Source: Frankia casuarinae (GTDB lineage: Bacteria; Actinomycetota; Actinomycetes; Frankiales; Frankiaceae). Taken from it: a stretch of DNA of 64,000 nucleotides. The notes beneath the pieces were generated by a model. That model saw nothing but the letters and a program-made list of their open reading frames with translations, had not been told where the DNA came from and did no database searches. Positions 1 to 64,000 of the stretch are shown here, one piece after another. A program made the translations under genes and the position numbers. The stretch covers positions 4,898,001 through 4,962,000 of the forward strand of contig NC_007777.1 of the NCBI RefSeq assembly GCF_000013345.1. The letters run 5' to 3'. The stretch's first letter is position 1; every line of letters starts with the position of its first letter.

Positions 1-256
1 CCAGGTCGGTGATCCGCTGTCCGGCGCTGTAGGTGGTGAGACTGAACGTCAGTTCTCCCCAGTGCAGTTCGACGTCCGGGTGGTGCTCCAGTTCCTTCGC
101 GGCCTCGGCCACCGTGCCCAGAGCCTCGATCGCGGCGTAGTACTCCACGGGGAACGTCTTGTGGATCTCCTCGCGGTCGGTGGCCTTCACCCATCCGTCC
201 AGCGCGGCCAGACGTCGAGTGACTTCCTCGGCCGGTAGCGGGTCGCGTAGTCCCAT
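1..256 (-). CDS. pterin-4a-carbinolamine dehydratase family protein, partial
   Basis: About 85 residues are visible from an ATG at 256; the gene runs off the left edge. The stretch LEHHPDVELHW carries the HHPD motif typical of this roughly 100-residue family, and the spacing from the N-terminal LDGW segment also fits. The family dehydrates 4a-hydroxytetrahydropterin after aromatic hydroxylation; related small proteins also act as dimerisation cofactors. The start lies 15 bp after the stop of the XRE/TPR regulator on the same strand, so the two are probably co-transcribed. No aromatic amino-acid hydroxylase is visible here, so the true substrate is uncertain. Confidence 0.8.
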   Translation of the reverse strand, partial: MGLRDPLPAEEVTRRLAALDGWVKATDREEIHKTFPVEYYAAIEALGTVAEAAKELEHHPDVELHWGELTFSLTTYSAGQRITDL

Positions 257-271
257 GCCCGTTGTTCCTTC

Positions 272-1783
272 CTACAGCGTCGCCAGTTGAGCTTTGACCT
301 GTCGTCCGGTCTCATGGTCATGCCACGGCGTGAGGTGGTGCCAAACTCCGTGGAGCTCCTGCCGTAGCCGCGCCGAACTGGTCTCCCGGGCGACGGTGAC
401 CGCGTGCGTCACGGCGTCGGCGGCGGCCTCCGGGTTCCCGGCCTGAGCATGCGAGGTGGCTTGCCGTGCCTGGTACACGCCCTTGTCCCGGCGGGCCGTG
501 GCGGGCAGGGCGGAGATGACCTGCTCCCACAGTGGCAGGGCCTCGCGGCCGAGGCCGAGACGGTTGTAGCAGGTGGCCCGCTGCACCTCGATGTAGCCGG
601 GGGTGCGCCGGCAGGCGTTGAACCACGGGTAGTCGTCATCGACGCGGACCAGCAGGGCCGCGGCCTTGTCCAGGGCGTAGTCTGCGCCGCGCCGGTCGCC
701 GATGAGGGCGTAGCCGTGGGCGGTCTGCTGCATCGCCTGTACCCGGACCTTTGCGCACAGGCCGTTCCCGTCCGTCAGGGCCGCGCTGGTCAGATCGAGG
801 GTGCCGGGTCCATCCTGCTGGTCGGTACAGATCATCGCCTTGTTCGTCAGGGCGTGTCGGACGAGTTGGGTGTCTCCCACCCGGTGGGCGAGTTCGAGAG
901 CCTGGTTCGCCCAGTGCGACGCGCTCACGAGGTCCCCGGCATCCTGGTAGAGCCAGGTCATCAGGCCCGCGTAGGCGACGCTCGTGCGCAACAGGGCGTG
1001 CCGTTCGGGGCCCCGGGCCACACGCAGGAACTGCCGGATGAGTTCCTGCTGCACCAGCACCGACGGAATCACGGTGTGCGGCCCCAACGCGGCCTCGGCC
1101 CGGTAGTAGCCGTCAAGCTGAGCCGCCAGATACTCGATGGCCTCAGGTGCAACCTGCTGATACGACGCCAAGGGCATGACCGCGCCCCCGACCAGGAACC
1201 CGGCACCGCTTCCCGCGAGAAACGTGCGCCGGTCGATGGCCACGATGACCACCTCCCCTACGTGTGCGATCACCCGGTACGGGTCAGCCGGCGGACCCGC
1301 GCTGTCTGTGAGCGGTACCCCGAGGATGCCGGGAACCGCCGATGCGGTGGGAGAGCCAACCGGGGCAGGGGGTGCCTCGCTGGGGCGCGGCCGTGGGAGC
1401 TTGAACCACAGCAGGTCTTCCGGGATGCACAGGACCTCGGCCCACCGGATGAGCTTCGTAAGGTCGGTCACCGGCTCACCCGACTCGATGCGGCTCAACT
1501 GGGTCTGAGTGATGCCCATCCACCCGGCCACCATCTCCTGAGACAGGAGAACAGTGTGATGAGGGTGGTTGCGGTAGGCCGCGATCACCCGGCCCATGTG
1601 CCGCTCATCAAGGGCGTCCCGAAGCTGATCGGAGGCGGTCCAGAACCCGGCCGGCACCTCCGGCGCAGCCGTGCCCCGTTCCCGAGCCCGGCGCTGGCAG
1701 GGCCCACACGATCCCCGGTCGTTGTCCCGGGCAAGGCGCGTGCCACACCGGCAGTAGCGAGAATCGTCTACCTGGTCACTCAT
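272..1783 (-). CDS. XRE-family regulator with N-terminal zinc ribbon and TPR-like C-terminus
   Basis: 503 residues. The N-terminus has a four-cysteine cluster (CRCG about residue 12, then CGPC about 26) that looks like a zinc ribbon. An XRE helix-turn-helix follows at about residues 80-125 (LSQEMVAGWMGITQTQLSRIE). The rest is helical, with tetratricopeptide-like repeats such as ASHWANQALELAHRVGD. Actinomycetes carry many such HTH-TPR regulators whose ligands are mostly unknown. It is transcribed away from the SAH-like/NUDIX gene set and just upstream of the pterin dehydratase. A hydrophobic stretch around residues 190-210 (FLAGSGAGFLVGGAVMPLA) follows a DRRTFL motif, as in related actinomycete proteins. 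DNA target unknown. Confidence 0.8.
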   Translation of the reverse strand: MSDQVDDSRYCRCGTRLARDNDRGSCGPCQRRARERGTAAPEVPAGFWTASDQLRDALDERHMGRVIAAYRNHPHHTVLLSQEMVAGWMGITQTQLSRIESGEPVTDLTKLIRWAEVLCIPEDLLWFKLPRPRPSEAPPAPVGSPTASAVPGILGVPLTDSAGPPADPYRVIAHVGEVVIVAIDRRTFLAGSGAGFLVGGAVMPLASYQQVAPEAIEYLAAQLDGYYRAEAALGPHTVIPSVLVQQELIRQFLRVARGPERHALLRTSVAYAGLMTWLYQDAGDLVSASHWANQALELAHRVGDTQLVRHALTNKAMICTDQQDGPGTLDLTSAALTDGNGLCAKVRVQAMQQTAHGYALIGDRRGADYALDKAAALLVRVDDDYPWFNACRRTPGYIEVQRATCYNRLGLGREALPLWEQVISALPATARRDKGVYQARQATSHAQAGNPEAAADAVTHAVTVARETSSARLRQELHGVWHHLTPWHDHETGRQVKAQLATL

Positions 1784-2036
1784 CGCAGTGACGCCCCTTC
1801 GTGACCTCCCAGGCCCGGATCGTGCTTACGCAGTCTATCCAGCGCCGCGGGCCGCTCATACCTACGACGCATGGCGCCTATGCGTGCCACGTCTAGTGAT
1901 CACGAATCGTTGATTTCACACTTGCCCCAGGCCCCGGGGCCGGGTCGAGGAAAGCCGTTCTTCAGATGACGGCGGTGGGCTCCTCGGCCTCGGGTGCCGC
2001 TCCAGGCGGAACGTCGAACGAGGGAGAAGACGGACA

Positions 2037-2306
2037 GTGGAAAGGATGAGTGGAGGCTGGCCGGGTATCCCGCAACTGTCGGGCGATCTTCCTTTAAGGA
2101 TTCTGCGATTGCAGAGCGATGTTGCCGTCACCGCGATAGAAGAGCTGGAAAGCAAGCTCATCGACTACGAGAGCCGTGCCCCAGTCGACCCCCTTGAATA
2201 CGCCGCGCTACTGGAACGAATCGAGAACATCACGGAGGAGGCTCAATGGATCAAGAACCAAATAATCAAGATCACGGATGGAGGGGGATCCAGCTCGGGG
2301 AGGTGA
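2037..2306 (+). CDS. small hypothetical protein (coiled-coil-like)
   Basis: 89 residues from a GTG; an ATG three codons later (2046) is possible. The C-terminal half is rich in E, L and I with heptad-like spacing (AALLERIENITEEAQWIKNQIIKI), which suggests a short coiled coil. I do not recognise a family. It overlaps the next small gene in another frame by 61 bp and lies divergent from the XRE regulator. The order with the following genes suggests one transcript through the NUDIX gene. A real gene is likely from codon use and context. Confidence 0.5.
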   Translation: MERMSGGWPGIPQLSGDLPLRILRLQSDVAVTAIEELESKLIDYESRAPVDPLEYAALLERIENITEEAQWIKNQIIKITDGGGSSSGR

Positions 2307-2587
2307 TCGCCCGGCACATCCGGCCCTACGCCGTCCTGAACGGCTACGGTGTGCAGATCGCCACCTTCGCCACCTGGAACGACGCACACGTCTGGGCACA
2401 CAAGAAAATACAGGACCCCGACGTCATTCTCCCCTTGGAGGTGGAGGACCGGACGCAGCGGATCACGCGGCGCATCACGCGAGAGACGTGTGAACTCATC
2501 GCTTGGACGATCTTCACGAAGGTCGGTGGCTGCGAGCCGATGAACGGGGAGGACGGCCCATCGCCTCGCACCCTCGACGAGAGTTAG
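2246..2587 (+). CDS. small hypothetical protein
   Basis: 113 residues, no recognised domain. The ATG at 2246 is preceded by GGAGG at about 2236-2240, a good ribosome site lying inside the preceding gene, which suggests translational coupling. The sequence is soluble and rich in aromatic and charged residues (VQIATFATWNDAHVWAHKKI). It sits between another small gene and the SAH-hydrolase-like gene, so it belongs to the same probable operon. Function unknown. Confidence 0.6.
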   Translation: MDQEPNNQDHGWRGIQLGEVIARHIRPYAVLNGYGVQIATFATWNDAHVWAHKKIQDPDVILPLEVEDRTQRITRRITRETCELIAWTIFTKVGGCEPMNGEDGPSPRTLDES

Positions 2588-2639
2588 CGCTACAGCAACC
2601 CCCTGTGTAATTCCCTCCTGATCTGGGAGTCGACCGAAC

Positions 2640-3824
2640 GTGGACGAGATGGACGGCAGTCTGACCCTCGACCGGGCCGCGCCCGCGACGATCGTCGCCG
2701 AGCCTTCGGCGAGGAGACGCATTGAGCAGTACTTCCTGGCAGTCAACAACGCATTCCCATCGGTGCACGAAGTGGCGACCATCGTCATCACTCACATGCT
2801 GCCCGACCGGCCCTTCTTCCTGGACGCGGTGGCGCGAGGGAACGATCTTATATCGATTCTTCCCAAGCCGAAGTCCTGTGACCCGACGACGCGGGCCGCC
2901 ATCAGCGGCCGGTACCACTGCGATGACCTGGACCGCGACCGCTTCACCCATCCTGCGAAAGTTCTCGCGTACATCGAAGAGCGGGCCGCAGGTCGAGACC
3001 TTGTCCTGCTGGATATCGGCGGCTACTTCGCGCCCGCGCTAACCTCCCTGTGTCGACAGTTCAGCGGGCGAATCGTGGGAGTCGTCGAGGACACGGAGAA
3101 CGGGTACCGCAAGTACCTTTCGTGTGGGAAACCACCCTGCCCGGTTTTCTCGGTAGCCCGCAGTCCGCTGAAGCAGCCGGAAGACTATCTGGTGGGTCAG
3201 TCCATCGTGTTCTCCACCGAATCGCTTCTCCGAGAGCACGGGAACATCCTGCACGGCCGCGAGACCTGCGTCATCGGCTACGGCAAGATAGGCCGAAGCG
3301 TGGCGAACACCCTCCGAGCCAAATCGGTCCGCACCACCGTGTACGAGACAGACCCGGTGCGCGCCGTCGAAGCCATGTCGCACGGATTCGCAGTGAAATG
3401 GTCAAAGTCCGAGGCGCTGGGCCGCGCCGATGTCATCGTGTGCGCCACCGGCAACCGGGCGCTGGAGGGTGAAGACTTCACTTACCTACGGCCCGGCTCC
3501 TACGTGGCGTCCGTGACATCGTCGGACGACGAACTGAACCTCGCCTCGCTCCGCGGAACCTACCGCGTCGACCGGCTCGGCCCACACCTCAGCCGCATGA
3601 CCTCATGGAACCATCATTTCTATCTGCTCAACGATGGAAATGCGGTCAACTTCGTCCACGGCGCTGCGGTCGGCCCGTTCATCTTCCTTGTCCAAGGCGA
3701 GATCCTCGCGGCCCTCGCGCTGCTGTCGTCGGGACAGACCATGGAGCCGGGCCTACACGAGGTCGGCAACCGGGAGCGTGAAATCATCGCCCGGTCCTGG
3801 CTGCGATGCTTCAACGAGGAGTGA
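2640..3824 (+). CDS. S-adenosylhomocysteine hydrolase-like NAD-binding protein
   Basis: 394 residues from a GTG at 2640. A Rossmann nucleotide site is clear at about residues 212-222 (VIGYGKIGRSVAN), followed by an acidic strand end (VYETDP). The ordering, with a C-terminal part after ADVIVCATGN, resembles the NAD domain of adenosylhomocysteinase. The N-terminal substrate domain is not a canonical match, so SAH hydrolysis is not claimed. It may be a dehydrogenase-like enzyme of a modified-nucleoside or cofactor pathway. The NUDIX gene follows after 6 bp, which indicates an operon and perhaps a shared nucleotide-derived substrate. Confidence 0.65.
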   Translation: MDEMDGSLTLDRAAPATIVAEPSARRRIEQYFLAVNNAFPSVHEVATIVITHMLPDRPFFLDAVARGNDLISILPKPKSCDPTTRAAISGRYHCDDLDRDRFTHPAKVLAYIEERAAGRDLVLLDIGGYFAPALTSLCRQFSGRIVGVVEDTENGYRKYLSCGKPPCPVFSVARSPLKQPEDYLVGQSIVFSTESLLREHGNILHGRETCVIGYGKIGRSVANTLRAKSVRTTVYETDPVRAVEAMSHGFAVKWSKSEALGRADVIVCATGNRALEGEDFTYLRPGSYVASVTSSDDELNLASLRGTYRVDRLGPHLSRMTSWNHHFYLLNDGNAVNFVHGAAVGPFIFLVQGEILAALALLSSGQTMEPGLHEVGNREREIIARSWLRCFNEE

Positions 3825-3830
3825 ACCCCC

Positions 3831-4394
3831 ATGCCCGTCACGAACGACGACATCGCCAAGACCATCCGTGCGCATCTCGACGCACACCCGGAGGACGCCG
3901 AGTCTCTGGCCCCTCTGCTGGAAGCGGCCCGAGGAAGCGACGCGCCCCTGGCCTCCAGGACGACCACACCCGGCCACGTGACCTGCGGAGTGGTCGCAGT
4001 CACCTCTGATCGCCAAGTCCTCCAGATCCGCCACCGCAGCCTGAACCGATGGCTCCTTCCCGGCGGGCACATCGAGCCGGACGACGCCTCGCTCCTGGAC
4101 GCAGCCCTACGTGAGCTGGCCGAAGAGACAGGGATTCCCCGGGCCTGGGCGAACCCTGCCCTCGAACGGCCCGTGGACGTGGACGCACACGTGATCCCAC
4201 CGAACCCCGCAAAGCGGGAGCCGGAGCACATCCACTACGATCTTCGCTTCCTCCTGGCCATCGATCCGCCAGCCGGCAACGCCAATGTGGCGCTGCAACT
4301 GGAGGAGGTCGCTGACTACCGCTGGGCCCCGTTGACCGAACTGCCCGGCCGTCTGAGCGACCGTACCCGAGCTAACCTCCTCGCTCGACCCTGA
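3831..4394 (+). CDS. NUDIX hydrolase
   Basis: 187 residues. The NUDIX helix is recognisable at about residues 83-107: GGHIEPDD, then RELAEETGI with the catalytic RE and EE pairs. The loop between the first glycine and the RE is one residue longer than the textbook box. NUDIX enzymes cleave nucleoside diphosphates linked to another moiety; the specificity cannot be read here. It starts 6 bp after the SAH-hydrolase-like gene, so the two are probably translated together. Structured element copy 1 begins about 90 bp after its stop. Confidence 0.85.
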   Translation: MPVTNDDIAKTIRAHLDAHPEDAESLAPLLEAARGSDAPLASRTTTPGHVTCGVVAVTSDRQVLQIRHRSLNRWLLPGGHIEPDDASLLDAALRELAEETGIPRAWANPALERPVDVDAHVIPPNPAKREPEHIHYDLRFLLAIDPPAGNANVALQLEEVADYRWAPLTELPGRLSDRTRANLLARP

Positions 4395-4481
4395 ATTGAT
4401 CATCCGGGACCGACTTCTTAGGAACACAGAGATCAAAACGGCGGCCACGACGTCCCCTGATGCAGAGGGCATGATCGCCAT

Positions 4482-4997
4482 CGCTAATGTTCTGTACGGT
4501 TTCAAGGCCGCCCCTTCGGGGCGGCAACCCCAGTTGGCCAGCCAGAACGAGGCAGGGGCGCCGCACGCGCCGCGCCGAACAGGACCCCGTCCGCCCCGCC
4601 GCGCGCCCGGGGCGGGGCCCCGCCTCCCTCCGGTCGGCACCCCACCCCGGGCGCGTCGGACCGGCCGCCCGTTCGGCGCGTCGGAGCGTCGTTGCGTTCC
4701 TGTGCTGTGCCATGCGCCTTGAGAGGGACAGGCGAGATGCGTGTCGGGATGTGACGGGGCTCTGCCCCGAACCCCGGCCCTTTCTCCGGAGGAGGGAGAC
4801 CGCCGGCGGTGCCGGAGGGCAGCGGCGCGGCACGTCCGCTGGTTCCCCCGCCGGACGGACACCACAGGCAACCCCAGAACCCTCCGACCGCGCAAGGGCA
4901 CACGCCTTCCGGTGGGGTCGAGCGCCGTCGGTGCCCTTGCACGGCCGAAGGAACCTGGGGTAGGGCTACGCCTGCCCGCCCGACGGAGGACCAGCTC
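4482..4997 (+). ncRNA. structured non-coding element, copy 1
   Basis: One of three copies in the window (others at 36294-37066 and, on the minus strand, 60964-61509). Order of parts: a short head encoding an ANVLYGFKAAP-like peptide; a GC hairpin 4507-4514/4518-4525; a block around 4615-4643 nearly identical in all copies; tandem octamers 4649-4697; a variable spacer; a small hairpin 4755-4760/4764-4769; then a multibranch 3' domain. That domain is closed by 4838-4843/4990-4995 (GCTGGT/ACCAGC, where the other copies have GCTGAT/ATCAGC). Inside it are 4871-4877/4955-4961 and an apical helix 4893-4901/4931-4939. Several pairs change on both sides between copies, which supports a folded RNA or single-stranded DNA. 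No open frame is conserved across it. Confidence 0.7.
4649..4697 (+). repeat. tandem degenerate octamer array in copy 1
   Basis: Six 8-bp units close to CGGNNCGT lie end to end, with one extra T after the third: GGGCGCGT, CGGACCGG, CCGCCCGT, CGGCGCGT, CGGAGCGT, CGTTGCGT. The same array occurs at the same place in the other two copies. Confidence 0.75.
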
Positions 4998-5146
4998 AAG
5001 CCCCCGGCATGTCGAGGGTCGACGACCACCCAACCGGAGCGCCGCAAGGCCGACGAGCGGCCCTGTGCCCGTCGGATCGCCTGCCCCCACGGGTGTATGG
5101 TCCTGAGACCGGCCGATAGACACCGGAACGATCACGCTTCCTATCC

Positions 5147-5182
5147 TTCCGTTTCGTCTCGATTAGGATGGATGAAACGGAA
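5147..5182 (+). other. inverted repeat in a gene-poor stretch
   Basis: TTCCGTTTC at 5147-5155 is exactly complementary to 5174-5182. It is the only clear structure in the roughly 330-bp gene-free stretch (5011-5342) between structured element copy 1 and the convergent small genes. It could act as a bidirectional terminator or an operator; there is no T-run to decide. Confidence 0.4.
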
Positions 5183-5342
5183 CGATACGTTATGTGTCCG
5201 GTGGGGTTCGTGTCCGTGGCCGCCGCCGAGCGCAGCCGTTCCGGTGCTCTTGGCCGCCGAGTCAGCCCCGCCGCCCAGTGGGAGCAGGCACGCCGCACAG
5301 CGCAGCCCTCAAGAACGCCGAAGTGCTCTCAGAGCGCCGCAG

Positions 5343-5630
5343 CTACACCCGCACCGGCCGACGGTCGCGGACCATGTCCGCCAACGCCACGACGCTTCGA
5401 GGATCGAGCCGAACCAGCTCACCACGCAGCCGCACGCCAGTCGGACCCACCGGAGCAGCCAACAGCAGCACGTGAAGCGCCTCTTGGTAGGGAGTCCACG
5501 CCGCCGGACCCACCTGGACGCACGGCGGTACCCATCCGGCCGCCATCAGAGGCCGCCGAGCAGGGAACCAAGGTCCGGCAAGGTCCGGAACCGCAGGATC
5601 ACCGCAGAATCGCCGGGACTCACCCGCCAA
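5343..5630 (-). CDS. small hypothetical ORF overlapping the upstream one
   Basis: 95 residues, no recognised family. It overlaps the upstream ORF (5546-5812) by 85 bp in another frame, which is more than usual for coupled genes. Either one of the two is not translated or the true start is further in. It is transcribed towards structured element copy 1. Weak call. Confidence 0.3.
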   Translation of the reverse strand: MAGESRRFCGDPAVPDLAGPWFPARRPLMAAGWVPPCVQVGPAAWTPYQEALHVLLLAAPVGPTGVRLRGELVRLDPRSVVALADMVRDRRPVRV

Positions 5631-5812
5631 TGATCGATAAAGAGAACCGGCGGAAGCGTCGCCGTAACGTCCACCAAGTCGCGCAGGCTCGCGCCCGGCG
5701 TCATCGCCAGGTCGTACAGACCGTGATCGTCATGCGGATTGATCGTGACGAACGGACGCCCTTCGTACGGGTTGCGCCAGCCACCCCGACCGGACGGCGG
5801 AATACTAGACAC
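5546..5812 (-). CDS. small hypothetical protein of integrative element
   Basis: 88 residues with a plausible soluble composition (YEGRPFVTINPHDDHGLYDL). No family recognised. It is divergent from the excisionase-like gene, and a strong hairpin and a palindrome lie between the two starts, so both promoters may share an operator. It points towards copy 1 of the structured element. The second integrative element has the same relative arrangement (60181-60881 facing copy 3), although the proteins are not evidently homologous. Confidence 0.5.
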   Translation of the reverse strand: MSSIPPSGRGGWRNPYEGRPFVTINPHDDHGLYDLAMTPGASLRDLVDVTATLPPVLFIDHWRVSPGDSAVILRFRTLPDLGSLLGGL

Positions 5813-5844
5813 GGGTCACCCCTGTTCACCCAGGTTGTGATCAA

Positions 5845-5878
5845 GGTTCCGGTGGGTGGTGCAACACCCGCCGGAACC
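5845..5878. promoter_or_regulatory. large inverted repeat between divergent genes
   Basis: GGTTCCGGTGGGTG at 5845-5858 pairs with CACCCGCCGGAACC at 5865-5878 (one mismatch, six-base loop). It sits between the divergent starts at 5812 and 5937, so an operator or a recombination accessory site is more likely than a terminator. Confidence 0.5.
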
Positions 5879-5890
5879 GCCAACATCACC

Positions 5891-5917
5891 AACTATAGGG
5901 CATGGCGTCCCATAGTT
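5891..5917. promoter_or_regulatory. operator-like palindrome upstream of the excisionase-like gene
   Basis: AACTATAGGG at 5891-5900 is mirrored by CCCATAGTT with one extra base. The AT-rich arms lie 20-45 bp before the GTG start at 5937, a common position for autoregulation or for excisionase binding. Confidence 0.45.
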
Positions 5918-5936
5918 CCGAAGAACAGGTAGGTAC

Positions 5937-6161
5937 GTGGCGGAAGACCCGTTGATCGGTTACCGCGAGATGGCGGAACGGGCCGGCATTAGACCGGGCA
6001 CGCTGCGTAACTATCGCGCCAAAGGACTACTTCCTGAGCCAGACGACATCTCGGTACCCGACCGACCCAGGTGGAAGACGTCCACCTTCGATGCATGGAT
6101 GGCCAGCCGCCCCGGAAGGGGTGCGCGTACGGACCTCCGGCCGCCGGACGCTGCCGACTAA
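5937..6161 (+). CDS. excisionase-like helix-turn-helix protein
   Basis: 74 residues from a GTG. The sequence GYREMAERAGIRPGTLRNYRAKGLLPEPD is a winged-helix/MerR-like DNA-binding head of the kind found in AlpA- and Xis-type excisionases of actinomycete integrative elements, followed by a basic tail. Such proteins bend DNA at an att site and favour excision. It lies about 80 bp from the att-like end at 6243-6275, which fits this role. No integrase is adjacent; the nearest recombinase gene (28107) is truncated and far away. Confidence 0.65.
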   Translation: MAEDPLIGYREMAERAGIRPGTLRNYRAKGLLPEPDDISVPDRPRWKTSTFDAWMASRPGRGARTDLRPPDAAD

Positions 6162-6242
6162 TCGATCATCCCGCGAAGCGGCGAGCGGCACGGCCACGTC
6201 GGTAGAGCTGGACTACTTGCGGTAGCAAGCAACCGAGTGTGG

Positions 6243-6275
6243 GCAGGTCAAGCGTTGCTGCGACTACTTGCGTAC
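6243..6275 (-). other. att-like end of integrative element (left)
   Basis: Read on the minus strand this begins GTACGCAAGTAGT and continues to AGCAACGC and CTGACCTGC-like sequence. A matching sequence of about 37 bp occurs at 59688-59724 on the plus strand. There it cuts an FMN reductase gene in mid-codon context, as an integration junction would. A second partial copy of the ACTACTTGCG motif lies at about 6211-6222. Inferred to be the end of a site-specific element. Confidence 0.5.
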
Positions 6276-6371
6276 CTGATTCCGTGTGTTGGAAGTGACG
6301 GACATCACGGTGTAATTTCGGTTCCTAGACGACCCGCGCCGCTTCTGCCTCGTCCACCGCCGCGCAAAAAG

Positions 6372-6396
6372 TGAAGTTCGCCAACCTGTTGCGTGC
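6372..6396 (+). other. shared truncation-junction motif, site 1
   Basis: The 26-bp sequence from TGAAGTTCGCCA to CTGTTGCGTGCA recurs with one change at 37087-37112. At both places the sequence to its right is the broken part of a gene: here an IS6 transposase without its first third, there a flavin reductase without its C-terminus. It is therefore probably the terminus of a mobile element. Confidence 0.5.
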
Positions 6397-6973
6397 AGCG
6401 CTTCACGCCCCTGCTCGTCGACGCGGCGAGGCCGTGCCGGCACCTGCCCGGGGACAGGTGGTTCGTCGACGAGACGTATGTCAAGGTCGCCGGCCGGTGG
6501 ACGTACCTGTACAGGGCGGTTGACCAGCACGGGCAGGTCATCGACGTCCTCGCCAGCGCACGACGCGACCAGGCTGCGGCACGCCGGTTCTTCACCGCGG
6601 CGCTGTCTCACGGCCGCCGGCCGGTCGAGGTCACCACCGACAAGGCCGCCGTTTACCCGCGGATCCTCGACGAGCTGGTACCCGAGGCCTGTCACGTGGA
6701 TGCCGCGCGGGAGAACAACCGGATCGAATCCGATCACAGCCGGTTGAAAGCCAGGCTCCGCCCGATGCGCGGACTGAAACGGCTGCGCTCTGTCCAGACG
6801 ATCAGCGCAGGGCATGCCTTCGTCCAGAACATCCGCCGCGGCCACTACGAACTCGGGATCGACACCGACTCGCACGCACGGCTGACAGCCGCGTTCACCG
6901 AGCTCACCCTCGCGATCTGATCACCCGTTCGGCAGGGTCAACCATGCCCTGCCTTCCCCCAATGCAACAGACC
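6394..6973 (+). pseudogene. IS6-family element, 5'-truncated
   Basis: The reading frame begins at QRFTPLLVDAARPCRH, which is about residue 65 of the full-length copies in this window. It runs to the normal C-terminus at 6920, and all three DDE residues remain (FVDETYVK, TTDKAAVYP, NNRIESDH). The right terminal repeat is present and ends at 6973 (ATGCAACAGACC). The left end and the helix-turn-helix region are gone, cut at the junction motif 6372-6396. It is closest to the copy at 51177-51998. Not expected to transpose. Confidence 0.85.
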
Positions 6974-7008
6974 CGCTGCGGTCGGTCGAGGACCTTCTGG
7001 CACGCCGG

Positions 7009-7941
7009 TCAGGCGTGGCACTCCGGGAGGTGCCCACCGTTGAATTCCACCATTTCCGCGAAGAGCGGCTCGACCGGCAGCGCGGCTGCCGGCGGTGCCC
7101 CCTGATGCTCGGCGATCGCGCGGTGCAGGTTGGGGACCAGCCGCTCCGGGTCCTTCCAGCCGGCGAATCGGCCTGCCGAGCATTGGCGGGCCGCCTGGAT
7201 CGGTGTCAGCCCCTTACGCATCGCGTCTCCGGCGGCGTCCCGCAGCCACAGTAGGTACGCCTCCGTCTCGTCGAAGGCCTCGGGGCCGGCGATCGTTCCG
7301 TGCCCGCCGACCACGACTTGGGCACCCGTCTCGCGCATCCGGCGGACAGCGGTCAGCGACCCCGCGACCGTGCCCATCAACAGGAAGGGCGTACACCCCG
7401 GCAGCACCACGTCGCCGGTGAACAGCACCTTCTCGCCGGGGAGCCACACCACGGTGTCGTGCCCGGTGTGCGCGGGCCCCACGTTGAAAAGCTCGGCCCG
7501 GCAGCGGCCCAGGTGCAGCGTCAGTGCGTCGTGGTAGGTCACCGTCGGTAGCACCGGATCGACATTGCCCCAATTCACCTCCGGCCAGAGGCCGGTCAGT
7601 GCCAGCCCCGTCTCCGCCATCTCGGCCCGGGTGCCGTGCTGGGCGATGATCGTCGCCGTGTCGGCGAAAAGGTGATTGCCGAAGGTGTGGTCGCCATGGA
7701 AATGAGTGTTGACCAAGTACTTCACCCCGCCACGACTGAGGCCGTCCACTGCGGTGCGCAGCAAGGTCGCGCGCCGCTCGGTGGCCGCGGTGTCGACGAG
7801 CAGGATGCCGTCGTCACCCACCACCACGCCAGCGTTGTTGAGACACCAGCCTCCGTCCGGCTGGACATAGGCGAACACGCCGTCCGCCACCTCCGTCATA
7901 CGTGCCGCCACCGCGCTGGCGGCGGCGCGAGTCGCTGTCAC
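7009..7941 (-). CDS. metallo-beta-lactamase-fold cyclase/hydrolase (ActIV-like)
   Basis: 310 residues. The metal site is explicit: NTHFHGDH (HxHxDH) near residue 99, with later HTGHD and GDVVLPG segments. In type II polyketide clusters, proteins of this fold and length (ActIV of actinorhodin is the model) close the second or third ring. The GTG start overlaps the stop of the aromatase/cyclase (GTGA), so it is the last gene of the minus-strand polyketide operon. A plain MBL hydrolase cannot be excluded, but the coupling argues for a cyclase. Confidence 0.75.
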   Translation of the reverse strand: MTATRAAASAVAARMTEVADGVFAYVQPDGGWCLNNAGVVVGDDGILLVDTAATERRATLLRTAVDGLSRGGVKYLVNTHFHGDHTFGNHLFADTATIIAQHGTRAEMAETGLALTGLWPEVNWGNVDPVLPTVTYHDALTLHLGRCRAELFNVGPAHTGHDTVVWLPGEKVLFTGDVVLPGCTPFLLMGTVAGSLTAVRRMRETGAQVVVGGHGTIAGPEAFDETEAYLLWLRDAAGDAMRKGLTPIQAARQCSAGRFAGWKDPERLVPNLHRAIAEHQGAPPAAALPVEPLFAEMVEFNGGHLPECHA

Positions 7942-8915
7942 CGGACTTCCCGCTCCTCGGTGGAGGATACGGGCGCCGCCGCGCCGGCCAGCGTCCGGCG
8001 GCTATTGGCCCCCAACGCGTCCCGGAGGTAGCGGCGTCCCTCGGCGAGAGAACTGCTCGGGCCGAGCACCGTGCGCAGCGCGTCCGGGTCCAACACGACG
8101 GTGTGTCTCGCCGTGACCGAGTCGGGCCCGTCCGGCACCCGATGGAAGATCCACACCCCGCTGTGCCCGAGAAGCGTCGAGGGTGGCCGGGTCTGCTTGT
8201 AGGCGATTCTGTCGTTCGCCAGGCACACCCGCACCGACCGGGTGGTGTGCGTCGACCCGTCATCGCCGCTGACCGTGTCCATCTCCAACTGTTGGATGCC
8301 CGGCATCTCCTCGGTGAGCACCACACGGCGAACGTGCGGGAGCTGATCCGGCCAGCGGTCCGCCCGGTCGATGAAGTCGTACGCCTCCTCGGCCGACCCG
8401 GTGAGCTCGACGGTGTCCTCGAAGGTGAAGACGACTTCCGCGACCGGATGACCGAGCTCCGCCACCCGGCGCAACGCCGCCAACTCTTCGACGCTGTTGC
8501 GTTCCAGGGCCGCACTGATCCACTGGACGGCAGCGGCGTCGTCGTCCACCGCGGTGAACTCGTGGTCCAGGATCACCTCGGTGCGGCCACCGGGCAAGGG
8601 CAGGACCTGCCAGCGTCCGCTCATCGCCGCCACCGGTGGCTGGCTCCGTTCCTGGCGGAAGCCGATCGTCCGCAGGTGCCGGTCGACCTCACGCCGCGAC
8701 GTCCACGTCTTGACCTCGCCGCCGACCAGGGCCCAGAGCTGGAAGTGTTCCTCGCTCTCCGTACGCTCGAGGTAGCGCAAGAAGATGTTCGGACCGAAGA
8801 TCGCCGGCCACCGTTCAGCCTCGGTGAGCAGTTCGAAGACCAGGTCCGCCGGGGCCGCCACCACTTCTCGATGCGATGTCCGGTGCTTCGTAGGCACAGT
8901 AGGCGCACCCTTCAC
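7938..8915 (-). CDS. di-domain aromatase/cyclase
   Basis: 325 residues with two START/SRPBCC-type halves (about 10-150 and 165-310), the architecture of ActVII-class enzymes that dehydrate and aromatise the first ring of a C9-reduced chain. The first half carries ELLTEAERWPAIFGP; the second carries AYDFIDRADRWPDQLPH. I place the start at GTG 8915, which overlaps the ACP stop in GTGA, rather than at longer in-frame starts that would run through the ACP gene. Two further homologues exist in the window (46351-47307 and 52607-53554). Confidence 0.88.
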   Translation of the reverse strand: MKGAPTVPTKHRTSHREVVAAPADLVFELLTEAERWPAIFGPNIFLRYLERTESEEHFQLWALVGGEVKTWTSRREVDRHLRTIGFRQERSQPPVAAMSGRWQVLPLPGGRTEVILDHEFTAVDDDAAAVQWISAALERNSVEELAALRRVAELGHPVAEVVFTFEDTVELTGSAEEAYDFIDRADRWPDQLPHVRRVVLTEEMPGIQQLEMDTVSGDDGSTHTTRSVRVCLANDRIAYKQTRPPSTLLGHSGVWIFHRVPDGPDSVTARHTVVLDPDALRTVLGPSSSLAEGRRYLRDALGANSRRTLAGAAAPVSSTEEREVR

Positions 8916-9175
8916 GACGTCTGCCGCAGCCGCTCGGCGCTGTTGACGGCGGCGAGCACGGCCTCCGGCGTACGCAGCTCCATGACCTGCTCGTCCGGCA
9001 ACACGATGCCGTAGCGGCGCTGGATCTCGGCGGCGAGCTCCAGCAGGGCGAGCGAGTCGTAGCCGAGTTCGGTGAACTCCTGGACGGCGAAGTCGCCGTC
9101 CAGGGTTCCGCTGTCGTCGGCGCCGGAGTTCTCGACCAGAATCTTTTTCAGGTCCTCGAGGGTTATCAGAGACAT
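8912..9175 (-). CDS. type II polyketide acyl carrier protein
   Basis: 87 residues. The phosphopantetheine site LGYDSL is present, with Ser41 as the attachment residue. The length and the position between CLF and aromatase/cyclase are those of a minimal PKS. Its stop overlaps the start of the aromatase/cyclase. There is a 75-bp gap to the CLF gene upstream, with a plausible ribosome site (AAGGGAAAGAC) in front of the ATG. Confidence 0.92.
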   Translation of the reverse strand: MSLITLEDLKKILVENSGADDSGTLDGDFAVQEFTELGYDSLALLELAAEIQRRYGIVLPDEQVMELRTPEAVLAAVNSAERLRQTS

Positions 9176-9250
9176 GTCTTTCCCTTCGTGAGAGTGCGCG
9201 CGCTTGACCTGATCGGTGACTGGCGTGTGCCGGTGTCCGCGAGGATCTGG

Positions 9251-10453
9251 TCAGGCACGGACGACGACGGCGGAATTGAAGCCCCACCGGCCACGGGCCA
9301 GCACCAGCGCGACGGTCATGTTCCGCTCGCGCGGGGCGTTCTGAACGAGATCGATCCGATGTCCAGCGGCGACCTGCGCGTCGTGTGGGGTCGGCGGGAT
9401 CACGCCCTCGCGCAGGGCCAGACAGGCGGTGACGACGTCGAGGGGGCCGCCGCCCGAGAAGAGCCGCCCGGTCCCGGCCTTGGGGGCGGTAACGGGCACC
9501 CCGTAGGGGCCGAACAGCCCGGTCACCGCCTCGGCCTCCGCACGGTCGAGCTCGGCGGTGCCGGCGGCGTCGGCGAAGACGACCCCCACGTCGGCGGTCG
9601 TGACCCCGGCGTCCTCGAGGGCCAGTTCCGCGGTCCTGCGCAAGCCCGGCGGTCGGCCCGACCCCGGGGCGGGGTCGAAGGTCGCCGCATACCCGGCGAT
9701 CTCGCCGTACCGGGAGCGGTCCCCGCGCCCGTCCAGGCTCTCGCCGCCCTCCAGGACGAGGATCGCACCGCCCTCACCCGGGACGTGCCCGGAGGCCGCC
9801 GCGGCGAACGGCAGATACGCCTGCCCCGGATCATCCGTGGTGCTCACCGTGCCGCTGGAGAGATGCGCGCCCCGGCCCCACGGGCCGAGTGCGGAGTCGA
9901 CGCCGCCGGAGATCACCAGGGGCGTGCCCCGTCGGATCGCCCGGCGGGCGTAGCCGATGGCGTCCAGCCCGCCTGCCTGCTCGCCGACGAGCGCCGTGCC
10001 CGGTCCGCGCAGGCCGTGCCGAATGGACACCTGTCCCGTCGTCACGGCGTAGAACCAGGCGAACGACTCGTAGACGCTGACGTGCTGGGGTCCGTCGTGC
10101 CACAACTTGTCGAACTCGCGGTGGGTGAAGTCGAAGCCGCCGCAGGCATTCGACGTCATGACGCCCATGTCGTACTCGTCCCGATCGTCGGGGCGCACAC
10201 CCGCGTCGTTGATTGCCCAGTCGGCCGCGGTGAGCGCCAGCCGGGTAGAGACGTCGGTCTGGGGCAGCAACCGGCCCGGAAGGTGCCGGGCGGCATCGAA
10301 GCCGGTGATCCGGCCGGCGAGCGCCCCGACATGCCGGTCGTCGAATCTCGAGATGCCGGAGCGCCCCGCTAGCGTCGCCGCCCAGTACTCCGCGATACCC
10401 AGCCCGGTCGGCGCGACCACGCCGACTCCGGTGACGAAGACCCGCTGCGTCAT
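9251..10453 (-). CDS. chain length factor (ketosynthase beta subunit)
   Basis: 400 residues from the ATG at 10453, which overlaps the KSa stop (ATGA). Thiolase fold with the active-site cysteine replaced by glutamine (GEQAGGLDA, Gln159), the hallmark of CLF. It pairs with KSa to set chain length. The in-frame extension upstream of 10453 is only read-through of the KSa region. A beheaded homologue occurs at 50292-51176 and differs clearly in sequence, so the two are not a recent duplication. Confidence 0.93.
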   Translation of the reverse strand: MTQRVFVTGVGVVAPTGLGIAEYWAATLAGRSGISRFDDRHVGALAGRITGFDAARHLPGRLLPQTDVSTRLALTAADWAINDAGVRPDDRDEYDMGVMTSNACGGFDFTHREFDKLWHDGPQHVSVYESFAWFYAVTTGQVSIRHGLRGPGTALVGEQAGGLDAIGYARRAIRRGTPLVISGGVDSALGPWGRGAHLSSGTVSTTDDPGQAYLPFAAAASGHVPGEGGAILVLEGGESLDGRGDRSRYGEIAGYAATFDPAPGSGRPPGLRRTAELALEDAGVTTADVGVVFADAAGTAELDRAEAEAVTGLFGPYGVPVTAPKAGTGRLFSGGGPLDVVTACLALREGVIPPTPHDAQVAAGHRIDLVQNAPRERNMTVALVLARGRWGFNSAVVVRA

Positions 10454-11724
10454 GCTGCCCGTCCTCCGGGCTGACGAAGCACCATTGCGCTCTGAAACCC
10501 GCCGAACCCGCTGCCGATCGTCAGCACCGTGTCGAGGGTGGCCTCCCGGGCCACGCGCGGCACGTAGTCTAGGTCGCATTGGGGGTCCGGCAGCCGTAGG
10601 TTCGCGGTCGGGGGGATGACGCTGTACCGCAAGGCGAGAGCGCAGGCGGCCACCTCGATGGACCCGATCGCGCCCAGGGAATGGCCCACCATCGACTTGA
10701 TCGAGCTGATCGGCACCCGACGCGCGTGCTCACCGAGGCTGGCCTTGACCGCCGCTGTCTCGTGTAGATCGTTCTGTCTGGTACCCGAGCCGTGCGCGTT
10801 GACGTAGTCCACGTCCGACGGATCGAGCCGGGACTGGGCGAGCGCGGTGCGGATCGCCTCGGCCATCTCCCTGCCGTCCGGCTTCAGACCGGTCATGTGG
10901 AAGGCGTTCAACCGGGTGGCGTACCCGGTGACCTCAGCGTAGATCTCGGCGTTGCGACGCCGGGCGTGCTCGTACTCCTCGAGCACGAACATGGCGCAGC
11001 CCTCGGCGAGGACAAAGCCGTTGCGCGATCGGTCGAACGGGCGCGAGGCCGTCGCCGGTTCGTCGTTGTACGACGTGGTGGCTTTGATGGCGTCGAAGCA
11101 CGCCAGCACGATGGGTGAGATCGGAGTGTCTGTCGCGCCCGCTGCCATCACATCCACTACGCCGTCCTCGATGAGGTGCAGCGCGTGGCCGATCGCGTCC
11201 AATCCGGAGGTGCACCCGTCGGAGACCATGGTGACCGGGCCCTCCGCGCCGACGGTCCAGGCCACCTCGGCCGCCATCACGCTGGGCACCATGTGATCGA
11301 ACATGTGCGGCGTCAGGTGCCGGGTGTCCATCTCGCGGGTTCGGCCGCTGTCGAACAGCACGAGGTACTCGGCTTCCAGAGAGGTAGCCGCCGCGACAGC
11401 GCTGCCGAGGCTCACCCCGATCCGGTGGGGTTCCACCCGGTCCAGCTCCAGACCGCTGTCCTCGACCGCGTCGCGGGTGCAGACCACCGCGAACTGGGCC
11501 GCCCGGTCCATCCGGCGGATCTGCCGTGGGGTCAGCCCTTCGGCCTGGGCATCGAAGTCGACCTCACCGGCCACCTGGCTGCGGAACGGCCCCGCATCGA
11601 AGAAGGAAATCCGCCGGGTCGCGGTCCGGCCGGCCGTCAGAAGGTTCCAGAAGTTCTTGGCTCCTCCGCCACCGGGTGCGCGTACTCCGATCCCGGTGAT
11701 CACCACGCGCCGGTTCGGTTTCAT
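10450..11724 (-). CDS. ketosynthase alpha subunit
   Basis: 424 residues from the ATG at 11724, chosen for its strong ribosome site (GGGGAAAGGAATTC before ATG) over a GTG at 11751. The catalytic set is intact: Cys171 in SDGCTSGLDA, His311 in VNAHGSGT, Lys343 and His348 in SIKSMVGHSLG. With CLF and ACP it forms the minimal PKS that makes the poly-beta-ketone chain. It is the only KSa in the window; the second polyketide set has lost its own. Confidence 0.95.
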   Translation of the reverse strand: MKPNRRVVITGIGVRAPGGGGAKNFWNLLTAGRTATRRISFFDAGPFRSQVAGEVDFDAQAEGLTPRQIRRMDRAAQFAVVCTRDAVEDSGLELDRVEPHRIGVSLGSAVAAATSLEAEYLVLFDSGRTREMDTRHLTPHMFDHMVPSVMAAEVAWTVGAEGPVTMVSDGCTSGLDAIGHALHLIEDGVVDVMAAGATDTPISPIVLACFDAIKATTSYNDEPATASRPFDRSRNGFVLAEGCAMFVLEEYEHARRRNAEIYAEVTGYATRLNAFHMTGLKPDGREMAEAIRTALAQSRLDPSDVDYVNAHGSGTRQNDLHETAAVKASLGEHARRVPISSIKSMVGHSLGAIGSIEVAACALALRYSVIPPTANLRLPDPQCDLDYVPRVAREATLDTVLTIGSGFGGFQSAMVLRQPGGRAA

Positions 11725-11747
11725 GAATTCCTTTCCCCGTGGAGTAG

Positions 11748-12893
11748 TCACCTGTCGTTCACCGCCTCCGCCGCATGGCGGGCGAAGCCACCCGCCCGCG
11801 CGGCGAACTGGAGACCGCTGTGGCCCGCCCCGCAGACGACGTCCCGCCAGAACCGTCCGAGATCCTCGCCGTCGGCCTGCCCTCGGCTACCCGAGCCACG
11901 CATCAGCCGGTCCACCGCAGCGGAGAGATACTCCGCGGCCAGCGCGCAGTCCCGACCGTTACGGGACTCCTCGTAGGGCGTCACCGCGCCCTCGTCGAGC
12001 ACCTGCGCCACCCGTTCCAGGAGCAGGCCCGCCGTGTCGATCTCCCCGCCGGAACGGGCCAGCACCATGTCGTACGCCAGCCGGTCCACCGGGCCGGATA
12101 TGGCCGGGCCGGGCCGCTGCAACTTCGGTCCGATCAGCGACCACCACCGGTGCAGGGCGCCGCGGGCCGCCCCGAGCAGTGGACCGGTGAGAGTAAGGCC
12201 GTTGGCCGCCTTCATCGGTACCTGATGGCAGGGCGCGTCCTCCCCGGGAGCTGGCCCGTCGGCGAGCACCCGCAGGGACACCGAGTGGGACGCCGGAACC
12301 CGCACGTCGTCAAGAACGAGCGTGTTGCTGCCGGTGGCACGCATGCCCACGTTGAACCACGTCGGTTCGATCCGGTACGCCGGCCGCGGCACCGCGAAGA
12401 ACCGGTACTCGTCCCGGCCGTCACGGACCGCCCGGGCGCACACCAGGGCCCAGTCCGAGTGGTCGACGCCGCTCACGTACGGCCACTGCCCGTTGAGCCG
12501 CCACGAGTCGCCCCCCGCAGCCGCCTCTCCCCCGGGCATCAGCCCCGCGACGATCAAGGCGTCCGGGCCGCCGGCCCAGACGGCAGCGCGGCCCGCTTCC
12601 GGAAGATAGGCTGCCATCCGGGCGGCCGCGGCGATCAGTGACGCCACCCAGGCCGTCGAGGCGCAGGACGCGCCGATGGTGGCCACGGCGGGCAGCAGAG
12701 CACCGAAGGTGCCACTGTCCCCCCCGTACCGCGTGGGCACGAAGTGCCGGGCGAACCCCGCGGCGAGCACGGAGTCGATCGACGCACGCGGGAGTCGCCG
12801 GTCGGTCTCCGCCTCACGCACGTGCTTGGCGGCCGACACCGCCGCCACCTCCGCCGCCGCCTGCAGAGTGGAACCGGCCGTGGTCAGCTTCAT
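11748..12893 (-). CDS. flavin-dependent monooxygenase, acyl-CoA dehydrogenase fold (ActVA-5-like)
   Basis: 381 residues of the acyl-CoA dehydrogenase-like group D monooxygenases (HpaB/ActVA-ORF5 type). Typical segments are GFARHFVPTRYGG, the mid-protein WRLNGQWPYVSGVDHSDW and GMRATGSNTLVLDDVRVP. In aromatic polyketide pathways these use reduced flavin from a separate reductase to hydroxylate the aromatic core. The matching reductase gene at 37113-37481 is truncated, so this enzyme would need another FMNH2 source. It lies between KR and KSa in the operon. A homologue lies at 45150-46283. Confidence 0.82.
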   Translation of the reverse strand: MKLTTAGSTLQAAAEVAAVSAAKHVREAETDRRLPRASIDSVLAAGFARHFVPTRYGGDSGTFGALLPAVATIGASCASTAWVASLIAAAARMAAYLPEAGRAAVWAGGPDALIVAGLMPGGEAAAGGDSWRLNGQWPYVSGVDHSDWALVCARAVRDGRDEYRFFAVPRPAYRIEPTWFNVGMRATGSNTLVLDDVRVPASHSVSLRVLADGPAPGEDAPCHQVPMKAANGLTLTGPLLGAARGALHRWWSLIGPKLQRPGPAISGPVDRLAYDMVLARSGGEIDTAGLLLERVAQVLDEGAVTPYEESRNGRDCALAAEYLSAAVDRLMRGSGSRGQADGEDLGRFWRDVVCGAGHSGLQFAARAGGFARHAAEAVNDR

Positions 12894-12922
12894 GTCTGCC
12901 TCCGGTGGTACGGCACTGGACC

Positions 12923-13708
12923 TCAGTAGTTGCCGAGACCGCCGCAGACGTTGATTGCCTGGGCGGTCACGGCGGCAGCCTCGTCACTGACGAGGTACTC
13001 GACCATCGCGGCGACCTCGTCCGGCCGGACATAGCGGCCGATCGGGACACGCGCGGTCACCCGGTCGTGCGCCTCGGCCTCGGTGACGCCCCAGAGCTTG
13101 GCGTAGGTCCCACGGACGGTCTGTGCCATGGGCGTCTCGACGAAGCCGGGGCAGACCGCGTTCATGGTGACGCCGGTCTTGGCCAGTTCCAGGCCCCATG
13201 CCTTGGTCAGGCCCACCACACCGTGCTTCGCGGCCGAATATGGTGCGCCGTTCTGCACTCCCTGCTTGCCCCCTGTGGAGGCGATGTTGATGATTCGCCC
13301 GCCCGCCCGGCCGGCCAGGCCACCGGCGCGCAGCGCTTCCCGGGTGACGATGAAGACGCTGTTGAGGTTGGTGTTGATGACGTCAAGCCACAGCTCGTCG
13401 GCGATCTCCGCGGTGACGCCGCCGCCGCTGCGTCCGGCATTGTTGACCAGAATGTCCAGCGGCCCGAACCGGTCGACGACCGCGCAGATCAGATCGGTGA
13501 CCTGCGTCCCGTCCGTGACGTCGCAGGCCCGGCCGTCCACGGCGAGGTTCTGTTCCTGTAGTGACTTCACCGTCGCGGCCACATTGTCAGCCGATCGCGC
13601 GCAGAGGTACACCCGGGCGCCGCGACGCGCGAGCCGGGTGGCAATCTCCAGTCCGATACCGCTGGTGGCACCGGTGACCAATGCCACCGGCTGGCTCTGC
13701 TGGCTCAT
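12923..13708 (-). CDS. polyketide C9-type ketoreductase (SDR)
   Basis: 261 residues from the ATG at 13708, with ribosome site ATCGGAGGAAAC. The cofactor motif TGATSGIG (residues 12-19) and the catalytic Ser144, Tyr157 and Lys161 fall at the same numbers as in ActIII, and the C-terminus INVCGGLGNY is typical. It reduces the ketone at C9 of the nascent chain. It is the first gene of the minus-strand operon; the plus-strand genes start 193 bp away. A homologue at 47360-49881 is split by IS66. Confidence 0.93.
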   Translation of the reverse strand: MSQQSQPVALVTGATSGIGLEIATRLARRGARVYLCARSADNVAATVKSLQEQNLAVDGRACDVTDGTQVTDLICAVVDRFGPLDILVNNAGRSGGGVTAEIADELWLDVINTNLNSVFIVTREALRAGGLAGRAGGRIINIASTGGKQGVQNGAPYSAAKHGVVGLTKAWGLELAKTGVTMNAVCPGFVETPMAQTVRGTYAKLWGVTEAEAHDRVTARVPIGRYVRPDEVAAMVEYLVSDEAAAVTAQAINVCGGLGNY

Positions 13709-13900
13709 GTTTCCTCCGATGACTCCGCCATGGTCGGCCGACCCCGACATTGCGGCAGCCCTCTCGAAACGCGGTCGAGCCGTCGTGGAGCACCGGATGG
13801 GCCGCCGGGCGGCCGTTTCGAGTGCCTCTCAACCCACTCGCATTAGTTTCGCCGCAGCCCGGACCGCGGCCCGGCCGCGGGTCATCAGGAGAGGAAGCCA
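13709..13900. promoter_or_regulatory. divergent promoter region of intact polyketide module
   Basis: The 192 bp between the KR start and the NTF2-like gene must hold promoters for both operons. Ribosome sites are clear on both sides. I see no strong palindrome and no copy of the TetR-type operator found at 40446 and 55287. Confidence 0.5.
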
Positions 13901-14350
13901 ATGTCCGCCACCGCGATCAGCACCGATGTCTACACGCAGGTCCAGCAGTTCTACGCCCGGCAGATGCACGCGCTCGATGCCTGCCGCTTCGACGAGTACG
14001 CGGCCACCTTCACCGAGGACGGCGAGTTCAGCCACACGCCGGGGCGGCCCGCGGCCCACACCCGGGACGGCATCGCACGCGAGCTGCGGGCTTTCCACGA
14101 GGAGCGTTTCGCCACCGAGCCGGTGCAGCGCCGCCACTGGTTCAACATGATCCACCTGATCGAGGCCCCGGACGGGAGCCTGCGGTCCACCTTCTACGTG
14201 CTCGTGGTGACCAGCCGTCCCGGTGAGCGCCAGCCCGAGATCGCGCCCAGTTGCGTTGTCCACGACGTGCTGATCCGCGCGGACGGGGGGCTACTCAACC
14301 GGTCCCGGCGGGTCGAGCACGACTACCTGCTTGACCTCAAGCGCACTTGA
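13901..14350 (+). CDS. SnoaL/NTF2-like polyketide tailoring protein
   Basis: 149 residues of the NTF2-like fold: LYxQVQQFYARQMHALDAC-type head, FTEDGEFSH strand and a C-terminal RVEHDYLLDL. Family members in aromatic polyketide clusters act as cyclases, hydroxylase partners or isomerases; the actual reaction cannot be assigned. The ATG follows CAGGAGAGGAAGCC. Two more members are at 39860-40318 and 44653-45105. First gene of the plus-strand operon. Confidence 0.8.
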   Translation: MSATAISTDVYTQVQQFYARQMHALDACRFDEYAATFTEDGEFSHTPGRPAAHTRDGIARELRAFHEERFATEPVQRRHWFNMIHLIEAPDGSLRSTFYVLVVTSRPGERQPEIAPSCVVHDVLIRADGGLLNRSRRVEHDYLLDLKRT

Positions 14351-14418
14351 GATTGCAGGCTGTTTCTGACGTCCCCGGCCCTGATGGGCCGGCGTCGGAA
14401 CATCCGGAGAGGAGATCC

Positions 14419-15333
14419 ATGCGGGCCGCGGCATTCTACACCTTCGGTGGTCCGGAGGTGCTACAGGTGGTCGAGGTTGCCACACCCGAAGCTGGGCCGG
14501 GAGAGGTTCGGGTCCGAGTCGAGGCGGCGGGCGTGCAAGCGTACGACTCGTCGGTACGGTCCGGCTGGACACCGCCGGGGCAGACCCTGCGGTTCCCGCA
14601 GATAGTCGGCAACGACTTCGCCGGTGTCGTCGACGAGATCGGCACCGGCGTCACAGACTTCCGGATCGGCGACGAGGTGCTCGGCTGGGCCATGCTCGCC
14701 AGCTGCGCCGAGTACGTCGTCGTCCCTCCAGAGCAGGTCGTCTCCAAGCCGTCCGGGATGACCTGGCCGCAGGCGGGCACCCTGTCGGCGTCGGCGCAGA
14801 CCGCACACACCGCGCTGGACGAACTGAAGGTCAGCGTCGGCGACACTCTGCTGATCCACGGCGCCTCCGGCGGCGTCGGAACGGTCGCGGTGCAGCTGGC
14901 CCTGGCCGCGGGCGCGACGGTGATCGGAACGGCCGGCCCGGCGAACCAGGACTACCTGCGCTCGCTGGGGGCCACACCGACCACCTACGGCGACGGACTG
15001 GTCGACCGCGTGCGAGCCCTGGCACCCGGTGGTGTCGACGTCGCCCTGGACGCCGCGGGCGGCGCGGCCCTGGATGCCTGCCTCGAGGTGGTCGCCGACC
15101 GGAGCCGGATCGGCACCCTGGTGGATTTCGCCCGGGCGGACGAGCTCGGCGTACGATTCCTGCGCAGCCAGCGCTCGGGTCAGCGGCTACGGGCGATCAC
15201 CGACCTGTACCGCGCCGGGCGACTGACGCTGACCGTGTCGGAGGTCTTCCCACTGGACCGGATCGCCGACGCGCACCGTCGGATCGACACCGGCCATGCC
15301 CGCGGCAAGACCGCCGTCCTGCTCCGGGGGTGA
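14419..15333 (+). CDS. quinone oxidoreductase-like medium-chain reductase (putative enoyl reductase)
   Basis: 304 residues from the ATG at 14419, with ribosome site GGAGAGGAGATCC; the upstream in-frame extension is not needed. The zinc-free MDR/zeta-crystallin pattern is clear: a nucleotide motif HGASGGVGTVAVQLA near residue 150 and the conserved GNDFAGVV. In benzoisochromanequinone pathways an enzyme of this family (ActVI-ORF2) reduces an enol/ene in the pyran ring; this is the likely analogue, by inference. Its stop overlaps the GTG of the next gene. Confidence 0.78.
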   Translation: MRAAAFYTFGGPEVLQVVEVATPEAGPGEVRVRVEAAGVQAYDSSVRSGWTPPGQTLRFPQIVGNDFAGVVDEIGTGVTDFRIGDEVLGWAMLASCAEYVVVPPEQVVSKPSGMTWPQAGTLSASAQTAHTALDELKVSVGDTLLIHGASGGVGTVAVQLALAAGATVIGTAGPANQDYLRSLGATPTTYGDGLVDRVRALAPGGVDVALDAAGGAALDACLEVVADRSRIGTLVDFARADELGVRFLRSQRSGQRLRAITDLYRAGRLTLTVSEVFPLDRIADAHRRIDTGHARGKTAVLLRG

Positions 15334-15967
15334 GCGGCGTGCTGATCGAGGTCTTCTACGACGTGCTGTGCCCCTGGTGCTACATCGGTAAGCACCGGCT
15401 GCGGCGGGTCCTGACGGATTTTCCCGGCCGCGACGAGGTTCGACTGCGGTGGCGCAGCTATCAGTTGTCACCGGACGAGGGGCGCATCCCTGGCCCGACC
15501 GCCGCCGAGGCGATGGCCACATGGACCGCACCGGACCAGCTGCCCGTGCGGCTGGCCCTGATCGAGCAGCTCGGCACGGACCTGGGCTTGGCTATCGACC
15601 TCGACAAAGCGCGTCCCGTCAACACTTTCGACGCGCATCGGCTGACCCATTTCGCGGCCGACCATGAGCGGGCCGATGCGCTCGTCGAGGCGCTGCTGCG
15701 GGCCTACCAGGCGGAGGGGCGGAACGTCGCCGACCACCTCGTCCTGCTGGAGTTGGCGCACGAGGTGGGCCTGCCCGAGGAGGAGACGGGCGCGGTGCTC
15801 GCCGGTGACCGCTACGCCGACGCCGTCATCGCCGATCAGCGCCGCGCCGCCGAGTTGCGGGTGAGCGGCGTGCCGACGCTCGTCGTCGACGGCGGCCGGC
15901 CGTTCTCGGGCATGCAGCCGCCGGAGATGGTCCGCGCCGAGTTGGACCGTGCCGCAGCGGCCTCCAG
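15330..15967 (+). pseudogene. FrnE/DsbA-like thioredoxin-fold oxidoreductase, 3' end replaced by IS6
   Basis: The GTG start overlaps the previous stop (GTGA). CPWC redox motif near residue 13, a DsbA-like helical insertion and the cis-proline segment VSGVPTLVVDGG follow. The frame reaches ELDRAAAAS at the IS6 left end (15968) and then runs about 20 codons into the IS. FrnE-type proteins are 210-240 residues, so nearly the whole protein is present and it may still fold. In polyketide clusters such proteins are oxidoreductases or isomerases of unproven substrate. Confidence 0.75.
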
Positions 15968-16793
15968 GGCACTGTTGCATCGGCGGAGTCCGTTGTCCCA
16001 CGGCCGCCGTCCGGTCATGATCGAGTGATGCGTCGGCGTCGTGCCTGTCCACCGGTCCCAGTGTCGGAGTTCGCCGGCTTCCGGTTCCCACCCGAGGTGA
16101 TCGTCCTCGCCGTCCGCTGGTATCTGCGGTACGCGCTGTCCTACCGGGATGTCGAGGAGCTCCTCGCGGAACGCGGCCTCGAGGTTGATCACGTCACGGT
16201 GTACCGGTGGGTGCGGCGCTTCACGCCCCTGCTGGTCGACGCGGCCCGGCCGTGCCGGCACCGGCCCGGTGACAGGTGGTTCGTGGATGAAACCTACGTC
16301 AAGGTCTCCGGCCGGTGGACGTACGTGTACCGGGCTGTTGACCAGCACGGGCAGGTCATCGACGTCCTGGCCAGCACCCACCGCGACCAGGCCGCCGCCC
16401 GACGCTTCTTCGCCCGGGCGCTGACGCACGGGCGCCGCCCGGTCGAGGTCACTACGGACAAGGCCGCGGTCTACCCGCGGGTCCTCGACGAGCTACTCCC
16501 TGGGGCCTGTCATGTCGACGCCGCCCGGGAGAACAACCGGATCGAAACCGACCACGGCCGGTTGAAAGCACGGATCCGGCCGATGCGCGGACTGAAACGC
16601 CTCCGCTCCGTCCAGACCGTCAGCGCCGGACACGCCTTGGTCCAGAACATCCGCCGCGGCCACTACGAACTCGGAATCGACAGCAGCCCGCACCTGAGGT
16701 TGGCAGCCGCGTTCACCGAACTCGCCGCAGCCCTCTGACCAGCAGACATCCGGCCCGTTGGCATACCCAGCTTCCCCATAATGCAACAGCGCC
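15968..16793 (+). mobile_element. IS6-family insertion sequence, copy A
   Basis: 826 bp with terminal repeats GGCACTGTTGCAT and GGCGCTGTTGCAT (inverted). The flanking octamers GCCTCCAG and TGTAACAG do not match, so there is no target duplication; IS6 elements often lose it through cointegrates or adjacent deletions. Confidence 0.88.
16028..16738 (+). CDS. IS6-family transposase (copy A)
   Basis: 236 residues, full length for the family. N-terminal segment FRFPPEVIVLAVRWYLRY, then the catalytic triad in FVDETYVKV (D), TTDKAAVYP (D) and ENNRIETDHGRLK (E). A GTG codon directly before the ATG could also serve. It differs from copy B at many residues, so the two are old independent insertions. 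Intact and possibly active. Confidence 0.92.
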   Translation: MRRRRACPPVPVSEFAGFRFPPEVIVLAVRWYLRYALSYRDVEELLAERGLEVDHVTVYRWVRRFTPLLVDAARPCRHRPGDRWFVDETYVKVSGRWTYVYRAVDQHGQVIDVLASTHRDQAAARRFFARALTHGRRPVEVTTDKAAVYPRVLDELLPGACHVDAARENNRIETDHGRLKARIRPMRGLKRLRSVQTVSAGHALVQNIRRGHYELGIDSSPHLRLAAAFTELAAAL

Positions 16794-16845
16794 TGTAACA
16801 GTGCCGATGCCGCGCCGTACCGGAGCATCCGCGCACCGACACGCA

Positions 16846-16863
16846 GGTAGCACAAGTGCTACC
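16846..16863. promoter_or_regulatory. perfect palindrome, toxin-antitoxin operator
   Basis: GGTAGCAC, two bases, GTGCTACC: an 18-bp palindrome 9 bp before the antitoxin start. Antitoxins of the Phd family normally bind such sites and repress their own operon. Confidence 0.7.
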
Positions 16864-16871
16864 CTCGGAGG

Positions 16872-17120
16872 GTGGACGAGATAGGGCTTCGAGAGGTCCG
16901 GCAGAACGCCAGCGACCTGGTGCGCCGCGCCCAGGCCGGTGAACGGCTCACCATCACCGTGGCCGGCCGGCCAGCAGCCGTCCTCGGCCCGGTGAGTCCG
17001 CGTACGTGGCGGCGCTGGGACGATCTGGCTGATCTCTTCGCGCAGCCGGAGGACACCGACTGGCCGCAGGACCGCACCCTCGTCGACAATTCCCTCACGG
17101 ATCCCTGGGGGCGCCGATGA
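16872..17120 (+). CDS. Phd/YefM-family antitoxin
   Basis: 82 residues from a GTG. The head EIGLREVRQNASDLVRRAQAGERLTI and the following VAGRPAAVLGP are the standard Phd/YefM DNA-binding and dimerisation domain; the acidic C-terminal third would wrap the toxin. It overlaps the PIN gene by 4 bp (ATGA), the normal antitoxin-first order. The pair sits alone between two IS6 copies facing each other. Confidence 0.88.
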   Translation: MDEIGLREVRQNASDLVRRAQAGERLTITVAGRPAAVLGPVSPRTWRRWDDLADLFAQPEDTDWPQDRTLVDNSLTDPWGRR

Positions 17121-17500
17121 CGCGCGGCGTCCTCGACACCAGTGTCCTGGTCGCCACAGACGTCACCCCCCTCCCCGGCGAGCTGGCCGTCAGCGTCATC
17201 AGCATCGCCGAACTCCAGTTCGGCATCCTCGTCGCCAGGACGCCCCAGGCCCGCGCGACCCGGCTCGCCCGCCTCAGCGCGATCCAACGACGGTTCGACC
17301 CGCTGCCCGTCGACGACGCCGTCGCCGACAGCTACGGACGTCTCGCCGCCCGTGTCGTCGAAGTCGGGCGCCAGCCACGCGCACGCACCATGGACCTGCT
17401 GATTGCGGCCACCGCCCACGCCCACGGAGCCAGCATCTACACCCGCAACGCCGCCGACCTCGCCGGCCTGGAAGACCTCCTGAGGATCGTCACGATCTAG
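17117..17500 (+). CDS. PIN-domain toxin (VapC-like ribonuclease)
   Basis: 127 residues. The four acidic positions of the PIN active site are present: LDTSV (Asp near residue 7), ISIAELQ (Glu), MDLLIAATA (Asp) and NAADLAG (Asp). VapC toxins cleave tRNA or rRNA when the antitoxin is lost. It is coupled to the antitoxin by a 4-bp overlap. The stop lies 3 bp before IS6 copy B, so nothing is missing. Confidence 0.9.
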   Translation: MTRGVLDTSVLVATDVTPLPGELAVSVISIAELQFGILVARTPQARATRLARLSAIQRRFDPLPVDDAVADSYGRLAARVVEVGRQPRARTMDLLIAATAHAHGASIYTRNAADLAGLEDLLRIVTI

Positions 17501-17503
17501 GCT

Positions 17504-18329
17504 GGCGCTGTTGCATTATGGGGAAGCTGGGCATGCCAGCGGCCGGGACGACCGTCGGTCAGACAGCGGCGGCGAGTTCGGTGAACGCGGCTGCCAGCCG
17601 TATCTGCGGCCTGGTGTCGATCCCGAGTTCGTAGTGGCCGCGGCGGATGTTCTGGACCAGCGCGTGGCCGGCGCTGATCGTCTGGACGGACCGCAGTCGT
17701 TTCAGTCCGCGCATCGGTCGGAGCCGTGCTGTCAACCGGCCGTGGTCGGCTTCGATCCGGTTGTTCTCCCGGGCGGCGTCGATGTGGCAGGCCTCGGGTA
17801 CCAGCTCGTCGAGGACCCGCGGGTAGACCGCGGCCTTGTCGGTGGTGACCTCGTCCGGGCGGCGCCCATACGTCAGCGCTCGAACGAAGAATCGCCGGGC
17901 GGTTGCCTGGTCGCGCCGTGTGCTGGCGAGGACGTCGATGACCTGCCCGTATTGGTCGACCGCCCGGTACACGTAGGTCCAGCGGCCGGAGACCTTGACG
18001 TAGGTCTCGTCGACGAACCACCTTCCGCCAGGACGGTGCCGGCACGGCCGGGCCGCCTCCACCAGCAAGGGCGTGAAGCGCTGCACCCACCGATAGACCG
18101 TGACGTGGTCGACCTCGAGGCCGCGTTCAGCGAGCAGCTCCTCGACGTCCCGGTAGGACAGTACGTACCGCAGGTACCAGCGGACAGCGAGGACAATCAC
18201 CTCAGGTGGGAACCGGAACCCCGCGAACTCCGACACCGGAACCGGTGGACAGGCACGACGTCGACGCATCACTCGATCATGACTGATCGACAGCCGCAGG
18301 ACAGCGGACTCCGCCGATGCAACAGTGCC
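17504..18329 (-). mobile_element. IS6-family insertion sequence, copy B
   Basis: 826 bp, terminal repeats GGCGCTGTTGCAT and GGCACTGTTGCAT, in inverted orientation to copy A. Flanks TCTAGGCT and TCGGCGAG do not match. On its right it has removed the N-terminal part of a cytochrome P450 gene. Confidence 0.88.
17559..18269 (-). CDS. IS6-family transposase (copy B)
   Basis: 236 residues with an intact DDE triad (FVDETYVKV, TTDKAAVYP, ENNRIEADH). It is full length and has no internal stop. Compared with copy A it has many conservative changes (for example RRDQATARRFF), so it belongs to a separate lineage of the same IS. Confidence 0.92.
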   Translation of the reverse strand: MRRRRACPPVPVSEFAGFRFPPEVIVLAVRWYLRYVLSYRDVEELLAERGLEVDHVTVYRWVQRFTPLLVEAARPCRHRPGGRWFVDETYVKVSGRWTYVYRAVDQYGQVIDVLASTRRDQATARRFFVRALTYGRRPDEVTTDKAAVYPRVLDELVPEACHIDAARENNRIEADHGRLTARLRPMRGLKRLRSVQTISAGHALVQNIRRGHYELGIDTRPQIRLAAAFTELAAAV

Positions 18330-18859
18330 TCGGCGAGGCGATGCGTTCGCTGCACGACTGCGCGGTGGAGATGGTCCTCCGTGAGCGTGAGGAGCCGGGC
18401 AACGGCGCTCTGGGTGCCCTGACCGTGGTTCGGGACGAGGACGGCACAGGGTTCTCCGACGAGGAACTGGTGTCGACCGTCCTGCTGACCGCGATCGCCG
18501 GTTACGAGAGCACGGTCGTCCAGATCGGCAACGGGTTCCTGGCGATGTTCCGGCATCCGGAGCAGATGGAGCATCTGAAGCGGGGCAGGACGGACATCGC
18601 GGCGGCGGTCGAGGAGATCCTCCGTTATGCCCAGTCCAGCACTGGCTTCGCCGGCATGACGTACGCGATGGCCGACGTGGAACTGGGCTCGGTCACCGTC
18701 CCCGCGGGTGCCACGGTGTTCGTCTCGCTGGACTCCGCTGCCAGGGACGAGGCCCATGTCGACAGCCCGCAGCGGTTCGAGCTCTCCCGCGGTTCGGCCC
18801 GGCATCATGTGACGTTCGGCAGCGGACACCACTACAGAGCTTGAATGGTCAGGGTCTGG

Positions 18860-19483
18860 CTACGGCGGTTCCGGGTCGATGATCAGTTCGGTCTGGCCGA
18901 GGAAGCCGGCGATCAGGTCGGGCCGGTACTGGACGCGTTTGAGCAGGGTCTTGATCGTGGCGGTGAGCTGGTCGACGGTGACCCGGACGTGGTTGCCCAG
19001 GTCGCGTTTGACGTGGGCCCACACGCCTTCGACGGGGTTGAGGTCGGGGGCGTAGGCGGGCAGGGGGATCACGGTCAGCCAGTGGGCGTGGCGGGTGAGG
19101 AACCTGCGCATCGCGGCGCTGCGGTGGGTGTTGAGGTTGTCCCAACACAGGATGATCGGAGCACGGGGCTGGTGGTGCGCGGCGACGAGCAGGGTGGCGT
19201 AGTCGTCCTCGGAGAAGCTACGACGCTCGCCCTTACGGCCGTGGTGGGTCAGGACCCGGTAGAACAGCCGGGGCCGCTGGCCGGGCCGGTAGCAGACCAG
19301 GGCTGCCATCGAGACCCGCCCGGAGCCCTTCCCGGACACTCGCACGGTCGGGGTGTGTCCCCGTGGGGCCCAGGTCCGGGCCTTCGGGGGTCGCAGGCTC
19401 TGCCCGGCTTCGTCCTCGAAGACGATCCACGCGCCGGTCGTCGCCGCTAGCCTCGTACCTTCGCCCAGGTCTCGGCCCGCCAC
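18860..19483 (-). CDS. IS630 transposase, ORF B (DDE catalytic part)
   Basis: 207 residues as an open frame. The catalytic residues appear in IVFEDEAGQ (D), ILCWDNLNTH (D) and YAPDLNPVEGVW (E). It probably has no independent start in nature and is joined to ORF A by -1 slippage in the overlap 19447-19483. The element is complete and may be active. Confidence 0.88.
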   Translation of the reverse strand: MAGRDLGEGTRLAATTGAWIVFEDEAGQSLRPPKARTWAPRGHTPTVRVSGKGSGRVSMAALVCYRPGQRPRLFYRVLTHHGRKGERRSFSEDDYATLLVAAHHQPRAPIILCWDNLNTHRSAAMRRFLTRHAHWLTVIPLPAYAPDLNPVEGVWAHVKRDLGNHVRVTVDQLTATIKTLLKRVQYRPDLIAGFLGQTELIIDPEPP

Positions 19484-19968
19484 GCGGTGATCTTCTCCTC
19501 GTCGCGTTCGGTGGCCCGGCGGGCGGGGACCTGAGGGCTGTAACCCATGCGGTGCAGCAGGTACGACGTACCGCGCAGGGTGTAGCGGGTGCGGAACAGC
19601 CGGCCGATCAGCAGGGTCACCCGGGCCAGGGTCCAGCGCTGGTCGGGCCAGCCGTGCGCGGCCGGACCGCGGTCCAGTTCGACCCGTAGCCGGTCACGCT
19701 GACTGTCCGACAGGCGGCATGACGCACCACTGGGTCCTCGTGAGGCCAGCGCCGCCGTGCCACCGGCCTGCCAGAGCCGTTTCCACTGGTAGGCCGACTT
19801 CGTACTCACCCGCAGCCGCCCGGCGACCTCGACCGGATCGACCCCGGCGGCGAACAGGTCCGCCGCCTGCACCCGGACCACTTCCCGACGGGCACGACCC
19901 TGCGCGGTAAGCCCGCCACCATCCGCATACCTCATGCCCGATACAAGCGTCGGACACGGCCGGGTCAT
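19447..19968 (-). CDS. IS630 transposase, ORF A (DNA-binding part)
   Basis: 173 residues. It has helix-turn-helix segments (DPVEVAGRLRVSTKSAYQWKRLW) followed by the linker that leads to the catalytic domain. It overlaps ORF B by 37 bp in the -1 frame, the arrangement of IS630 elements that make the full transposase by programmed frameshift. Together the two frames give the usual 340-350 residues. Confidence 0.85.
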   Translation of the reverse strand: MTRPCPTLVSGMRYADGGGLTAQGRARREVVRVQAADLFAAGVDPVEVAGRLRVSTKSAYQWKRLWQAGGTAALASRGPSGASCRLSDSQRDRLRVELDRGPAAHGWPDQRWTLARVTLLIGRLFRTRYTLRGTSYLLHRMGYSPQVPARRATERDEEKITAWRAETWAKVRG

Positions 19969-20511
19969 ACCCGGACAGACCGGATGTGATCAAACAGACC
20001 CCGACCATTCAAGATCTGTACTGCCTCGGGGCCTCGCTGGCCCGTGTGGAGCTCCAAGAGGGAATCAGCCGGCTGCTGCGGCGATTCCCCGGGCTACAAC
20101 TGGTGGGGGCGCCCGAGGAAGTGGTGATGACCCGTAACCTTCTCCACCATTATCCGCGCGAACTGACGGTCACCTGGTGAAGCGGCCGGGATGACGCCGG
20201 GGGTGGCCGATGATCGTCATTCAGTCACCGGTCGCGCCGGCGGCGGGCCTACGACGAACTTTCCCGCCCCGGGCGGTATGAATTCCGTCGGACGCCGCAT
20301 CGGCTCGGCGAGCGGATTCTCGTAGGCCAGCCCGAGACCTGCGGCCAGCGCTCCCACCCGGCTGAGTCCTTCGGTCGCAGCCTCCACGGTGAAGTAGGTG
20401 CGACTGGTCGGCGGATAGCCGATCAGCGCCACCACCTTCGACACCCCGGGCGGACGGCCGTAGGCCGAGTCCTTGTCCTCCCAGAGGTACACCGCGCCCC
20501 AGGACTCTCCC

Positions 20512-22146
20512 CAGGGTGACCCGCAAAGTCTGTTTGTGCAGGTAGACGGTGTGAGACGGGGTGCGGGGGGCTGGGGCCGGTGGTGGTGTGAGGATCCGGG
20601 CCCGGCTGCTGTTTCGTCGCTGTGAGTAGCGCGTGTGAGGGTGGGTTCCGGCGCCGGCGGAAACGCCACCGATGACGTTCTGTGACAGCCGGTGGGGTGG
20701 GTGGGGCGGTGGGGCCGTGGGGTCCGGGGGAACAACGGCGGGCCACCACGGTGAGGGTGGCTGCGGTGAGGCAACGGGGTCCCGGTAGGACGGGGATTGC
20801 CTAGATCACCAGCCGTAGGGAGCCCCGTTGCCGGTCCAGTCTCGCATGCCCGTCACTCCCACCGATCTCGGACAGGCCGGGTCGGGGCAGCTGGTCCGGA
20901 TGCGGCGGTCGCTGCGGGTCCTGGGGGCGCACGGCGGTGAGGTGCAGGGGCTCGCCGACGTACTCGCCGGGGTGCCTGACCCGCGGGACCCGCGAGGGAT
21001 ACGTCACCGGCTCCCGGTGATCCTGGGACTGTCCGCCGCAGCGGTCGCCGCGGGGGAGAAGTCGGTGGAGGAGATCGCGGCCTGGGCTGCGCACGCCCCG
21101 ACGCAGGTCCTGACCGCTCTCGGGGCGCGGGTCCATCCGGTGACCGGGCAGCCGCAGGCACCGTCGGTGGACACGATGATCCGGGTCCTGTCCGCGGTGG
21201 ACAGCTCGGCGCTGGCGAGGGCGGTCGGGATGTTCGCCGCGGCCCGCGCCCGCCAGGCCCGTGGTGGTGGGCGGCGGGTGGTCGCGGTCGACGGGAAGAC
21301 CCTGCGTGGCGCGGCTGGGCCTGAGGGGCGGGCACCGCACCTGCTCGCGGTCGCCGAACACGGCACGGGTGTGGTGCTCGCCGAGCATGAGGTCGGCGCG
21401 AAGACGAACGAGGTCACCGCGTTCGCACCGCTGCTCCGCGAACTGCATTCCCATGATCCGCTGGATGGGGTGGTGGTGACCGCTGATGCGTTGCACACGA
21501 CCCGCGCCCACGCCGACCTGATCGTCACCGAGCTGGGAGCGCACTTCGTGTTCACGGTGAAGGCGAACACCCCGGCGTTGTCGGTCGACTGCCACCAGGC
21601 GACCGACTGGACGAAGATCCCGATCGGGCACAGCGCCGAGGGCAGGGCCCATGGACGGTTCGAACGACGCACCATCCAGCTGGCCCAGGCCAGCGAGGCG
21701 ATCCGTGCCCGCTATCCCCACGCCCGCACCGTGGCGCGGATCCGCCGTCATGTCCGGCGGACCGTGACCACCGGCACGGGCCGGGCCCGGGTCACCCGGA
21801 CGATCCCGAGCACTGTCACGGTCCACGTCCTGACGAGCCTCACCCTCGACGCGGTCACACCCGCTGATCTCGCGGGCTACGCCCGAGGGCATTGGACGAT
21901 CGAGAACAAGGTCCACTGGGTGCGCGATGTGACGTTCCGTGAGGATGCCTCGCGGGTTCGGACCGGCCCACTGCCCCGCATCATGACCACACTCCGTAAC
22001 CTGATCATCGGGCTGATTCGCCTCGCTGGCCATAACCGCATCGCCCCGACCATCCGCAGAATCCGACACGACAACGCCCTGCTCCTGGCCATCCTCACTC
22101 TCGACAACCCCGCTGACCTGCATCAATGACTTTGCGGGTCACCCTG
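20512..22146 (+). mobile_element. ISAs1-family insertion sequence, copy 1
   Basis: 1635 bp with perfect 19-bp terminal repeats CAGGGTGACCCGCAAAGTC and a 10-bp target duplication GGACTCTCCC at 20502-20511 and 22147-22156. Intact. Confidence 0.95.
20828..22129 (+). CDS. ISAs1-family transposase (copy 1)
   Basis: 433 residues if the TTG at 20828 is used; an ATG at 20846 is equally possible. It has the ISAs1/H-repeat signature: VPDPRDPRGIRHRLP near the start, then VVAVDGKTLRGA (first catalytic D), VVTADALHTTRAHA and HWTIENKVHWVRDVTFREDA. Full length, no internal stop. 20181-20511 to its left belongs to the host gene it interrupts. Confidence 0.92.
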   Translation: MPVQSRMPVTPTDLGQAGSGQLVRMRRSLRVLGAHGGEVQGLADVLAGVPDPRDPRGIRHRLPVILGLSAAAVAAGEKSVEEIAAWAAHAPTQVLTALGARVHPVTGQPQAPSVDTMIRVLSAVDSSALARAVGMFAAARARQARGGGRRVVAVDGKTLRGAAGPEGRAPHLLAVAEHGTGVVLAEHEVGAKTNEVTAFAPLLRELHSHDPLDGVVVTADALHTTRAHADLIVTELGAHFVFTVKANTPALSVDCHQATDWTKIPIGHSAEGRAHGRFERRTIQLAQASEAIRARYPHARTVARIRRHVRRTVTTGTGRARVTRTIPSTVTVHVLTSLTLDAVTPADLAGYARGHWTIENKVHWVRDVTFREDASRVRTGPLPRIMTTLRNLIIGLIRLAGHNRIAPTIRRIRHDNALLLAILTLDNPADLHQ

Positions 22147-22468
22147 GGACTCTCCCTCCGGACCCGTGTTGGAGATCCACAACTTCTGACGCAGCCCCTT
22201 GACCTGGGAATACGCCTCAACGGCATAGTCGCGGAGGTAGTCCCGGAGGGAAGCAACCGTCTGATCGGATCTGGACAGGTCCCACAGAATAATCGAACAG
22301 TACATCTGACTCCTTGGTGGAACGGCTTTTCTTCACTCTTTCCTCAGACACTTTCAAGTGATCCTTGAGTTGAACTCGACTTCCTTGCGCACGGCCGGGA
22401 TGAGTCATATAGTCCCCGATGGATCGCCATTAGTTTACGATAAGAGACTCGCCGAGAAGGAACTTGGG

Positions 22469-22897
22469 ATGCCCGCTAAGAAGAAACTCTCCGCCGTCGT
22501 GCGAATCCAGCAGGAGGGTGGAAACGCCAACGTCGCCAAGATTGGCCAGGCTCTCGGTACCTATGGCGTCAACATCGTCGGGGTGATGAAGGAGTTCAAC
22601 GAAGCCTCGGCGATCCACCACGGGCTGCAGGTCTCGGCAGATGTTTCGATCTTCGAGGACCGCTCCTTCGAGCTCTCCGTCAAGTCGCCCGCCACGACCA
22701 GTCTGCTGCTCCAGGCCGCGGGTGTCCGCAAGGGCAGTCCGAGGCCGCATGCCGAGCACGCTGGTGCGGTCACCGTCAGCCAGCTCCGTGAAATCGCCAA
22801 GGTCAAACTGCCCGACCTCAACGTCGATTCGATGGAAGCGGCGGAAAAGATAGTGGCTGGAACGGCGCGCTCCATGGGAATAAAGGTCACCGGTTGA
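22469..22897 (+). CDS. divergent ribosomal protein L11 paralogue
   Basis: 142 residues, the normal L11 length, from the ATG at 22469 after GAGAAGGAACTTGGG. The C-terminal rRNA-binding domain keeps the family end VAGTARSMGIKV and DLNVDSMEAAEKI. In the N-terminal domain, however, the universal PxPPVGPALG segment reads NVAKIGQALG. All the prolines that line the thiostrepton/micrococcin site, and where resistance mutations map, are gone. It stands alone, without L1 (rplA) or nusG, so it is not the housekeeping copy. A self-resistance or specialised-ribosome role is inferred. It is flanked by ISAs1 copies. Confidence 0.9.
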   Translation: MPAKKKLSAVVRIQQEGGNANVAKIGQALGTYGVNIVGVMKEFNEASAIHHGLQVSADVSIFEDRSFELSVKSPATTSLLLQAAGVRKGSPRPHAEHAGAVTVSQLREIAKVKLPDLNVDSMEAAEKIVAGTARSMGIKVTG

Positions 22898-22936
22898 AGT
22901 GGGCCGCGGCCGGCGGAACCAACGCGGGGAGACAGG

Positions 22937-23197
22937 ATGGCATTGGGTATCGAAGACCGGCTCGAGCGCAATCGACTCGCGACTCAGCTGGCTGGCGCGG
23001 CCCTGACGCATTTTCTGGCGGATGACGAGAAAAGCGTGGCGGCGTGCATCCGGCAGATACCGGATCCGCCCGGACCCTGGGTCGGCATGCTGCGCTTCGC
23101 GGCCTTGGCGGTCGCGGTCATCGCCGAGGACAGTGGCGTGGAGCAGCGGGACGTCGCCCAGCAGCTCCTACTCAGGGTCGCTGAGCTCCAGGAGTGA
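22937..23197 (+). CDS. small hypothetical protein after the L11 paralogue
   Basis: 86 residues, start ATG at 22937 behind GGGGAGACAGG. Helical and alanine-rich (LATQLAGAALTHFLADDEKSVAACI); it contains one PPGP turn. No family recognised. It follows the L11 paralogue by 39 bp on the same strand, so the two may be co-expressed and functionally linked. Confidence 0.6.
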   Translation: MALGIEDRLERNRLATQLAGAALTHFLADDEKSVAACIRQIPDPPGPWVGMLRFAALAVAVIAEDSGVEQRDVAQQLLLRVAELQE

Positions 23198-23228
23198 GTG
23201 GTACGGGGGGGTCGAGGACTCGTTGTCT

Positions 23229-23750
23229 TCAGGGGAGGGCCTCCTCGATCCAGCCCCTGATTGTGGTGTGGTGGGCAGCCCAGGCGCCCCACACCTGCGC
23301 CGCCCAAGCTCTGAGCAGGGTCTCGTACTCGCCGGCATCATCGGCGGGGGCGAGGTCGGCGATTGTCATCCGGCCGTGGAGCAGTACGGGGTCGAGGTCC
23401 AAGGGGTGGAACACCGGTCGGGCGACCATGCGCCGGTGCAGGCGCGGTCCTTCCCTCGGGTCGGCCCCGTCCTCCAGGAACAGACACAGCGTCATCAGGC
23501 AGATGGACAGGCCCTGCACCCGACGCGGCTGCGACCAGTCGACGTGCTGCGCGGTGTAACTGTCGACCAGCAGCTGGTGGGAGGAGTAGCGGGCGGGGTC
23601 GTTGTAGGACCGGCCGAGCATCTCCGTGTACAGCAACCAGCACCCGGCCGAAGCCGCCGCCGCCTGGCCGGGTATCTGCTCCGGTGGCTCCGGCAACATG
23701 AGCCCGCAGCCGGGGCAGTCCCGCGCCGGCCCCGCCGAAAAGCCCATCAT
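23229..23750 (-). CDS. DUF5946 family protein
   Basis: 173 residues. N-terminal CPGCGLML and a later GCWLLY cysteine suggest a small zinc site; the conserved middle (DSYTAQH, SICLMTLCLFLEDG) and the C-terminal MTIADLAPADD and WAAHHTTIRGW fit DUF5946, whose function is unknown. It is a tandem paralogue of the next gene (7-bp gap), so the two form an operon. Confidence 0.75.
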   Translation of the reverse strand: MMGFSAGPARDCPGCGLMLPEPPEQIPGQAAAASAGCWLLYTEMLGRSYNDPARYSSHQLLVDSYTAQHVDWSQPRRVQGLSICLMTLCLFLEDGADPREGPRLHRRMVARPVFHPLDLDPVLLHGRMTIADLAPADDAGEYETLLRAWAAQVWGAWAAHHTTIRGWIEEALP

Positions 23751-23757
23751 TCGGCTT

Positions 23758-24270
23758 TCACCTGCCTTTCAGTGCCAGTCGCGCCCAGCCACGCACTGTC
23801 TCGTGTTGGGCCGACCAGGACCGCCACACGGCCTCGGCCCAGTCGCCGAGGCAGGCGGCGCGCTGTTCAGGGGCCACGGAACGGACATCGGCTACGGTCA
23901 TGTCGCCCATTCGCTCCGGCGGAGGCAGATAGGGCCAGGCACTCGCGCCCAGAAGCGGCAGGACAGTACGGCTCATCCTGTTTAACCGCGTCATCAGCTG
24001 CGCCGCCGGCAGCCGCTCCTCGATATGCAGACACAGCGACGTCAGGTGCACTGCCACGGACTGGCGCTGCCGCAGCTCGTGCTCCGCCCCTCCGGGGTGC
24101 TGTGCCGCATAGCAGTCCAAGGCCAGCCTCAGCTCCGCTTGGGCCAGGTTCTGAGCGGTCACCTCGCCGTACAGCTGCCAGCACCCCGGGGAGGAACACA
24201 TGTAGGCATGGACAGGCCCGGATACGTCCGACACTTCGGCGCCGCATCCGACGCAGACCACCGTCGGCAT
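23758..24270 (-). CDS. DUF5946 family protein, tandem paralogue
   Basis: 170 residues with CVGCGAEV, then the family pattern YMCSSPGCWQLYGEV, DCYAAQHPGG, LTSLCLHIEE, DMTVADV and WSAQHETVRGW. The cysteine pairs suggest zinc binding. It is first in the two-gene minus-strand operon that converges with the L11 paralogue set. The family is common in soil bacteria but has no assigned role. Confidence 0.78.
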   Translation of the reverse strand: MPTVVCVGCGAEVSDVSGPVHAYMCSSPGCWQLYGEVTAQNLAQAELRLALDCYAAQHPGGAEHELRQRQSVAVHLTSLCLHIEERLPAAQLMTRLNRMSRTVLPLLGASAWPYLPPPERMGDMTVADVRSVAPEQRAACLGDWAEAVWRSWSAQHETVRGWARLALKGR

Positions 24271-24485
24271 GTCGCTGACCGCCCGTTCTCTTCGACCGAA
24301 GACTGACAGCCCCTCCGTGGACCTTATGCCAAGCCGGGCGGCACGCCCGCTCGTTCCGGGTCTGTAAAGTTACCGGTGCAACTGTGGCGAATCGGACTAC
24401 CTGCGGCCTGCGGTGAGCCGGCCGTCGAACGCGACGTCGAAGGCGTTGAGCGCGCCCTTCCAGCGGATCACCCAGCGCTTACGGC

Positions 24486-26000
24486 CAGGGCTCCGGCGAG
24501 GTAGCGCAGCGTCATAGTTGGTAGCTGTTGGTAGCCTGCCTGGTGATCACTTCTGGGCATCCGATGGGCGATTGATTGTCGCTAAAGCTCGTCGTGGATT
24601 CGTGCCATAGCAACTTGACCTGGCGCCGACCGTGATTCGACGGCGCATTTGGCGTCACTGGGCACGCGATTATCTGGAAATGCTTGACGGGATGCAGGCT
24701 CCCCGTTGAGAAAGAAGTGGCCTTCCGCTTGGGACAATGTAAGTACCACCAAACAAACCCCCAAGACAGAAGGCCACCACGTGACATCATGCCAGCCTGA
24801 CCCCTGCATGTCCAACGAGCCTGTCGATTGCGAGCAGCTCGACATCTCCAGCCTGCTCGCGATGCTCGGCGAAATTCCCGACCCACGTAAGGCGAAGGGA
24901 GCGATCTACAGCCTGCGGTACATCCTGTCGACCTCGCTTGTCTCGACGATGACCGGCGCAAAGCGCCTCAGTGAGATCGGCCGCTGGGCGGCGAGAATCC
25001 CTCAGCCCCTACTGGCCCGGCTGGGAGCACCTTACGATCACTTCCTCGGACGGTACCGAGTACCCAGCGAGAAGACGATCCGCAGGGTCCTCCAGGTCAT
25101 CGACGTCGCGGCACTGGACGCCCGCATCGGTTGCTGGCTGTTCGCGCAGACCACCTGGGAGAACGGGGAGCATATCACCATCGCGGTCGATGGCAAGGTC
25201 ATGCGTGGCGCCTGGGTAGATGAGAAGACACAGGTCAAGCTACTCGCCGCGATGATCCACGGCAGGGGTCTCGTCATCGGACAGATCCGTATCCCCGACG
25301 ACACCAACGAGATCACCCAGGTCGAAAATCTGCTCGACCAGCTTCCGGAAATGCCAGGACATCCGACCGTGACCCTCGACGCGGCGCATACGCAGGACGA
25401 CACCGCAAAGGACATCGTCAAGCACGGAATGGACTACGTGATGACGGTGAAGGGGAATCGCCCGACCCTCAAAAGGCAGACATTCGAACGGGTCCTTCCG
25501 CTTCTCCAGGAACCAGCCCACCACGAGGTCCAGGAACGCGGACACGGCCGGATCAAAAACTGGCAGACCTGGACTACGAAAGCCGACGGCATCGAGTTCC
25601 CACATGTCAACAAGGCGGCCATCATCCGGCGAGACGAGTTCGACCTCACCGGAGTTCGCCTCACCCGCGAATACGCCCTCGCCCTCACCAGCGCTACGGG
25701 CACGCACGCCACAGCGTCATACTTCCACTCCCACGTCCGCGGCCAATGGGGCATCGAGAACGAGATCCACTACATTCGCGACACTGCCTGGCGTGAGGAC
25801 GACGATCCGATCTATACCGGGAACACGAATCAGGCTTTCGCGAGCCTCCGGAACCTGACCATCGGAATCCTCCGCCTCAACGGCAGGAGGAAAATCAAGG
25901 AAACCCTGGAGGACGTCGCCGCCGATCGCCACGCGGCACTCGACCTGCTCGTCACAGCCTGTAGCGGATCAAAGCGGTGAGCTACCTCGCCGGAGCCCTG
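24486..26000 (+). mobile_element. ISAs1-family insertion sequence, copy 2
   Basis: 1515 bp, terminal repeats CAGGGCTCCGGCGAGGTAGC (inverted at the right end), target duplication GCTTACGGC (9 bp) at 24477-24485 and 26001-26009. Confidence 0.92.
24781..25980 (+). CDS. ISAs1-family transposase (copy 2)
   Basis: 399 residues from the GTG at 24781 (an ATG at 24808 is possible). Family signature: MLGEIPDPRKAKGAIYSL, ITIAVDGKVMRGAW, VTLDAAHTQDD and GQWGIENEIHYIRDTAWREDD. Only distantly similar to copies 1 and 3 of this window, so a different IS subtype. Full length. Confidence 0.9.
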   Translation: MTSCQPDPCMSNEPVDCEQLDISSLLAMLGEIPDPRKAKGAIYSLRYILSTSLVSTMTGAKRLSEIGRWAARIPQPLLARLGAPYDHFLGRYRVPSEKTIRRVLQVIDVAALDARIGCWLFAQTTWENGEHITIAVDGKVMRGAWVDEKTQVKLLAAMIHGRGLVIGQIRIPDDTNEITQVENLLDQLPEMPGHPTVTLDAAHTQDDTAKDIVKHGMDYVMTVKGNRPTLKRQTFERVLPLLQEPAHHEVQERGHGRIKNWQTWTTKADGIEFPHVNKAAIIRRDEFDLTGVRLTREYALALTSATGTHATASYFHSHVRGQWGIENEIHYIRDTAWREDDDPIYTGNTNQAFASLRNLTIGILRLNGRRKIKETLEDVAADRHAALDLLVTACSGSKR

Positions 26001-26280
26001 GCTTACGGCCCTGACCAGTCGGGTCGAGGCTCATGACCGCCATGTAGATGCACTTCAGCGCGGCGGTCTCGTTCGGGAAGTGCCCACGGGCCCGGACCGC
26101 GCGGCGGCGGATCCGGGCGTTGACGCTCTCGATCGCGTTGGTCGAGCAGAACACCCTGCGGATCTCCGCGTCGAAGGCCAGAAACGGCGTGAACTCGGCC
26201 CAGGCGTTCTCTCACAACCTGACGATCGCCGGATAACGGGCGCCCCAGGCCTCGGCGAACTCCGCCGGGTAGCCCGGGGG

Positions 26281-26559
26281 GATCTCACCCCCGGGCCCCC
26301 ACAGAACGCAGCGTGACAGTCTCCCGTCACTGCGCTCGTCTCATCCAGTCCGTCAGAAACTGGTGATCCACGCCCAGTGGGCGAACAGGCGGGGCTTCCT
26401 GCGTAGGAGCCCCTTCCACCATCTGAGGAGTGAATTGCTGGACCGCGGAGGGGCTGGTTCCGGGCATGCGGGAAGGCGCTGGGAGCCGGGCTTCCAACGC
26501 TGGTCTTATCGGTATTCGGTGCGCGTGCTGCGGGTGTTCCTTTCTGTCTGGGGTAGCGG
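26281..26559. other. gene-free stretch between two insertion sequences
   Basis: 279 bp between the IS256 remnant and the IS110 transposase. I see no convincing gene. The part next to 26560 must include the right end of the IS110 element. Confidence 0.5.
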
Positions 26560-27813
26560 CTATGCCGCTGGTGTGATGGTGACGGTGTAGCCGAGTTTCT
26601 CCAGTTCGCCGACGAGGTTCTTCCGGCGGCGTTCAGGGTCCCGGCGTCGGCGGGCATGCCAGTCTCCGCCGAGGTCCTGGTAGACGGTCTTGTTCGCGAT
26701 GATGTGCCAGTAGGCGATGAGAATGTCGTGGCGGGTCGCGCCGATCGCTTTCAGGACACCGCGGCGGCCACGGACCTGGGCGTGGTGGGACGCCAGGTAG
26801 GTGTCCTTGCTCCGGGCGGCGGCGTGCGCGGCCTCGGTCAACGCGGTACGTAACCACTTGTTACCGTGTCGGGTCCGCCCGGACAGGCGTTTCCCTCCCG
26901 AGGTGTTGTTCCCCGGACAGATACCCGCCCAGGACGCGAGATGGCCGGCGGTGGGGAACCGGCTCATGTCCAGGCCGACCTCGGCGAGCAGCACGGTCGC
27001 GGTGACCTCACCGACCCCGGTGATCGTGCGGATCCGGTCGACCGTCTCCCGAAAAGGGGCGATCATCACCTCGATCCGGTGGTCGAGCTCGTCGATCTGC
27101 TCGTCACACAGGTCGATCCGGGCCAGGAGCTGCGCGGCGAGGAACCCGTGATGCCCGGAGCGGAACGTTCCCGCGCGTGCCTCCTGCAACTGTGGGATCT
27201 TGCTGCGGAGTCGGCCACGGGCCTGATCAGCGAGATATTCCAGGGACTGCTCTCCCTCGATCATCTTCTCCAGGATCGCACGGCCCGAGACCCCGAGTAG
27301 CTTGGAGGCGACGCTGGTGAGTTTCACGCCGGCGTCCTGCATCAGTTTCTCCAGCCGCTGGATCTCCCGGGTCTTCTCCTCGACCACGATCCGCCGGGCC
27401 CGGGTCAGGTCACGCAGGTCCCGCTGGGGTTTCGGCGGCACGAACGAGGCGCGTACCAGGCCGTGCGCGACGAGGTCCGAGATCCACGCCGCGTCCGCGA
27501 CGTCTGTTTTTCGGCCTGGTACGTTGCGGACGTGGGTGGCGTTGAGGAGCCAGCACTCGAACCGGTCTTCCAGCAGGTGGAACACCGGCTTCCAGTAGAC
27601 GCCTGTCGATTCCATCCCGACGATCGTCACCCGGCACTCGGTGAGCCAGTCCGCGAGTAGTCCGAGCGAGCCCCCGGTCGTGGTGAACGTCCGGACCTCG
27701 GTGACGGCTTTACCCGAACCGGTTTGGATGCGCACCGCCGCGGCGACCGTGTCCCGGTGCACGTCAAGGCCCGCGCACCGTGGGAATAACACCTGCATCT
27801 GCCAGCCCTCCAT
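26560..27813 (-). CDS. IS110-family transposase (DEDD recombinase)
   Basis: 417 residues from the ATG at 27813; longer in-frame starts read into the non-coding end of the IS. The N-terminal RuvC-like domain shows GLDVHRDTVAAAV (D), GMESTGVYWKP (E) and GRKTDVADAAWISDL (D). The C-terminal Tnp domain has ITGVGEVTATVLLAE and the serine-bearing GNNTSGGKRLSG. IS110 elements are guided by a bridge RNA made from their own non-coding end. It lies immediately before a recombinase gene that has lost its N-terminus. Confidence 0.92.
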   Translation of the reverse strand: MEGWQMQVLFPRCAGLDVHRDTVAAAVRIQTGSGKAVTEVRTFTTTGGSLGLLADWLTECRVTIVGMESTGVYWKPVFHLLEDRFECWLLNATHVRNVPGRKTDVADAAWISDLVAHGLVRASFVPPKPQRDLRDLTRARRIVVEEKTREIQRLEKLMQDAGVKLTSVASKLLGVSGRAILEKMIEGEQSLEYLADQARGRLRSKIPQLQEARAGTFRSGHHGFLAAQLLARIDLCDEQIDELDHRIEVMIAPFRETVDRIRTITGVGEVTATVLLAEVGLDMSRFPTAGHLASWAGICPGNNTSGGKRLSGRTRHGNKWLRTALTEAAHAAARSKDTYLASHHAQVRGRRGVLKAIGATRHDILIAYWHIIANKTVYQDLGGDWHARRRRDPERRRKNLVGELEKLGYTVTITPAA

Positions 27814-28097
27814 GGTCAGCAACCTGTAGGTGCTGTCCGGAGAGGCCCTGACCACAGGAAACTGAGGAACGCGCTCGTAGCAGCAGGAAAGAGTACCCCA
27901 GGACCTCCACCGCCATACTCTTGGACGGGCTCTGAGCACCAGAGAACGCCGACGTCGATCCGGACAGCATCGGAGATGCTGCACGGGACTCGGCGATACC
28001 GGGCCGAAACGGCCCACCGGCCAACATCAGGACCACAGGCGTCCCGCGGCCGGACTCAAATTCTCATACGAAAGGGTGGCGGCCACGCCGCCCTGGC
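27814..28097 (-). ncRNA. non-coding end of IS110, candidate bridge-RNA region
   Basis: About 280 bp upstream of the IS110 transposase with no gene, ending where the truncated recombinase begins. In IS110-group elements the bridge RNA is transcribed from this position. I cannot fold it with confidence or fix its ends; the call rests on position and family knowledge. Confidence 0.45.
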
Positions 28098-28106
28098 TGC
28101 TCTCGG

Positions 28107-29405
28107 GTGATCCGCCCGGACTACGCGGAACTGTTGGCGGACCTGCGGTCAGGGTTTCTGGACGGGGCGATCGTGTGGGACCTGGACCGTCTCACCCGGG
28201 ACCTCCGCGACCTGGAAGACGCCATCGAAGTCGTCGAGCTGTACGGCCGCCCGATCGTCGGGCCCGGTGTCGACCTGACCACCGAGTACGGGAAGGCGAA
28301 CGCCCGCGCGCAGGCGGTCGCGGCGAACAAGGCCAGCGCGGACACCTCCCGCCGGGTCCGCCGGTCCCACAAGCAGCGCGCCGAACGCGGGGTGCCGGTC
28401 GGGGGCAGCCGTCCGTTCGGCTGGAAGGACGACAAGCGGACGTTGGATCTCACCGAGGCCGCGATCCTGCGGGAAGGGGCCCGCCGGATCCTCGCCGGGG
28501 TGCCGGTCGTCGATCTGGTGAACGAGTGGAACGCCGCCGGTGTCCGGGGGACCCGGGGGAAGAAGTGGACCAAGAGCAGTGTGTTGAAGGTCTACCGCAA
28601 CCCGCGGATCTGCGGCCTCCGCAGCCGGGGTGTGGAGGAACCGAACATCAACGGCCAGGTCGCGAAGTACATGCAGGTCGTCACCCGCAAGGAACGCACC
28701 CCGGACGGGCGGACGATCGAGGTGCCGGTGAAGGGCCAGTGGAAAGCGATCATCGGTGTGCGCCGGTGGGACCAGGTGATCGCGAAGATCGGGGACCGGA
28801 CCTATGCCCAGCAGGGGCATAACTCTCGCCGCTACCTGCTCAGCGGTGTGGTGGCGTGTGGCCGGTGTGGCCGGTCAATGTTCGGGTCACCGCCGTACCG
28901 GGAACGTAAGCACGCGATCTACCGGTGTCCCGCTCCGACACAGGGCGGATGCGGGAAAGTCTCCCGCCACGGACCCCACACCGATGATCATATTCTGGCG
29001 GCGTTGTTCCACAAGATCGAGCTGGAGACCGCGAGCGCTGTCGTCGACGTCGCCCCCTGGACGGGAGAAGCCGCGTTGGCCGAGGTCCAGGAGAGCATCA
29101 CCGAGACACGCGCCGCGTGGACGTCGGTGCCCCGGCGGATTTCCCCGAAGGACTACTTCCCGACCATGGAAGACCTCCGAGCCCAGGAAGAAATCCTGCT
29201 GAGGGAACGCAACGATCATCTGGTGGCCACGGCGAACGCGCACGCCCGCCCCGCCGACGTCCGCGCCGAGTGGGACGGCTACTCGTTGGCCCGCCAGCGC
29301 GCGATCATCAAAGAGCATCTGATTGCCGTGGTCGTTCACCCTGCCGGCCGGGGCCGCCGGTTCGACCCCGACCTGTTGGACCCGGTCTGGCGGGAGGAGA
29401 CCTAA
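28107..29405 (+). pseudogene. large serine recombinase, N-terminus lost at an IS110 junction
   Basis: 432 residues remain. The visible start, RPDYAELLADLRSGFLDGAIVWDLDRLTRD, is about 60 residues into a normal catalytic domain, so the nucleophilic serine is missing. The recombinase domain (RAERGVPVGGSRPFGW) and the zinc ribbon (CGRCGRSMFG and a second CP/CG pair) are intact, followed by a coiled-coil part. It would have been the integrase of the adjacent RepSA-type integrative plasmid. The GTG at 28107 is only the first start codon in the surviving frame. Its stop overlaps the stop of the convergent small gene. Confidence 0.85.
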
Positions 29406-29776
29406 CCACCCCGATCGTCGGCCAGGACCAGCCCGAGCAGCGCCGCGACCCGGCGCCGTTTCTCCCGCGACCACACCGGAGCCGCCAACGCCTGACGTCG
29501 CCCCCATTCCTCCGCCGTAGCGGAGAACACCCGCCGAGACCGCGCCGCACCCGGCACCGGTACCGGTCGGGTGCCAGCCCGCCCACCCGCCCGCACCGTG
29601 GTCGGTTTCCCCGGCAGACCCCCGGCAGCGACCGGGGTGGGAACAGTCGAGGAGCTTACGGAACCTGCGGTGCCCATCTGCTGGCCGGCCGTGACCGGAG
29701 CCGCCTTGCGGGTGCCCGTGACAGGGTCGTGGAGATCGTCGAACAGCGATGGCTGCACAGCAGCGTCGGTGCTCAC
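29402..29776 (-). CDS. hypothetical protein downstream of Rep
   Basis: 124 residues; a low-complexity, proline/valine/glycine-rich middle and a basic C-terminal segment (WSREKRRRVAALLGLVL). Its start overlaps the Rep stop by 4 bp (ATGA), so it is translated with Rep. In actinomycete integrative elements this place between rep and int usually holds xis or a small unknown; no HTH is visible, so I do not call it an excisionase. Confidence 0.6.
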   Translation of the reverse strand: MSTDAAVQPSLFDDLHDPVTGTRKAAPVTAGQQMGTAGSVSSSTVPTPVAAGGLPGKPTTVRAGGRAGTRPVPVPGAARSRRVFSATAEEWGRRQALAAPVWSREKRRRVAALLGLVLADDRGG

Positions 29777-31218
29777 CGTTCGGCCCGCCAGGGGCCCACC
29801 GGGCTCCCAGCCGCCCGCGACGCTGGCAGATCAGGCGGACCCGAGCCCCCACCATGGCCCCCGAGGTGCAGCCCCCGGCCGGCATAGGACCACGTACCCA
29901 GGACGATCGTGTTTGGGTCGCCGTCAGCTCGGCCGAACGCATCCACCGGTGCCCGGCCTGCCATGGCCGCGCCGATCGTGCGGGACCAGACCCGCCGTAC
30001 CGTCCGCAGCGCGGTGAACGTCGTCGAGTACGCCCGACTTTTCGTCAACCAGTGGCCGCCGAACCCAAAGGTGTGGGCCCAGCGGATCAGCCGGGGGACG
30101 TCGCCGGAGTCCCGGCCCAGCGTCGCATCCAACGCCGTCGTGAATACCGGGTCGTGGCCGAGGCGCCAGCAGGTCTCCACCAGCCGGCGCACATGCGGGG
30201 GCAGCGTCAGCCGGCCGAGTGCGGCCAGCGACCGCACCGGATGATCCAACTCACCACCCGCCGCCGCGGACTTGGTGATGTACTTCGCCAGGTAGTTACT
30301 GACCCGGGACACATCCGCCGGCCCCTCCAACGCGATCCGGCGGATATCGACCTGTGCGCCCCAGCGCACCGCCCAGCCGTCATCCGCAACGGCGGTGGTG
30401 TCAAGGGTGAGCGCGTCCGGATCCGGAGCCGGTACTGCCACCACGCTCAGGACCCCGCGCAGCGCGTCTGCGACCAGCTCACCGGCCGCCCAGGCCGGAG
30501 GAGCCGAGCCCGGCCCGTCGGGACCGTCCACCCGGATCACTACGTGCAGGTGGACGACGCCCCGCGCCTGCATCTCCGCGACTTTCACGAACGACAGCCG
30601 CGCCGCGCGGCGCAGCCCTGCCACGGTCAGCCCGGCTGCCGCCGCCACCGCCGATTCCGTGCCGTCGCGGGTGGCCTTCCACAACCGGGGGACGAGCGCG
30701 TTCCAGACCACCGACCGGCCGTAGGCGTAACAGTCCGCGCACAACGGCGACCCGAGCCGGGAATCCGCCTCATGGTGCCGCTCATGACAGCCCGCCGGTT
30801 TCCCATGCGGACACAGACCGCGCCGGGGATGACACGCCCGCACCGGACCCGTCTTCCCGCCCCGCTGGCGCCGTGAGTGCACCGGCCCGAAGCTCGGCGC
30901 GGTCAACGTCACGAACCACGCCGGATGATCCGACACCGATGCCGGCACACCCTTGCCACCCGCCAGCCCGGCCAGGACCAGCCGCCGCGCGTCCCGCTTG
31001 TACACCGCCGAACAGGCAGGACACGCCGACTCCCGCCGGTTCCCGCACCGCACATGCAGCACCCCGCCCGGCTCACCGGCACTGGTAAACGCCCGCCGGA
31101 CCTCACCAGTACCGACATCCACATGATCAATATGGCCGGACAGGCGGATCGGGCGGGAACACCCACCCGCGACCGGCCGGTTTTCGGGCAGGCTCACGCC
31201 CACATCCACGGAAACCAC
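29773..31218 (-). CDS. RepSA-type replication initiator of an integrative plasmid
   Basis: 481 residues. Cysteine-rich N-terminal part (CGNRRESACPACSAVYKRDA), FVTLTAPSFGPVH (a Rep motif of rolling-circle initiators) and ARGVVHLHVVIRVDGPDG (HxH metal motif) are diagnostic of the RepSA family of pSAM2-like integrative elements. The expected role is rolling-circle replication of the excised circle. The gene looks intact, but the partner recombinase is broken and no transfer gene (FtsK/TraB-like) is nearby, so the element is a relic. Confidence 0.88.
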   Translation of the reverse strand: MVSVDVGVSLPENRPVAGGCSRPIRLSGHIDHVDVGTGEVRRAFTSAGEPGGVLHVRCGNRRESACPACSAVYKRDARRLVLAGLAGGKGVPASVSDHPAWFVTLTAPSFGPVHSRRQRGGKTGPVRACHPRRGLCPHGKPAGCHERHHEADSRLGSPLCADCYAYGRSVVWNALVPRLWKATRDGTESAVAAAAGLTVAGLRRAARLSFVKVAEMQARGVVHLHVVIRVDGPDGPGSAPPAWAAGELVADALRGVLSVVAVPAPDPDALTLDTTAVADDGWAVRWGAQVDIRRIALEGPADVSRVSNYLAKYITKSAAAGGELDHPVRSLAALGRLTLPPHVRRLVETCWRLGHDPVFTTALDATLGRDSGDVPRLIRWAHTFGFGGHWLTKSRAYSTTFTALRTVRRVWSRTIGAAMAGRAPVDAFGRADGDPNTIVLGTWSYAGRGLHLGGHGGGSGPPDLPASRAAGSPVGPWRAER

Positions 31219-31711
31219 CGCGTCCTTTCACCGCACAGGCCCAGCCCGACCCGGAAAAACCCACAGGACGGCCGCAGCCCACACGGACAACGAGAACGGG
31301 AACAGAAAAAGACCGGAAGATCAGCAGCGGCGGACCTCAACCGCCAGCCGGACCTACCCGGTCAACCCGTGAACGCACGAAAACCTGAACATCGACAGGA
31401 CACGCCACATGCGGCACATCTGCACCCCAGACGGAAACGTCAACACGACTGGACACAGACCACAGTCGCGGTCTGTGGTGCAGCAGCCCGAGCCCGGTCC
31501 TGCCGCTCCCAGGCGGCTCTACGTGGACAGCCCGTCTATATGGCGTACTGCCTTACATGGCGCAGGGACCGTAGCCCCTCGAATGCCAATACCTACTATA
31601 CCCGACCTGTCCGGGCTGAAACCAGCAAACACGACAACGGCGACCCCGAACGTCGGCCACGAGGGGAAGGGCCGGACACGTTCAGGGCCGCCAGCTCGAC
31701 ACGGTCACCGC
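31219..31711. promoter_or_regulatory. upstream region of rep, no gene
   Basis: 493 bp between rep and the next small gene on the same strand. No convincing ORF. Read on the minus strand, GGGTATAGTAGG near 31595-31606 offers a TATAGT hexamer that could be a -10 element for rep; the -35 is unclear. Confidence 0.35.
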
Positions 31712-32215
31712 CTACAGCAGCACGGAGTCCTCTCCCGCCGCCAGGACCAGCGCGGGAAAGTGCACCTCCCACACCTCGATCAGCGAGACCACCTCATGGT
31801 CACACACCCGCACCCGATGCAGCGTGAACGTCACCCCATCCGGAGTCACATCCGGGTTCGGCTTCGACCCCGCCATCACGACCCGAGGCGACTCGCCGGC
31901 GGCAAGCCTCGCCCGCCGAAGCCGGATGCCCACCGCCCACGCGACCCGCGACGCCATCAGCGACGTGAACCGGCGATGCAGCACCACCAGCCCCACCGGG
32001 CCGAGCTGTGCAATCCCGATGCTCGCCCCCACCATGATGTCCTCGTCCACCGCCATCTGATCGGACAGCAGCATCTGCTGAGCCTCGCTGTCCGCCTCCA
32101 CCGCCTCCGGGAAGGAACCAACGATCAGACCGTCACACGGCAGGAGCAGGAACTCCGGAAGTTGCCCGGTGTGAAACTCCCACCCCGCGGCCCCTACCGC
32201 CACCGACCCTCTCAC
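31712..32215 (-). CDS. hypothetical protein of integrative element
   Basis: 167 residues from a GTG at 32215. The sequence is well behaved (WEFHTGQLPEFLLLPCDGLIVG) and looks like a folded beta-rich protein; no family recognised. It lies upstream of rep together with another small gene (32247-32495), a typical position for accessory genes of actinomycete integrative plasmids. Confidence 0.6.
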   Translation of the reverse strand: MRGSVAVGAAGWEFHTGQLPEFLLLPCDGLIVGSFPEAVEADSEAQQMLLSDQMAVDEDIMVGASIGIAQLGPVGLVVLHRRFTSLMASRVAWAVGIRLRRARLAAGESPRVVMAGSKPNPDVTPDGVTFTLHRVRVCDHEVVSLIEVWEVHFPALVLAAGEDSVLL

Positions 32216-32246
32216 GACTCCTCCCAGCCCGGACGACCCAGGCCGG

Positions 32247-32495
32247 TCACAGGACCGCCACCACCCGGCGTCCCAGAAACGGCAGAGCCCAATACTCCGT
32301 CGCCGGAATCCCCCGCATCCGTGCGTAGTCCGCCATCCAACGCAGATCCACGAACGGCGCCACCACCTGAACCCCCGGCACCACCAACGCCCACGCCCCC
32401 AACGGGGTCACCAGGCCACCAGGGCCGATCACGCTCCCTGGCCCCGGACCGATACCCGTCGTCGTCATCCCACCCCCAGCCGTCATCATCGTCAT
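32247..32495 (-). CDS. small hypothetical protein of integrative element
   Basis: 82 residues; the second half (VQVVAPFVDLRWMADYARMRGI) is protein-like, while the first third is glycine/threonine-rich and may not all be translated. A longer overlapping frame (32212-32532) is aspartate/glycine low-complexity and less likely. Function unknown. Confidence 0.5.
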   Translation of the reverse strand: MTMMTAGGGMTTTGIGPGPGSVIGPGGLVTPLGAWALVVPGVQVVAPFVDLRWMADYARMRGIPATEYWALPFLGRRVVAVL

Positions 32496-32544
32496 CTACC
32501 AAGTCCTCCCTGCCCTCGTCCCTCATCGCCACCTCCCGAATTTG

Positions 32545-32635
32545 TCAGTCGTCGAACTCCCCGACATGGGCACCGGCGACGAAAACCCGCCACTCGACGC
32601 CCGAAAAAAGCAACGCCGGACCAAAACACGAAAAT
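32545..32635 (-). pseudogene. DUF397 gene fragment
   Basis: Only the C-terminal about 28 residues remain: GPALLFSGVEWRVFVAGAHV and then GEFDD before the stop at 32545. This is the conserved end of DUF397, small partners of XRE-type regulators in actinomycetes. The frame is cut near 32635, 15 bp from the stop of the kinase gene, which marks a junction between the integrative-plasmid relic and the XRE operon. Confidence 0.75.
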
Positions 32636-32650
32636 TCGTGCGTGGATCCG

Positions 32651-33454
32651 TCAGTTGGTGAGGGTCGGCAAAATCCCGTCAATCAGCTTGCGGAGTGGAT
32701 CGCCGAGATCACCGTGATCGGCGTGACGGAGAAGCTGAACTGCGACACAGAGCTGAGAAAGGCGACCGTCACGGCTCGTCAGTACGTCGCCGAACTGGTC
32801 GTATACCTGATCTGCGACCGTCGGGACTAGGAGGCTTGTGCAGTACAGGGTGGCCGCATCCGCCCCCGCAGGCGCAGCGCCCCAGAACTCCCAATCGAGC
32901 AGGTAAGGAGTCCGCCGAGTGATGTTGGACCACCGCAGGTCACCATGCGCGGTGACCCAGGTTCCCACCGTGGGATCGATCGAGGGGCCGAACAGCCGGA
33001 CGAGGACACGGCGCAACTGCTCTTGAGTTCGCGGAACACGCTCGGTCGGCTGTGCGGCGAGAGCGTCCAGGGATGCACGCAGAGAACGCCACCAGCCCGC
33101 CGTCAGATCGAGTTCGGTACGAAGGACCTCGGTATCAGAGCAGACCTTTTCCTCGATATAGTCGATGACCTCAGCGCGGATTCGTGTCCCGCCCGTATAC
33201 CATTCGGTTCCCCCCTGCATGGCTGGACGCCGCACACTCCGAGGAAGGGCGTGAGCGGTCGCGGTGCCCGTCCAGACCAGCGGATGTACGTCAGATTCGG
33301 GTACAGCCACCACCCGAAGCCAGCGGCGTACGCCGTCGACGTCGGCCACACATCCGATAGAACGGCCACCGATCCCGAGGCGGATGGGCCCGGCCGGGGC
33401 AGCGCGGAGACGTCGCGCCGCCTCATCGAGATGGTCAGTCGCGTTGCCCATCAC
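32651..33454 (-). CDS. aminoglycoside-phosphotransferase-like kinase
   Basis: 267 residues. The kinase core is visible as TAHGDLRWSNITRR (catalytic HGDxxxxN) and YLLDWEFWG (metal-binding D). The N-terminal lobe is short. Such proteins phosphorylate small molecules, and the substrate cannot be read. The ATG overlaps the nucleotidyltransferase stop (ATGA). It is the last gene of a tight four-gene operon headed by an XRE regulator. Confidence 0.75.
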   Translation of the reverse strand: MMGNATDHLDEAARRLRAAPAGPIRLGIGGRSIGCVADVDGVRRWLRVVAVPESDVHPLVWTGTATAHALPRSVRRPAMQGGTEWYTGGTRIRAEVIDYIEEKVCSDTEVLRTELDLTAGWWRSLRASLDALAAQPTERVPRTQEQLRRVLVRLFGPSIDPTVGTWVTAHGDLRWSNITRRTPYLLDWEFWGAAPAGADAATLYCTSLLVPTVADQVYDQFGDVLTSRDGRLSQLCVAVQLLRHADHGDLGDPLRKLIDGILPTLTN

Positions 33455-34341
33455 GGCTCCGCCCCCGCGTGGATCGTCAGGTGTTCGTAACGTAGGACTA
33501 TACGGTGTGGCACACCATCGAAGTGGACCGTGGGAAGCGGAGCTGCCGAGATTCGGTCACCAGGCTTGAGGAGTGCGCAGTGACCGAGCCGGTAGCTCAG
33601 CAACACGGAGCCGTCTTCGAGTTGGTACCGCGCCGGATAGTAGAAGGCGTCGCGAGCCGCAGTCACCGCGAGACGATCCAGGGCTGCACCGGGACTGATC
33701 ATAGATCGTGCGCGGACGAGGGCAACGGTATCGGCATCAGAGCGGATAAGACGCGGATCAAGGTAGACCGAGCCGTCCAAATGCGGAAAATGCAGATGAT
33801 AAGGTCTTCCGGCTTTACGTCGGGGCACCGGGGGGAGCCTTGACTGAATCCTCTCCCACGCCTGCCGCCCTTGCTCTTCTCCGTAGACCACGAAATCGAT
33901 ATCGCCACGTTCCGTGGCCGGCTTGTACATCGCGGACCCGTAAATTCCCAGCGCGGCAGTGGAAACGCCAAGAATAGCTGCCAGATATTCTAATGTCTCC
34001 CGGTGCTCGTCGATCAACTGTGGATCCCGAGTGGAGAGCACACCCATAATCGCCCCCGATTCCACCCGTACCATTTTACCCAAGTTCGGCTGAAGTACTT
34101 CCGGTGCGATCCGTCCGACGATGTCGTCATGCTCTTTCCCGGGCAGGCTCAGAACGCGGCTCCACCGTCTACCCCAGAGGCTGAACCCGGTGCCATAGCC
34201 GACTTCGGCGGCATAAGCGACGAGGCCGTAGAGGTCCTTATCGATGCTGGCGATCTTCGCGATGAGTAAACCAGCGTCGGTGACCACGATCGAGCAGGCC
34301 GGAAGGGTCCGATGATCTATCGGAGCGCGAAGCGGTATCAC
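33451..34341 (-). CDS. minimal nucleotidyltransferase-domain protein
   Basis: 296 residues. The nucleotidyltransferase motif is explicit: GIYGSAMYKPATERGDIDFVVYG, with GS and DxD. Enzymes of this type transfer NMP to a small molecule, RNA or protein. It has ATGA overlaps on both sides (with 34338 upstream and 33454 downstream), so it is made in fixed ratio with a kinase and an unknown protein. The pairing of nucleotidyltransferase with APH-type kinase suggests a small-molecule or nucleotide modification pathway. Confidence 0.8.
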   Translation of the reverse strand: MIPLRAPIDHRTLPACSIVVTDAGLLIAKIASIDKDLYGLVAYAAEVGYGTGFSLWGRRWSRVLSLPGKEHDDIVGRIAPEVLQPNLGKMVRVESGAIMGVLSTRDPQLIDEHRETLEYLAAILGVSTAALGIYGSAMYKPATERGDIDFVVYGEEQGRQAWERIQSRLPPVPRRKAGRPYHLHFPHLDGSVYLDPRLIRSDADTVALVRARSMISPGAALDRLAVTAARDAFYYPARYQLEDGSVLLSYRLGHCALLKPGDRISAAPLPTVHFDGVPHRIVLRYEHLTIHAGAEP

Positions 34342-34955
34342 CGTGTCTCAACCGACGAGAGGATCGGTCGGGTTGGTCGCCGCCATCCCGCCAGCCAGCT
34401 CGACACCTGATCAGCCTCAATGACCTGGTAGACGATCTCGCAGAGAACGTCACCGTCGGTCTCTACCCGCACCTCATGCGGGACCCCGACCTTGCCGACC
34501 CCCAACGTCGGGCGTGCCGCGCACGTCACCACCGCAGCCGGCGGCGTGCACCGCTCCCGCAGCAGTCCCGCCACCACGAACGCCAACGCCATACGACCCG
34601 GCGGCGCTCCCGGCGGGCAGACCACCACAGAACCCACACGCGGCAGGCCGGCCATGCCCAGCGCAACCCGCACCAGTTCTGCCCGGGGCCTTTCGACGAA
34701 CTCCACGTCCGCCCGAAGCCCGCCGCCCGCCACTGGCCGAGGCCGGGATCCGACCAACACCCCTGCCACACCCGGCAGCGGTACGCGAGGGAACTCCACC
34801 ATCACTGAGCGGTCAGGACTCGCTTCGCCGTCCGAGTCGACGGTCACAGCCGTGACGATCCCCCCAGGGCCAGCGGCCAACGTGACTGCCGCACCTGGCA
34901 ACCGGACCGGCCTACAGGGTCGCGCCGCCTGAACGGCGCCGGTCGTATCTGCCAT
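34338..34955 (-). CDS. hypothetical protein between XRE regulator and nucleotidyltransferase
   Basis: 205 residues, no recognised domain; mostly beta-strand-like with many valines (VSAVVTCAARPTLGVGKVG-type segments). No signal peptide or membrane segment. It overlaps the nucleotidyltransferase start by 4 bp and follows the XRE gene by 42 bp. An operon member of unknown function. Confidence 0.65.
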   Translation of the reverse strand: MADTTGAVQAARPCRPVRLPGAAVTLAAGPGGIVTAVTVDSDGEASPDRSVMVEFPRVPLPGVAGVLVGSRPRPVAGGGLRADVEFVERPRAELVRVALGMAGLPRVGSVVVCPPGAPPGRMALAFVVAGLLRERCTPPAAVVTCAARPTLGVGKVGVPHEVRVETDGDVLCEIVYQVIEADQVSSWLAGWRRPTRPILSSVETR

Positions 34956-34997
34956 GCAGTGAAGGTAGAGCCACGGAGCGCATCCGGAGGGTACTGT

Positions 34998-36248
34998 CTA
35001 TACCCCCAACAGACCCACCTTCCGGGCCAGCTCGCTTGCCTGCTCCCGACGCCGTCCATCCCGCGCGTCCAGCTCTTCCAGAATGATCCGCCGCGCGTGG
35101 CCGTTGTACCGGATCGTCTCCGGCGCCGAGTCGTAGGCGTGATCGAGGAGACGAAGCGCTTCGTCGTACTTCCTGTCGATCTGGTAAGCCCGTGCTTGCT
35201 CGATCCAATGCCGCGCCTGCCGCGGATGGGACGGGATCACCGCCGCGCGCCACCGTTCCGCCTGTCGTACGCCCTCACCACTCTGTCGCAGCTCGACCGC
35301 AACCGTCACGGCGTGCGCGTGCATGACCGTCTGCGAAAACGACGTGACAGGATGAAAGTAGTCGTCCGGCAGTCGCCGCGCGACGGCGTCCGCCGCGTCC
35401 CAGTACCTCCAAGCGTTCCCGATCTCGCCACGCCGCGCCGCCGTGTAGCCGCTCTCGAACTGCAACGCTCCCCACAGCGCCGCCACGTCGTCAGTGGCGT
35501 CATCGCTGGACAGGCTGTCCCGCAGTAGCGCCGTCGCCTGACTGGCCACGACGTCCGCTGCATCCCAGTCCCCGGCCTCACGATGCGCCTGTGTCATCAG
35601 CCAGGCTGCCACCCCGACCGCATGCAGGTCGTCCGAGTCCAGCGCGGTCGAGACACCACGTTCCGCCACCCGCCAGACTAGATCCTGTGCGGGCTGGTAG
35701 GACACGAAAAACTGCGTCAGCGCGTACACCTCCGCCAACACGGCCAGCGCCGCACGGCGCTGCGGACCGTCCGCCTCCGCGCGGGCAGTGCGTTGCGCGT
35801 CATCCAGAAGCCCGGGCAACAGCCCCCCGAGAACCTCCCGATGATTCGGCGCCGCATGCCTCGCCCTCCAGGCCCAGGTCACCCGCCCCCGTAGATCTGC
35901 AACCGAGGGCGCAGGCTGATCGGCGGCTGAGACCGGCAACCTGTTGACAGCAGCCCGCACAGCAGTGAGCCGATCATGCCCTGGGCCGGAGAACAACACC
36001 ACCGGGATCGACTGACCACCCGTCAGTTCCGCAAGGTCACGCACCCTGAGTGCTTCCGCCAACCGAAGCAACATCGACAACTTCGGAGCAGCCAACCGAC
36101 CCGTCTCCACCGCCTTCACCCACGACGCCGAGCGACCGACCAGCCCGCCCAGAACCTCCCGCGTCATCCCCCGCCGCGTGCGCAGAACCTTCAGCCGTCG
36201 ACCGACGGACAGCGCGTCATCCGAACCCGTCCCGCCAACGATCGCCAT
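34998..36248 (-). CDS. XRE-family regulator with TPR-like C-terminus
   Basis: 416 residues. HTH at about residues 15-70 (LKVLRTRRGMTREVLGGLVG, SASWVKAVETGR), then alpha-helical repeats (EVYALTQFFVSYQPAQDLVW, AWLMTQAHREAGDWDAADVV). It heads the operon with the nucleotidyltransferase and kinase. The start at 36248 is 46 bp from the beginning of structured element copy 2, which is on the opposite strand, so the two may share a control region. Other XRE/TPR genes lie near copy 1 and copy 3 as well. Confidence 0.82.
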   Translation of the reverse strand: MAIVGGTGSDDALSVGRRLKVLRTRRGMTREVLGGLVGRSASWVKAVETGRLAAPKLSMLLRLAEALRVRDLAELTGGQSIPVVLFSGPGHDRLTAVRAAVNRLPVSAADQPAPSVADLRGRVTWAWRARHAAPNHREVLGGLLPGLLDDAQRTARAEADGPQRRAALAVLAEVYALTQFFVSYQPAQDLVWRVAERGVSTALDSDDLHAVGVAAWLMTQAHREAGDWDAADVVASQATALLRDSLSSDDATDDVAALWGALQFESGYTAARRGEIGNAWRYWDAADAVARRLPDDYFHPVTSFSQTVMHAHAVTVAVELRQSGEGVRQAERWRAAVIPSHPRQARHWIEQARAYQIDRKYDEALRLLDHAYDSAPETIRYNGHARRIILEELDARDGRRREQASELARKVGLLGV

Positions 36249-36468
36249 ACCAACTCCCTTCGCACGCAGCGAAAAACCCTTTGATGATGATCCTCGCTAA
36301 TTATCTCTACGGTTTCAAGGCCGCCCCTCCGGGGCGGCAACCCCCACATCCTGACCAAGCCGGACGTCGAGGCCGAGGGCGCCGCACACGCCACGCCGAA
36401 CAGGACCCCGGCCGGCCCGGCCGCGCACCGGGATGGGGCCCCGCCTCCCTCCGGTCGGCACCCCACCC

Positions 36469-36517
36469 GGGCGCGTCGGACCGGCCGCCCGTTCGTCGCG
36501 TCGGAGCGTCGCGGGTC
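36469..36517 (+). repeat. tandem degenerate octamer array in copy 2
   Basis: GGGCGCGT, CGGACCGG, CCGCCCGT, T, CGTCGCGT, CGGAGCGT, CGCGGGTC. Same phase and same inserted T as copy 1; two units differ. Confidence 0.75.
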
Positions 36518-36544
36518 CATTACCCCCGCGAGCGTGGGGACGAA

Positions 36545-36790
36545 AATACGCAACAGAGCGTGCGAATTTCAGGCTTTTTTTGAAGGGCGCCAGCGGCCGG
36601 CAGATCCACAGCCGCCGCACCAGTAAACGCAGCAGCCAGCACAAGACAGATCGCTTGAAAGATCGTCGGAGGCGCATCGTAGCCCGCGCATCCGGCCATA
36701 AGCGTGGCCAGAACGGCTAGAAAGCACCTTGCGACCGCACTTCGCGGAACGCGATCCCAAGGGCGCCGATACACCGGCTCATACTACAAG
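36545..36790. other. insert within the variable spacer of copy 2
   Basis: About 245 bp with lower GC than its surroundings and no match in copies 1 and 3. Read on the minus strand, part of it encodes a hydrophobic frame (CFLAVLATLMAGCAGY and ICLVLAAAFTGAAAVDL) that could be a piece of a small membrane protein; start and ribosome site are weak. Its left edge carries an inverted match to the junction motif at 37087-37112. Confidence 0.4.
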
Positions 36791-37086
36791 GCGCGAGCAT
36801 CTGTCAGGCAAGAGCAACGGGGCGCCGCCCCGGACCCCGGCCCTTCCTCTGGAGGAGGGGGAGCCGCCGCCGGTCACCAGGAGCCGGGCGCGCGGGACCG
36901 CTGATCTCCTCCGCCGGGCGGACACCCGAGGGGTTACCCCAGAACCTCCCGACCGTGCAAGAGCGCACGGCACCCAGCAGGCACGGCCGGAACGTCGGCG
37001 CTCTTGCACAGCCAGGAGAACCCGGGGTAAGGCGCAGCCTGCCCGCCCGACGGAGGAGATCAGCTCAGCCAGAAGTCCGTGAAAAA

Positions 37087-37112
37087 TGAAGTTCGCCAGC
37101 CTGTTGCGTGCA
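37087..37112 (+). other. shared truncation-junction motif, site 2
   Basis: Same 26-bp sequence as 6372-6396 with one change, directly after copy 2 and at the exact point where the flavin reductase frame breaks. An imperfect inverted match lies at 36548-36571 (ACGCAACAG, then GCGAATTTCA). It may be the terminal repeat of a mobile element that no longer has a transposase. Confidence 0.5.
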
Positions 37113-37481
37113 CCGGAACGATCCGTCCTCGAACTTGTCGCCGGTACTGCGCGCGAACCGCCTCGCCAGTTCGACGTGCCCTGGCCGGAGCATGTTGACG
37201 GTGAACCGGTCGCCGCCGCCGAACGCCGGATGGCAGCGTGCCGCCCGGGCCAGGCACACCGACACCAGCGGCGGCTCCAGGGACACCGCGCAGAACGAGC
37301 TCGCGGTGAACCCGTGCGGCGTGCGGGTTTCGCTCCGGGTGGTGACGATGACGACTCCGCTGGGGAAATGGGCCAGCGCCTCCCGGAGCTGGTCGGGGTC
37401 GGGGCCGGCGCCCCGAGCCACCGTCCCTGTCGCCGTGCGGGTGAGCGCTGGCATGCCTGTGCCGCCACCCGGGACGGTCAC
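37113..37481 (-). pseudogene. flavin reductase (ActVB/HpaC-like), C-terminus lost
   Basis: About 123 residues of a 165-175-residue family. FPSGVVIVTT, GFTASSFCAVSLEPPLVSVCL and FTVNMLRPG are standard flavin-binding segments. The frame then enters the junction motif and ends after about 15 unrelated codons. The GTG start overlaps the stop of the dehydratase (GTGA). An intact protein would supply FMNH2 to the two acyl-CoA-dehydrogenase-fold monooxygenases in this window. Confidence 0.85.
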
Positions 37482-38806
37482 GCCGCCTCCTCCAGGTCCG
37501 GGCGCCGCGTGATGCAGGTCAGCAGGGAACGCGCGCCGACGTTGACATGGTTGCCGTACGGCACGAAGCTCGTGAGCTGCGACACCGTCATCCAGACGAA
37601 GTCCGGCGGTACCTCGAGCGGGAAGTCCTCGTCGGCCTCGACGAGCTGGTACCGGTTCTCGGCGTGGTAGAAGCGTCCGCCCTCCTCCGAGTGCACCACG
37701 TCGACGAGGATCCGCTCGGGTGGCGCGGCGAGCACGAAGTCGAGGAACGGCGGCTGCTGGTCGCGACCGAGGCCGCGGTAGTTTTCTGGTGAGCAGTTGA
37801 CGGTGGGCGACATCTCCACGACGTCGCCCGTTCCGGGCTCAGTCCGGGCGTGCACCAGCAGGTGCCGGACGCCCTTGATCCACCTGGTCACGAAGGCGAT
37901 GACGCCCTGGCAGGTCGGCTGGAACATCGGCTGCGACCAGCTCATGACCTCACGGTTGCTGGCGCGGACGCTGACGCCGATGACGTTGAAGAACAGCTCC
38001 AGCTCGTGGGAGATCCGATCACTCGACCGGATCCAGTCCTTGACCTCCGACAGCCGGATGACCTGACGGTCGAGCCGATACCGCGCCTTGACCTCCGTGA
38101 ACCAGCTCAGCAGCTCGTGGGTGGTGTGCAACGCCTCGCCCCCACCGGTGTCGCCGGTGAGGAATGACATGCCGGACAGCACCGTCCGGGAGTCCATGTT
38201 GACGATGTTCTCCGCGTGCACCAGCTCCCGCAGCTGGGGTACGCTCAGCCAGCAGAAGTCGTCACGGACCTCGACATCGTCGTCCACCGCGACGATCATG
38301 TTCCGGTTTCGCTTGTTGAGGAACCACGAGCCCTGCTCGGACTGCAGGGAGTCGAAGACGACCCGTCCGGCCCGCGGCGCGAGGAAGTGCTCCAGGTAGG
38401 GCACCGAGCTTCCGCCGTGCACCCGGGTGTAATTGCTGCGGGTGGCCTGGACGGTGGGTGAGATCTGCAGCCCGTTGATGTTGCCCGGCTCCATCTTCGC
38501 CTGCATCAGGCAGTGCGGCACCCCGGCGAAGCTCTTGACCAGGATTCCGAGTATGCCGATCTCTGGCTGCAGGATGATCGGCTGGCTCCAGGTCGGCACC
38601 TCGCGGTGGTCCGTGGCGACCTCTATCCCCTCGATCGAGAAGAACTTCCCCGAACGATGCGAGAGATTCCCTGAATCACCGTCGAAGCCCCATCCGTCAA
38701 GCTGGTCGAGCGCGACGACGGATATCTGGTAGGTGTTCGCTTCAGCTCTCTGCTTGAACCATTCGTGGAAATCTGACAGCTGCTGGAACACGGGTCTTTC
38801 TCCCAT
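37478..38806 (-). CDS. NDP-hexose 2,3-dehydratase
   Basis: 442 residues from the ATG at 38806. The protein is an internal duplication of two roughly 200-residue halves, each with a WSQP motif (EVPTWSQPIIL, EVMSWSQPMF) and an MEPG/TEPG plus SPTV segment, as in TylX3/OleV-type enzymes. It removes the 2-hydroxyl of NDP-4-keto-6-deoxyglucose on the way to 2,6-dideoxysugars. It shares an operon with the truncated flavin reductase and is divergent from the sugar N-methyltransferase. Confidence 0.9.
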   Translation of the reverse strand: MGERPVFQQLSDFHEWFKQRAEANTYQISVVALDQLDGWGFDGDSGNLSHRSGKFFSIEGIEVATDHREVPTWSQPIILQPEIGILGILVKSFAGVPHCLMQAKMEPGNINGLQISPTVQATRSNYTRVHGGSSVPYLEHFLAPRAGRVVFDSLQSEQGSWFLNKRNRNMIVAVDDDVEVRDDFCWLSVPQLRELVHAENIVNMDSRTVLSGMSFLTGDTGGGEALHTTHELLSWFTEVKARYRLDRQVIRLSEVKDWIRSSDRISHELELFFNVIGVSVRASNREVMSWSQPMFQPTCQGVIAFVTRWIKGVRHLLVHARTEPGTGDVVEMSPTVNCSPENYRGLGRDQQPPFLDFVLAAPPERILVDVVHSEEGGRFYHAENRYQLVEADEDFPLEVPPDFVWMTVSQLTSFVPYGNHVNVGARSLLTCITRRPDLEEAA

Positions 38807-39109
38807 CGTCGACTTGATGCCTACGGATGGCAGGGCACATGTCGGGCGCTCGTCAGTCGAGGCCCAGTCTGGCCGGAGCGGCTTGAAGAGCCGCGGAGAC
38901 CCGCTCAAGAACCACTAAACCCGGTGCGTCGGGTGGCTGCGTGCGCCGGTGCGCGGCGGTGGGTGATGCCGCCGCGGGGCCGTCCCGGTGGTTCCGGCGT
39001 GCTGCCCAATCAAACGTCAAGCGTTCCTCCAGCGGTGTTTCGCAGAATACGGCAGAGCGGGCCGCGCCAGGAGCGGCCGGCGCCTGTGAATCCAGCGGAT
39101 GGGGTCGCC
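38807..39109. promoter_or_regulatory. divergent region between sugar genes
   Basis: 303 bp between the start of the 2,3-dehydratase and the chosen GTG of the N-methyltransferase. It should hold promoters for both. An open frame runs through it on the plus strand in phase with the methyltransferase, but it lacks similarity to the family and a good start. No palindrome noted. Confidence 0.4.
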
Positions 39110-39817
39110 GTGTACGAGGACAACCGAGCTGTCGAGATGTATGACGTCCTTTACCGCAGCCGGAAGGACTACGCGGCGGAGGCCCGGCGGGTCGCCGAGC
39201 TGGTCCGGACCCGCACGCCCGACGCACGCAGCCTGCTCGATGTGGCCTGCGGCACCGGAAACCACCTGGAGCACTTCGCGACGCTCTTCGCCGACGTAGC
39301 GGGGACCGACCTGTCGAAGCCGATGCTCTCGGTCGCCGGCCGGCGGCTCCCCGGCCGGCCGCTGCTGCAGGCCGACATGCGTAGCCTGTGGGTTGGCCGG
39401 ACCTTCGACGCGGTCGTCTGCATGTTCAGCTCCATCGGCTATCTGCGCACTTTCGAGGACCTGGCGGCCGCGCTGCGCTGCATGGCCTCGCACCTGTCGC
39501 CGGACGGCACCGTCGTCATCGAGCCGTGGTATTTTCCGGACACGTTTCTGGATGGTTATGTCGCGGCGCACGCGGTGTCCGAGGGAAACCGGGCGATAAC
39601 CCGTGTCTCCCACTCGACCCGCGTGGGTGACCAGACCCGCATGGAACTGCACTACCTGCTGGCCGGCGCCGACGGTGTCAGCCATATCAAGGAGATCGAC
39701 CTGCTGACCCTGTTCACCCGGGGCCAGTACGAGGAGGCGTTCGCCCAGGCGGACCTCAAGGCGGAGCTCATCGCCGTCGACGGTGGACCCGGGCTGTTCG
39801 TCGGCATTAGGGTCTGA
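39110..39817 (+). CDS. aminosugar N,N-dimethyltransferase (DesVI-like)
   Basis: 235 residues from the GTG at 39110 (VYEDNRAVEMYDVLYRSRKD), which matches the usual start of DesVI-type enzymes; longer starts are unsupported. SAM motif LLDVACGTGNHLEHF, then VCMFSSIGYL, VIEPWYFPDTF and the C-terminal GLFVGIRV. It methylates the 3-amino (or 4-amino) group of a TDP-deoxyaminosugar twice. With the 2,3-dehydratase it implies a dimethylamino-2,6-dideoxysugar. The aminotransferase and 4,6-dehydratase are not in the window. Confidence 0.9.
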   Translation: MYEDNRAVEMYDVLYRSRKDYAAEARRVAELVRTRTPDARSLLDVACGTGNHLEHFATLFADVAGTDLSKPMLSVAGRRLPGRPLLQADMRSLWVGRTFDAVVCMFSSIGYLRTFEDLAAALRCMASHLSPDGTVVIEPWYFPDTFLDGYVAAHAVSEGNRAITRVSHSTRVGDQTRMELHYLLAGADGVSHIKEIDLLTLFTRGQYEEAFAQADLKAELIAVDGGPGLFVGIRV

Positions 39818-39859
39818 CTGATTCGACGCGGACGATAGCACTGATAGAAAGGCGAGAAG

Positions 39860-40318
39860 ATGACGGTGTCCTCGGAGCTCCTCACCTCCGTTCCTTCGGC
39901 CGAGATCTATCACGAGATCCTGCAGTTCTACGCGGCGCAGATGAGCCTGCTGGACGGCGCCGACCCTGACCCGGACGGCTGGGTGCGCACGTTCACGGCC
40001 GACGCCGTCCTGGACTCGAACCTGCAGGACGCGCCGGATATAGGGCATGTGGCCATCCTTGGCTCGCTTCGGGATGGCGTAGCGCGTATCCATGCCGCCG
40101 GTCCGCTCGATATCCGGCACTGGCTCGGGATGCTCGACGTGCGGTGGCAGCCGGACGGCAGCGTACGCGCGCGCAGCTACGCTTTTCCGACCGTCACTCC
40201 GTATGGCGGCCCCTTGGCATTGCGCGGCCACGTGCGTTGCTTCGATCACCTCGTGCGCGGAGTGGACGGCTGGCGGGTCTGTCATCGCTATCTGGCGGCG
40301 GATAGTGAACCCCGGTGA
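39860..40318 (+). CDS. SnoaL/NTF2-like polyketide tailoring protein
   Basis: 152 residues, ATG at 39860 behind AAGGCGAGAAG. Head IYHEILQFYAAQMSLLDGAD and later FTADAVLDSN, IRHWLGMLDVRW are closely parallel to the homologue at 44653 (VRHWIGMLQVR). The role cannot be fixed beyond a polyketide-processing NTF2-fold protein. It follows the N-methyltransferase on the same strand by 42 bp. Confidence 0.75.
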   Translation: MTVSSELLTSVPSAEIYHEILQFYAAQMSLLDGADPDPDGWVRTFTADAVLDSNLQDAPDIGHVAILGSLRDGVARIHAAGPLDIRHWLGMLDVRWQPDGSVRARSYAFPTVTPYGGPLALRGHVRCFDHLVRGVDGWRVCHRYLAADSEPR

Positions 40319-40445
40319 GGTCCGCCGCCGGCCCTGGCCTGATGTCGGCGGCCGGACGGGGTCCACCTCCGGTGGGCGTCGTCCCGGAGCGGCCGTGCGC
40401 ACATCCTTCCCGAGGTGCCGGGGGCGCTCCCGGCGGGTTTTCAAA

Positions 40446-40492
40446 CGGAGCAAATCGCTCCGTCGGAGCCTATAACGGAGCGGATTACTCCG
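40446..40492. promoter_or_regulatory. paired TetR operators upstream of tetR
   Basis: Two 17-bp palindromes, CGGAGCAAATCGCTCCG (40446-40462) and CGGAGCGGATTACTCCG (40476-40492), centred 30 bp apart and just before the regulator start at 40512. The same palindrome type occurs twice before the reductase gene at 55359. Confidence 0.75.
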
Positions 40493-40511
40493 CAAGGGAT
40501 AGGATGCCGAC

Positions 40512-41219
40512 ATGGCCGGGCGCCCGACGCGTGCCCCGCGGCATGCGGAGGCGGAGCGCAACGACAGGGCGCTGCTCGATGCGGCTCGCCAGGTTCTGGC
40601 GGCTGACGGAGCCCATGCGTCGGTCGCCGCGATCGCTGCCCGCGCCGGCGTCGGGATCGGCAGTCTCTACCGGCGTTACCGCACCAAGGAAGAGCTGTTC
40701 CAACGGCTGTCGATGCTGTCGCTCGAAAGCTGGAACGCGGCCGCCGAGAGCGCCCTCGCCATCGACGACCCCTGGACGGGGCTGGCGGAGTTCGTCCGTG
40801 GCCGTATCGAGTTCGGCCAGGGCTCGCTCGCGCCGATCGCCGGCACCATCGAGGTGACCGAGCAGATGCAGGCCGCGGCGGACCTCGGCGACGAGCTGCT
40901 CGGTGCGCTGGTGGAGCGTGCCCGTCAGGCCGGGGTCCTACGGGGCGACGTATCCCATTTCGACGTCTCGCTGCTGATCGAGCAGCTCGGCCGGTCGCAC
41001 CTGCTGGAGCAGGTCCGCGGGCTCGCCCGTGACGATCTGTTCGCGGCGGCGGCCCAGGCCCGGGCCCGCATCATCGCGATCGCGCTGGACGGGCTGCGTG
41101 CCGAGAACGGTCCGGCCCGAGCATCGCTGCCCGGTAGCCCGCCGACCAGCCTGCTCTTCGACGAGCGCTGGGTACGCCGGCCGGCGTCCGGCGATGACGG
41201 TGACGATGCTCTCGACTGA
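40512..41219 (+). CDS. TetR-family regulator of the polyketide region
   Basis: 235 residues. N-terminal HTH: LLDAARQVLAADGAHASVAA, then IAARAGVGIGSLYRRYRTKEELF. The ligand domain is unassigned; an aromatic polyketide is likely from context. It probably represses itself through the paired operators at 40446-40492. The identical operator type at 55287-55337 indicates that it also controls the reductase-exporter operon there. The C-terminal tail is acidic and probably disordered. Confidence 0.88.
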   Translation: MAGRPTRAPRHAEAERNDRALLDAARQVLAADGAHASVAAIAARAGVGIGSLYRRYRTKEELFQRLSMLSLESWNAAAESALAIDDPWTGLAEFVRGRIEFGQGSLAPIAGTIEVTEQMQAAADLGDELLGALVERARQAGVLRGDVSHFDVSLLIEQLGRSHLLEQVRGLARDDLFAAAAQARARIIAIALDGLRAENGPARASLPGSPPTSLLFDERWVRRPASGDDGDDALD

Positions 41220-41457
41220 CCCACCAGCTCGTTCTCCGCATCGTCCGCCCGCGCTCGACCGAGCTTTCATCGGATCCCCAGCGAACCCTGGGCTGTCCGC
41301 GGCCGGACGTCCGGCGGCGCTGTAACCCCGCCTGTCAGCATTCCGGTCCGGGGGGAATCCGGTCCCGGTCGGATCCGCGAATTCTCCGCCTAACGCGATA
41401 CCGCCGGTCACTGCCGCTGCCCGGCGCCGCCATGACCGCATCGGGAATGGAGCGATC

Positions 41458-42369
41458 ATGTCAGACACGGAATCTGGTCACAGCCCTCAGCCGGCTTCGG
41501 CGCTCGGCCGGGGCGATGCCGCACCACCGGGCCCCGTCCGCCGCACCTGGCTGGTCACCGGGGCTTCGCGGGGACTGGGCCGCGCCACCAGCGAGGTTCT
41601 GCTGGCCGCGGGCGACCGGGTCGTCGCGACGGCCCGCGACCGTGACACGCTCAAGGAGCTGGCTGAACGGTATCCCGACCAGCTTCTCCGGTTCGCCCTG
41701 GACGTGACCGACCGGTCAATGGTGTTCGACGTCGTGGACCGAGCGGTCGCCGCTGCGGGAAGCATCGACGTACTGCTGAACAACGCTGGCTACGGGCTTT
41801 CGGGTGCAGTCGAGGAAGTCACCGAGAAGCAGGCCCGCGCACAGCTGGACGTCAACTTCTTCGGTGCATTGTGGTGCACTCAGGCGGTGCTGCCTGTTAT
41901 GCGCAGGCAGGGTGGCGGCCACATTCTTCAGATGTCCAGCATCGCCGGCGTGGCGACCTATCCTAACATCGGCATGTACCACGCCAGCAAGTGGGCGCTC
42001 GAAGGCATGAGCGAGACTCTGGCACACGAGGTCGCCGATTTCGGCATCCGTGTGACGATCGTCGAGCCGGGCGAGTTCCGGACCGACTGGAGCGCCTCCA
42101 GCATGGAGCGGGCGACGCCGATGACCGAGTACGACGACGTGCTCGCCCGGCGTCGGCACGGCATGTCCGGGGTGTACGCGCACGTCCAGCCTGGTGATCC
42201 CCACAGGCTGGGCAAGGCGCTGCGGACCGTCGTCGACGCCGCGCAGCCACCGCTGCGGATCCTGCTCGGCAACAGCGCGGCCGACCTCGCGCCGCAGGTG
42301 TACCGCGAGCGGCTCGCGGAATGGGAGCGGTGGGATGCGCTGGCGCGGACGACGGATTTCGCCAGCTGA
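41458..42369 (+). CDS. short-chain dehydrogenase/reductase
   Basis: 303 residues. Classical SDR motifs: TGASRGLG (cofactor), NNAG, catalytic Ser in MSSIAG and YHASK (Tyr and Lys). The C-terminal part is longer than in polyketide KRs, as in the 280-300-residue SDRs. The first 28 residues are a flexible extension. Substrate unknown. It lies 238 bp after the TetR gene and converges with the ActVI-1-like gene, so it may be part of the pathway or of export/resistance. Confidence 0.85.
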   Translation: MSDTESGHSPQPASALGRGDAAPPGPVRRTWLVTGASRGLGRATSEVLLAAGDRVVATARDRDTLKELAERYPDQLLRFALDVTDRSMVFDVVDRAVAAAGSIDVLLNNAGYGLSGAVEEVTEKQARAQLDVNFFGALWCTQAVLPVMRRQGGGHILQMSSIAGVATYPNIGMYHASKWALEGMSETLAHEVADFGIRVTIVEPGEFRTDWSASSMERATPMTEYDDVLARRRHGMSGVYAHVQPGDPHRLGKALRTVVDAAQPPLRILLGNSAADLAPQVYRERLAEWERWDALARTTDFAS

Positions 42370-42478
42370 CAGGCCCGGAGCGGTGAGACCGCCCCGGGCA
42401 CGGTGCCGGCGGCTCCTCGCGGCCGGGGCGGCATCGCGGCGGCCGGGGAAGCGCCGCGGGGAGCCGCGGACGCTCGGC

Positions 42479-43450
42479 TCAGGAGCCAGACCGGGGCGGT
42501 GGCGCGTCGTCGGCACTGGCGACCGCAGCCAGCACCGCCTTCTGCAGCCGGTCCCGACGCGCGGCGAGTTCCTCGTAGGCGATCCCGCCGAATGCCTGGT
42601 CCGTCTGGTCCAGCACCAGATCCAGGGTGTCCTCGTCCAGCACCGGCCGTCCCAGCGCCGCCCAGCCCTGCTGCAGGCCGCTGCCGAGTGTGCCCAGCCA
42701 GTTCCGCAGGCCCCCCGGCCCGCCGCCGAGGTGGAACGACTGGAAGGGACCAACCGTCGCCCAGCGTGGGCCGAGGGAGCCGGTCACGATGTCGTCGAGC
42801 TCGGCCACCGTCACCACCCCCTCGCGGACGAGGTGAATACTTTCCTGCAGGAGGGCTGACTGAAGCCGGTTCGCGGCGAAGGCGGCGATCGGCCGGCGCA
42901 GGACCACCGGAGTCTTCCCGACCGAGCGATAGAACTCGGCAGCCGCGCTGACCGCGTCCGGGTCCGAGGTTGTGTCTCCCACCACCTCCACCAGCGGTAT
43001 CACGTGTGGTGGGTTGAACGGATGACCGACGATGAGGTGGCTCGGGTTGTCCATGCGGGCGCCCAGGTCGGCCGGCAGCATCGTCGAGGTCGACGACAGC
43101 AGCAGCGTTCCGGCCGCGGCGTGTTTCTCCAGCCGGGCGAACAGATCCTGCTTGATCTCCAGGTTCTCGGGTGTGTTCTCCTGGACGACCGCCACGTCCG
43201 CGACCGCCCGCTCCAGGTCCGGCTCGATCTCCAGCCGTCCGGCGAGGTCCGCGGGGTCCCGCGATGCGCCGGGCAGCCCCGGGGTGAACAGCCGCAGCGC
43301 ATCGTGGATGACCGTCTCGATGTTGCTGCGGGTGCTGTTGACCCGCACCCGATACCCGTGGGCCAGAAACAGAGTGATCCATCCAAGCCCGATCGAGCCG
43401 GCGCCGATCACGGCGACCCGGCCCCGCTCGGCGCCCACGTCCGTGGTCAT
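42479..43450 (-). CDS. 3-hydroxyacyl-CoA dehydrogenase-like ketoreductase (ActVI-1-like)
   Basis: 323 residues from the ATG at 43450 (ribosome site AAGGAGGAAGCC). GAGSIGLGW nucleotide motif, STSTMLPADLG and the active-site VGHPFNPPHVIPLVE are the family marks. In actinorhodin, granaticin and medermycin clusters an enzyme of this family (ActVI-ORF1) reduces the C3 ketone and sets the stereocentre before pyran-ring closure. That role is inferred here from the surrounding polyketide genes. Last gene of the second minus-strand operon. Confidence 0.8.
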   Translation of the reverse strand: MTTDVGAERGRVAVIGAGSIGLGWITLFLAHGYRVRVNSTRSNIETVIHDALRLFTPGLPGASRDPADLAGRLEIEPDLERAVADVAVVQENTPENLEIKQDLFARLEKHAAAGTLLLSSTSTMLPADLGARMDNPSHLIVGHPFNPPHVIPLVEVVGDTTSDPDAVSAAAEFYRSVGKTPVVLRRPIAAFAANRLQSALLQESIHLVREGVVTVAELDDIVTGSLGPRWATVGPFQSFHLGGGPGGLRNWLGTLGSGLQQGWAALGRPVLDEDTLDLVLDQTDQAFGGIAYEELAARRDRLQKAVLAAVASADDAPPPRSGS

Positions 43451-43538
43451 GGCTTCCTCCTTGTCGCGCTGTCTCCCAGGCACCAGAGCGGCGCCAGGCC
43501 GGAGGGCTGTCGTCGGCCCGCCGCCTTCGCACCAGTGG

Positions 43539-44603
43539 TCAGCCGGATGTCAGCAGCTTCGGGAACACCTGCTCGGCGAGCAGGCGCATTGTCGTGTCGG
43601 CGTCACGCACCGACAGATGTCCGGAATGGACACCCAGGCTGATGACGATGTCGTCACCGCAGCGCGCGGCGACGCGTTCAAGCTGGCCCAGCACCTCGTC
43701 CGGTGAGCCGACCAGAAGCTTGTCGTCGGCGAGCTTGTCATCGAAGGCGTCACGACCGCCGATGTTCGCGAGGCTCTCGTAGCCGGGATAGGCACTGCTC
43801 GACGTCGACTGCCAGGATCGAACCGCCGCACTGATCGCGGCGGTGTTCCGCTGTTCGTCGAGCCTCCCCTTCCGCCGCGCCTCGTCCGGTGAATCGCTCA
43901 CCACGCAGGGGAAGGAAAGCTGGATCTGTGGTGCGGCACGATGGCCGGCGGCCGACCAGGTGGAGCGGAACAGCCCGATCCGCTCGCCGAGCTCCGCCAC
44001 CGACATCGCGTTGGGGACGGTCTGCAGATGGTGCCCGGACCTCGCCGCCGCGGCGACGGAGTCGAGGCTGCGTGCCGAGGCGACAAAGACCGGTGGGTGC
44101 GGCTGCTGCACGGGCCGGGGCAGCAGCGTCACCGGTCCAAAGCGGTGGAACGCGCCGTTCCACTCGGCGTTCTCGGTGGTCCACAGCAACTTCACGGCCT
44201 CGACGCCCTCGGTGAACCGGGACCGGCTCTCGTCGAGGGAGATACCGAAGGCCCGGAACTCGTCTGGCAGGAACGCCCGCCCGAAGGCGGCGTCCAGGCG
44301 CCCGTGGGAGATGTTGTCGAGCATCGCGAGCTTCCCGGCGAGCTTTACCGGATGGACGAATGCCGGGATCGTCGCACTGGTTCCCAGCCGCACCCGACGG
44401 GTGCGGCCCGCCGCCGCCGCGAGAAAGGTCACCGGGTCGGGACTGTAACCGCCGTACGGAAAGAAGTAGTGCTCCACCATCTTGACGTGGTCGAAGCCGA
44501 GATCCTCGGCGAGGTCCACCAGGTGGAGGGCCTCGTCAAAGTAGTCCTGGGCACTTTTGTCTCGCGGGCCGACGGTGGGAAAGAAGACGATTCCGATCTT
44601 CAC
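43539..44603 (-). CDS. luciferase-like (LLM) flavin-dependent oxidoreductase
   Basis: 354 residues. The start MKIGIVFFPTVGPRD, KMVEHYFFPYGG and RVRLGTSATIPAFVHPVKLAGKLAMLDNIS fit the LLM alpha/beta-barrel monooxygenases that use FMNH2 or F420. Polyketide clusters sometimes use such enzymes for Baeyer-Villiger-like or hydroxylation steps. It lies between the ActVI-1-like gene and an NTF2-like gene on the same strand. Cofactor choice cannot be read. Confidence 0.8.
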   Translation of the reverse strand: MKIGIVFFPTVGPRDKSAQDYFDEALHLVDLAEDLGFDHVKMVEHYFFPYGGYSPDPVTFLAAAAGRTRRVRLGTSATIPAFVHPVKLAGKLAMLDNISHGRLDAAFGRAFLPDEFRAFGISLDESRSRFTEGVEAVKLLWTTENAEWNGAFHRFGPVTLLPRPVQQPHPPVFVASARSLDSVAAAARSGHHLQTVPNAMSVAELGERIGLFRSTWSAAGHRAAPQIQLSFPCVVSDSPDEARRKGRLDEQRNTAAISAAVRSWQSTSSSAYPGYESLANIGGRDAFDDKLADDKLLVGSPDEVLGQLERVAARCGDDIVISLGVHSGHLSVRDADTTMRLLAEQVFPKLLTSG

Positions 44604-44652
44604 GGTCTCTCACTCTCGCCTGGCCGCGTCGTTCGTCGCCGCTCCGCTCGGT

Positions 44653-45105
44653 TCAGGCTGGCGCGAATCCGTCATGGGTCAGGTCGCGATGGCGCACCAT
44701 CCAGCCACCGCGGGTCGGAACAAGATGGTCCGCGCAGACGACACTGGCGAACAGCTCCAGCTCGCCGCCCTTGGGCGTGCGCATCGCCAGCGCGTAGCAG
44801 CGGGTGTCGACGGTTCCGTTCGGGCCGGGACGCACCTGGAGCATGCCGATCCAGTGCCGCACCTGCAGACCGCTCGCGGCGGCCCGCTCGACGCTGGCAC
44901 GTGCCGAGGCTCGGATGGCCGGCCGGCCGAGCAGCGGATCCATACGTGCGGCCTCCTGGAAGACCGCGTCCTCGGCGAAGGTGTCCGCCCAGCTGTCCGC
45001 CTGCCGCTCGTCGAGGAGGCCCATCTGGTGGGCGTAGAATTGAAGAACCTGCGTGTACAGCTCCGCCGGCGCGAACGAGGCGGTAGGCGAGGCCTGCTGG
45101 GTCAT
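44653..45105 (-). CDS. SnoaL/NTF2-like polyketide tailoring protein
   Basis: 150 residues: LYTQVLQFYAHQMGLLDERQ, TFAEDAVFQEA, VRHWIGMLQVR and the C-terminal GGWMVRHRDLTHDG. It resembles the proteins at 13901 and 39860. It lies 44 bp after the monooxygenase gene and 49 bp before the LLM gene, so it is in the operon. Specific reaction unknown. Confidence 0.78.
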   Translation of the reverse strand: MTQQASPTASFAPAELYTQVLQFYAHQMGLLDERQADSWADTFAEDAVFQEAARMDPLLGRPAIRASARASVERAAASGLQVRHWIGMLQVRPGPNGTVDTRCYALAMRTPKGGELELFASVVCADHLVPTRGGWMVRHRDLTHDGFAPA

Positions 45106-45149
45106 GAAGAGCCCCCTCGGGTCGAAGGTGTTCGGGACCGGTGGCCAGG

Positions 45150-46283
45150 TCAGGCCGGCAGGCCACCGTCGAGCAGGAATTCCCCGTATGCTCCGGCGCT
45201 CGGTTCGAGCTGCAGCGCCACGTGGCTGGCGAGACTGTGGACATCCCGCCAGAACCGCTGGAGCGCGCTGTTCATCAGCTGGCCGCGCGACCCCGCCGTG
45301 CGGAACAGGGTCTCCACCGCCCCGACCAGCCGATCCGCCGCCAGCGCGCAGTCATGCGCGTTGCGCAGCGTCTCCGCCGGGTGCACCGGGCCGCTGTCAC
45401 ACACCGCCGCCGCGCGCCGTAGCAGGAGTTCGGCGATGTCGATCTCCCCGGCGACCCGGGCGGCAGTCAGGTGCGCCGCCGCCCGCCGCGTCGGGGATCC
45501 GCCGGGCCACCCGCCCCCCTCAGTGATCCGCCGCGCCCACGAGCGGTGGGCACCACGCGCCGCGCCGAGTGCCGGGCTGGCGAACAGCACACCGCTGATC
45601 GCGCGGTGCGGCACCCGGTGGCAGGCCGCGGCGGACCCCACCGGTCGGCCGCGCATCAGTTCCGCGCGGTCGAATGCCCGGTGTGGGGGGACGAACACGC
45701 CGTCCAGGACGAGCGTGTTGCTGCCCGTGCCACGCATGCCGGTGCTGAACCAGGTGTCCGTGATGGTGAAGTCGGCGCGCGGCACGGCGAAGAACCACGG
45801 CTGCGGTTCCGCCTGGCCGCCGATGTCCGCCGCGACCAGGGCCCAGTCGGCGAAGTCCACCCCGCTGGTGAAGGCCCACTCGCCGCGCAGCAGCCAGCCG
45901 CGGTGGTCGAGCCGGGCCGTGCCGGCCGGCTGGAGCGCGCCCACCACGAACGCGTCCGGCCCGTCGGACCACAGCTCGGCCTGGCCCTGTTCGGGCAGGT
46001 AGGCGCCCATGCGGGCGGCACCGGCGGTCACCGCCGCGCACCACGCCGCCGCGGCGCAGCCGGCGCCGACCAGCGCGAGCGCGTCGAGGAGCTCCAGCAC
46101 CGCCCCGTCGCAACCGCCCCACCGGGTCGGCACGAGATGCCGCGCGAAACCGGCGGCGACCAACGACTTCACCACGTCCGGATGCAGAACCCGGCGCTCG
46201 TCCGCCTCCTCGGCGTGGCGTGCCGCCGTCGATGCGGCTTCGACGGCGCCGGCGCGCAGGAAAGCCGCCGATGCCCCTGCCAT
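45150..46283 (-). CDS. flavin-dependent monooxygenase, acyl-CoA dehydrogenase fold (second copy)
   Basis: 377 residues, intact. It parallels the protein at 11748: GFARHLVPTRWGG, WLLRGEWAFTSGVDFADW, GMRGTGSNTLVLDGVFVPP and a C-terminal FWRDVHSLASHVALQ. ActVA-5/HpaB-type oxygenases hydroxylate aromatic polyketides with reduced flavin. It is much richer in alanine and arginine than its homologue and clearly diverged, so the two polyketide sets have separate origins. Confidence 0.82.
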   Translation of the reverse strand: MAGASAAFLRAGAVEAASTAARHAEEADERRVLHPDVVKSLVAAGFARHLVPTRWGGCDGAVLELLDALALVGAGCAAAAWCAAVTAGAARMGAYLPEQGQAELWSDGPDAFVVGALQPAGTARLDHRGWLLRGEWAFTSGVDFADWALVAADIGGQAEPQPWFFAVPRADFTITDTWFSTGMRGTGSNTLVLDGVFVPPHRAFDRAELMRGRPVGSAAACHRVPHRAISGVLFASPALGAARGAHRSWARRITEGGGWPGGSPTRRAAAHLTAARVAGEIDIAELLLRRAAAVCDSGPVHPAETLRNAHDCALAADRLVGAVETLFRTAGSRGQLMNSALQRFWRDVHSLASHVALQLEPSAGAYGEFLLDGGLPA

Positions 46284-46350
46284 CAGGCACCTCCTAAAGG
46301 GTCGAACCCCGACCTGCGGGCCTGCGAGAGGTCGGCCGTGACGGGCCCGC

Positions 46351-47307
46351 TCAGCGTCGTGCGCGCTCCGCGTACTCCTTCGCGTGCGCGAGGGTCGCCG
46401 AGCTGTTGGTGCTCAACGCGGTGCGCACGAAGTCCCGGGCGTCCGACACCGTCGCGTCTCCTCCGAGGACCGCGCCGATGCCCGCCTCGTTGATCGCGAC
46501 CGTGTGCCGTGAGGTCGCCCGCACGCCATCCGCGCCGGGCTCCAGGAGCCACTGCCCCGTGTGCATCGTCATGAGGGCCGGCAGCACGGTCTGCTTGTAG
46601 ACGATCTTCCGGTGGGGCAGGCACACCCGCACCGATCTGGTGGTGTGCGACGACCCGTCCTTCGAGCGGGTGTCCATCTCCAGAACCTGGATGCCGGCGA
46701 CGTCCTCCGTCAGCGTGACCCGCGCGACATGCGGCAGGCGGCCCTCCCACAGCTGCGCCTCGTTGAGGAAGTCGTAGACGTCCGCGGCGGCCCCGTTGAT
46801 CTGCACCGTGTCGTCGATGTCGAGGAGCAGATCGGAGCGGGCCGCGGCCAGCTCCGCGTTCTGCTTCAGCGCCGCCAGCTCCGACCGGCTGTTGCGGTCA
46901 ACCGCCTGCTCGATCCACTCCAGGGCCGCCGGATCGTCGTTGACGGCCCGGTAGTCGTGCAGGAGACGGACCCGTGACCGGTCCAACGCCAGCGGCTCGA
47001 TCATCCAGGCGCCGCCCATCGACGCTACCGGCGGCGCGGACACCTCCTGGCGGAACTCCACCCGCAGCCCGATCGGATCCAGCGAGCGCCGTGACGTCCA
47101 CGTCTTGACCTCGTCGTTCGCGAGGGCCCAGAGCTGGATGCGCTCGGTCCCCCGACCCGTCTCCCGCTGCTCGACGTGCACGGTGGGCGGGAACATCAGC
47201 GGCCACCGCGTGACGTCCGCGATGAATCCGTAGATCGTCGTGGCCTCGGCGTCGATCTCCACCTCGTGCTCGACCTCGCGAGCGGCGGTGTTCGTTGTCT
47301 GTCCCAC
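46351..47307 (-). CDS. di-domain aromatase/cyclase (second set)
   Basis: 318 residues from the GTG at 47307, which follows GGAGAGGGAGAA; the longer in-frame start would overlap the ketoreductase. First half: EVEHEVEIDAEATTIYGFIAD, second half: VYDFLNEAQLWEGRLPH. Same two-SRPBCC layout as 7938-8915, with parallel motifs (VCLPHRKIVYKQT against VCLANDRIAYKQT). Intact, although the KSa it would work with is missing from this set. Confidence 0.85.
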   Translation of the reverse strand: MGQTTNTAAREVEHEVEIDAEATTIYGFIADVTRWPLMFPPTVHVEQRETGRGTERIQLWALANDEVKTWTSRRSLDPIGLRVEFRQEVSAPPVASMGGAWMIEPLALDRSRVRLLHDYRAVNDDPAALEWIEQAVDRNSRSELAALKQNAELAAARSDLLLDIDDTVQINGAAADVYDFLNEAQLWEGRLPHVARVTLTEDVAGIQVLEMDTRSKDGSSHTTRSVRVCLPHRKIVYKQTVLPALMTMHTGQWLLEPGADGVRATSRHTVAINEAGIGAVLGGDATVSDARDFVRTALSTNSSATLAHAKEYAERARR

Positions 47308-47611
47308 TTCTCTCCCTCTCCGGGCCGCGCCGGAACCGGCCGGCGAGCCGGCCCGACAGTCAGAAGTTCCCGAGGCCACCGCAGACGTTGATGGCCTGAG
47401 CTGTGATCGACGCGGCCGAGTCCGAGACCAGATAGCCGACCATGCCGGCCACCTCGTCAGGCGTCGAATAGCGGCCGAGCGGGATCTTCGCCTCGAAACG
47501 GTCCAGTACCTCCTGCTCGGAGATCTGCCATGCGTCCGCATACCCCTGTCGGAGCCGCTGCGCCATCGGGGTCTCGACATAGCCGGGGCAGACCGCGTTC
47601 ACCGTGATCCC

Positions 47612-49324
47612 GTAGCTGTTCACGTCGGTTGGGTGGCGGCCTTGTAGATCTTGTTCGGTGATCGTGTGGCGTTCGCGGGCTGGTGGGTGATGATCGGATA
47701 GCGTCCGGGACGTGGAGTCAGGCGGCCGTCCGACGTACGAGGAACTCGTGCGTCTGCTTGCGGACCGGGACGCCACCATCGCCGCCCAGGCGGCCACGAT
47801 CGCGGAGCAGGCGCGGCTGGTCGAGCGGCTGGTCGGGCAGGTGGAGCAGCTCACCGACAGGGTCCGCGAACTGGACCGCCAACTCGGCAGGGACAGTACG
47901 AACTCGTCGTGGCCGTCGTCGTCGGACAGCCCGTATACGAAGAAGAAGGCCAAGCCCCGGTCGTCGCGGACGTCGATGGGCCGGCCGAGGGGTAAGCAGC
48001 CCGGCGCGACGGGCGCGACCCGTCAGATGGTCGACGACCCGGACGAGATCCACACGATCGACCCGTCGTTATGCGCGGACTGCGGGTTCCCGCTGGCCGG
48101 AGCGGCGAGGCTCACGACGCGGCGCCACCAGATCTTCGACCCGCCGCCCCCGCCGCGCCCGTATGTCATCGAGTACCGGATCGTGACGCGGGTCTGTCCG
48201 TGCTGCGCGGCGACGACCGAGGGGCTGACACCCGTCCCGCTGGCGGGCCGGCTTGTCTGGGGCCCGCGGATGCTCGCGCGAGCGGTGTGGCTCGTGTGCG
48301 CGCACCACCTCCCGATCCGCCGCGCCGCGGCGGTCCTGACGGTGATGGTCGGCGCGACGGTCTCCGCCGGCTGGGCCGGCGGCGTGCGAGCCCGCGCCGC
48401 GCGTCTGTTGGAGAACACCTTCCTCCCGCACGTGCGGGCGTTGATCGCCGCCGCGCCGGTCGCGCACGCCGACGAGACGACCGCCCGCGCCGACGGCGCG
48501 CTGCGCTACGTCCACGTCGCCGCCACCGACTACCTGACCGCGCTGCACACCGGTGACCGGACCGCCGAGACGATCGACGCCGGCGGGATCTGGCCGGCGT
48601 TCACCGGCGTGCTGATGCGGGACGGCTACCAGGGCTACACCCACCTCACCCGGGCGCTGCACGCCTGGTGCGGCGCGCACACCCTGCGCGACCTGCGGTC
48701 CATCCATGACGGCGACCGTGGCGGGCAGGTCTGGGCCGACGCGATGGCGACCACCCTGCTCGACGCCCACCACGCCGCGTGCGACGCCCGCGACGCCGGG
48801 GCGAACGCGCTCGCGCCCGAGGCCGTCGCCCTCATCCGCAACCACTACCGCGGCGCGCTCGCCCGCGGCGAGACCGACAACCACGGGGACCGCTCGTCAC
48901 TCGCCCACGACGCTCGCACACTGATCCGCCGGATGCGCCGCGAGGAGGACATGATCCTCCGCTTCGTCGTCGACCTGACCGTGCCCTTCTCGAACAATCA
49001 AGCAGAAAGGGACGTCAGGCCGGTCAAGGTCCAGCAACGCACCTCCGGTGGTTGCTGGCGGACCCTGGCCGGCCTCGTCGACTTCGCGGTCGTGCAGTCC
49101 TACCTGTCGACCGCGACCAAGTGGGGCCTCGACACCCTCGACGTTCTCGAACGACTCTTCACGACCGGCCCCTGGCTACCGCCCGCCGCTGAACCCGGCT
49201 GACGCGGCCAGCCTGCCATACCGTCAAACGACGAACCCCGTGCGCATCGCGCACGGGGCGCTCCGCCTGCCCTGACGCCGATAAGCGCCAAGCGCACCGC
49301 CTACCACCCGAGCTGAACAGCTAC
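47612..49324 (+). mobile_element. IS66-family insertion sequence (single-ORF type)
   Basis: 1713 bp. Terminal repeats start GTAGCTGTTCA at both ends (inverted) and an 8-bp target duplication GTGATCCC lies at 47604-47611 and 49325-49332. No accessory TnpA/TnpB genes, as in the ISBst12 group. Confidence 0.95.
47712..49202 (+). CDS. IS66-family transposase
   Basis: 496 residues from a GTG. The coiled-coil head (IAAQAATIAEQARLVERLVG) and a basic linker with DSTNSSWPSSSD are followed by a zinc-like motif (LCADCGFPL, CPCC). The DDE core follows (HADETTARADGALRYVHVA; GYQGYTHL; PFSNNQAERDVRPVKV). Complete and without stops. Confidence 0.93.
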   Translation: MESGGRPTYEELVRLLADRDATIAAQAATIAEQARLVERLVGQVEQLTDRVRELDRQLGRDSTNSSWPSSSDSPYTKKKAKPRSSRTSMGRPRGKQPGATGATRQMVDDPDEIHTIDPSLCADCGFPLAGAARLTTRRHQIFDPPPPPRPYVIEYRIVTRVCPCCAATTEGLTPVPLAGRLVWGPRMLARAVWLVCAHHLPIRRAAAVLTVMVGATVSAGWAGGVRARAARLLENTFLPHVRALIAAAPVAHADETTARADGALRYVHVAATDYLTALHTGDRTAETIDAGGIWPAFTGVLMRDGYQGYTHLTRALHAWCGAHTLRDLRSIHDGDRGGQVWADAMATTLLDAHHAACDARDAGANALAPEAVALIRNHYRGALARGETDNHGDRSSLAHDARTLIRRMRREEDMILRFVVDLTVPFSNNQAERDVRPVKVQQRTSGGCWRTLAGLVDFAVVQSYLSTATKWGLDTLDVLERLFTTGPWLPPAAEPG

Positions 49325-49970
49325 GTGATCCCCGTCTTTCCCAGCTCGTTGCCGAGGGCCTTGGTAAAACCGACCACGCCGTGCTTCGACGCCGAGTACG
49401 GCGCCCCGAGTACGACGCCCTGTTTTCCGGCGGTGGACGCGATGTTCACGATCCGTCCCCACGGGCGGCCGCGCATGCCGCCGCGGCTGAGCACATCCCG
49501 GGTCATGAAGAAGACGCTGTTCAGATTTGTGTTTATAACGTCGAGCCACAGGTCGTCCGTGATGTCTGCGGTGGTTCCCCCGCCGCTTCGGCCCGCGTTG
49601 TTCACCAGGATGTCGATCGGTCCCCACCGGTCGGCGACCGTCGTGACGAAGGCCGCGACCTGCGTGGCGGAGCGCACGTCGCAGACGAGCCCGTTGACGT
49701 CGAGGCCTTCCCCGCGCAGTTGTTTGACCGTGAGCTCCACGTTCGCGACGTCGCGTGCACAGAGGAAGACCCGGTTGCCGCCACGGGCCAGGGCTCGGGT
49801 GACGGCCAGTCCGATCCCGCTGGTGGCTCCGGTGACCACTGCCACCCGTGGCTGGGCGCCCGGCGGCTGGTTTGCTGGCATGGTTCCTCCCTTGGTGGTG
49901 GGGCCGGCGCGGCCGCAGCCTGACAGGCCCGACTCGGATCGTGTGGACGCGTGCCGCCGTGGACGCCGTC

Positions 49971-50267
49971 TCAGAGCAGGCGGTCCGCGTCCGCGCCGCC
50001 GCCGACCACGACGCCGCCGCTGCCGACATTGACAAGCTCGAGCAGCTCCCGGGGCGTCCGCGCGCTCGTCGCGGCGTCGTCGGAAAGCTTCACCCCGTAC
50101 TCGTTGGCAATCCGGGACGTCGTTTCCAGAAGGGCCAGAGAGTCGTATCCGAGGCTTTCGAACGACGTGTCCAGGATGTCGCCGTCGAGATCGATCCCCT
50201 CCTCGGCGCCGGCACCCTCGCGAAGAACACGTCGCAGATCATCGATAGTCATTGGCCGGGAATTCAT
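49971..50267 (-). CDS. type II polyketide acyl carrier protein (second set)
   Basis: 98 residues from the ATG at 50267. Phosphopantetheine motif ESLGYDSLALLE with Ser43. It sits between the beheaded CLF and the split KR. The C-terminal tail is glycine/valine-rich and longer than usual. The carrier protein itself looks functional, but the KSa-CLF pair it needs is not encoded nearby; cross-talk with the intact module is conceivable. Confidence 0.9.
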   Translation of the reverse strand: MNSRPMTIDDLRRVLREGAGAEEGIDLDGDILDTSFESLGYDSLALLETTSRIANEYGVKLSDDAATSARTPRELLELVNVGSGGVVVGGGADADRLL

Positions 50268-50291
50268 GGTCGCCTCCGCACAGATCGTCGG

Positions 50292-51176
50292 TCATTCCGG
50301 TACCGGGCCGCGGGAGTCGGCTCGGGTGAGGTCGGTGCCACCCGCGCTGTGGACGGAGCGGGCGACCAGCGCCGAGTTGAAGCCGCCGTGCCCCCTGGCG
50401 AGCACGAGCGCCGTGCCGACCGGGCCGGGTCGGGGCGTGGTCACCAGGTCGATCCCGTGCTCCGGGTCGACGGTCACGTTCACAGTCGGCGGGATGACGG
50501 AGTCCCGCATGGCCAGCAGCGCACCGACCACGTCAAGCGCCCCCGCACCGGAGTACAACCGCCCGGTCATCGTCTTCGGCGCGGTGACCGCGACACCCCG
50601 TCGCCCGAACACCCCTCGGATGGCTTCCGCCTCGGCCCGGTCGAGCTCGGGTACCGCGGCCGCGTCGGCAAACACCACGTCGACGTCGGCCGCCGACACC
50701 CGCGCGTCCGCCAGGGCCAGCTCGATGGCGCGCGCGAGGCCGGGGACGCGCATGGTGCCGGGCCGTGGGTCGAAGGTGGCCGCGTACCCGGTGATCTCGC
50801 CGTAGATACCACTGACGCCCCGATCCCGGGCAGAGCGGGCGTCTTCCAGGACGAGGAGCGCCCCGCCTTCGCCCGGAACGTGCCCGCGGGCCCGCCGGTC
50901 GAACGGCACGAACGCGGACACCGGATCGTCATCGGTGCTGAGCCGGCCGCTGGTCAGCTGGGCAACCCAGCCCCAGGGGCAGATCGAGCTGTCCACCCCG
51001 CCGGAGACGATCACCCTGGCGCCTCTCCGGATCTGGCGCCTGGCCTGAGCGATTGCGTCCAGACCCCCGGCCTGGTCGCTGACGATCACGCCGCCGGGGC
51101 CGCGCAGGCGGTGCCGGATCGATATCTGGCCGGTGTTGACCGCATAGAACCAGGCGAAGGACTGGTAGGCGCTGAG
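50292..51176 (-). pseudogene. chain length factor, N-terminus removed at IS6 copy C
   Basis: About 295 residues remain, beginning at AYQSFAWFYAVNTGQ, which corresponds to residue 125 or so of the intact CLF. The Gln signature SDQAGGLDA and the C-terminal GFNSALVAR are present. The first 120 or more residues and the whole upstream KSa gene are missing; the IS6 left end (51177) lies at the break. The ten codons before the break come from the IS. Confidence 0.9.
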
Positions 51177-51998
51177 GGTCTGTTGCATTGCGGGATGGCA
51201 GGGCATGGTTGACCCTGTCGAGTGTGTGATCAGATCGCGAGGGTGAGCTCGGTGAACGCGGCTGTCAGCCGTGCGTGCGGGTCGGTGTCGGTCCCGAGTT
51301 CGTAGTGGCCGCGGCGGATGTTCTGGACCAACGCATGACCTGCGCTGATCGTCTGGGCGGAACGCAGCCGTTTCAGTCCGCGCATCGGGCGGAGCCCGGC
51401 TTTCAACCGGCTGTGATCGGATTCGATCCGATTGTTCTCCCGCGCGGCATCCACGTGGCAGGCCTCGGGTACCAACTCGTCAAGGATCCGCGGGTAGACC
51501 GGGGCCTTGTCGGTGGTGACCTCGACCGGCCGGCGCCCGTGGGACAGCGCGCTGGTGAAGAACCGGCGTGCCGCAGCCTGATCACGGCGGGTGCTGGCCA
51601 GGACGTCGATGACCTGCCCATGCTGGTCAACTGCCCGGTACAGGTACGTCCACCGGCCGGCGACCTTGACGTAGGTCTCGTCGACGAACCACCTGTCCCC
51701 AGGACGGTGCCGACACGGCCGGGCCGCGTCCACGAGCAGGGGCGTGAAGCGTTGGACCCACCGATAGATCGTGACGTGATCGACCTCGAGGCTGCGTTCA
51801 GCGAGAAGCTCCTCGACGTCCCGGTACGACAGCGCATACCGCAGGTACCACCGCACCGCCAGCACGATCACCTCGGGAGGGAACCGGAACCCAGCGAACT
51901 CCGATGGCGGAGCCAGCGGACGGACACGACGTCGACGCATGACTCGATCATGACTGATCGGTGGCCGCGATGGCGGACTTCGCCGATGCAACAGTGCC
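51177..51998 (-). mobile_element. IS6-family insertion sequence, copy C
   Basis: About 822 bp, terminal repeats GGTCTGTTGCAT and GGCACTGTTGCAT (inverted). Flanks differ (GCGCTGAG and CGACCTCG), and both neighbouring genes are truncated at its ends, the picture of an IS6-mediated deletion. Confidence 0.85.
51230..51940 (-). CDS. IS6-family transposase (copy C)
   Basis: 236 residues from the ATG at 51940; the longer frame upstream reads the broken glycosyltransferase. DDE residues in FVDETYVKV, TTDKAPVYP and ENNRIESDH. Nearest in the window to the truncated copy at 6394-6973 (shared LTLAI end and SDHSRLKA). Confidence 0.92.
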   Translation of the reverse strand: MRRRRVRPLAPPSEFAGFRFPPEVIVLAVRWYLRYALSYRDVEELLAERSLEVDHVTIYRWVQRFTPLLVDAARPCRHRPGDRWFVDETYVKVAGRWTYLYRAVDQHGQVIDVLASTRRDQAAARRFFTSALSHGRRPVEVTTDKAPVYPRILDELVPEACHVDAARENNRIESDHSRLKAGLRPMRGLKRLRSAQTISAGHALVQNIRRGHYELGTDTDPHARLTAAFTELTLAI

Positions 51999-52539
51999 CG
52001 ACCTCGACCTGTGCCGCGGCGAACCGTTCGACCAGCTCGCGCAGCCAGCGCAGCTCGCGGGTGGCGTCCGCGACAGTGCCCGGGGTGATGCACACCCGCG
52101 GTCCCGCCGCCGGGCGCCGCAACCACTCCGGAGCCAGTCCCCCACCGTTGTACGGCAGGTACCGGATGCGGATACCCAGCCGGCTGCCGACCAGCGGCGC
52201 GGCCAGCGCGAGCGGATCATGCACCAAAAGGTCGGGCTCCCAGTCCCTGCAGAGATCGACGACCCCGTCGGCCATCCCTGCCGCGACCGCCGCGAACCAG
52301 GTGGTCGCCTGGACGAGGCGGGGACCAGGCCGCGCACTCGGGTCGGATGGCGGCGCGGCAGGCTGGATCAGGCCGGGAGGCGGACTGGGACCGACCGGCG
52401 AGACCGACAGGCCGCACGCCGCGAAGTCGGGAGCGACCGCGACCCGCACCTCATGGCCGGCGAGCTGTATCGCCCATGCGGTGGGCACCATCGGAAGAAG
52501 ATGCCTGGAAAGCGGGCATGACACGAAAAGGATACGCAC
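51999..52539 (-). pseudogene. macrolide-type glycosyltransferase, internally deleted and truncated
   Basis: The N-terminus MRILFVSCPLSRHLLPMVPTAWAIQLAGHEVRVA is that of GT-B enzymes of the EryCIII/DesVII kind. After HDPLALAAPLVGSRLG the sequence jumps to IRIRYLPYNGGGLAPEWL and RVCITPGT. Those segments normally lie about 100 residues further on, so an in-frame internal deletion has occurred. The donor-binding C-terminal domain is absent, cut at the IS6 copy C end. It would have attached the deoxysugar implied by 37478 and 39110. Confidence 0.8.
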
Positions 52540-52606
52540 GTCGTCCCCTCTGATTCGCGCGCTGACGCGGTGTCAGCCCGCGCACTCGTCGTCCGGCGAC
52601 GTCCGT

Positions 52607-53554
52607 TTATCCGGCGGCGTCCGCCACGTGTTGCCCAGCCTGGTCCAGGATCAGCCGGACCTTTGAGCCGAGCTCGGTGCGGATGAACGAACGGGCCTGC
52701 TCCAGGCTGGTGCTCGCGCCGAGGAGCTCCGCGATCCCAGGGCCGTTGATCACCACGGTCTGGATCGAGCGGACCACAGTGTGATCGCCGCCGTCCTCGA
52801 TGTCCCACCGCACGTGATGGCTGCTGGCCAGTGGCGGCAGTCGTAGCTGCTTGTAGACGATCCCGCGGGGTGGTCGGCCCACCCGCGCGGTCCGTGTCGT
52901 CAGCACACCACCCCGGCGCTCCGCGGTGTCGATCTCCACGAGCTGGACGTCCGGCTCGTCCTGCTGGACGTCCACCCGCGTCACGTGGGGCAGCCGGTCG
53001 GGCCACCGGTCGACCGCATACAGGAAGTCGTAGACACGATCGGCCGGCCCGTCAACACGCACGTCGTCGTGCAGCGTAAGCAGGAAGTCGGGTGCACTCA
53101 CCGCCCGCTCCGCGGCGGCCCGCACCGCGGCCGTCTCCGCCTCGGCCACCACGTCGACCTGCCGGACCACCGCACCGATGTCCGCCGATACGCCCGCCGT
53201 CACGCGCAGCTCATGCGCCAGCCTGAGCAGGCATTCCCCGTCGGAAACCGGGACGACGGTCCAGGCACGCTCCATCGACTCCAGCGGCGGCGGTGGCTGC
53301 TCCACGCGGAACCAGATCCGTAGATCCTCCTGCTGACACCGACGGAACGCGACCCAGCGCTCGACCCGGGTGCCGGATGTGGTCCACATCCCCACCCGTT
53401 CAAGTTCGCCGTCCGTTCCCAGCCTCTCGGCGTGAACAAACGGGGCGAAGATGCTCGGCCAGTGCTCGAGCCCGGCCAGCAGCCGGTAGACGAAACCGGC
53501 TGGAGCGCCCACCCGAATCTCGTGTTCCCTGCGCAGGAATGGGGCCAGCGTCAT
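52607..53554 (-). CDS. di-domain aromatase/cyclase (third homologue)
   Basis: 315 residues. Two SRPBCC halves: EIRVGAPAGFVYRLLAGLEHWP, then DDVRVDGPADRVYDFLYAVDRWP. Parallel to 7938 and 46351 (IVYKQLRLP against IAYKQT). The most divergent of the three, with an extended linker between halves. It lies just upstream of the glycosyltransferase remnant on the same strand. It may act at a different ring from the other aromatase/cyclase of this set. Confidence 0.82.
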   Translation of the reverse strand: MTLAPFLRREHEIRVGAPAGFVYRLLAGLEHWPSIFAPFVHAERLGTDGELERVGMWTTSGTRVERWVAFRRCQQEDLRIWFRVEQPPPPLESMERAWTVVPVSDGECLLRLAHELRVTAGVSADIGAVVRQVDVVAEAETAAVRAAAERAVSAPDFLLTLHDDVRVDGPADRVYDFLYAVDRWPDRLPHVTRVDVQQDEPDVQLVEIDTAERRGGVLTTRTARVGRPPRGIVYKQLRLPPLASSHHVRWDIEDGGDHTVVRSIQTVVINGPGIAELLGASTSLEQARSFIRTELGSKVRLILDQAGQHVADAAG

Positions 53555-53638
53555 CGGAGACGATCCCTTCGGTGGAGACGGTGCGGAGCGAGCGGACAGC
53601 GGCGGCCCGGACAGGGCGGACTGGGCAGACCGGCAGGG

Positions 53639-54730
53639 TCAGGCCAGCCAGAGTGTTGCGTGAGCCGATCCGTCGGCCGCGGTGGAGGACCCCGCGACCG
53701 CGCCTCGGTCGTTCACGCCGTACGCCTCCGCCGGCCCGGCGGTGGCGGTCGGCAGCCGGGTGACCTGGCCGCTCGGACTCCACGCCACCGCGCTGCGGGT
53801 GCCGTCGCTCGCGCTTAAGAAGCCGATGACGATCCCCCGCTCGTTGACGCCATAGGCACCGGCACCGGTGTCGCCGGGCAGCGGCGGCAGCTCGGTGATC
53901 CCACCGGCGTGGTCCCAGCGGACCGCGTGCGACCTCGCACCCGTGGTGGCGAGACCGACGATGATGCCGGTGTCGCTGACGGCGCTCGCCTCACTGGAGT
54001 CGCTGCCCGGCAGGTCGGCGAGTCTGGAGACGGTTCCGTCAGGGTTCCACCGGACGGCCCGCGCAACGCCGGCTGCAGTCTTCGAATAGCCGACGATCAC
54101 ACCCCTGTTGTTGATCCATCCCGCGGAGCTGGCGGTATCCCCCGGTAGCTGGGGCAGGGCCACGGGCGTGCTGGCCGAGGTCCACCGCAGCGCGTGGTAC
54201 AACCGGTCCGGCCCACTCCAGAAGCCGATGACCGTGCCCTGGTTGTTGACCGCATAGGCCCGGCTCAGAATGCTCCCGGCAGGCGTCGTCAGCGCGGTGA
54301 TCTGGCCAGCCGCGTCCCATTCCACCGGATGGGTGGGGCCACCGGGAATCAGGGAGGCGCCAACCGTCACGGTGCCAGCGTCGTTGATGGTGAAGGCGAC
54401 GCTCGCCTCGTCCCCGGGCAGGGTGCCGAGGTCGGTCGGTACACCCAGGCTGTTCCACCGGACGGCGTGGTTGCGGCCGCTGGCACTCGCCGAGTAGCCG
54501 ACGACGACCGCGCTGTTGTTCACGTCGTAGGCGCCGCTGCTGCTGCCGCCGGGCAGGGTACCGAGGTCGATCACCGACCCGCCGGTGCCGGCCGACGAGG
54601 GTCCGGCGCTGACCAGCGGGAGGGCCAGCGCCACCACCGCAGCACCGATCGCGCGAAAACCGCGGACGCGGCGGGTTCGCCGTCGCCGCGTCGTCCCGGC
54701 AACTCGGGGTGACGTGCTTGTTCCGGTCAT
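53639..54730 (-). CDS. secreted HAF-repeat protein
   Basis: 363 residues from the ATG at 54730 (ribosome site GAAAGGAAG). A twin-arginine-rich N-terminus and hydrophobic core (AIGAAVVALALPLVSAGPSSAG) form a signal peptide. Then come about seven roughly 45-residue repeats of the HAF type (DLGTLPGG, AYDVNNSAVVVGYS, HAVRW), probably forming a beta-propeller. The role of HAF proteins is unknown. Downstream of the polyketide genes on the same strand only by chance, as far as I can tell. Confidence 0.85.
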   Translation of the reverse strand: MTGTSTSPRVAGTTRRRRTRRVRGFRAIGAAVVALALPLVSAGPSSAGTGGSVIDLGTLPGGSSSGAYDVNNSAVVVGYSASASGRNHAVRWNSLGVPTDLGTLPGDEASVAFTINDAGTVTVGASLIPGGPTHPVEWDAAGQITALTTPAGSILSRAYAVNNQGTVIGFWSGPDRLYHALRWTSASTPVALPQLPGDTASSAGWINNRGVIVGYSKTAAGVARAVRWNPDGTVSRLADLPGSDSSEASAVSDTGIIVGLATTGARSHAVRWDHAGGITELPPLPGDTGAGAYGVNERGIVIGFLSASDGTRSAVAWSPSGQVTRLPTATAGPAEAYGVNDRGAVAGSSTAADGSAHATLWLA

Positions 54731-55286
54731 GCGCTTCCTTTCACAAGGGAATGACAACGGCGCCTGCCGACGTGGTGCGCAGCGGCGCGCGGAACGGTTC
54801 GCGCCTGCCCGCACAGCATTCGCGCGTGGCGGTCCTTCGTCGGCGGTGGCGGAGCGGGGCGCCGGAAGCCTCGGGCCTGCTTTGCGTGAGCCGTTGCCGG
54901 ACGGTGTGCGTCAGGTTTCCCCGGCCGGCGGGAGTTCTTCGGCGGCCGGGTGATGATCCTCCAGGGATCGTCGCGGTCTCCTTGTCTCGGCGGGGCGCCG
55001 GACTCCGCGTGCGGGACCTGGACCGCAACGCGCCGTGCCTCGCGGAAAAGATCTCAGATCGCTCTCGAGCGTCACCAGCGCCGCGCTCCGGAGTCGACCG
55101 AGGCCCGTTCGCGGCCTGGTCGAGATGCGCTGGAGATCCACTCGGCACCTGCTGGAGGTCCCGTCGAGGCAGCTGGGGTGAGTCGGTCCGGTCCTGGTGT
55201 CCGGCACCGGGCGCCCCGGGGGCGAGGCTGTCGGCAGCGCCGTCCCGTGGCCCTCGCGGCGCGACGACCCGGCACCCAGCAGCTTG
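54731..55286. other. gene-free stretch
   Basis: 556 bp between the HAF-repeat gene and the operator pair. Open frames here are short and have no family resemblance. I see no RNA-like feature. It may hold a decayed gene. Confidence 0.4.
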
Positions 55287-55337
55287 CGGAGTGATTCACT
55301 CCGTTATAAGATCTCCAAATCGGAGTGAATCGCTCCG
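55287..55337. promoter_or_regulatory. paired TetR operators upstream of reductase-exporter operon
   Basis: CGGAGTGATTCACTCCG (55287-55303) and CGGAGTGAATCGCTCCG (55321-55337), 34 bp centre to centre, with TTATAAGAT between them as a probable -10 region. Same palindrome as at 40446-40492 before tetR. Confidence 0.78.
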
Positions 55338-55358
55338 ATTGACGAAGAGGGCGGGATT

Positions 55359-56309
55359 GTGCGCGCTGTGGTGATGGACCGGTTCGGCGGCCCGGAAGTA
55401 CTCACGGTCCGCGACGTCGCGGATCCGGTTCCAGGACGCGGCCAGGTGCTGGTAGCGGTCGAGTACGCCGGCATCACCTTCGTCGAGACGCAGGTCAGGG
55501 CTGGCCGTGGCCCTGCGCTGCGAAACCCTCCGCCGCTGCCCCGGGTCCCGGGTAACGGCGTCGGCGGACAGGTCGTCGCCGTCGGAGCGGACGTCGACCC
55601 GGCCCTCGCCGGAGTGGTGGTCGTCACGACGACGGGAGGCACCGGCGGCTACGCCGAGCTCGCCGTCGCGGATGCGGACGACCTGATCCCGGTGCCCTCC
55701 ACCGTCCCGGTGCGGGACGCGGTGGCGCTGCTGGCGGACGGCCGCACCGCGGTCCTCCTGCATGGCCAGGCGGAGGTGAAGCCCGCCGAGTCGGTGCTGG
55801 TCGAGGCAGCCGGCGGCGGCCTCGGCAGTCTGCTGGTCCAGCTCTCGGCGGCCGCCGGCGCCACGGTGATCGGTGCCGCGCGCGGCACCGCCAAACGTGA
55901 GCTGGTGATGTCCCTGGGCGCGGCGGCCTACGTCGACTACTCCCGGCCGGGCTGGACGTTGGAGGTCGTCGAGGCCACCCGCGGGACGGGTGTCGACCTG
56001 GTCTACGACGGTGTCGGGGGTGACATCGGCGCCCACGCCCTGACCACCCTGCGGGCCGGCGGACGGATCAGCATCCACGGAATGGCCAGTGGCAGCTGGA
56101 CCGAGCCGCCCGCCGGCGTGACGGTGATCAGCGGTGATACGCCGACACCGGAGCAGATGCGTGCGCTCGCCGCGGAGGCGCTCGCGCAGGCGGCGGCCGG
56201 CAGGCTACGCCCGATCATCGGTCAGACCTACCCGCTGGGCGAGGCGGCCGCAGCCCACCAGGCGATCGAGGACCGGGAGACGGCCGGCAAGACCCTGCTG
56301 GTCCCATGA
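55359..56309 (+). CDS. quinone oxidoreductase-like medium-chain reductase
   Basis: 316 residues from a GTG at 55359. It starts VRAVVMDRFGGPEVLTVRD and has a nucleotide motif near residue 150 (VEAAGGGLGSLLVQLSAAAG), as in NADPH:quinone reductases. It probably reduces a quinone or enone, either a biosynthetic step or a detoxification of the product. Controlled by the paired TetR operators in front. Its stop overlaps the start of the exporter gene (ATGA), so the two form an operon. Confidence 0.85.
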   Translation: MRAVVMDRFGGPEVLTVRDVADPVPGRGQVLVAVEYAGITFVETQVRAGRGPALRNPPPLPRVPGNGVGGQVVAVGADVDPALAGVVVVTTTGGTGGYAELAVADADDLIPVPSTVPVRDAVALLADGRTAVLLHGQAEVKPAESVLVEAAGGGLGSLLVQLSAAAGATVIGAARGTAKRELVMSLGAAAYVDYSRPGWTLEVVEATRGTGVDLVYDGVGGDIGAHALTTLRAGGRISIHGMASGSWTEPPAGVTVISGDTPTPEQMRALAAEALAQAAAGRLRPIIGQTYPLGEAAAAHQAIEDRETAGKTLLVP

Positions 56310-57757
56310 CCCGGCCCGAGGCCCACTCCGGCTCCGCGGATGGACCGAACCCGTCGAACGATCTGGAGCAGGCCGGTCCGAGTCTCGTGCCGCTGGCCAC
56401 GACCCTGATCGTCGGGGCGTTCGCGGCCCTGCTCGACACCACTGTCGTGGCGGTCGCGATCGACACGCTGGGGCGCGACCTGCAAGCGGACATCACGGTG
56501 ATCCAGTGGGTCACGACGTCCTACCTGCTGGCGATGGCTGCCGTCATCCCGGTGGTCGGCTGGCTGGTCGACCGGTTCGGCGCCCGCGCGATCTGGTCGG
56601 GTGCCCTCGGGCTGTTCCTGGCCGGATCGGTGCTGTCAGGCCTGGCCTGGTCCGCTGGCGCGCTAATCGCCTTCCGGGTGCTGCAGGGCCTGGGTGGCGG
56701 CATGATCCTTCCGCTGACCCAGCTGGTACTCGCCCGGGCCGCCGGCCCGCAGCACTTCGGGCGGGTCATGGGCGTCGTCGGCCTGGTCGGCCAACTGGCG
56801 CCGATCTCCGGCCCGGTGCTGGGCGGCCTGCTGATCGACACCTGGGGCTGGCGGTGGATCTTCTTCGTCAACGTGCCGATCGTCGTGGTCTCGCTGCTCA
56901 TGACAACACGGTGGTTCCCCCGCGAAGACCCGCGCACGGAGCGTTCCCTGGACGTGGTGGGCCTGGTCCTGCTGCCCACCGGCATCGTGGCGATGATCTA
57001 CGCGCTGTCGAACGTCGAGTCCGGAAGCACGGTGGTGTCCGCACAGGTGCTCGTCGCCGCGCTGGTCGGCGTCGCGCTGCTGGCCGCCTTCGTCCTGCGG
57101 CCGACGACACCAGGCCGGCCGTCGCTCATCGATCTACGCCTGTTCGGCGACCGTTCCTTCCGCGGCGGCTCGGTGATGCTGTTCGTCTTCGGCGTGACGA
57201 GCTGGGGCCCGATGTTCGTGCTCCCCCTCTACTACCAGCAACTGCGGGGGCTGTCCGCACTTGACGCCGGGTTCGCCCTCGCACCGCAGAGCGTCGGCCT
57301 GGGGCTTGCGTACCTCGCAACCGGCCGGTACGCCGACCGGCTCGCGCCACGCCCGCTCGTGGCAGGGGGTCTGGTGGTCGCGAGCGCGGGCACTCTGCCG
57401 TTCGTCTTCGCCACCGCCGACAGCAACCTGACCCTGCTTGGCATCTCGCTGTTTGTCCGCGGGATCGGGTTCGGGGCCGCGAGCCTGCCTGCCAGCGCCG
57501 CCGTGTACCGGACGCTACGAACGGCTGACATTCCGGGCGCGACCAGCGCGAGCAACGTCATCCAGCGCGTCGGCGCGGCGACCGGCACGGCCGTGATGGC
57601 TCTCATTCTCCAGGCGGACGGGTTCACCCCTGCACTCACCTGGATGTTCGTCCTCACCTCGGGCGCGCTCGCCGGGACCGTGTTTCTGCCAGGGCAGAAG
57701 CCGGCACCGGCGCCGCGGGACACGGTGCCCACGACGACGGCCACCGGCGCCCAGTAG
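56306..57757 (+). CDS. MFS drug exporter, DHA2 (14-TMS) family
   Basis: 483 residues. TM1 with LDTTVVAVAID (motif D1 of DHA2), WVTTSYLLAMAAVIPVVGWLVDRFGAR (motif A), and LGGGMILPLTQ and GPVLGGLLIDTWGWRWIFFVNVP (motif C) are all visible; about 14 hydrophobic segments in total. EmrB/QacA-type proton antiporters export aromatic antibiotics. Coupled to the reductase gene and under the TetR operators, so product export or self-resistance is likely. Confidence 0.9.
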   Translation: MTRPEAHSGSADGPNPSNDLEQAGPSLVPLATTLIVGAFAALLDTTVVAVAIDTLGRDLQADITVIQWVTTSYLLAMAAVIPVVGWLVDRFGARAIWSGALGLFLAGSVLSGLAWSAGALIAFRVLQGLGGGMILPLTQLVLARAAGPQHFGRVMGVVGLVGQLAPISGPVLGGLLIDTWGWRWIFFVNVPIVVVSLLMTTRWFPREDPRTERSLDVVGLVLLPTGIVAMIYALSNVESGSTVVSAQVLVAALVGVALLAAFVLRPTTPGRPSLIDLRLFGDRSFRGGSVMLFVFGVTSWGPMFVLPLYYQQLRGLSALDAGFALAPQSVGLGLAYLATGRYADRLAPRPLVAGGLVVASAGTLPFVFATADSNLTLLGISLFVRGIGFGAASLPASAAVYRTLRTADIPGATSASNVIQRVGAATGTAVMALILQADGFTPALTWMFVLTSGALAGTVFLPGQKPAPAPRDTVPTTTATGAQ

Positions 57758-57934
57758 GTGCGAGCAGGGCATCGGCGGCCCTCGCGGTGTCGCCGGTACT
57801 GACGATGTCCGCTGGCCGAGGGAAGTCAGCGGGTCACGGGGCGTCGGAGCGTCTCGTCAAAATCGAGAGAGGGGTCGACACACTCATGATCAACGTTGCG
57901 ATCGTGATCGGCAGCACGCGCCCGGGGCGGCGCG

Positions 57935-59496
57935 CAGGGCTCCGGCACGTTCGCGTTATGACCGGCTCGTCCGCGCGCCGACGGGACGGCCTGGATGTCC
58001 GTATCGTCAGGGAAAGCCGTGCAGGTCGAGCGCGGCGGTGGCGGTCTTGCAGGCCCGGCGCCCGGCCGGAACGTAGCGGTGGCCCGCGGCGCGGACCGCG
58101 TGCGCGACAGTGGCGCGGAAGATCGCGAGGTTGGCCGGGCCGCGGCGGGTCCGGCTCCGGCTCGCGTCCTCACCGAAAGTGACGTCACGGACGTGGTGCT
58201 GACGGTTCTCGATGATCCACTGGCCGCGGGCGGCGTCGGCGAGGAACCCGGCCGAGGCCTGCTCGAAGGCCAGATCCGTGATGCCGTAGACCGTCTCCCG
58301 GCTGGGTTTCCTGCCCTTCTCCCGGCGCCAGCGCTGGATCCGGACGGCCTGGCGGGCGTGCGGGAACTCGGCGTGCTCGACGGTCGCGGCCTTCAGCGTG
58401 CGGGTCTCGTCACGGCCGTGGCCATGGTCGTGGGTGGTGTCGGCGACCGGGACGTCCGCCCACGGCAACGCGGCCAGGAACGCGCGCAGCGTTGGCTGGT
58501 TGCCCTTCACGACCGCAAGGTAATGGGCCTTCTTGTCGGTGACCAGCCAGTCGAGATGGTCGCGCACGGTATGCAGAGCGTCGAAGGTCAACAGGTCGCA
58601 GGCAAGGTCGAGGGGCTCGAGGACAGGGCGGAACGCCTTCGTCTCATTGCTCTTCGAGTCCACCTCGTGCTGGTTGACCAGCCGGCCGGTCGCCTGGTCG
58701 GCGACCCCGACCAGTTGGACCTGCCGCCCGTCGGCGCGCTTCGCGCCGCGGCTGGTCTTCCCATCCAGTGCGTAGACCGCCCGCACCGCTTCTCCCGCCG
58801 CCTCGGGTGACGCCGGCTTCGGCGGGGCCGGGTCGGCCAGCGGCGGATCGAGCAGTGCGCGGGCGAGCCGCGCGTCGTCGGTGTCGTTGAGGAACCGGCG
58901 GATCGTCGACTCGCTCGGCAGCCGGTAGCCGTCAAACGGGTCGTACGGCAGCCGCAGCCGGCGCCGTTCCTCCTCCGTGGTGCCGGCGAGCCATTCGATC
59001 ACGGCGGTGACCCGGTCATGGCCCGCCGCGGTCAGCGCGCACAGCCACACCGCCGCCAGCACCGCCAGCGGGTAGACCCGCCCACGTCGGCCCCGGTGCT
59101 CGCCCATCGCGTGCAGCCGCTGCCAGATTCCCTCACGCGACACCGCGCCGGCTCCCACCACACCGGCCGCGTCACGCGACAATGCCCCCACAGGCACGTG
59201 CGCTCCCGGACCACGAAGACGTTAGACACCTCCGTGATCTACAGGCGCCGTGCCTGTCTTCTTCTCAGCGACGCGTGACCTGGCCGTGTCCGCCCGCCGA
59301 CCCCCGCGCCCGCCCGATCAGGGCATACCGGGACCCCACCAGCCAACTCCGGGCGGACCGGGACCTCAGCTGACAGAACCGGCCAGGGCACCGCCCAGCA
59401 GGCCAGAACAACGAACACCTGGATCGATCACGCGATCAGCGCCACCCAGGACGCACGGCCACGATCACACCAAAGCGCGAACGTGCCGGAGCCCTG
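57935..59496 (-). mobile_element. ISAs1-family insertion sequence, copy 3
   Basis: 1562 bp, terminal repeats CAGGGCTCCGGCACGTTCGC (inverted at the right end) and target duplication GGGCGGCGCG at 57925-57934 and 59497-59506. The about 300 bp from 59198 to 59496 are the non-coding end of the IS. Confidence 0.95.
58007..59197 (-). CDS. ISAs1-family transposase (copy 3)
   Basis: 396 residues. Family motifs: SESTIRRFLNDTDDARLA, VYALDGKTSRGAKRADG (first D), LLTFDALHTVRDHLDWL (second D) and GQWIIENRQHHVRDVTFGEDAS (E). Complete, no stop. Distinct from the other two ISAs1 transposases in the window. Confidence 0.92.
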   Translation of the reverse strand: MPVGALSRDAAGVVGAGAVSREGIWQRLHAMGEHRGRRGRVYPLAVLAAVWLCALTAAGHDRVTAVIEWLAGTTEEERRRLRLPYDPFDGYRLPSESTIRRFLNDTDDARLARALLDPPLADPAPPKPASPEAAGEAVRAVYALDGKTSRGAKRADGRQVQLVGVADQATGRLVNQHEVDSKSNETKAFRPVLEPLDLACDLLTFDALHTVRDHLDWLVTDKKAHYLAVVKGNQPTLRAFLAALPWADVPVADTTHDHGHGRDETRTLKAATVEHAEFPHARQAVRIQRWRREKGRKPSRETVYGITDLAFEQASAGFLADAARGQWIIENRQHHVRDVTFGEDASRSRTRRGPANLAIFRATVAHAVRAAGHRYVPAGRRACKTATAALDLHGFP

Positions 59497-59687
59497 GGGC
59501 GGCGCGGCGAGGCCGTCGCGCGCTGGGTTCACGACATCGCGGTCAAGCGGGCAGACGCCCGTTTCGGGCTACTCGACCTCAGGGATTTCAACCTGCCGCA
59601 TCTCGACGAGGAGATGCCGCCGGCGATGGGCCAGTACCAGCATCCGCACACGAAGGCGTGGGCCGAGGCAGTGGCGGCGTTCGACGC

Positions 59688-59724
59688 GTACGCAAGTAGT
59701 ACGTCGTAGCAACGCCTGATCTGC
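59688..59724 (+). other. att-like end of integrative element (right)
   Basis: GTACGCAAGTAGT, then AGCAACGCCTGATCTGC: the plus-strand match to the minus-strand sequence at 6243-6275. The FMN reductase frame is cut at its first bases. Beyond it lie genes of an integrative element. Confidence 0.5.
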
Positions 59725-60180
59725 ACGTTCATCCCGCTTGCACCTGCAAGCAGGCTTCCGCGTCAGCCTGGGGCGAGGGAGACGTGTGCCTTTTCTCCAC
59801 CGGAGAACAGTGATCTGCACCACAAAAGGTGGGTGGGGTGCGCCGTCTCCTTGCCGGGCGGCCAGCGTCGCGCGGGGCCGCGCTCCGGTCCGGCTCGTCC
59901 TGGCCGTCCCGGCGGGCGTTCCGCTCCGGGAAGCGGGGCCAACGCGGACGGCGGTCGTATTCTTTACTACTCCCCGGAAAACCTGGCCCACGCTCGCAGG
60001 AAATAGACGTGACTGTTTCTCGTGAAACATTCCGGCTCGTACGAAATGCCGGCATGGCGTGGATCGACGGGGTATTATGGGCGGTGGAAGGTAAGTGAAT
60101 AGGGCGGCCCGGAGTGGTGTTACCAGCACCATCCCCGGGCCTTGATCCCAAATCCTGCTACGAACAGGAGTGTGGAACCC
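59725..60180. other. gene-free stretch with one strong hairpin
   Basis: 456 bp between the att-like end and the first small gene. No credible ORF. A GC-rich inverted repeat at about 60103-60140 (GGCCCGGAGTGGTG against CACCATCCCCGGGCC) stands 40 bp before the start of the small operon and may be its control site. Confidence 0.45.
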
Positions 60181-60489
60181 ATGGCCATGGTGCCATATGG
60201 GCCGGCCGGTGCCGGTAGCCGGTCGGTGACGAGTGTGGATCTCCAGGTGCATCCGGCGGAGTCGGCGGATGTGCATCTTCCGATGCCGGGACCTCGGTTC
60301 TCGGTGATGCGTCCGACCCTGCTGCTTCCGGCCGGGGTGCGGGTGAGCGTGGCCAGTGACATGCCGTACGACGTGGCGGCGCGCTGGTGGGACTCGCTGA
60401 CGGTCGCGGGGTCGGCGGCGAGCCAGTGGTACACCGCCCAGGTCAACGGCTGGCCCGGTGGCAAGGATCGTCGGGACGGGGGCCGGTGA
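60181..60489 (+). CDS. hypothetical protein of integrative element
   Basis: 102 residues from the ATG at 60181 (ribosome site CAGGAG). Mostly beta-strand-like (SVTSVDLQVHPAESADVHL) with WWDSL near the end. No family recognised. The last base of its stop is the first base of the next start, so the two are coupled. It faces structured element copy 3. Confidence 0.6.
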   Translation: MAMVPYGPAGAGSRSVTSVDLQVHPAESADVHLPMPGPRFSVMRPTLLLPAGVRVSVASDMPYDVAARWWDSLTVAGSAASQWYTAQVNGWPGGKDRRDGGR

Positions 60490-60881
60490 TGGCGGGCTCG
60501 CTGCGGGCGTTGCACTTCATCCGCCAGGATGCCGGCAGCTACGGCGACCTGGCAGACCAGCGGGCGGTGTTCGCGGTGGCATGTACGGCGCGCGGCTGGC
60601 AGGCCGGAGGTGCGGTCCGTCAGATCGGGTCGGGTCCGCACGCCTGGTCGGCGGTCGTCCGGCTCGTCGGGTCGGGGGCGTACGGCGTGGTCGTGGTCGA
60701 CACGGTGGAACGGCTCGCGGCCACCGAAACCGGGCGGATGGCGGTCCTGGGCCTGCTGCGCCGGACGGGGGTGCGGCTGCTGGTCGCACGCGAACCCCTC
60801 GACACCGGCGATGCGATCGGCCGTGCCCTCGCCGATTCCCTGCTCGACCCGGAGGAACAGCGGACACCGCTCGCGGCATGA
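60489..60881 (+). CDS. resolvase-like domain without catalytic serine
   Basis: 130 residues. The pattern LHFIRQDA, DQRAVFAVACTARGW, YGVVVVDTVERLAATETGR and LLVAREPLDTGDAIGRAL follows the N-terminal catalytic domain of serine recombinases in order and spacing. The position of the nucleophilic serine (as in YxRVS) is filled by Q/D, and no DNA-binding domain follows. So it is probably a catalytically dead relative with a structural or regulatory role. It may be conserved in actinomycete integrative elements. Ends 83 bp from structured element copy 3. Confidence 0.6.
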   Translation: MAGSLRALHFIRQDAGSYGDLADQRAVFAVACTARGWQAGGAVRQIGSGPHAWSAVVRLVGSGAYGVVVVDTVERLAATETGRMAVLGLLRRTGVRLLVAREPLDTGDAIGRALADSLLDPEEQRTPLAA

Positions 60882-60963
60882 CCTGACCCACGGCTGATCA
60901 AACCCGGGTTCGGGGGCTTCCACGCCACCCGACCCGGGTTTTGATCTTTCACAGAGTTCGGGC

Positions 60964-61509
60964 TGAGCTGATCTCCTCCGTCGGTCGGGCGGCGTAGCCC
61001 TACCCCGGGTTCTCCTGGCCGGGCAAGGGCGCCGACGGCCCGTACCATGCTGGGTGCGGTGCGTCCCTTGCGCGGGTGGGAGGTTCCGGGGTAGCCCTTC
61101 AGGGGTCCGGGCGGCGGAGGCGATCAGCGGACGTACGCGGCCTCTCCCCCTCCTCCAGAGTGAGGGCCGGGGTTTGGGGCGGAGCCCCAACAACCAGCAG
61201 CGGCACCGTCCTCGCGGACGTCGCGCGGCTCCTGGAGCACCGGCGTGGACCAGCGGCATCAGCATCGCCGATCGTCACGGTCGTCACGGACCCTCTGGCG
61301 GGGGGCCTGACGCTCCGACACGCCGACGGGCCGACGCGCCCACGGGGCGACGCTCCGGCCGGGGTGCCGACCGGAGGGAGGCGGGGCCCCGGCCGGGTGC
61401 GGCGATCCCGTAGGCGCGGCGCGCACGGGGCGACGCGCGGCGCGTGCGGCAGGCCCCCCGCGGCGGCCGAAGGCCGCCCTTGAGGCGGTACAGAACATTG
61501 GCGACGATC
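60964..61509 (-). ncRNA. structured non-coding element, copy 3
   Basis: Same order of parts as copies 1 and 2, read on the minus strand. The head encodes ANVLYRLK; the 5' hairpin at 61479-61462 has GGCGGCC/GGCCGCC instead of CCGCCCC/GGGGCGG; a 30-bp block is identical to copies 1 and 2; the octamers are at 61357-61310. The small hairpin is flanked by T-A pairs where the others have C-G. In the 3' domain are 61128-61115/60980-60967, 61092-61086/61008-61002 (a G-C pair where copy 1 has A-T) and an apical helix 61073-61061/61032-61023. It follows the XRE gene on the same strand by about 75 bp and could be its 3' extension. Confidence 0.7.
61310..61357 (-). repeat. tandem degenerate octamer array in copy 3
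   Basis: Six uninterrupted octamers on the minus strand: CGGAGCGT, CGCCCCGT, GGGCGCGT, CGGCCCGT, CGGCGTGT, CGGAGCGT. Every unit ends in GT and most begin CGG. Confidence 0.8.
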
Positions 61510-61582
61510 TTTTGGCATTGGCGGATGCGGGTTAGCGGCCTGGGTTAGGTGAACCACTCCATCGGTAGGGCGCTGGGCACAT

Positions 61583-62794
61583 CTACGGCTTGATGCCCAC
61601 AAATGTAGCCAGGTCGGCTAGACCGGTCTTTCGGGCTCTTCGGACGCTCGTAGCGTCTAGTAGGTCGCGTATTAGTCTGCTGGCTAGGCGCTGCTCCCGT
61701 AGCCATTCCGGGGTGAGAGTGTAGACATCTTGAACTGTCTGAATGGCACTCGCGTAGTCTCTTGTGGCCGTTTGTGCCTCGGCCACAGCGAGAAGGTGAC
61801 GTGTCCAGTTGCTCAGTGGCATGTTCTCAGTCCGACGGACCCTCCGGGCCAGAGTCAATGCACGGGGCGCATCGCCTTGCGTCATGGCATTTTCGACCTC
61901 GATTGCGTCGACTTGACTCGGTCCGAACGCCGCCCAGTACTTAGCGTAGTCCATTTTTCCGTCGGCTACACGCGCGGCTGAGCTACGGGCATACGAAAGT
62001 AGGTCTTTCGCTGTTTCCGGACGGTTGTTCCGAGCTGCGGCGGCAGAGGCGCCGGTCAGCAGTCTCCCCCATACTGCAAGGTGTTCGGGGGTTGCTGACA
62101 TGATGCTTGGCTCGATCTCGGTGGCCATGTCGACGGCCACCTTTTCGGCATCGTCGAATCGGCCTTGGCGGATGAATGCCCACCGGTAGTACACCACTCC
62201 GCTTGCACGGAGAATCGGGTCTCCGGCTTGCTCCGCCGCTTCCATGCTCCGGCGTATGGCCTCGCAAGCCAAGTCCTCCCCGCTAAGCTGGATGAGAATC
62301 GAGGCAGCCATAATGTAGGCGTGCGCCAGCAGGCGATATATACTCTTCTGGTCCTCCTCCTGGTGTATGCCCGTGGCGGCAGTGATGTCCTCGATCAGTT
62401 CTGGAGCGGTCCGAACGGCCTGCGGATACCGCGCATAATGGTAGTCCTGGGTCAGCGCCACCAGACGTTGCCGCAACGGTTGGAGCGATAGGGCCGGTTC
62501 GTCGGTTTGCCCGCTGGAAGGTCCAGGGAGCAACAGTTTCCGAAGCGGTATGAAGGCCTCATTATCGCTCACCGTCTCCTCCTGCTCCACCTCAAAGAAC
62601 GTAGCGGTAGGAACGTCCAAGGCCCTAGCAAGGCTGTGCAACGTAGAGATGCGTATGCCGTCACGCTGGCCCTGCTCCAGCTTCGTAACCAGGTCGGTAG
62701 ACACGCCTGCACGCTCGGCAAGCTCGGTCTGTGTCATCGAACGGCGTACACGTACTTGAGCGACCCGGTCGCCCAGAGCCCGGATCTCCGTCAC
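61583..62794 (-). CDS. XRE-family regulator with TPR-like C-terminus
   Basis: 403 residues. HTH at about residues 8-65: RVRRSMTQTELAERAGVSTD, then LVTKLEQGQRDG. The C-terminal part is helical with repeats (AHAYIMAASILIQLSGEDLA; WAFIRQGRFDDAEKVAVDMA). A perfect 17-bp palindrome sits 16 bp before its start and overlaps the untranslated leader, which suggests autoregulation. Structured element copy 3 lies just downstream. Codon use is a little less GC-rich than in the neighbours, in keeping with transfer. Confidence 0.85.
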   Translation of the reverse strand: MTEIRALGDRVAQVRVRRSMTQTELAERAGVSTDLVTKLEQGQRDGIRISTLHSLARALDVPTATFFEVEQEETVSDNEAFIPLRKLLLPGPSSGQTDEPALSLQPLRQRLVALTQDYHYARYPQAVRTAPELIEDITAATGIHQEEDQKSIYRLLAHAYIMAASILIQLSGEDLACEAIRRSMEAAEQAGDPILRASGVVYYRWAFIRQGRFDDAEKVAVDMATEIEPSIMSATPEHLAVWGRLLTGASAAAARNNRPETAKDLLSYARSSAARVADGKMDYAKYWAAFGPSQVDAIEVENAMTQGDAPRALTLARRVRRTENMPLSNWTRHLLAVAEAQTATRDYASAIQTVQDVYTLTPEWLREQRLASRLIRDLLDATSVRRARKTGLADLATFVGIKP

Positions 62795-62809
62795 GCCGTG
62801 ACTCCTCCC

Positions 62810-62826
62810 TAGGACGCTGCGTCCTA
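62810..62826. promoter_or_regulatory. perfect palindrome upstream of XRE regulator
   Basis: TAGGACGC, T, GCGTCCTA: 17 bp just upstream of the ribosome site (GGGAGGAG) of the regulator at 62794. A likely operator for the regulator itself. Confidence 0.7.
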
Positions 62827-63054
62827 CCTTTCACGTTCCGTAGCTCAATCCTACGTCTTCCCGTCGGTTCATCTGGTCCGCTCTTGCCGGAAGGATCACA
62901 GCAAGACATCCGGAGTTAGGACGAGCGCCGGGAGCAGACCGACGGGTCTCCCTGGCTTCGGATGCTGCGGCGGTCTCGGGTGGGGCTTCGTCAGGGCCAC
63001 ACCCCCTGTGCTCTGCCCGGGCTGCTGTGCCGTGATGACGTCGAAGGGGGAGCC

Positions 63055-63399
63055 GTGGGCCGCTGGGAGGACGAGCATTTTGCCCGGTTGGAGTGTGAGG
63101 TGCCGGTGCGGGGGCGGGATCGTCTGGCCTGGTGGCGGACGGCGCGGGCTGGCCTGGGGGCGGTGGAGGTGGCCGCGGTGCCGGTCGGCGTGCTCGGGCT
63201 GCTCGACACCCCGGGGATAGCGGTGCGGCATGGCCGGCTGCCGGTGACGGGAGCGGGGTTGCTGTTCGAAGCCGGGGAGTGGGCGCTGTTCCTGGCCGGG
63301 GTGGGTCGCGGTGAGTTCGGGTTCGCCCGGTTGGCGACGTTGACGGTTCCCCCGTTGCCGGTTCCCCCGGCTGCCGGTGCGGGGGCCGGTGATGGGTGA
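63055..63399 (+). CDS. hypothetical protein of integrative element
   Basis: 114 residues from the GTG at 63055, preceded by CGAAGGGGGAG; the frame is open further upstream but without a better start. WEDEHFARLECEVPVRGRDRLAWWRTARAGL looks folded; the end is proline/alanine-rich. No family recognised. It overlaps the next gene by 8 bp. First of four coupled genes running off the right edge. Confidence 0.6.
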   Translation: MGRWEDEHFARLECEVPVRGRDRLAWWRTARAGLGAVEVAAVPVGVLGLLDTPGIAVRHGRLPVTGAGLLFEAGEWALFLAGVGRGEFGFARLATLTVPPLPVPPAAGAGAGDG

Positions 63400-63664
63400 G
63401 CGTGCCCGCGTCGGGGATGGGACGGGGTCGGGCTGGTCGGAGGCGTGGTCACGGATCCTGGCCAGCACGGGGGCGGATCAGGCGGCCACGGTGTGGGTGG
63501 TGGCGGTGGTCGACGGGCCGGAGCGGGACGTGGACGGGGTGGTGGGCTACTTCGCCACCCCCCGGGACGCGGACCGGCATGCCCGTGCCCACGGATACGG
63601 GGAGTGGCTGGTGGTGCCGGCGCTGGTGCTGCACCGGCCGGATGATCCGGTGGTGATCCTGTGA
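63392..63664 (+). CDS. small hypothetical protein of integrative element
   Basis: 90 residues from the ATG at 63392. VWVVAVVDGPERDVDGVVGY and PRDADRHARAHGYGEWLVVP suggest a small alpha/beta protein. No family recognised. Overlaps neighbours on both sides (8 bp and GTGA). Confidence 0.6.
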   Translation: MGERARVGDGTGSGWSEAWSRILASTGADQAATVWVVAVVDGPERDVDGVVGYFATPRDADRHARAHGYGEWLVVPALVLHRPDDPVVIL

Positions 63665-63942
63665 CCGGATGGCCGTTGCTGGTCCTGGACGGCGACGGCG
63701 TACTGATCACCAGCTTTCCGCGGGCGGAGTTCGACCGGGCGCACCGGTGGGCGCATGCCCGGGCCGGGGAACCGGTGGTGGAACTGCCCATTCTGGTGGA
63801 AGACCTGCTGGTACGGGTGACGTGGACGATCGGGCGGACCTCGTGCACGGCGACCCGCTGGGGGGTGCTGCCGGACGGGCCGGCACCACGGCTGGGCTGT
63901 CTGCTCCACGGTGGCGCCCGGTCGGGACGGGAGACACGGTGA
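63661..63942 (+). CDS. small hypothetical protein of integrative element
   Basis: 93 residues from a GTG overlapping the previous stop. WPLLVLDGDGVLITSFPRAEF resembles the first strand of a HAD-type fold (DGDGV), but the protein is too short for a phosphatase and the other motifs are absent. Function unknown; coupled to its neighbours. Confidence 0.55.
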   Translation: MTGWPLLVLDGDGVLITSFPRAEFDRAHRWAHARAGEPVVELPILVEDLLVRVTWTIGRTSCTATRWGVLPDGPAPRLGCLLHGGARSGRETR

Positions 63943-64000
63943 CCCGGCTGTGGGAGGTGCAGGCCGGCAACGTTCCGGACGTGGAGCTCCCCGGTGGCGA
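63939..64000 (+). CDS. hypothetical protein, 5' end only
   Basis: A GTG overlapping the previous stop (GTGA) opens a frame VTRLWEVQAGNVPDVELPGG that runs off the right edge. Too short to classify. Confidence 0.45.
   Translation, partial: MTRLWEVQAGNVPDVELPGG

Follow-up and report, generated by a model that had tools for sequence, protein, structure and literature searches.

The three non-coding elements of the window (the whole 64-kb stretch of Frankia casuarinae DNA that was analysed) probably constitute a composite rolling-circle replication (RCR) origin of RepSA-type actinomycete integrative and conjugative elements (AICEs) in Frankiaceae. Each element is built of two parts, M1 and M2. 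The sequence data lend good support to M1 as the putative double-strand origin (dso), holding the nick site, and M2 is interpreted as a single-strand origin (sso). The origin reading is supported by covariation, linkage to RepSA, polarity and a motif with strand bias; nicking, priming and a continued replication of the elements are presumed. Part of the start-site signature is recognisable in many other actinobacteria.

Layout of the elements

Alignment of the three elements revealed a common 5' part (M1, about 200 nt) and a common 3' part (M2, about 250 nt) separated by a variable middle, and both reading and alignment bore out the places that a preliminary description of this DNA had given for the three copies. 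The paired changes it had pointed out are real, except that the inner stem of copy 2 opposes ACCCCAG to CCGGGGT, with one A.C mismatch. Its count of three copies holds for the window, but the genome itself (5,433,628 bases) carries at least seven loci with one or both parts, M1 and/or M2 having been found at 2.295, 2.465, 4.021, 4.902, 4.934, 4.959 and 5.095 Mb. The parts of the three copies are as follows.

4486..4525, - strand: copy 1, nick module (GNA-loop hairpin at 4507-4525, then the CTTGA-N4-GTA motif from 4506 down to 4486)
4495..4691, + strand: copy 1, whole M1 (predicted dso region, with the nick hairpin, a second hairpin and the 8-bp GTCGG repeats)
4754..5002, + strand: copy 1, M2 (leader hairpin GGGGC/GCCCC and four-way-junction fold; model match at 4834-5002; predicted sso)
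36299..36338, - strand: copy 2, nick module (GNA-loop hairpin at 36320-36338; CTTGA motif from 36319 down to 36299)
36308..36511, + strand: copy 2, whole M1 (predicted dso region)
36816..37071, + strand: copy 2, M2 (model match at 36896-37071; predicted sso)
61462..61499, + strand: copy 3, nick module (GNA-loop hairpin at 61462-61478; CTTGA motif at 61479-61499)
61324..61490, - strand: copy 3, whole M1 (predicted dso region)
60960..61200, - strand: copy 3, M2 (model match at 60960-61132; predicted sso)

No tRNA was detected by a scan of the window, and an Rfam scan of it at gathering thresholds gave no match to the element; the preliminary description had recognised no known RNA class. The sole Rfam match was a group II intron domain (RF00029, 26264-26339) adjoining a long - strand ORF (26560-28017). 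Relatives of this ORF (cluster c27) were found near other element copies, and it is perhaps the reverse transcriptase of the group II intron.

Secondary structure of M2

A model, R1, was derived from 25 M2s (alignment A2), the three of the window among them, and scored copies 1, 2 and 3 at 176.5, 159.1 and 143.1 bits, respectively. In A2, 94.9% of 999 cells were paired and two-sided changes occurred at 13 of 40 pairs. Covariation was strong: the covariation score of the 25 M2s was 0.182 vs 0.084 in shuffled alignments, and none of 500 shuffles, nor any slid version of the structure, was equally high. One of five measures, further pair types, did not rise above shuffles (22 vs 22.4). With slid structures, 34-45% of the cells paired, a control that favours the structure drawn from the same alignment. 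A larger alignment, A3, was reduced from 92 rows to 49 by keeping the best strand per place; several of the rows kept are partial.

When the - strand of copy 2 was folded as DNA, z was -9.0 for M2 and -3.7 for M1, one of 200 shuffles folding as well as the latter. Covariation and the - strand DNA fold of M2 both indicate a conserved intrastrand secondary structure, as expected of an sso, and the data support a real, selected secondary structure, a covarying four-way junction.

Association with RepSA

The mobile element of copy 2 encodes its own replication initiator.

29773..31218, - strand: RepSA of the mobile element with copy 2 (two-tyrosine motif NYLAKY; match to Pfam PF20199 at E 1.2e-139)

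Copies 1 and 3 have their own RepSA just outside the window, at G000:4895935-4897362 and 4963672-4965075, respectively. A search of six complete genomes with one RepSA query returned 19 rows, which were reduced to 16 loci (two loci were represented by a pair of rows, and a G030 fragment of 52 residues was discarded). At all 16 loci, M1 and/or M2 were found about 4-14 kb off, on the 5' side of rep and in one polarity, i.e. with a cognate initiator on the same element. Conversely, nine of the 25 element loci in these genomes (R1 and R2 matches, weaker BLAST matches and one match at E 0.006 being left out) had no RepSA of this type, which counts against the origin reading. L139 and L144 are among these nine, and the divergent RepSA of L139 is 29% identical to that of the window; the own copy at 2.295 Mb, with a truncated M2, is also among them. 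The remaining loci are taken as remnants, as they would have to be. The distance of 4-14 kb between origin and rep likewise speaks against an origin, the dso of RCR plasmids being usually close to rep. A further reservation is that neither the cells nor the loci counted here are phylogenetically independent.

M2 was found without a detected nick module in L139, where it lies beside the divergent RepSA, and in L144, a similar locus; a host-read sso could behave in this way. L139 and L144 (G028 and G031) belong to two species, with the element near 21 kb in both, closely alike flanks and the same chromosomal place; judged from its number, this element is probably AICE FeuI0027.

The putative nick signature of M1

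A first hairpin of M1, H1, was found by script in 27 of 36 M1s, and its loop was TTC, TCC or TGC (TNC on the +, GNA on the - strand) in 25 of these 27, on stems of differing sequence. The second hairpin was matched in 29 M1s and read GACCGGAGGGA or GAGCGAAGCGA on the - strand in 24 of them. GNA triloops are very stable in DNA. The M1 hairpin loops point to the - strand, i.e. the rep-sense one, and on that strand CTTGA stands immediately 3' of the M1 hairpin. The CTTGA at the predicted M1 nick resembles the nick core CTTG/A that is found in the pC194 and phiX174 groups.

Species genomes were scanned with a RepSA alignment, and 80 of 91 relatives were kept, 25 from Frankiaceae and 55 from elsewhere (one of the latter labelled as a Chloroflexi MAG). 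The loci include Streptomyces, Lentzea, Saccharopolyspora, Janibacter, Jiangella, Nakamurella and Brachybacterium. Among the 55 non-Frankiaceae loci, a perfect hairpin (stem of at least 7, loop of 3-5) adjoining CTTGA was found 22 times on the rep strand vs once on the other, and 1-2 times per strand in a Markov control; looser settings gave 28 vs 7 (stem of at least 6) and 36 vs 12 (stem of at least 8 with one mismatch). A consensus, CTTGANNNNGTANAGAAANTT, was drawn by eye from the hairpin-CTTGA sites and the Frankia M1. At up to two mismatches, this consensus, which thus stems from part of the same loci, gave 31 matches in 28 of the 55 loci, all of them on the rep strand; 12 of the 31 were new relative to the hairpin-CTTGA list, and in 27 loci the consensus was absent or undetected. 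At the 25 Frankiaceae loci, the same threshold gave six matches, again exclusively on the rep strand. At up to five mismatches, the contrast at the 55 loci dropped to 80 vs 43. Within the window, matches at up to four mismatches were confined to the three elements, with one mismatch each. A conserved putative nick sequence beside a hairpin on the rep-sense strand, as expected of a dso, is present in 3/3 window copies, with the 31 vs 0 contrast outside Frankiaceae.

Position and polarity of M2

A nick module was located within 4 kb of 29 of the 49 M2s on the expected strand and of none of the 49 on the other. M2 lay upstream of it, on the expected side, in 28 of these 29 cases, giving the rep-strand order M2, then nick; two M2s of L095 share one nick module. 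In strand, all 29 conform to what is expected of an sso, i.e. a fixed orientation and, in most cases, a place on the displaced strand that precedes the dso. Against the origin reading, the nick motif was missing near 20 of the 49 M2s, five of these lying within 3 kb of a locus end, and an M1 match was 3' of M2 in six loci. At L053, L141, L142 and L189, a repeat-bearing stretch lies beyond M2 and the nick module is still beside M2.

It is conceivable, albeit unlikely, that M2 is not an sso but part of the dso, or a termination or resolution site acting as a cruciform in double-stranded DNA. GNA loops occur on both strands of the small hairpins of M2, and M2 adjoins the nick module, as such a site might; however, M2 was also found without a detected nick module (L139, beside the divergent RepSA, and L144) and M1 without M2 (L092 and L093). 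A single-strand replication origin of integrative elements, one of the candidate roles named in the preliminary description, is the best reading of M2.

Evidence for DNA rather than RNA

The preliminary description had named a large regulatory or structural RNA among the candidate roles of the element. Compensatory changes in which G.U exceeds A.C are expected of a structured non-coding RNA; on the + strand, A2 displayed 11 G.U and 23 A.C cells, and the 49 copies of A3 displayed 31 and 59. The RNase P RNA of 17 Frankiaceae behaved in the reverse manner (85 G.U vs 10 A.C, or 34 vs 7 with the count limited to Watson-Crick pairs of the reference). By pair types, G.U vs A.C amounted to 6 vs 16 in A2, 18 vs 24 in A3 and 13 vs 4 in RNase P. 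Both sets were aligned with MAFFT, the pairs being taken from the Rfam model for RNase P and from RNAalifold for M2; 30 RNase P loci were fetched, 13 of them without the exact anchor string, and 17 were kept.

A large structured RNA transcribed from the + strand would account for the strong covariation and for a stable RNA fold, and model scores on + were far above those on -, though the model was built from +. The excess of A.C and the absence of an Rfam match to the element at gathering thresholds speak against it, as do the fixed position and polarity of the element relative to RepSA (16/16 RepSA loci) and the occurrence of the nick-site-like motif of M1 at RepSA loci of other families. Its parts are also separable: M1 occurred without M2 in L092 and L093, an M1 match lay 3' of M2 in six loci, and in L044 a TIR-WD40 gene (5431-6927, G004) sits between M1 and M2. 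This reading is very improbable, and the claim of a structured RNA on the + strand is not supported. An intron or ribozyme with a loop ORF, to which the L044 gene had given rise as a candidate, was rejected on the grounds that the parts occur alone and in changed order.

An RNA of the - strand, for instance a primer or a regulatory RNA of the mobile element, was very improbable as well. Read on this strand, wobble pairs outnumber A.C by 23 to 11, the direction expected of an RNA, but RNase P has a far higher ratio, and a hairpin with CTTGA is common to RepSA loci at which the M1 and M2 models find nothing. Moreover, the small hairpins of M2 favour the + strand: H4 carries a GNA loop on + in 16 of 49 copies and on - in none, and H5 on + in 13 and on - in 7 of 49. 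The A.C and G.U counts thus point to - as the functional strand of M2 and the H4 and H5 loops to +, the loops counting against -. Covariation alone is no proof of RNA; in the present case, wobble statistics and linkage pointed to DNA.

Repeats of M1 and association with Tra

The 8-bp direct repeats of M1 were apparent from a lag-8 autocorrelation of 0.439 vs 0.313 in mononucleotide shuffles (30 tails). They may be either a predicted initiator binding region or a clt, TraB being described as reading 8-bp repeats at clt (PMC4170104). If M1 were a clt locus, its 8-bp GTCGG repeats would be putative TraB recognition sites for transfer and the hairpins would be secondary, and the separation of the repeat part from the nick motif in L053, L141, L142 and L189 would fit such an arrangement.

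The association with Tra was surveyed in six complete genomes with one query only, the FtsK-like Tra of L139 (PF01580). The 19 rows obtained, with three loci having two rows and a 33% match (G000:166653) and a 53-residue G004 fragment being dropped, corresponded to 14 loci. Five of these lie beside RepSA and M1 was found in 5/5; at the nine Tra loci without this RepSA type, M1 was absent from the 20-40 kb examined, although one M1 (L055) lies 25 kb from the Tra at G001:1859969, and M2 was present at two (L139 and L144). Likewise, no match to the L139-type Tra was found near 11 of the 16 RepSA loci with an element, at least two of which (L141 and L142) hold a more distant Tra. With this one query, M1 appears to follow the RepSA type and not Tra, M2 being less choosy. 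As a clt would explain neither the nick motif nor M2, we regard this role as quite unlikely for the element. If M1 tracks the RepSA type, this would fit a report that divided RepSA into the subfamilies SAM2 and MR2, predicted to use different dso binding regions (PMC3218068).

Neighbouring genes

The window holds the following genes around the elements.

~272-1657, - strand: HTH gene near copy 1 (assigned by clustering only)
34998..36248, - strand: HTH (XRE-type) regulator beside copy 2 (Pfam HTH; TPR match below cut-off)
61583..62794, - strand: HTH (XRE-type) regulator just 5' of copy 3 (Pfam HTH)
28107..29405, + strand: serine recombinase, probable integrase of copy 2's element (PF00239, PF07508, PF13408)
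60486..60881, + strand: small resolvase-N-like protein, convergent to copy 3 (PF00239, E 0.0026, below curated cut-off)

The recurrent order comprises an XRE/TPR-type gene just before M1 and, upstream of that gene, small oppositely directed genes; on the downstream side, small resolvase-like genes converge on the element, and in many element loci a RepSA gene lies further upstream on the opposite strand. The gene family of the 60486..60881 protein also recurs beside other element copies. An XRE/TPR gene had previously been noticed near every copy. The HTH part of this statement held for all three (by clustering only for copy 1), the TPR part for copy 2 alone and below cut-off. The HTH gene is indeed linked to the element, but the link is consistent with both belonging to one mobile element.

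Other neighbours were more particular. A flavin reductase gene (window 37065-37481) matches positions 2-89 of a profile of 153 only and ends at the edge of copy 2, possibly the insertion site or decay edge of its element. The adjacent region (37478-38908) encodes an NDP-hexose 2,3-dehydratase (PF03559), which suggests that the elements are in or near an antibiotic gene cluster. The AdoHcyase-like and NUDIX genes upstream of copy 1 (window 2640-4394) are common to a copy from another genus (L096; G021:C10, 38-1093), so that this flank seems to travel with the element. In L055 (G001), a TIR-WD40 gene at 3669-5231 adjoins M1, and a protein cluster including TIR-domain proteins has members near ten element contexts; such genes are possibly defence cargo. 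In L101 (G028), two M1s (11139-11322 and 15012-15174) lie in opposite orientation, about 3.7 kb apart, around a gene of 759 aa.

Distribution

M2 was present in 25 of 35 Frankiaceae genomes, which represent the whole order as sampled. In a phylum sample of 396 genomes, searched with stricter filters than the family, it was found in the own genome only (0/395 others). At the 55 non-Frankiaceae RepSA loci, the M1 and M2 models found nothing except one weak M2 match in Nonomuraea basaltis (L214; 34.7 bits, E 5.5e-4), which is accompanied by a hairpin-CTTGA site (loop TGC) in the same order and polarity, upstream of RepSA. Comparison of copy 1 with plasmid and phage records by blastn gave no match.

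Proposed mechanism and its implications

In the predicted dso, CTTGA-N4-GTA-N-AGAAA-N-TT stands on the rep-sense strand immediately 3' of a GC-rich hairpin, the loop of which is a GNA triloop in most cases. By analogy, RepSA would nick M1 on this strand at CTTG/A, between G and A, and the second hairpin together with the 8-bp direct repeats could be its binding region. Leading-strand synthesis would then proceed in the direction of rep, pass through it and continue around the excised circle. Most RCR plasmids carry their sso upstream of the dso, where it turns single-stranded only when leading-strand synthesis is nearly complete (PMC4595007). With M2 usually upstream of the nick, the displaced strand would similarly expose M2 last; single-stranded M2 would fold into the four-way junction, and host enzymes would presumably start the second strand there.

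A paper on Frankia AICEs from 2011 stressed the complete lack of genetic tools for Frankia, which AICE parts could supply (PMC3218068); at the heart of any replicative vector is a defined origin (rep, dso and sso). With the motif, origins and remnants of RepSA elements can also be located in actinobacterial genomes, and the position at which RepSA cuts can be tested directly.

Comparison with known systems

The open literature on AICE and RCR origins and on Frankia non-coding elements contained, judged by title and beginning of abstract among the matches listed, no description of these sequences; the nick core itself may be in print already.

With the clt loci of Streptomyces conjugative plasmids, M1 shares the 8-bp direct repeats, but it appears to track RepSA rather than Tra. 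M2 resembles the sso of RCR elements such as sti of pIJ101 and sso1 of ICEBs1, which are non-coding, structured, fixed in polarity and, on the displaced strand, mostly found ahead of the dso (PMC4595007, PMC4170104). In contrast to these, it is a four-way junction of about 170 nt with a covarying family (49 rows), and copy 1 has no blastn match in plasmids or phages. We tentatively suggest, though with the balance somewhat against it, that M2 is the first of a new class of sso, a DNA four-way junction of about 170 nt kept by compensatory change, passed among AICEs whose initiators differ, and coupled to a nick signature of RepSA (hairpin and CTTGA-N4-GTA-N-AGAAA) that would hold from Frankia to Streptomyces, Lentzea and Brachybacterium.

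The closest system is the dso of pSAM2-type (RepSA) AICEs. Binding and nicking of the pSAM2 dso by its RepSA have been demonstrated, and the nick site was reported to be pC194-like (PMC3218068). The Frankia origin, compared here with the published description, differs in lying 4-14 kb from rep, and its extended GTA-N-AGAAA motif and GNA hairpin may also set it apart. Common to both is the initiator, since the Frankia elements encode a member of the same RepSA family (PF20199).
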